Positions 1 through 19,522 of a stretch of DNA of 19,522 bases are shown piece after piece. Source of the stretch: Candidatus Altarchaeum sp. (GTDB taxonomy: Archaea; Altiarchaeota; Altiarchaeia; Altiarchaeales; Altiarchaeaceae); assembly GCA_018260755.1 (NCBI GenBank), contig JAGTWP010000023.1, positions 1 to 19,522 on the forward strand. Direction: 5' to 3'. A program made the position numbers and the translations under genes. Position 1 is the stretch's first letter, and the number at the start of each line of letters is the position of its first letter. The notes below the pieces were generated by a model, which ran no database searches, was not told the origin of the DNA, and was given only the letters and a program-made list of their open reading frames with translations.

Positions 1-51
1 GATATAAAAGATCTGACGAAAGGTATAAAAGAAGGAATATTAAAAATTTAA
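1..51 (+). CDS. C-terminal tail of an unidentified gene (cut by window edge)
   Basis: Frame 1 is open from the first base to a TAA at 49-51 and reads DIKDLTKGIKEGILKI. It is only 16 residues, so no family can be named. Its plus-strand orientation, and the start of the DUF47 gene 35 nt later, suggest it is the end of an upstream gene, possibly in the same transcript. It could be a chance open stretch. Confidence 0.3.
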   Translation, partial: DIKDLTKGIKEGILKI

Positions 52-85
52 ATTAAAAATTTAAAAATTTAAACAAACAGTCAAA

Positions 86-742
86 ATGGGATTAAGCTTA
101 AATGGTGTGAAAGATACATTTATTCCAAGAGATATTCCTTTCTATGAATTATTTGAGGGTCAGATTGAAAACATAATAAGTGGTACAGAGGTATTTGAAA
201 AATTTATAAATACAAATGACAACAATGAGAAAGAAAAATTTTTGGAGCAGATTACGGGAATAGAAGACAGGGGAGATCAAAAGAGATTTGAAATCAGTAA
301 AGCACTGGCAAAAACCTTTATTACGCCGATAGACCGAGAGGACATATTGGATATTTCCACTTCACTTGACGAAATTTTAAATTATATCCATACTGCGGCA
401 AAGGAAATAAAAATATACCAAGTAAATTCAACGGAAAGCATGAAAAAAATGGTTGAAAAAATAATGTCTTCAATTAAGGAATTAAAAGAAGCAATTTATC
501 TGTTGAAGAGCAAAAAATATGATGAAGTATTCAAACATGCTGTAATTGCAAAGACCTATGAGAATGATGTTGAGGATATTTACAGGAAGGCATTAAAAGA
601 AATGTTTGAAAGTAATGACCTGAATGAAAATTTAGGACATTATTTAAAGCTGAGAGAAATTTACAGGCATTTGAGCAATACAGCAGATAAATGCGATGAT
701 GCAGGAACTGTTTTGATTGATTTAAGTGTAAAGATGATGTAA
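86..742 (+). CDS. DUF47/PhoU-like phosphate transport regulator
   Basis: A 218-residue, all-helical, highly charged protein with no signal peptide or membrane segment. Its length and composition fit the DUF47 (PhoU-related, TIGR00153-type) family of cytoplasmic proteins, which is very often encoded next to PiT phosphate permeases and is thought to modulate them. Recognisable family traits are the early 'F..L.EGQIENI..GTEVFEKFI' region (residues 23-42), the 'FITPIDREDI' motif (78-87) and the C-terminal 'LREIYRHLSNTADKCDDAG' helix (about 188-206). The next gene is a PiT permease on the same strand, which supports the call. The start at 86 follows an AT-rich stretch without a clear Shine-Dalgarno, so a leaderless or short-leader transcript is possible. 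Confidence 0.9.
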   Translation: MGLSLNGVKDTFIPRDIPFYELFEGQIENIISGTEVFEKFINTNDNNEKEKFLEQITGIEDRGDQKRFEISKALAKTFITPIDREDILDISTSLDEILNYIHTAAKEIKIYQVNSTESMKKMVEKIMSSIKELKEAIYLLKSKKYDEVFKHAVIAKTYENDVEDIYRKALKEMFESNDLNENLGHYLKLREIYRHLSNTADKCDDAGTVLIDLSVKMM

Positions 743-760
743 ATTCAGATGAGGTAAATT

Positions 761-788
761 TATTTTTTTATTTTATTTTTTTATTTTC
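761..788 (+). terminator. T-tract terminator after the DUF47 gene
   Basis: About 20 nt after the stop codon comes a run of T tracts (T7, T4, T7, T4) broken only by single A or TA. Archaeal RNA polymerase terminates at such tracts without a hairpin. This suggests the DUF47 and PiT genes can be transcribed separately. Confidence 0.5.
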
Positions 789-884
789 TATTTATAATTC
801 ATTTTTCGTATTTTCTTGATTTTTTTTAAATTTTTACGGATAAATTTTGTGCTTGACTTTACAGATTTTGTTATTTAAAATAAA

Positions 885-894
885 TTTTAAAATA
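885..894 (+). promoter_or_regulatory. Candidate TATA box for the phosphate permease
   Basis: TTTTAAAATA lies 32-41 nt upstream of the ATG at 926, the distance expected for an archaeal TATA box serving a short-leader mRNA. The surroundings are AT-rich, so chance matches are easy. Confidence 0.35.
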
Positions 895-925
895 CTTTAT
901 CAATAATTACTTTTTTACCTAAGAA

Positions 926-2023
926 ATGGATCCAATAATTATAGTTGCTATTGTTGTCATAATTGCCTTAATCTTTGAGTACAGCAACGGATTTAACGAC
1001 GCAGCAAATGCACTGGCAACGACAGTCTCAACAAGAGCGTTAGAACCAAAAAACGCACTGCTTTTAGGTATCATATTTGAATTTATGGGTGCATTTATTG
1101 TGATTAATCTTACGATGCTTCTCGGAAGTATTCTTTTTTTTAAGCCGGTTGCAGATACAATGGGAAAGATTGTTTCTCTGCCTGCGGTAGGAAGTGAAAT
1201 TTCAAACGGAGAAATTTTTTCATTGGAATACTTGGGACTGATTATCAGCATAGGATTAATTACTGCATTCATCTGGAATTTAGGTGCAAGACATCTGGGG
1301 GTTCCAACTTCATCTTCGCATGCTATGATGGGGGGAATTTGCGGGGCAGGTTTTGCCGCATTAGGAATAGGTGCCATAAAGATTGATGTAGTTATGCTTG
1401 CTTTTTTATCTTTGGTTATTTCTCCGCTTATTACAATTCCTGTAGCGTATTTGTTGATGAAATTTATATTTTATCTTGTCCGAAATTCGGACTTAAGCGT
1501 TAAGGAAAAATTCAGGAAAGGAGTAATAATTTCAAGTGCCGCCTTTGCTTTCTCGCATGGTGCAAATGACGGACAAAAAACAATGGGAATAATAAGTTTG
1601 TTTTTATTAAGTGCGGGAATGCTGCAACTTTCTCCGTCGGGAATAATTTATCCCCCTTTTTGGGTGATTCTATTGTGTTCATTGGCAATGGCATTTGGAA
1701 TAGCAACGGGCGCGTGGAAAATAATTAAAACAGTGGGAACTAAAATTTTCAAGATGAGATATGAACACGGATTTAACGCACAAACAGCTGCAACTGCAAT
1801 AATACTTGGAAATAGTTTTATGGGTCTGCCAGTAAGCACAACGCATGTAATGACAACGGCAATTATGGGAACAGGATCGGCAGAGAGGATAAGTTTGGTA
1901 AAATGGGGTGTCGGAAAAACACTTTTAATAACATGGATAATAACAATTCCAGTAACATTTATAATTTCAGCATTTATTTATACCATTTTTGCATTTGTCT
2001 TTCATACGCCTAAAATATTTTAA
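926..2023 (+). CDS. PiT-family inorganic phosphate transporter
   Basis: A 365-residue integral membrane protein of the PiT (PF01384) family, which imports phosphate, usually as a metal-phosphate complex or with a cation. The two inverted signature repeats are present: 'NGFNDAANALATTVSTRAL' (residues 21-39) with 'GVPTSSSHAMMGG' (125-137), and 'FSHGANDGQKTMGII' (209-223) with 'GLPVSTTHVM' near residue 300. About ten hydrophobic segments surround them, and the length is normal for archaeal and bacterial members. The DUF47 gene upstream is the usual partner. The ORF is complete and shows no sign of decay. The reverse-strand ORF under its first half is a shadow. Confidence 0.95.
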   Translation: MDPIIIVAIVVIIALIFEYSNGFNDAANALATTVSTRALEPKNALLLGIIFEFMGAFIVINLTMLLGSILFFKPVADTMGKIVSLPAVGSEISNGEIFSLEYLGLIISIGLITAFIWNLGARHLGVPTSSSHAMMGGICGAGFAALGIGAIKIDVVMLAFLSLVISPLITIPVAYLLMKFIFYLVRNSDLSVKEKFRKGVIISSAAFAFSHGANDGQKTMGIISLFLLSAGMLQLSPSGIIYPPFWVILLCSLAMAFGIATGAWKIIKTVGTKIFKMRYEHGFNAQTAATAIILGNSFMGLPVSTTHVMTTAIMGTGSAERISLVKWGVGKTLLITWIITIPVTFIISAFIYTIFAFVFHTPKIF

Positions 2024-2287
2024 TCCGCAGGGCAAAATTTGAGCAATACTCATTAGTAGCAACAACTAACCTTACTTACCTCTTTCTGTTTGTATATTCT
2101 AAAAATAGGTGTAAAATTATTTCAGCCAAAATTTTATTATTTAATTGCTTTTGTTATTTATTATTTATTATTTATTATTTATTATTTAATAACCAATAAT
2201 TATTAACTAATATTAATTTGCTATTACTATGGAACACGCAGTCAAAAAGCAAAATTTTGCAACGGGCCAACATTGAACACCGTGCTT
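2024..2287. other. AT-rich spacer between phosphate gene and wrecked TA pair
   Basis: No convincing gene. It contains a 7-bp tandem repeat (separate entry) and a 15-codon ORF at 2229-2276 that has no recognisable product. The T-rich part just before the repeat may terminate the phosphate permease transcript. Confidence 0.5.
2154..2188. repeat. (TTATTTA)5 tandem repeat
   Basis: Five perfect copies of TTATTTA, 35 bp in all, about 130 bp after the phosphate permease stop. A simple-sequence repeat such as this changes length by slippage. No gene overlaps it, so phase variation is not indicated. Confidence 0.85.
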
Positions 2288-2517
2288 ATGGTAGAAAATA
2301 CATTAAAAAATATGGGTGAAAGTGCTATAACTCTTGCAGAATTTAAAAAAATATTGCCAAAAAAAATAAACCCCTACACATTAAAAAGCATTTTTAAATA
2401 TTTAGAGGACAGCAATAAAATTATTGTAGGTTCGAAGTAGGTTCGAAAGGAATCACATGGATTTATAATACAAACCCAAAATTTAAAAAAGCAATTAATA
2501 CAGGATTAGAGTTATAA
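2288..2517 (+). pseudogene. Frameshifted winged-helix-like antitoxin
   Basis: The ATG at 2288 opens a frame that stops at TAG 2438-2440 after 50 codons. The stop lies inside an exact tandem duplication of GTAGGTTCGAA (2426-2436 and 2437-2447). With one 11-bp copy removed, the frame continues through 'VGSKGITWIYNTNPKFKK' to TAA 2515-2517, giving a 73-residue protein that looks like a small winged-helix DNA-binding protein ('ITLAEFKKILPKKINPYTLK' helices, then a wing around 'GITWIYN'). A RelE/ParE-like toxin start follows 2 nt later, so this is read as its antitoxin. The duplication and frame restoration are read directly; the antitoxin role is inferred from the neighbour. Confidence 0.65.
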
Positions 2518-2519
2518 GA

Positions 2520-2585
2520 ATGAAAATCGTAAGGGTAATCTTTTCACCTGAAGCTGAAGAAGTTTATAATTATTCAGAAGATTAA
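2520..2585 (+). pseudogene. 5' fragment of a RelE/ParE-like toxin
   Basis: The ATG at 2520 opens MKIVRVIFSPEAEEVYNYSE, the typical first strand and helix of RelE/ParE-superfamily toxins ('FSPEAEEVY'), but the frame stops at 2583-2585 after 21 residues where about 80-100 are expected. No continuation is seen. The fragment ends where the convergent minus-strand gene ends (2582), so the rest of the toxin was probably lost when the minus-strand array was joined here. It follows the broken antitoxin with a 2-nt gap, as an intact TA operon would. Confidence 0.6.
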
Positions 2586-4213
2586 ACGGTCTCAAAAAAT
2601 ACAAAACTTTGAATCATTTTTCTATAATCTTCGTATGCGTTAGCATAATATTCAGAGGTAGAAATATAGGTGATGATGTAAAAATATTTGTTATTTTTTG
2701 CTATCATAACTGTCCTTTTTATATTGGTATCCTTTTCATAAAGGGTTATTTCATAAGCATCTACTTTTTGTGATACTCCTGTTTTCAATTTTTTCTCAGT
2801 TAAATTTTCATAATTTCCGATTTGTTCAACAAGATGTTCTTTTATATCCTCAGTGGAATTATATGCCCCGCCAACATCTCTGCTTGGGACTATCTGAATA
2901 TTTAATGTGCAATATTTTTTAGTTTCGTTATTGCTATAAAACAATATCTTTGTTTCATCTGCCGCCTTTTTTCCATAATATTCGCCTGGCAAGACAACGG
3001 AATAGTTAAAGGTTTTGTCCATAAACATATAATCATCCTTGACTTTGAGCATACATATTCCATCCCTGCACTCTTCTTTTTCACCTCTACAACCGCAATC
3101 CTTACAACAGGTTTCAGGGTTTTCGTTATTTACAGGGTCACATATTCCATCTCCGCAATAACTGAAATATTCATCTACTAATTTATACTCACTATGTGTT
3201 TGATTAAGAGAGCCATATTTTGCATATAATATAATTTCATCTTTTTTATCTATTCGTATTGTAAATTCCTCAGTATATTTTCCATCTCCACTAAATAGAT
3301 ATACTATTTTATAACAGTCTCTTCCTTCAAATCTTTCAGAATCTAAAAATAATTTTTCAAGTTTGAAGTGAGTACGTCCTGTGCCTCCAACGTAGTTATT
3401 ACTAGAAGAACTATCCTTAACTTTATTTTCCAAATTTTGTGTTGTGTTAAATTGAATGGTATAATTTACAAATCCAGGTAAATAAAGAGGGTGAAACACA
3501 AATATATTATAAAGCATCTCTCTTAATAAGCTTCCATTAGAAATGCCGGAATTTGACAAATTATATTCATAAGTTTCATTTGTATCCTGGGCTATCTCAA
3601 GTCGGCTATAAATTGTTTTATTTTCCATTTTGTAACGAGTTCCCCATGGAATTCCAATTATTTGCACATTTTTATTTTTAATATCAACATATTGAATGGT
3701 GTTCCAATGCCATGTTGGCACTTCCTCTATTTTTTCACATTCTGGCGGACACTTAAAAACAAGCCAACGAGGAATACTACTTGCAGGATGAAAAACTATA
3801 TCTTTTTTAGGAAGATCTACCTTACTTTCTATAACTATATATTCTTTTTCATCACTTGTTTTTATTTCTTTTATATAGGAGGTAACATTAAATTCGATTG
3901 TATTATCTCCAGATGTTGTGCGACTAAGATAAATTCTCGATGTGTATTTATATCTTTTATTAGTAATAAAATCTGTAAAATTTTTATATTTAGGAGAGGT
4001 ATTTTCGTATCTTATAGATATATTTTCTTCTGATTTATATGAAAGGTTTTTTGGCAACGAAGAAGTAGAATTTGGGGATACATTTGAAGAAATATTCAAG
4101 AAAGATGGAGTCATATTATTTTTAGAATCCTCTTGGTGAATTCCTAAATTCAAAAAAATAACTCCAACAATAAATGCAATTATCAACCCTGTTATAAGTA
4201 TTTTATAATTCAT
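2582..4213 (-). CDS. Membrane-anchored surface protein with Cys-rich knot and PsbP-like domain
   Basis: A 543-residue protein. One N-terminal hydrophobic segment (residues 5-24) anchors it, and the rest is probably outside the cell. Residues 75-345 are a divergent copy of the local membrane-anchored family: 'GRDCYKIVYLFSG' (297-309) and 'RIDKKDEIILYAKYG' (320-334) match the 'CFKVE...WID..KRILVK' block. Residues 353-386 form a Cys-rich motif (CGDGICD, then CC.DCGC, then C.DGIC). Residues 395-543 resemble the PsbP/Mog1-like fold ('FNYSVVLPGEYYG' start, 'YFYIITYISTSEYY' near the end). The Cys-rich and PsbP-like halves also occur as a separate protein at 9248-10048. Its ATG overlaps the stop of the upstream gene (ATGA, 4210-4213), implying translational coupling. 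Function unknown. Confidence 0.8.
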   Translation of the reverse strand: MNYKILITGLIIAFIVGVIFLNLGIHQEDSKNNMTPSFLNISSNVSPNSTSSLPKNLSYKSEENISIRYENTSPKYKNFTDFITNKRYKYTSRIYLSRTTSGDNTIEFNVTSYIKEIKTSDEKEYIVIESKVDLPKKDIVFHPASSIPRWLVFKCPPECEKIEEVPTWHWNTIQYVDIKNKNVQIIGIPWGTRYKMENKTIYSRLEIAQDTNETYEYNLSNSGISNGSLLREMLYNIFVFHPLYLPGFVNYTIQFNTTQNLENKVKDSSSSNNYVGGTGRTHFKLEKLFLDSERFEGRDCYKIVYLFSGDGKYTEEFTIRIDKKDEIILYAKYGSLNQTHSEYKLVDEYFSYCGDGICDPVNNENPETCCKDCGCRGEKEECRDGICMLKVKDDYMFMDKTFNYSVVLPGEYYGKKAADETKILFYSNNETKKYCTLNIQIVPSRDVGGAYNSTEDIKEHLVEQIGNYENLTEKKLKTGVSQKVDAYEITLYEKDTNIKRTVMIAKNNKYFYIITYISTSEYYANAYEDYRKMIQSFVFFETV

Positions 4214-5145
4214 TTTATGACTCGTTGTTTATATCTTACAAGATCTACATTCATAGTGTTAAGATTTTCATACCACAACTGAAACTTTACAGTTATTCTC
4301 TTTTCTATATCTATCCAAAAAAGTTTTTTATAGTTTACACTACATTTTTGATTTGTGCAGCTTTTCAACCTGCTTTCTACTTTAAAACAATTTCTTCCAT
4401 TTATCTTTTCAATATCTTTAACCTCATAAGTTTCTTCTCTAATTTGATTTAAATTTTTTTTGACTACAGTATATTTTCCATTGATATCACCAATATTTCC
4501 CGTACTGTTCTCTTCTATTTTTTCTGTCCATTTTAAATCTTTTGACAATTTCAACATCCATGGATAGTATATACTAAAACGATCTAATTCACCACCTACT
4601 ATTTCTCCATTTTCAGTATTTATATATTCAATTTCCTCTGAACTAATCATAGTTCTCCTTATGGGGTGTACTACTCCATTAATATTTATATAACCCGCAA
4701 TTACTTGTACTGTGCCATCTGGTGAAATTAAATACCAGTCAGTTTTATTTATCTTTTTTCTATCTTTAACTTCAAATGTCACATTAAAATAAATATAATC
4801 GTTTATAATTACATTTGGATCGTATGGCATAGGTGCAGAAGGATACTTTATATTATAAGTACATTTTTCACCTATTTTAAAATTTGGTTTTGAAGTTAGT
4901 GGATAATTTTCCAATGTAGATGTTTTTATTGAGGAAAAGGTGATGTTTTCTCTTTCCTTTATTTCTTTTATATTTTCTTCGGTTAAGATTAGAGAGGAAT
5001 TATCAGTAGAATTATTATTGGTGCTGGGTTGATGTGGTTTTTCAGCAGGGAAATTTTGAAAAACGAAAGCATACAACATAACAACAAGCATTAAAAATAC
5101 AAAAATTCCAATACTGTACTTTTTTATGCTCTTCGCGGAGGACAT
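4210..5145 (-). CDS. Membrane-anchored paralogue family protein
   Basis: A 311-residue member of the locus family. N-terminal membrane segment at residues 11-30, then a polar Asn/Ser-rich linker, then the family landmarks: 'KPNFKIGEKCTYNI', 'YYPWMLKLSKDLKWTE', 'GRNCFKVESRL' and 'WIDIEKRITVKFQLWYENL'. The C-terminal block recalls the beta-rich LolA/DUF3108-type lipoprotein-carrier folds, but that is a loose resemblance. It differs from its relatives in carrying an extra Cys pair ('KSCTNQKC') in the C-terminal block. It overlaps the next gene by 4 nt (ATGA), so the two are co-transcribed. Unlike most paralogues it has no secreted-peptide gene directly upstream. The role is unknown. Confidence 0.8.
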   Translation of the reverse strand: MSSAKSIKKYSIGIFVFLMLVVMLYAFVFQNFPAEKPHQPSTNNNSTDNSSLILTEENIKEIKERENITFSSIKTSTLENYPLTSKPNFKIGEKCTYNIKYPSAPMPYDPNVIINDYIYFNVTFEVKDRKKINKTDWYLISPDGTVQVIAGYININGVVHPIRRTMISSEEIEYINTENGEIVGGELDRFSIYYPWMLKLSKDLKWTEKIEENSTGNIGDINGKYTVVKKNLNQIREETYEVKDIEKINGRNCFKVESRLKSCTNQKCSVNYKKLFWIDIEKRITVKFQLWYENLNTMNVDLVRYKQRVIK

Positions 5146-5591
5146 TTAATACAATTTGATTGAATATTTCGTTTATAGTCCACACATCTATTTGTTAACT
5201 TGGAATTTTTAACCATTTCTAAATGAAATTATATCCATTTAATCTAATTTTACTATATTCTGTCGTGCTAATGGGATATAAATATTTGAAGTTTTGCAAA
5301 TTTTAAAATTCAAGTACAAACCCAAATATAAATTCAAGTTCAAACATCAAAATGCAAAACACAAAAGTTCAATGATAATAAGCATATGGGCGAAGAATAT
5401 AATTAATCATGGATTGTTAAATATGAGCAAACAGATTATGAAGCGTATATTGAATGTAAAATGTTAATAGATTCACTATAATAAAATTTCTCTATCAACC
5501 CCGGTTTTTCATACGTATGACTCTACAAGAGAGCAATAATTTTAAAAACCAACAAACAACCCAGGTTATGTTGCTACAATGACTTATACTA
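5146..5591. other. Intergenic region with dispersed repeat and gene debris
   Basis: 446 bp without an intact gene. It holds one copy of the ~110-bp dispersed repeat (5288-5395), a short plus-strand open piece reading 'SWIVKYEQTDYEAYIECKM' up to a TAA near 5482 that may be debris, and a perfect 12-bp palindrome TCATACGTATGA (5509-5520). The TATA-like stretch near 5270-5285 on the minus strand is rather far from the start at 5145 to be a confident promoter. Confidence 0.5.
5288..5395 (+). repeat. Dispersed ~110-bp repeat, copy 1
   Basis: Runs from GAAGTTTTGCAAATTTT through AATTCAAG, AAATATAAATTCAAGTT and ATGCAAAACACAAAAGTTC to ATATGGGCGAA. It matches copies at 11980-12087 and 18125-18233 with a few substitutions and short indels, all in the same orientation. 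No ORF of useful length and no terminal inverted repeats are seen. This copy lacks the 22-bp TCTTATGTTGATTTTCACTGA motif found ahead of the other two. Confidence 0.85.
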
Positions 5592-6470
5592 TTAAATTTC
5601 AGACACAAGTTCCAAGCTACTAACTTTAAGATTTTCATAATACGCATCGCTCTTAACTAAAATTCTTTTTTGAGCATCTATCCATTTTATTTCTCTGGAT
5701 ATTACCTCATTATTTTCGCCTATAATGCGCTTCTCAACTTTATAACATTCCCTATTTTTGATTTTATCTGTTCCTACAACTTTCAGTACAATTTTTTCTA
5801 TTTTGCCTTCTCCAACAAAACTTTTTATTTCCATTTTAAATTCATTGTCCAATGAAAGCATCCAAGGAGAATACATAATCATTGCATCATATACTTCGGA
5901 AATCTCTGAAGGAACATCTGCAAAATACTCTTTCTTATTTGTTTCAACACCTTTTTCAACATTTGCCTCACTAGAAGTAAATCTTATTATTTTTCCTGTT
6001 TCTGTAGATATGTAATAAACCAGTCTTAATACTTTACCCGGTGACAATGGATCGGATTTGTTGGCAAGAAACAAGTTAACACTTTCTATAACATAACATT
6101 CCATATTCCTCACTCTTTCTTTTTTAACCACAGAATAAGTAATTTTTTGAACGCCTTGAGTTGTGTAATCAGGACTCCGTCTACTAATTCTTGAACTGTA
6201 TCCTATGTATTCAAATTTATCTCCTACTTTAAATGCAGGTTTTGTATTATGAGGAATCTCATCAAAAGACAGGTTAAATCTACTTAGAAGTTCTGTTCCA
6301 TTTATTACTCCATTTTTATCTTCCAAAAAATAAGCTGTTGAATTCTCCGCCGAATAATTTATTGGAATAGGGTGATTCTGCTTGACATCACTTAACAAGG
6401 TGTATCCTCCAATCAATAATAATGCTGCACTAATTATAAGCCCATTAGTGAGCCCGCTTTTATATTTCAT
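5592..6470 (-). CDS. Membrane-anchored paralogue family protein
   Basis: A 292-residue typical member of the locus family. Membrane segment at residues 7-26, 'KPAFKVGDKFEYIGYSS' (77-93), 'MECYVIES' (123-130), 'MYSPWMLSLDNEF' (199-211), 'RECYKVEKRI' (240-249), 'WIDAQKRILVKSDAYYENLK' (263-282). The two cysteines in 'ECYV' and 'ECYK' recur in the paralogue at 7629 and could form a disulfide. The start at 6470 has a GGAAGAT purine stretch 4-10 nt upstream. It follows a small Cys-rich secreted protein gene (6614-6871), separated by a long hairpin. A partner, immunity or receptor role toward that product is inferred only from this repeated arrangement. Confidence 0.85.
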   Translation of the reverse strand: MKYKSGLTNGLIISAALLLIGGYTLLSDVKQNHPIPINYSAENSTAYFLEDKNGVINGTELLSRFNLSFDEIPHNTKPAFKVGDKFEYIGYSSRISRRSPDYTTQGVQKITYSVVKKERVRNMECYVIESVNLFLANKSDPLSPGKVLRLVYYISTETGKIIRFTSSEANVEKGVETNKKEYFADVPSEISEVYDAMIMYSPWMLSLDNEFKMEIKSFVGEGKIEKIVLKVVGTDKIKNRECYKVEKRIIGENNEVISREIKWIDAQKRILVKSDAYYENLKVSSLELVSEI

Positions 6471-6505
6471 TTTATCTTCCTTAAACTATAGAATAAAAAA
6501 TAAAC

Positions 6506-6569
6506 GCGCCCCATTTTTTGGTACTGGTAAAACAAGCAATATTTTTACCAACACCTATAAAAGGGGCGC
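6506..6569 (-). terminator. Long hairpin plus T-tract after secreted-peptide gene
   Basis: GCGCCCC (6506-6512) pairs with GGGGCGC (6563-6569), and an inner TGGTAAAA pairs with TTTTACCA across a short loop, with GGT/ACC outside it. On the minus strand the hairpin is followed by TTTATTTTTTATT. It ends 36 nt before the start of the membrane-anchored gene at 6470. It may be a terminator of the peptide gene, an attenuator with partial read-through, or an mRNA 3'-end stabiliser. Confidence 0.6.
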
Positions 6570-6613
6570 TAAAATTAAAAAATTTTATATATTAAGTGGT
6601 TTTAGCCAGCCTC

Positions 6614-6871
6614 TTACCATTCCGTGTACCATTGGTATCCGGTATATCCATAACACCAATTAGTTCCATAAAAACTCTCCCAGTACTCTGCACCCTCTAA
6701 ATTACCACACACACAATAACTGCCGGTATCTATAGTGCACTGGTATCCGGTTAATGATGGGATACCAACATATTTACAGAGTGCATTGCCAGCATTTACC
6801 GAACTCGCCGTCATCCCAAGTATTGCTATTCCAACCAACACTACTAAAAACCCGGTTTTTAATTTATCCAT
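6614..6871 (-). CDS. Small secreted Cys-rich protein 1
   Basis: 85 residues. MDKLKTG followed by a hydrophobic core and TASSVNA|G is a clear signal peptide (about residues 1-27). The mature ~58 residues carry five cysteines (32, 45, 53, 55, 73) and are rich in Tyr, Trp and Gly, with the ending 'GYTGYQWYTEW'. The leader is almost identical to that of the protein at 8609 (57 bp of identical DNA from codon 15 to 13 nt upstream), and Cys32 in '(L/F)CKY' and Cys45 align, while the rest diverges. It follows the decayed editing-domain/winged-helix gene and precedes a membrane-anchored paralogue. It could be a secreted bacteriocin-like peptide or a small surface protein; no known family was recognised. 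Confidence 0.75.
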   Translation of the reverse strand: MDKLKTGFLVVLVGIAILGMTASSVNAGNALCKYVGIPSLTGYQCTIDTGSYCVCGNLEGAEYWESFYGTNWCYGYTGYQWYTEW

Positions 6872-6905
6872 CTTCTTACTTTTTATTTAATTTTTTTTAT
6901 TAATT

Positions 6906-6915
6906 GATATATAAA
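6906..6915 (-). promoter_or_regulatory. TATA box for secreted Cys-rich protein 1
   Basis: On the minus strand TTTATATATC lies 34-44 nt upstream of the ATG at 6871, a near-canonical archaeal TATA box. The same sequence is duplicated at 12114-12123, where the peptide gene is missing. Confidence 0.6.
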
Positions 6916-6925
6916 TTGTACTGAA

Positions 6926-6966
6926 CAATAAATAAAATGTGATATGAACTTTTGTTCCATTTATTG
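6926..6966. promoter_or_regulatory. Inverted repeat upstream of the TATA box (candidate operator)
   Basis: CAATAAAT (6926-6933) and ATTTATTG (6959-6966) are perfect inverted repeats; overlapping GAAC and GTTC half-sites lie between them. The repeat sits just upstream (minus strand) of the peptide TATA box and just after the winged-helix gene, and is repeated unchanged at 12134-12174. Binding by the winged-helix protein is a guess. Confidence 0.35.
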
Positions 6967-6983
6967 GTTTTGATTTTCATGAT

Positions 6984-7544
6984 TCATAATGATTTAAACC
7001 ATTCTGTTAGTTTTATTGTGTGGGCCCTAAACATTCTGTCTATTTCAACAACTTTGTTTTCTTCCAATTTCCTTAATGCATTTGATAAACTTGATCTTGA
7101 AATTCCTGTCTCTCTTGCAACTTCATTTCTTCTTAGAACACATCTGTGAAATAATAATGTTCTGTAGCGTTTCAATAAAATATTTACAAATCATAATTAC
7201 ACATATTTGTAAAAAAATAGAAGTTTCGCAGTCATTAATCTTTCCTCATAGGGAAGTAATATTAATGTTAATGTTTTTATGAAACTCTATACTATATTGC
7301 CTGAAAGATGTGTATAAGGATAAATAGCTATGCTTTTGGCATTAACCTTGCTGTAAACATCTTTTATATTATCTATTGCTTTGTTTAAAATTTCGATTTT
7401 GTTTTTTTCATCATCCTTTTCAACTGCTGTAAATGCAACCAAACATTCCTCGCTTTCTAAATTTTTCTCTTTTATTTCATCTGCGTCTGCTTTTTTCTTA
7501 ACCTCAATCTTTATGTAGTCCGCATAGGTAAATAAAATTTTCAC
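6984..7544 (-). pseudogene. Decayed copy of ThrRS-editing-domain/winged-helix gene
   Basis: A second copy of the gene at 12192-12890. A GTG at 7542-7544 can start 85 residues of the editing domain, through 'AIYPYTHLSGNIV', before a stop at 7287. The winged-helix end survives as a separate 63-residue frame (6984-7175). About 264 bp of the intact copy (12372-12635) is replaced here by ~132 bp of unrelated sequence (7164-7295), which contains a TTTACAAAT/ATTTGTAAA inverted repeat (7183-7213). The flanking DNA is nearly identical to the intact copy (277 bp at 6887-7163, about 200 bp from 7296), so the damage is recent. The winged-helix piece might still be expressed as a small DNA-binding protein. 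Confidence 0.8.
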
Positions 7545-7628
7545 TTTAAATTCAAACTGATACTTGAAACTTAACCAATTAAGAACATAGAAAATAGCAC
7601 ATAAAAATAAAATTAAACACAAAATTTT

Positions 7629-8525
7629 CTAAAGACCAGAATAATCTATCAAGTTTACCTCTCCGACTTTTAAGTTTTCAGAGTATGTTTCTGCCTTTAC
7701 TAAAACCCTTTTTTTAATATCAACCCATATATTTTCTCGTAGAAGAACATGCTTGTTTTCATCTAATGCTCTCAGCTCAACTTTAAAACAATCTCTGTTA
7801 TTTATCTTTTCTTTTCCAATCACCTTAAGCACACTTACAAAAGTGGTTTTTATGCCTTGACCATTTTCATTGATTTGCATTTCAAAATTATCATCTAATG
7901 CCAACATCCAGGGATAGTAAATAATGTTGCCATAAATTTCAGATGTTTCATTAGGCGTCATTGCTTCTGAAGAAGGCGTTTCTATTACTTTTCCATTCTG
8001 CTGAATCATGCTCTTTCGCGCGCTCATTTTTATAATTTTTCCCGTATCTTTGTCTACCCAATCCTTTGTTTCTGAAATGGTTGCTTTAAGCGGAGAATTA
8101 TCTGGTAGGGATTTTTGTATTGTTGAAACAAGCACATAGCAATCCGTTCCATTAATCCTTTCCAATTTTTCAACCATGCATTCCAAAATACCATTTATGT
8201 TTCCAGAATTATCCTTCGGATTAAGCGAAGAACCATATGTTGTATATTTAAATTTATCTCCAACCTTAAACTGTGGTTTTATGTTGTGCTCGGGTGCTGT
8301 AAATTTTATTTCTTTTGCGCGTTTTTTTACATTTTCTGTGAAATCCACATATTTTTCAACAGAGCTGTTGACTGTGTTTGAGCTGTTTGTTGTATTTGAA
8401 TGCTCTATTTCAGAGTTATTGCTCAATATTAGATATGTTGAAATTAACCCAACAATTACAATAAAACCAATAACAAAAATAAAATTATTTACTTTCTTTT
8501 TTTCCATTTTTAAAATAGATGTCAA
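7629..8525 (-). CDS. Membrane-anchored paralogue family protein
   Basis: A 298-residue family member with the membrane segment at about residues 13-34, then an Asn/Ser-rich linker and 'KPQFKVGDKFKYTTYGSS' (83-100), 'DCYVLVST', 'YYPWMLALDDNFEMQ' (near 195), 'RDCFKVELRALDENKH' (near 243) and 'WVDIKKRVLVKAETYSENLK'. The true start may be the second Met (codon 7, position 8507), because MEKKK directly precedes the membrane segment. The stop lies close to the decayed editing-domain gene downstream. It follows secreted Cys-rich protein 2 (8609-8872), repeating the secreted-product then membrane-partner order. The cysteine pair (DCYV, DCFK) matches the paralogue at 5592. Confidence 0.85.
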   Translation of the reverse strand: MTSILKMEKKKVNNFIFVIGFIVIVGLISTYLILSNNSEIEHSNTTNSSNTVNSSVEKYVDFTENVKKRAKEIKFTAPEHNIKPQFKVGDKFKYTTYGSSLNPKDNSGNINGILECMVEKLERINGTDCYVLVSTIQKSLPDNSPLKATISETKDWVDKDTGKIIKMSARKSMIQQNGKVIETPSSEAMTPNETSEIYGNIIYYPWMLALDDNFEMQINENGQGIKTTFVSVLKVIGKEKINNRDCFKVELRALDENKHVLLRENIWVDIKKRVLVKAETYSENLKVGEVNLIDYSGL

Positions 8526-8608
8526 AAATTAGAAGTCAAATAAAAAATAAAATAAAAAAAATATTGAATTTTTCTCTAGTTTTTACAAATATCTCTTTTT
8601 TATTACTA

Positions 8609-8872
8609 TTAACAGTTGAACCCGAAGTAGTAAAAAGTTTCCCTATATATACAAAAAGTTATGTATTGGTTATACATCCAATCATCACACGCGATGTTAT
8701 TTATACAATAACCGTCTCCACAATCTGTATACGCATCACAATAGGATCCTATACTACTCCCTCCATTGTGATACTTACAAAATGCAGAATCTGCACCTAC
8801 ATAGGTTGCTATTGCTCCTATCACAATCATTCCAACCAACACTACTAAAAACCCGGTTTTTAATTTATCCAT
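8609..8872 (-). CDS. Small secreted Cys-rich protein 2
   Basis: 87 residues. Its first 14 residues, MDKLKTGFLVVLVG, are identical to those of the protein at 6614. The signal peptide probably ends around 'YVGADSA'. Seven cysteines (32, 45, 51, 56, 62, 74, 87); Cys32 in 'FCKY' and Cys45 align with protein 1, and the last residue is Cys, as in protein 3. The mature part is otherwise unrelated in sequence, aromatic and Asp-rich ('DCGDGYCINNIACDDW'). The 57-bp identity around the start codon with the 6614 gene implies a recent duplication or gene conversion of the leader. The membrane-anchored paralogue at 7629-8525 follows after 83 bp of T-rich spacer. Function unknown; a secreted effector or small surface protein. 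Confidence 0.75.
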   Translation of the reverse strand: MDKLKTGFLVVLVGMIVIGAIATYVGADSAFCKYHNGGSSIGSYCDAYTDCGDGYCINNIACDDWMYNQYITFCIYRETFYYFGFNC

Positions 8873-8898
8873 CTTCTTACTTTTTGTTTTTTAATCGT

Positions 8899-8908
8899 AT
8901 TATAAAGT
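8899..8908 (-). promoter_or_regulatory. Candidate TATA box for secreted Cys-rich protein 2
   Basis: On the minus strand CTTTATAAT lies about 27-36 nt upstream of the ATG at 8872, consistent with a short-leader archaeal transcript. Confidence 0.45.
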
Positions 8909-9048
8909 ATGAGATTTGCTTGTCGGGAAAGTATAACAAAAAACCAACCATTTTAACAATTAATAATAATCAATATATTTTAAATAATTGATTTGCCCGA
9001 AGGGCTTTCTTGCAAATTTTACAATACTGATTGTTGTTATAGGAAAAG

Positions 9049-9282
9049 GTGGTGTCAAACGCATTGGGGGATAAAAGCAAAAAGAAGTGTCAGAGATATA
9101 AGAGAAGACATGCGAAAAATGTATTTGTTTATCTGCTTAAAAAATTAAGTGTGAAAAAATCACCGCGCTGTTGCTCGGAGATTTTCAAAACTCTGGGTTT
9201 TGAAAATAATTACAAAATCAAATATGGCGAGGCAAAAATCCAGTTAGCTAAACAAATACAAATAATTCATTGCCATCAATAA
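9049..9282 (+). CDS. Doubtful small Lys/Arg-rich ORF
   Basis: A 77-codon plus-strand ORF with a GTG start, very basic and with cysteines at several positions ('KKKCQRYKRRHAKN', 'KSPRCCSEIF', 'IIHCHQ'). The surrounding ~370 bp between minus-strand genes has no other candidate, and another plus-strand frame just upstream reads 'IVVIGKGGVKRIGG', so this may be debris of a transferred gene. It contains a perfect 11-bp inverted repeat (9181-9191 and 9197-9207, 5-nt loop). Its end overlaps the convergent gene at 9248 by 35 bp. I do not recognise it. Confidence 0.25.
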   Translation: MVSNALGDKSKKKCQRYKRRHAKNVFVYLLKKLSVKKSPRCCSEIFKTLGFENNYKIKYGEAKIQLAKQIQIIHCHQ

Positions 9283-10048
9283 ATTTGAAGGTATTTATGC
9301 TGTGATTAAACTCATTAATGCTTAAATTGAAATATTCGGATAATGAAGTATATGAGAGAGAATAAAAGTAATCCCCTTTTTTGGTGATTATATTTATTTT
9401 TTTTAACTCACCATCCCCATACGGATGCACAGAGATTATTTTTTCAGCACCCAAATACCCAAGTGTTGCATTTTCAAAATATATCTCTTTTGTTTCCCGC
9501 CTATTTGTTATTTCAAACCCCACATCATGAAGGGTCTGTTCATTGTAGGTGGAAGGAAATACATTAATGCTGATAACATTAAACCAAGCATTTGTATTCT
9601 CGTTACCTTTAAATAGTATTCCATTTTCGTGTTTTGAAATTACCCACTCGTTTGGAATTTCTACCGAAAAGTTTAGTTTGTTATCCAGATAAAATGAATG
9701 ATTTTGAGAATAATTAAAAATAACACAAAGACCATAATTACAACTGAAATTTTCTTTACACCCACAGTCCTCACAACACGTTTTCTCATTTTCATTATTA
9801 TCGCGATTGCAAACACTATCACCACAATATCCCTCTTCTATAATTTTTTGATATCTGGAAATATCTTGTTTGCTCTTGGATAAATTTAACGAACCATTTG
9901 TGTGCTCTTTTAACATTTCGTTATTCGCTATATCACCACCGAACTCATTATCTAAGCTGTTCATATTTAAAAATGCGATGGATGCTCCCATGATAAGTAT
10001 GAATACAAAAAATACCAAAATTTTTAAACTTGATTTATGCACTTTCAT
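9248..10048 (-). CDS. Membrane-anchored Cys-rich plus PsbP-like protein
   Basis: 266 residues. Membrane segment at about 9-28, linker to residue 70, Cys-rich motif at 74-108 (CGDSVC, then CCEDCGC, then C and C), and a PsbP/Mog1-like domain at about 118-262 ('LNFSVEIPNEWVISKHENG' at its start, 'DYFYSLSYTSLSEYFNLS' near its end). It is a stand-alone equivalent of residues 353-543 of the protein at 2582-4213, so that protein looks like a fusion of this kind with the paralogue family. Its start overlaps the end of the upstream paralogue (10035) by 14 bp, implying one transcript. Probably extracytoplasmic; no activity can be assigned. Confidence 0.8.
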   Translation of the reverse strand: MKVHKSSLKILVFFVFILIMGASIAFLNMNSLDNEFGGDIANNEMLKEHTNGSLNLSKSKQDISRYQKIIEEGYCGDSVCNRDNNENEKTCCEDCGCKENFSCNYGLCVIFNYSQNHSFYLDNKLNFSVEIPNEWVISKHENGILFKGNENTNAWFNVISINVFPSTYNEQTLHDVGFEITNRRETKEIYFENATLGYLGAEKIISVHPYGDGELKKINIITKKGDYFYSLSYTSLSEYFNLSINEFNHSINTFKFIDGNELFVFV

Positions 10049-10952
10049 AGTTTTTCAATTCAATTGTCTCGGTTAAAATATTATCCTCTTTTCTCTCCAT
10101 TTTTACAAGTATCCGCTTCTCAGTATCTATCCAATAAGTAATGACCTCTCCTGAAATCCTTTTCCCACCACCACCTACAATTTCTGTCTTAGACATAACT
10201 AATACTTTAAAACACTCTCTTCCATCTATTTTTTCTATATTTACTACTGTCCACTCTTTCTCGAACATAATCTGCCTTCCACCGGGGTTTGACACCTTTT
10301 GTTCTTCAACCCATCGCACTCCTTTATCCAGATACAACATCCATTTCGCGTACATCCCATACAAAACAGGGCAATTGGAATATATATCAATTATATGCAC
10401 CTCGCCACTCTCTTCATTTATACCTAATGTGCCCCCCTCATATACTGTGCCTCCCGATCTTATTGATGATGATCTTTCTTTAGAGGTACCATTTTCGTCT
10501 ATCTTTGATACTATAGTACCACCTCCCGTCATTACTTTTTTTTCCCATAAACCATCTTCATTCTTCTTTAGAATTTGTTTGTAAACAGAAACATTCTTTG
10601 ATTGCATTACATAATAATTGGTTTTATTTATTCTATCTATTTTTTTCACCTCAATCACTGTATCATACTCTTCAGGCATGAAAATAACATTTTCCCTGTC
10701 AGATAGCTTTCTCAATCTACGGTAATAATATTTTACCCCTACATCAAATTTTGGATTCGCGGTTCGTTTGAGTTCTCCAAAAGTAGAAGTATAGGTTTCT
10801 ACAGAAGTTACACTTTCTTCAATAATTGCACCATTTCTACCACTTTCTTTTTGTTCATTATTATTAAGATTCAAAATAATAAACCCTCCAATAATTATTA
10901 ACACTATTGCCCCTACAATTGCTGTAGGTATCATAATATTCTTATATGCCAT
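10035..10952 (-). CDS. Membrane-anchored paralogue family protein
   Basis: A 305-residue family member: membrane segment at residues 8-28, 'NPKFDVGVKYYYRRLRKL' (near 66), 'YAKWMLYLDKGVRWVEEQ', 'GRECFKVLVMSKTEI', 'YWIDTEKRILVKMERKEDN'. It is more divergent than the 5592 and 7629 copies: the first family cysteine is replaced ('TNYYVMQS') and Gly-rich insertions occur ('VGGGGKRISGE'). It follows secreted Cys-rich protein 3 (11085), with a hairpin and T-tract between them that ends 40 nt before this start, the same geometry as at 6506. It overlaps the downstream Cys-rich/PsbP-like gene by 14 bp. Confidence 0.82.
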   Translation of the reverse strand: MAYKNIMIPTAIVGAIVLIIIGGFIILNLNNNEQKESGRNGAIIEESVTSVETYTSTFGELKRTANPKFDVGVKYYYRRLRKLSDRENVIFMPEEYDTVIEVKKIDRINKTNYYVMQSKNVSVYKQILKKNEDGLWEKKVMTGGGTIVSKIDENGTSKERSSSIRSGGTVYEGGTLGINEESGEVHIIDIYSNCPVLYGMYAKWMLYLDKGVRWVEEQKVSNPGGRQIMFEKEWTVVNIEKIDGRECFKVLVMSKTEIVGGGGKRISGEVITYWIDTEKRILVKMERKEDNILTETIELKNYESA

Positions 10953-10981
10953 TTTTTATACTTATTTATTTACTCTTTTTA

Positions 10982-11033
10982 AAAAATAAAAGGGGACTGT
11001 TGAAAAACCATTTAAAGATAATTCAACAATCCC
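10982..11033 (-). terminator. Hairpin plus T-tract after secreted-peptide gene 3
   Basis: On the minus strand GGGATTGTTGAA pairs with TTCAACAGTCCC (one mismatch, 17-nt loop), followed by CTTTTATTTTTT. It lies between the peptide gene (stop at 11085) and the membrane-anchored gene (start 10952). It could terminate or attenuate transcription between them. Confidence 0.6.
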
Positions 11034-11084
11034 ATAATCAATGTTGTCTATGTTGGTGTGGCATAAAACCACTCTTATGTATAA

Positions 11085-11468
11085 CTAACAGCCATAGTCC
11101 ACTACAGCGTAGTTATAGTAAGATGTCGCATCCAGCCACATCCAATCTCCAGTACAACTAACATGTGCCCAATAAGATGAGGTCGGTCCTGGCCAAAGTG
11201 TCCCATCGTCCATTTTTCCCTTTGCATAACCATCATACTGCCCACATACTGTTGCAAGACAACAAGATGCTGTAGAACCCACACCAGATGCGGAATCGGC
11301 GTCAGTGTTACTTCCGTCTGTTACTATGCAATTCGCATATGCCCCAGCACTCACGGAACTTGCAGTCATCACCACCATCACTATTCCAATTGCCATTACC
11401 AAAATTCCTGTTTTAAAGTCCATAATACAACTTTTACCTATATTTTTATTTAATTTATCCATTTTCAT
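11085..11468 (-). CDS. Small secreted Cys-rich protein 3
   Basis: 127 codons from the first ATG, but the protein that aligns with its relatives starts at MDFKTG (position 11423, 112 residues), which gives a standard signal peptide ending 'MTASSVSA|G'. The longer form begins MKMDKLNK, as if the MDKL start of the other peptides were kept with an inserted stretch, so the start is uncertain. Using the 112-residue numbering, cysteines lie at 32, 54, 55, 60, 90 and 112; Cys32 is at the same place as in proteins 1 and 2, and Cys is the last residue, as in protein 2. The mature part is Gly/Asp/Tyr/Trp-rich. A hairpin terminator and then a membrane-anchored paralogue follow. Confidence 0.72.
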   Translation of the reverse strand: MKMDKLNKNIGKSCIMDFKTGILVMAIGIVMVVMTASSVSAGAYANCIVTDGSNTDADSASGVGSTASCCLATVCGQYDGYAKGKMDDGTLWPGPTSSYWAHVSCTGDWMWLDATSYYNYAVVDYGC

Positions 11469-11549
11469 ATTTTAAATTTTATATATTTATTTATATTTTA
11501 TATATATTTTATATTTATTTGTTTTTTGAGACATCTATTTTAAAATACC

Positions 11550-11602
11550 CTCATAGAAGCCATATCTCATTACCTCTATGAGCCCACCCATATCTCTATG
11601 AG
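11550..11602. promoter_or_regulatory. Repeated TCTATGAG / CTCATAGA boxes
   Basis: CTCATAGA (11550-11557) is the inverse of TCTATGAG at 11575-11582 and 11595-11602; the two direct copies are exactly 20 bp apart, two helical turns. CATATCTC also occurs twice (11561, 11589). The cluster is 82-134 bp upstream of secreted protein 3. Such phased boxes suggest a transcription-factor site, though the factor is unknown. Confidence 0.35.
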
Positions 11603-11643
11603 CTCAGTCATATATGGTGCAAAAATTTTACTGTCTTTATTTT

Positions 11644-11652
11644 ATCACCTCC
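11644..11652 (-). other. Strong Shine-Dalgarno without a clear gene
   Basis: GGAGGTGAT on the minus strand is a perfect anti-16S match, rare in this window, but no ATG/GTG/TTG at normal spacing opens a frame of useful length. The nearest ATG, 30-odd nt on, gives an 11-codon ORF (MTELIEIWVGS). It may be the relic of a lost gene or a leader peptide. Confidence 0.3.
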
Positions 11653-11757
11653 TTAAATCTTTATTTTATTTAATTTTCCCATTCCAGGGCGATTTTCATT
11701 CAGGGATACATTGCTGTGTATCTCTGTCCATCTAATCATTCGATTTCAAAAATTTAT

Positions 11758-11991
11758 TTATTGATTGGTGTTATTTTTGATTGGTGTTATCTTAAGGAGA
11801 TTTTTCTCACCCTCTTTCTTTTTATCAGTAAATTTTATTTCTCCCGGTTTAAAACCCTTTTCTATAAATTCGTGACCAATTCTGAATGTTTTTAGGTTGT
11901 AATTAAATCCTAAACTTTCAAGATTTAAAATTATAACGCTCTTATGTTGATTTTCACTGATAGAGATAAACACATTGTTGAAGTTTTGCAA
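11758..11991 (-). pseudogene. Unrecognised 77-codon ORF, probably a gene remnant
   Basis: The first ~18 codons (MQNFNNVFISISENQHKS) come from the dispersed repeat and its 22-bp companion, not from the gene itself. The rest, 'LESLGFNYNLKTFRIGHEF' and 'FKPGEIKFTDKKKEGEK', looks like genuine coding sequence but matches nothing I recognise. The 3' end carries a 16-bp near-perfect tandem duplication (11761-11776, 11777-11792) that may have shifted the original ending. The gene seems truncated at both ends. A promoter copied from the peptide locus (12114) points toward it through the repeat. Confidence 0.4.
11938..11962 (+). repeat. 22-bp satellite motif, copy 1
   Basis: TCTTATGTTGATTTTCACTGAT, about 20 bp ahead of an AAGTTTTGC that begins the ~110-bp dispersed repeat. 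Other copies are at 12906 and 18084, each also followed after ~20 bp by AAGTTTTGC. Confidence 0.8.
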
Positions 11992-12087
11992 ATTTTAAAA
12001 TTCAAGCACAAACACAAATATAAATTCAAGTTTAAATACACTAAAAATGCAAAACACAAAAGTTCAATGATGATAAGTATATGAGCG
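11980..12087 (+). repeat. Dispersed ~110-bp repeat, copy 2
   Basis: Same sequence as 5288-5395 and 18125-18233 with scattered substitutions. It is preceded by the 22-bp motif at 11938 and abuts, within 8 bp, the 277-bp duplicated block (12095-12371), so it marks a rearrangement junction. Confidence 0.85.
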
Positions 12088-12113
12088 TTATTTTTTAATT
12101 TTTTTTATTAATT

Positions 12114-12123
12114 GATATATAAA
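12114..12123 (-). promoter_or_regulatory. Duplicated TATA box now pointing at repeat DNA
   Basis: Same TTTATATATC (minus strand) as at 6906-6915. At 6906 it serves secreted protein 1; here the next 120 bp downstream is the dispersed repeat. The flanking inverted repeat CAATAAAT/ATTTATTG is also present (12134-12174). Confidence 0.45.
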
Positions 12124-12191
12124 TTGTACTGAACAATAAATAAAATGTGATATGAACTTTTGTTCCATTTATTGGTTTTGATTTTCATGAT

Positions 12192-12890
12192 TCATAATGA
12201 TTTAAACCATTCTGTTAGTTTTATTGTGTGGGCCCTAAACATTCTGTCTATTTCAACAACTTTGTTTTCTTCCAATTTCCTTAATGCATTTGATAAACTT
12301 GATCTTGAAATTCCTGTCTCTCTTGCAACTTCATTTCTTCTTAGAACACATCCGCGAAATAATAATGTTCTAACTATCACCGCTTCATTATAAGACAATA
12401 CTTTCATTACATTTTCCATTCCTTGAGTTATCTTAATTTCTGCGTTTTCTTTTTCAACTTTAATCTTGCATGATTCACATAATTTACTAAGCGGATGCAA
12501 TGCCTCATCATCCTTACATTTTATCTCAAATCCATTGAAATATCCGAATGGTGCTTTAATTACCTCTAAATTTTGCCCTTTTAAATTTTCATAAATTTCT
12601 TGTAGTATTTCCCTTACAAATTTCGGACTTGACAGATTGCTTGAAAGATGTGTATAAGGATAAATAGCTATGCTTTTGGCATTAACCTTGCTGTAAACAT
12701 CTTTTATATTATCTATTGCTTTGTTTAAAATTTCGATTTTGTTTTTTTCATCATCCTTTTCAACTGCTGTAAATGCGACCAAACATTCCTCGCTTTCTAA
12801 ATTTTTCTCTTTTATTTCATCTGCATCGGCAATTGCTTTTCTCTTATCATTTATCTTTACGTAGTTCGCATGGATAAATAAAATTTTCAT
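12192..12890 (-). CDS. ThrRS editing-domain / winged-helix fusion protein
   Basis: 232 residues from the ATG at 12890 (the frame opens further up at 12998, but that part is repeat-derived). Residues 1-137 are the archaeal threonyl-tRNA synthetase N-terminal editing domain (a D-aminoacyl-tRNA deacylase-like fold): 'MKILFIHANYVKI', 'LVAFTAVEKDDEKN', 'YPYTHLSSNLSSP' (77-89), 'APFGYFNGFEIKCK' (113-126), 'HPLSKL' (132-137). Residues ~160-232 are a winged helix ('LRRNEVARETGISRSSLSNA', 'LRKLEENKVVEIDR'). No synthetase catalytic or anticodon domain follows. From memory, family members have WYK and HPLSEL at the active site; here they are YFN and HPLSKL, with a 4-residue insertion, so the proposed catalytic Lys and Glu are lost while the His of 'YxHLSS' is kept. 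I infer a regulator that uses the pocket to sense an aminoacyl ligand. C138xxC141 might bind metal. Confidence 0.85.
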   Translation of the reverse strand: MKILFIHANYVKINDKRKAIADADEIKEKNLESEECLVAFTAVEKDDEKNKIEILNKAIDNIKDVYSKVNAKSIAIYPYTHLSSNLSSPKFVREILQEIYENLKGQNLEVIKAPFGYFNGFEIKCKDDEALHPLSKLCESCKIKVEKENAEIKITQGMENVMKVLSYNEAVIVRTLLFRGCVLRRNEVARETGISRSSLSNALRKLEENKVVEIDRMFRAHTIKLTEWFKSL

Positions 12891-12905
12891 CTTAAAATGG
12901 TTTTT

Positions 12906-12930
12906 GCTCTTATGTTGATTTTCACTGATA
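12906..12930 (+). repeat. 22-bp satellite motif, copy 2 (without the long repeat)
   Basis: GCTCTTATGTTGATTTTCACTGATA followed by ~20 bp and AAGTTTTGC, where the similarity to the ~110-bp repeat stops (the next bases are CTGACAGG). It lies directly upstream of the editing-domain gene start, so this may be a truncated repeat or the original junction. Confidence 0.75.
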
Positions 12931-12966
12931 AGGATAAATGTGTTTAAAGTTTTGCCTGACAGGTGT

Positions 12967-13845
12967 TTATTTTTCATCAACCAACTCAATACTACCAATT
13001 TTCAAATTTTCTATCCAGCTTTCTGCTTTGACCAATATTCTTTTATTATAGTCAATCCATAAAGTCGCCCTTTCAGAAATTTTATTATTTGTAGCAACTT
13101 CGGTTCCTAACATATCTGCACGGGTTATACTTTCTTCTTCCACCTTATAACACTTTTTCTTCCCATCTTTAGTATCAATTTCTTCCACCCCAATAACCTT
13201 ATATCTTTCGCTGCTTGCAATTTTGCCTGCCATAGTCATGTTTTTATTCCATTCAAAATTTTCACTTAATGCGAGCATCCATGGTTGAACAATTATGTCT
13301 GGCTTAAAATCCATAGCAACAACATAAGATGAAAATGGCCCCCCTCCATCGTTTTCGTTGTCACCTAAACTTATTTCCTGTACATCAGAAGACCTACTTA
13401 TTGATGCTATTATTCTTCCATCTTTATCTATTGTCACCGCCCCACTCATGTTTATCTCTTCTTCTCCAAGATTTTCATATTTTACTTTTGAAACATATTT
13501 CAAAACAAAGACATCTTTTTTATTATATCTTTCTTTTCTATCTACAGTAATGTCTGTGCTTCCTGACATTTTCGTGTCACCTCCCGTCAAGTTCAAGGGA
13601 GATGCAAATTTATATTCATATTTATATTCATCACCAACCATCAATTGCAAATCAGTAGTTTTTTTAAGTTCTCCTGCATGAATTTTAATATCAGGAATAA
13701 AAACTGATGTTGGTTCAATGAAATTATCGCCGTTTGTATTACTTGGCGGACTTGGTTGGTATGGATTTAAAATTAAAAATCCTCCTCCAATTACCAAAAT
13801 AGCCACAATTAAAATTCCTATCGGAACAATATATTTATTTGACAT
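12967..13845 (-). CDS. Membrane-anchored paralogue family protein
   Basis: A 292-residue family member: membrane segment at residues 6-27, Pro/Ser/Asn linker, 'LQLMVGDEYKYEYKF', 'VQPWMLALSENFEWNKN', 'KKKCYKVEEESITRA', 'WIDYNKRILVKAESWIENLK'. It lacks the first family cysteine ('KDVFVLKY'). It follows the matrixin gene (14025-15155), the fourth case of a secreted-protein gene directly upstream of a family gene, and precedes the editing-domain/winged-helix gene. If the family acts as partner or inhibitor, its partner here would be the metalloprotease; that is inference from position only. Confidence 0.85.
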   Translation of the reverse strand: MSNKYIVPIGILIVAILVIGGGFLILNPYQPSPPSNTNGDNFIEPTSVFIPDIKIHAGELKKTTDLQLMVGDEYKYEYKFASPLNLTGGDTKMSGSTDITVDRKERYNKKDVFVLKYVSKVKYENLGEEEINMSGAVTIDKDGRIIASISRSSDVQEISLGDNENDGGGPFSSYVVAMDFKPDIIVQPWMLALSENFEWNKNMTMAGKIASSERYKVIGVEEIDTKDGKKKCYKVEEESITRADMLGTEVATNNKISERATLWIDYNKRILVKAESWIENLKIGSIELVDEK

Positions 13846-14024
13846 TTTAAATTTATTTAAAAATGTTTGAGTGAAACGAAATTATTTTTGCCTTTTAAAT
13901 TTTGCCTTTAAATTTTACACTTAATTTGTAAATTTTGTAGGTTATAACAGTTTTGTGCGAAAAATTGGTTTAAAAATAAAAAAAATAAAAAAGGGTTTGA
14001 ACAACAACTGCTAATTTATTTTAT
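13846..14024 (-). terminator. T-tract region after the matrixin gene
   Basis: About 35 nt past the matrixin stop the minus strand reads CCCTTTTTTATTTTTTTTAT (13973-13992), a terminator-like tract without a good hairpin. The rest of the 179-bp spacer is AT-rich and holds no gene. No clear TATA box for the gene at 13845 could be picked out. Confidence 0.4.
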
Positions 14025-15155
14025 TTAGTATCCATAGATGTATCTTATGCCATAAATATCTCCACAGTAAATGTTTCTTTTCTTTGTTTCACCTATGCTG
14101 GCATACCCATACATTGTCTCTTCGCTAGCGGAACTAATATATAAATCATTTAACTGTAACCAGTGTCCAAATTCATGTGCTGCAACATTCCACACATCAT
14201 ATTGATTAATAGGACAAGTACCTGTTCCAGCATACCACGATTCTGCCCCATCAAATTTTATATCTGCTTCTGCTATCCACCATGGCCACCACCAGTGATA
14301 CCATATAGTTGTTTGAGCTAATGTGCCACCTGGACCATCAATTGTTCCACGACATACAGTACTATATCCATCCTGAATAGGACCACCTCTTCCTGTGCTT
14401 CCATGGTCCTGAAAAGAGAACTTTGCAACACCGTTCCACGCGAATGCACCGTTGTCAACCGAGGTACTCCAAGTGTCTGGAACATTTTTGTAAAATTGCA
14501 CATAAACATTGCCTCCTAGTATCTGAGTCCATTTTCTATCTGAATATGAATAATAACAACCAGTTGTAGTCGCAGCAGGCATCTCATTCCCAGCCGCAGA
14601 CTCAACATCATATAACGGATCTTTGTTTCTCTGTTGAAGTGCATCGATAAACTCTTTGGCGCTTATATTCCTATTCAATTCTTTGTTTATGGCTCTGTCT
14701 CCTTCAATTGTGTATTTTCCCTGAAAACGACTCTTTAGAATAAAACCCTTTCCTTTATCTTCCCTACTCAAAAAGAGCAATACTTTTTCGCCGGATACAA
14801 ATTCAGGTTCACCCTCAACCCATTGTTTCAAGTCACCAACTTCCCCGCCTTGTATTTTCACGATTACTTCTCTTTCAATTTTTTTACCTTTAACAACTTT
14901 TTCAATTCCTATAGTCACATTTGTATAGATGTTGGTTTTATTGTCATCCCACGCACTTTTCACCTCTTTTACATTACCTACAACAATGTAATTTGCTTCA
15001 TCTGTGAGTTCATTTAAATTTTTCTCAAGCATCAATGCGGATACACTACTTGCTGTCATTCCTAAAATCAATAGTGCTACCACTATTGCTATCTGCCCAA
15101 CCCTTTCAACCGCTCTCTCATGGGCATTGGCGGTATTTTTTATTATATGTGCCAT
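14025..15155 (-). CDS. Secreted matrixin-type zinc metalloprotease
   Basis: 376 residues. A long N-region (MAHIIKNTANAHERAVERVG), then a hydrophobic core ending 'GMTASSVSA' (residue 40), is a signal sequence. Residues 41-180 form a beta-rich N-terminal domain often seen ahead of prokaryotic matrixins ('EANYIVVGNVKEVKSAWDD', 'EGEPEFVSGEKVLLFL'). Residues 205-376 are the metzincin protease: zinc site HEFGHWLQLND (327-337; His327, Glu328, His331, Asp337), Met-turn 'EETMYGYASIGETKKRN' with Met348, and the closing 'DIYGIRYIYGY'. The third ligand is Asp rather than His, as in some metzincins, and the usual Gly after the second His is Gln334. The first 24 codons and the upstream region are shared with the gene at 15509. 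It may process neighbouring surface proteins. Confidence 0.9.
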   Translation of the reverse strand: MAHIIKNTANAHERAVERVGQIAIVVALLILGMTASSVSALMLEKNLNELTDEANYIVVGNVKEVKSAWDDNKTNIYTNVTIGIEKVVKGKKIEREVIVKIQGGEVGDLKQWVEGEPEFVSGEKVLLFLSREDKGKGFILKSRFQGKYTIEGDRAINKELNRNISAKEFIDALQQRNKDPLYDVESAAGNEMPAATTTGCYYSYSDRKWTQILGGNVYVQFYKNVPDTWSTSVDNGAFAWNGVAKFSFQDHGSTGRGGPIQDGYSTVCRGTIDGPGGTLAQTTIWYHWWWPWWIAEADIKFDGAESWYAGTGTCPINQYDVWNVAAHEFGHWLQLNDLYISSASEETMYGYASIGETKKRNIYCGDIYGIRYIYGY

Positions 15156-15201
15156 TTTGTTTTGTTTAATTTTTATTTTATATTTTTATATTTTTTCAAA
15201 T

Positions 15202-15285
15202 TTATTTCGGCATTCTGTTGGGATCCCCTGTGGGTTCTCTCTTCATGAAGTTGATCCCTATGTATTTAACACACAAAAACTCCAT
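15202..15285 (-). CDS. Conserved 27-codon upstream ORF, copy 1
   Basis: ATG at 15285 and TAA at 15202, ending 46 nt before the matrixin ATG. It begins MEFLCVKYIGINF and ends KREPTGDPNRMPK. The copy at 17817-17900 encodes the same peptide except Leu4 to Trp, and has one synonymous change in the second codon. It is richer in G+C than its surroundings. It may be a regulatory leader peptide, or the leftover end of an older gene carried with the cassette. Confidence 0.45.
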   Translation of the reverse strand: MEFLCVKYIGINFMKREPTGDPNRMPK

Positions 15286-15380
15286 GAATCACCAAACCCA
15301 AAACAATTTTTCGCTGTTTTGTTATCACATCCTTAGTTTTTTAAAATTTTAAAATTTTAAATTTTTTTAATTTTAAACCT

Positions 15381-15396
15381 CAAAATATAATTTATC
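15381..15396 (-). promoter_or_regulatory. Candidate promoter of leader cassette, copy 1
   Basis: On the minus strand GATAAATTATATTTTG, followed by AGGTTTAAAATT, is conserved with 17973-17989 while the flanks differ. Its AT-rich core can serve as a TATA box, giving a ~200-nt leader that includes the small upstream ORF. Confidence 0.45.
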
Positions 15397-15468
15397 AAAA
15401 AAGTATAAAAGAAATCTTGTACTTCTCTATATTGTAATTAAAAGGAGTATAATACTTTATATAACGAT

Positions 15469-15498
15469 GAAAAATAAAAAGGGGATACACTTCCCCCC
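15469..15498 (-). terminator. Hairpin plus T-tract after the 751-residue protein gene
   Basis: On the minus strand GGGG-AAGTGTAT-CCCC is followed by TTTTTATTTTT, starting 11 nt after the stop codon at 15509. This is an intrinsic-terminator-like structure that separates this gene from the matrixin. Confidence 0.65.
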
Positions 15499-15508
15499 AT
15501 TTTCGCAA

Positions 15509-17764
15509 TCACAATGATGCCAGCAACTTCTCGATATATTTTATCATATTCGCATTCTTTGAGGGGGTTATGTATGCTCCTTTGTCAGTGTATCGCTCCT
15601 GATTGCTTTCCCGTCTTATTTCATCCAAGTGGAAACCATATTTAGTATATGTCAAATCTATGATAGTCATTCCAACAAGTTCGTCTCCTTGTTCATATTT
15701 TTGGAATAAGAGAGGCCATGTAGTTTTATCTTGTTCCTTGCAGTATCTTAGAAATTCCTCATATTGTCTGGATTGAGTAAACATTCTTGGGTTACTAATA
15801 AAGATTAGACTTGGGTCATCTAATGTTTCTTTCCACGCTTCATATTTAATATTGAATTCCTGCTTAACTTTCTCTGGAATATTCTCCATCAAATTCGATT
15901 GTTTGTTTTTTTCATCTTCTGATAATTCAATTTTTTCTATTATCGTCAAATCGCGTTCTATGGATTCTTCAAAAGTTATGCCTCCCCCATTTTTTTGGTT
16001 AGAAGCCCCTGAGGCATATGTTCCATTCCATCTATAGTATTTATCCACATCTCCATAAATGCTGCCATTTAGCCCATGCCTTGGATGAAAGGTTCTCATA
16101 TTCCCACCTGGTTTGCTTTCCCAATCATAACCATGAGGGTGGTCGTTCCCCGGTTTTCTTACTGAACCATGTGTATAAACGCCACTCTTGGACCATAAAT
16201 CAACAATGGAATTATCATAGGTTGCTCCACTTCGCGTATAGTCCATTGCACCACTATATCTTGGAGGATTATTTCCATAAAAGTTATCAAACGCAGTTAG
16301 TGAATTCGGATCATACCATAGATTTCCATCATTCTCAGGTGGCCAGAAGTACCTTCCCAAATCTGTGCGTCCTCCTGACCAGCTTATGCAGTTATAAGCA
16401 GATGATGCTGGTGCCGACTTAATAGCATCGTCAGCTTTAAGATTTGGAAAGGAACTACCCGTAATATTGCTATTATCAAGTTTCATATACAAATCAGCAG
16501 TCCCTGTTGGATTATAAGAACTGTAACTCGAAACAATGGCATAATTAATATCTGGTGAAAACTGCTTTTTAACTCTTGATGCAAGACCCCAATAGAAATC
16601 CCCAGACCCATCATAGTCATCGTTGAATCCTTTTATTTTGCCTGGCGAATAACTGCTATCTTCTAACCACAGACGACTATCACCAGTAAGTTTGGCCGTA
16701 AAATAATTCAATATTCCCGTCTTGGAGATGCCGCCGCTATATGCTTGAGTTCCAGCGAGTGCAACATTTGAGGTATACAGAGAACCATCTTTATACAAAT
16801 CTGAAGTTCCGGGGAAACTGGAACTATATGATCGAAGCAGCAAATAATAAATACCTGTATTTGGGATAGTAACACTTATTTTTGATTGCCATCCAACCCC
16901 TCCATCATCGTTCGACCATGAACCACCATTGACTGGATCATTGTAATTGAACAAGAACATGACGGGATCGGATGCATAGGGATCACTTTTCTTAGTTTCG
17001 AAAACCACATTCTGACCACTGGTGAAGTAGAAACTCTTGTAGTAAGTATACTTAAAGTTCATGTTCAATTGGTATACATAATCGCCTTCAGGATTATATG
17101 TCGGCATCGTTTCCCTCCCCATTTGATTTTCCCTCTTCAATTGTTTGTAATTACCAGGTAAAGATTTTGCCTTTAGTGTATTCATGTAATTTCGATAATT
17201 ATTATCTGATAGCATCGCTTTATCCTTTTGTTTCGCTAATTGAATGAATTCAATCTCCGGTATGTCCTGACTTCTAAAAGACAATTTATGTGTTCCTTTA
17301 GAGAGATATATTGAATTAAATGTTTCCCTCTCTAATAATTGAGCAGATTGCCAACCATTCTTATATATATTTAGATGTCCTATGGGATTTGCTCCATCAT
17401 CGAGATATACTTGAATCTTTTCTTGTCCGTTGATGCCCATGACCCATGCAGTTATGTAATATTTTCCATCCTCTCGAACATCAACTTCGAATTTTGTGCA
17501 TACATTTTTTCCATCAATAGATATCTTCTTATTATTCAAAATAGCTTCACCACCACGACCATCGTCTACAAAATATTTTTCTATTATTTCTGGAACCTTT
17601 GCTGAATTGTTCCCTTCGTTTCCATCGTCGTGTCCCTGAGCATTCACAACTGCAAATACTACTCCAACCAGAAGTGCTAATAGCACTCCATATATTGCTA
17701 TCTGCCCAACCCTTTCAACCGCTCTCTCATGGGCATTGGAGGTATTTTTTATTATATGTGCCAT
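15509..17764 (-). CDS. Large secreted multidomain protein with PPC-like repeats and Cys/His domain
   Basis: 751 residues. It has the same first 24 residues as the matrixin, then a hydrophobic core to about residue 42 ('FAVVNAQG'). Residues ~62-178 resemble a CBM6-like jelly roll ('IYLSKGTHKLSFRSQDIPEI'). Residues 228-340 and 350-436 look like two PPC-type beta domains ('WSNDDGGVGWQSKISVTIP', 'GIYYLLLRSYSS'; 'INYAIVSSYSSYNPTGTADL'). Residues ~450-580 form a domain with invariant-looking Cys459 ('YNCISWSGG'), His532 ('YTHGSVRKPG') and His560 ('WESKPGG...FHPRHGLNG'), which I place near the DUF7689-type families of secreted bacterial proteins; a Cys-His hydrolase is possible but unproven. Residues 590-751 are helical and charged. 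It has its own terminator and uORF-bearing leader. Confidence 0.75.
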   Translation of the reverse strand: MAHIIKNTSNAHERAVERVGQIAIYGVLLALLVGVVFAVVNAQGHDDGNEGNNSAKVPEIIEKYFVDDGRGGEAILNNKKISIDGKNVCTKFEVDVREDGKYYITAWVMGINGQEKIQVYLDDGANPIGHLNIYKNGWQSAQLLERETFNSIYLSKGTHKLSFRSQDIPEIEFIQLAKQKDKAMLSDNNYRNYMNTLKAKSLPGNYKQLKRENQMGRETMPTYNPEGDYVYQLNMNFKYTYYKSFYFTSGQNVVFETKKSDPYASDPVMFLFNYNDPVNGGSWSNDDGGVGWQSKISVTIPNTGIYYLLLRSYSSSFPGTSDLYKDGSLYTSNVALAGTQAYSGGISKTGILNYFTAKLTGDSRLWLEDSSYSPGKIKGFNDDYDGSGDFYWGLASRVKKQFSPDINYAIVSSYSSYNPTGTADLYMKLDNSNITGSSFPNLKADDAIKSAPASSAYNCISWSGGRTDLGRYFWPPENDGNLWYDPNSLTAFDNFYGNNPPRYSGAMDYTRSGATYDNSIVDLWSKSGVYTHGSVRKPGNDHPHGYDWESKPGGNMRTFHPRHGLNGSIYGDVDKYYRWNGTYASGASNQKNGGGITFEESIERDLTIIEKIELSEDEKNKQSNLMENIPEKVKQEFNIKYEAWKETLDDPSLIFISNPRMFTQSRQYEEFLRYCKEQDKTTWPLLFQKYEQGDELVGMTIIDLTYTKYGFHLDEIRRESNQERYTDKGAYITPSKNANMIKYIEKLLASL

Positions 17765-17816
17765 TTTGTTTTGTTTAATTTTTGCTTATTTTATATTTTT
17801 ATATTTTTATTCAAAT

Positions 17817-17900
17817 TTATTTCGGCATTCTGTTGGGATCCCCTGTGGGTTCTCTCTTCATGAAGTTGATCCCTATGTATTTAACACACCAAAATTCCAT
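17817..17900 (-). CDS. Conserved 27-codon upstream ORF, copy 2
   Basis: ATG at 17900 and TAA at 17817, ending 52 nt before the ATG of the 751-residue protein. It encodes MEFWCVKYIGINF and then the same C-terminal half as copy 1. The coding frame and both ends are intact in the two copies even though the DNA just upstream has indels. Confidence 0.45.
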   Translation of the reverse strand: MEFWCVKYIGINFMKREPTGDPNRMPK

Positions 17901-17972
17901 GAATCACTGAACCAAAACACAATTTTTGCTGTTTTTGTTATCACCTTTTTAAAGTTTTTTAAATTTTAAACC

Positions 17973-17989
17973 TCAAAATATAAATTATC
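17973..17989 (-). promoter_or_regulatory. Candidate promoter of leader cassette, copy 2
   Basis: On the minus strand CGATAATTTATATTTTG, followed by AGGTTTAAAATTT, is the counterpart of 15381-15396. A GGTGAT Shine-Dalgarno-like motif follows (about 17940-17945). Confidence 0.45.
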
Positions 17990-18083
17990 GAATTTCTTTA
18001 AATAATACATACGGATAAATTTGAACATATCTCTACCTGCTCTACTCAAATTTCTCGTAATGATAAACAAATAGTATGTCTGT

Positions 18084-18105
18084 TCTTATGTTGATTTTCA
18101 CTGAT
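18084..18105 (+). repeat. 22-bp satellite motif, copy 3
   Basis: TCTTATGTTGATTTTCACTGAT, identical in its core to 11938 and 12906, ~20 bp ahead of the long repeat. Confidence 0.8.
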
Positions 18106-18124
18106 GAATATAGAATACATTCTT

Positions 18125-18233
18125 AAAGTTTTGCAAATTTAAAATTCAAGCACAAACCCAAATATAAATTCAAGTTCAAATACACTAAAAATGCAAAACA
18201 CAAAAGTTCAATGAGAATAAGAATATGGGCGAA
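18125..18233 (+). repeat. Dispersed ~110-bp repeat, copy 3
   Basis: Same unit as 5288-5395 and 11980-12087, in the same orientation. It starts AAAGTTTTGCAAATTT and ends ATATGGGCGAA. Copies 2 and 3 share the TACACTAAAAATGC variant; copy 1 differs there. Confidence 0.85.
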
Positions 18234-18266
18234 AATTTACCCTCAATTTTTTGGGCTGCTAAACAA

Positions 18267-19073
18267 TTACTTTATCACTTTATTTCTATCAATATTAACA
18301 GATGTAATTTCTTTATAAATTTCCGCAACCTTTTCTATATCTTTTCCTTCAAGAATTCTTTCCAATTTTCCATTATGTAATATTCCAACCCTATTTGCTA
18401 TATCCTCAACCTCTCCGAGAATATGAGACGAATAAAATATAGTCATTCCTTCTTTACTTAAATTTCTCAGTAAATTTTGAATATCTGTTTTTCCTGTTGG
18501 ATCTAATCCAGAAGTCGGCTCATCCAAAAACACAACCTTTGGATTCTTGACAAGAACACACGCAACACCCAGCCGCTGTCTCATACCTTTTGAGAATGTT
18601 CCTGCTTTTCTGTCCTTTACATTTTGAAGTCCGATCCTATCCAGAACTTCGTCAATCTTTTTTTCTTCAACACCTCCGTTTAAGTCAGCAATATAGCGAA
18701 CATTCTGTCTTGCTGTTAATGAACCATACAAATATACACTCTCAGGCAGAAAGCCAACGCTTCTTTTTACATCAATCGGATTCTTTACTATGCTGTATCC
18801 GTTTATTATTGCATCACCTTCGGTTGGTTCAATCAATCCAACAAGAATGTTCATTGTGGTTGTTTTTCCGGCCCCGTTAGCACCTATAAAGGCAAAAATT
18901 TCTCCTTTATAAACGGTTAAATTTAAATTTTGCAGTGCTTTAAATCCGTCAAAATCCTTTGTTAAATTTTTGCATTCAACGACTACCTCTTTTTTTGTTG
19001 TATTTGTTGTTTCCTTTGTTTCTTTATTATCTATTCCTTTATCATTTAATCCTTCATTCTTATTATTCTCCAT
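18267..19073 (-). CDS. ABC transporter ATP-binding protein
   Basis: 268 residues, a single ABC ATPase domain of the NatA/CcmA-like class used by drug, lipid and export transporters. Walker A 'GANGAGKTT' (64-72), 'VGFLPESVYLYGSLTARQN' in the Q-loop region (Glu in place of Gln, common in this class), signature 'SKGMRQRLG' (161-169), Walker B 'VVFLDEPTSGLDP' (180-192), switch His217. The first ~30 residues are a Lys/Asn/Thr/Glu-rich extension. No membrane permease is encoded just downstream; upstream there is only a membrane-protein remnant. Export of the neighbouring small proteins is possible, but their signal peptides suggest the general secretion route instead. Confidence 0.93.
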   Translation of the reverse strand: MENNKNEGLNDKGIDNKETKETTNTTKKEVVVECKNLTKDFDGFKALQNLNLTVYKGEIFAFIGANGAGKTTTMNILVGLIEPTEGDAIINGYSIVKNPIDVKRSVGFLPESVYLYGSLTARQNVRYIADLNGGVEEKKIDEVLDRIGLQNVKDRKAGTFSKGMRQRLGVACVLVKNPKVVFLDEPTSGLDPTGKTDIQNLLRNLSKEGMTIFYSSHILGEVEDIANRVGILHNGKLERILEGKDIEKVAEIYKEITSVNIDRNKVIK

Positions 19074-19099
19074 TTTATTCCATTTATTAATTTTTGGTT

Positions 19100-19309
19100 T
19101 TATTTTCTTCCAAATTTCTTAAATATTACAACTACAATAATTATACCTATTCCAATTATTGCATATCCGAGCAATAAACATGTTGCAAAATAACTTTTTT
19201 ACCTTAAATTTTATTGGCTCTTATCTAAAATATCGTGATACTTCTTTAAATTTTTAAAATTTCACTATCTTCACGAATTTAAAAATATGAGCAAATATTT
19301 TTTGTTCAT
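19100..19309 (-). pseudogene. Remnant of a membrane-protein gene
   Basis: Two pieces on the minus strand. At 19271-19309, GAGGT then ATG opens MNKKYLLIFLNS and stops, like the start of a signal or membrane segment. At 19100-19198 an open frame without a start codon reads 'YFATCLLLGYAI' then 'IGIGIIIVVVIFKKFGRK' and stops, a typical C-terminal membrane anchor with a positive tail. Together they suggest one gene reduced to its two ends. It lies 26 bp upstream of the ABC ATPase gene, so it may have been its permease or a surface protein. Confidence 0.35.
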
Positions 19310-19354
19310 TTAAATTTTTACCTCTTTTAATTCAAATTTCTCCCAGGGAAGATA

Positions 19355-19522
19355 TCATCCATAAGCAAAAACATAATGTTCATATTTTACTACAATTCTT
19401 TTATTTTTGTCAACATATATTATATCCTTTGCTTGTGTATGTTTTTGCATTCCGTTTGGTGATGATGAAAAATATATCCTTTGTACTTTGAAGCAATCAA
19501 AATTGTTTATAGTGAATCTATC
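19355..19522 (-). CDS. C-terminal end of another membrane-anchored paralogue (cut by window edge)
   Basis: 55 residues open to the window edge: 'INNFDCFKVQRIYFSSSPNG' and 'DIIYVDKNKRIVVKYEHYVF', stop at 19355. This matches the family's 'DCFKVE...WID..KRILVK..Y' block, with Trp replaced by Tyr, so it is a seventh member and the array continues beyond the window. It is shorter after the block than its relatives (no ENLKVG tail), so it may be a variant or slightly truncated. Confidence 0.6.
   Translation of the reverse strand, partial: DRFTINNFDCFKVQRIYFSSSPNGMQKHTQAKDIIYVDKNKRIVVKYEHYVFAYG

Follow-up and report, generated by a model that had tools for sequence, protein, structure and literature searches.

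The archaeal threonyl-tRNA synthetase (ThrRS) carries an N-terminal editing domain (ED; PF08915) with a DTD-like fold, structurally characterized in Pyrococcus abyssi (PDB-id: 1Y2Q), with an active-site histidine (H83) and a YPYxHLSS loop. In P. abyssi and Aeropyrum pernix the ED is a dimer and E134 is supplied across the interface (PMC4491819). The Y120A/E134A double mutant edits almost normally in these two species, and E134A is tolerated in both, whereas E135A in M. jannaschii loses activity; replacing K121 with methionine (K121M, or its equivalent) cripples editing in all three archaea, yet the mutant binds substrate analogues strongly (PMC4491819). The domain also occurs outside a full ThrRS: the free-standing ThrRS-ed of Crenarchaeota, a Ser-tRNAThr hydrolase (NF011500), combines the ED with an anticodon-binding domain and makes up for a ThrRS that has no ED of its own. 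The gene described here likewise encodes an ED that is not part of a synthetase, but its partner is a winged helix.

The gene (12192..12890, minus strand) lies in a 19,522-nucleotide stretch of a contig from Candidatus Altarchaeum, an archaeon of deep groundwater, hereafter the window, and encodes 232 residues followed by a stop when read from an ATG; the frame could also start at a TTG, which would extend it to 12998. Residues 1–138 (12477..12890, minus) form the ED, with a DTD-like fold; they match PF08915 in a profile search at 145 bits (cut-off 30.2, E = 2e-42) and the P. abyssi ED in a sequence comparison at E = 4e-29. A linker (residues 139–163; 12402..12476, minus) with a CESC motif, modelled at low confidence, leads into a MarR-like winged helix (residues 164–232; 12195..12401, minus) whose recognition helix is placed at about 196–208. 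The latter is assigned from homology and from the model: Pfam returns many weak winged-helix matches to the C-terminus, all below the curated cut-offs (HTH_Crp_2 21.5 and MarR_2 21.0 bits at best; cut-off 27). The AlphaFold model (mean pLDDT 70; ED blocks mostly 67–90; the linker region, 128–156, < 50) has two domains, and in it the ED fold is intact. Residues 1–134 of the model superimpose on the P. abyssi ED with Z-scores of 19.7–19.9 (2.0–2.1 Å over 129–130 residues), and residues 164–232 on the MarR-family winged helix 5HLI (1.3 Å over 68 residues, Z-score: 11.7). The class II catalytic and anticodon-binding domains are absent from the chain, in that NF003068 scores 151 bits against 484 and matches residues 1–164 only, and the whole-protein ThrRS-ed profile NF011500 scores 129 bits, below its cut-off of 362. 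The preliminary description of this DNA had recognized an archaeal ThrRS ED joined to a winged helix; the PF08915 match, the homology and model of the winged helix, and selection in two species (below) bear this out, and the predicted fold agrees with it in both halves.

Clear relatives of the winged helix are found at the C-terminus of Altiarchaeal membrane-anchored proteins (L043 2401–3465, L044 3066–4022), whose winged helices end in WFKSL and are 48–52% identical to that of the fusion over about 79 residues. These proteins carry a signal sequence, an extracellular domain and a membrane helix in place of the ED; the fusion protein has none of the three, its N-terminus being the ED itself. 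MarR-family one-component regulators share the predicted winged-helix fold, although the fusion scores below their Pfam cut-offs and has an ED as its sensory part instead of the MarR dimerization helices. Human DUE-B, a DNA-unwinding-element binding protein (PDB-id: 2OKV), also has the DTD fold (Z-score: 13.1) and is linked with DNA in the title of its entry, but it lacks a winged helix and belongs to a different family.

The window is a contig (C56) of a 1.32-Mb genome, 85% complete, whose named relatives are Ca. Altarchaeum (= Altiarchaeum) MAGs. A separate, complete ThrRS with an intact ED (YYK, HPLSEL) is encoded on contig C65 (L040 5480–7399). The fusion recurs in one further species, HURL_140 (G003, contig JAGWDQ010000104.1). 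Of its three copies there, one is intact, a second lacks the first 34 residues and a third is divided by a short inserted element whose ends are inverted; all three lie upstream of the complete thrS of that species, at a distance of no more than 10 kb. The position of thrS differs between the species, that of HURL_140 (L038 13996–15915) being beside an array of secreted-protein genes. The intact HURL_140 orthologue (L034:8001–8693) is 81% identical to the window copy over the full length, and the join, an insertion in the ED, E134K and the winged helix are common to the fusions of both species. The other two genomes searched from the genus (65% and 87% complete) have thrS only and no fusion. 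The thrS of MAG G001 (L042, G001:C38, 587–2475) has short deletions that break the ED frame, through assembly error or real decay. Scans beyond the genus took in about 650 further archaeal genomes. No other ED open reading frame with room for a winged helix was found in 29 Altiarchaeota or in 131, 94 and 109 genomes of other archaeal phyla; in a fourth phylum (295 genomes) there was none among the matches listed, a scan that re-listed only the multi-copy genomes and could let single unusual copies escape. Non-synthetase EDs in the scanned genomes either stand alone or carry a Cys-rich tail of about 40 residues. Two longer ED frames in other genomes proved to be contig-end pieces. A viral origin was rejected, there being no relative in viral contigs, as was a widespread fusion, the archaeal scans having yielded, among the matches listed, only the two species.

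The fusion protein is, in our view, best explained as a chimeric one-component transcription factor in which the ED would act both as dimerizer and as a non-hydrolysing ligand pocket. Its architecture, selection and genomic context make this the best-supported mechanism, at a likelihood a little short of even. The features observed in or computed from the sequences are the fusion, the predicted two-domain fold, the two-species ancestry, purifying selection, the pocket substitutions and a conserved spacer. Against such a regulator, copies are often broken and only two species carry the fusion. In the proposed origin, an ED-bearing 5' portion of thrS would have been duplicated and fused in frame with the C-terminal winged helix of one of the Altiarchaeal membrane-anchored regulators, so that a soluble ED replaced a membrane sensor.

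The editing pocket (numbered after the P. abyssi ED) was compared with those of 30 ThrRS EDs, in which H83, Y120, K121 and E134 are invariant (30/30). The window copy has H, F, N and K at these positions, so that only the histidine of the four-residue active-site set is kept. The alignment places A82T and the retained active-site histidine at T80 and H81 (12648..12653, minus), Y120F and K121N at F118 and N119 (12534..12539, minus), a four-residue insertion at residues 128–131 (12498..12509, minus), immediately before HPLSKL, and E134K, common to the sister-species copies, at K136 (12483..12485, minus). FGYFNGF and the insertion with HPLSKL thus occupy the sites of FGYYKGF/FGWYK and HPLSEL in ThrRS. 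The motifs called in the preliminary description are confirmed by this alignment, including the retained substrate-pocket motif YPYTHLSS and the change of HPLSEL to HPLSKL with an insertion; its WYK to YFN change is right as to YFN, but the parent motif in the genus is YYK. The pocket residues of HURL_140 are H, Y, K, K in copy A and H, Y, R, K in copy B, and the insertion has three residues there. H83 and the YPYxHLSS loop are retained in all fusion copies; Y120F and K121N are seen only in the window copy, a single gene in a single assembly. By this comparison E134K and the insertion, common to both species, are old and Y120F and K121N recent, K121N being placed late because the sister copies keep K (or R) at this position.

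Loss of catalysis had been suggested from the motifs. In the published work, two of the three archaea withstand the removal of Y120 and E134, whereas K121M is crippling. Such a loss is therefore plausible in the window copy, which has K121N, but it is not established, and for the sister copies it is unproven. Editing has probably been lost or is weak in the window copy, and may survive in HURL_140 because the orthologous copy keeps K121. A clade of stand-alone EDs in other archaea (L047 2522–2965, L055, L045 3426–3971, L046) comes close to the window copy, with H83 kept, Y120F, K121 lost and E134K/R. These chains have no DNA-binding domain and are distant in sequence from the fusion, so the pocket change is convergent, and because so distant a clade shows a similar change, the combination of Y120F, loss of K121 and E134K may represent an alternative, rebuilt pocket rather than decay. 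Members of this clade lie near a small methyltransferase gene in two genomes, and that of L045 immediately precedes an ArsR-type gene.

Proteins with such winged helices usually act as dimers. The ED could be a ready-made dimerization module and nothing else, in a DNA-binding protein that senses no ligand and whose pocket is drifting. The pocket does differ between copies and species (YFN, YYK, YYR), and the window ED has 16 derived residues compared with five in the ThrRS ED of the same genome. What makes us regard this reading as unlikely is that H83 and the loop persist in every copy, that the ED as a whole is constrained, and that the stand-alone clade independently gained its substitutions, which suggests a selected pocket.

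The fusion might instead be a trans-editing enzyme, its ED removing serine (or glycine) from mischarged tRNA and its winged helix aiding nucleic-acid binding. Archaea are known to have free-standing ThrRS editing proteins (PMC7373986), the intact HURL_140 copy retains H83, Y120 and K121, the E134A mutant of P. abyssi and A. pernix still edits (PMC4491819), and further EDs outside synthetases, with their pockets intact, are common. ThrRS-ed, however, accompanies a ThrRS without its own ED, whereas here the genome already has a full ThrRS with an intact ED on C65, so there is no missing editing function to fill. The window copy moreover has lost the lysine whose replacement by methionine is so damaging in three species (PMC4491819), and its C-terminus is a MarR-like winged helix rather than the anticodon-binding domain of ThrRS-ed (NF011500, 129 vs 362). 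Trans-editing is on these grounds improbable. Eight further loci (L051, L052, L053, L054, L056, L057, L058, L061) encode EDs with an intact WYK pocket and a zinc-ribbon-like Cys-rich tail of about 30–50 residues (CPYxGxxCDxxCPxC), another non-synthetase ED architecture.

Selection on the fusion was assessed between the window copy and HURL_140 copy A. The dN/dS is 0.19 for the ED, part of which signal could reflect change in thrS before conversion (see below), and 0.17 for the winged helix, which is free of that objection; the corresponding values for thrS are 0.12 (ED) and 0.08 (body). The excess of synonymous change is significant in both domains (Fisher p = 2e-9 for the ED, 5e-6 for the winged helix). 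Both are under purifying selection, and with dN/dS well below 1 in each the fusion protein is therefore functional now or was until recently. The preliminary description had allowed that the fusion might exist through a chance deletion at this locus only; a chance in-frame deletion or an assembly artefact was rejected, since another species, assembled independently, has the same join, and selection on it is purifying.

A second, degenerate copy, missed in the preliminary description, lies at ~6987..7622 (minus) and comprises ED residues 1–~84, a stop, and winged-helix residues 173–232; it sits where HURL_140 has thrS. Broken copies are thus frequent (this one at 7622–6987, the HURL_140 copy that begins 34 residues late and the insertion-split copy), HURL_140 copy C shares a stretch with thrS, and the window copy is a mosaic (both below). 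Such traits would be expected had recombination of thrS copies in an unstable array thrown off the fusion as a by-product, expressed or not, without function. Against this stand the one intact copy in each species and the dN/dS well below 1 in both domains, of which the winged helix could not have been corrected from thrS. We think a functionless by-product quite unlikely.

The mosaic was revealed by alignment of two ED–winged-helix genes with two thrS genes. At 23 informative sites, within nt 42–342, the window copy agrees with the thrS of its own genome; at 29 others, at 313 and 366–456, it agrees with the HURL_140 fusion. The third pairing has no site in its favour, and the positions of the two classes differ (Mann–Whitney p = 1e-9). 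Most simply, there was a single ancestral fusion, and thrS later overwrote its first ~115 codons by gene conversion, in the window lineage if not more widely; independent re-fusion at the same point appears less likely. In HURL_140 the stretch that copy C shares with thrS is 353 bp long and 99.4% identical, and exchange with thrS therefore continues there. The tree gives the window clade a support of 100 and places HURL_140 copies A and B poorly (46–76), so that conversion is firm for the window clade and copy C and no strong claim is made for A and B. Literature searches for an ED–HTH fusion or for synthetase-gene conversion returned nothing relevant. The fusion ED is 75% identical to the ThrRS ED of the same genome, which it follows through conversion; in archaeal ThrRS the EDs pair and share an active site (PMC4491819), and duplicated ThrRSs form mixed dimers in Anabaena (PMC4787780). 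All of this would suit a fusion ED that pairs with the ED of its own ThrRS and so brings the ThrRS, or its state, to DNA or titrates it, but the ED similarity may reflect gene conversion only, and we consider such pairing very improbable.

The candidate targets of the proposed transcription factor lie immediately downstream. The fusion gene is followed by a conserved spacer (12088..12191, minus) with a dyad, GGAACAAAAGTTC (12154–12166), and a TATA-like stretch, and the degenerate copy by its counterpart (6872..6986, minus; dyad at 6946–6958), which precedes a small secreted-peptide gene starting MDKLKTGFLVVLVG (6614..6871, minus), the type of gene presumed to be controlled. Behind the intact copy of the window the peptide gene is interrupted by a dispersed repeat. 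The spacer, about 110 bp, was found only behind the five ED–winged-helix copies in the four genomes searched. It is 94% identical between the species, gaps excluded, but another spacer in the locus reaches 96% on the same measure, and spacer conservation was accordingly not taken to prove an operator; once mismatches are allowed, the 13-bp dyad exceeds the chance level by little. Because that other spacer is equally conserved and MDKLKTG-type genes also occur without the fusion, we offer control of the peptide genes by the fusion protein as a hypothesis. The preliminary description had made the gene a candidate regulator of surrounding secreted-effector genes: the conserved spacer leading into a secreted-peptide gene is in keeping with this, whereas 'effector' amounts to signal-peptide-like starts and weak domain matches.

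The surroundings are themselves repetitive. An array of repeat units extends over 2582–13845 of the window (minus) and 4313–13878 of L038 (plus), its units being LolA/DUF3108-like secreted proteins, small Cys-rich peptides starting MDKLKTGFLVVLVG and the ED–winged-helix copies; the signal-peptide start and the upstream spacer are homogenized and the mature peptides differ, as in a cassette system. Through a 280-bp repeat (15084–15353 and 17693–17970, 92.5% identical), a matrixin-like protease and a DUF7689 protein have promoter and N-terminus (MAHIIKNT.NAHERAVERVGQIAI) in common, a second case of a shared leader with different mature proteins. The dispersed repeat (11940–12087, 18084–18231 and 5286–5398, ~90–91% identical) has one copy that interrupts the region just behind the ED–winged-helix spacer.

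As a regulator, the fusion protein would work as follows. The ED would dimerize the protein and hold the 3'-aminoacyl-adenosine end of an aminoacyl-tRNA or a related small ligand, in the window copy presumably without efficient hydrolysis, and the winged helix would bind promoters, in the first place the spacer that separates the stop codon of the fusion gene from the secreted-peptide gene. A more specific version, rather unlikely as it stands, has the transcription factor read the state of aminoacyl-tRNA through a retired pocket, either binding the charged 3' end or pairing with the ThrRS ED and passing the signal to a promoter, while conversion by thrS would keep the sensor matched to the tRNA-Thr system.

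If the regulatory reading is true, this would be the first aminoacyl-tRNA editing domain, as far as our searches show, to be wired in one chain to a DNA-binding domain, and transcription would respond to tRNA charging or proofreading with no kinase or riboswitch in between. The locus also captures evolution in progress, with the taking up of a domain, conversion between the new gene and that of its parent synthetase, and step-by-step alteration of the active site, in which E134K preceded Y120F and K121N, the last of these processes being paralleled in an unrelated clade of stand-alone editing domains.
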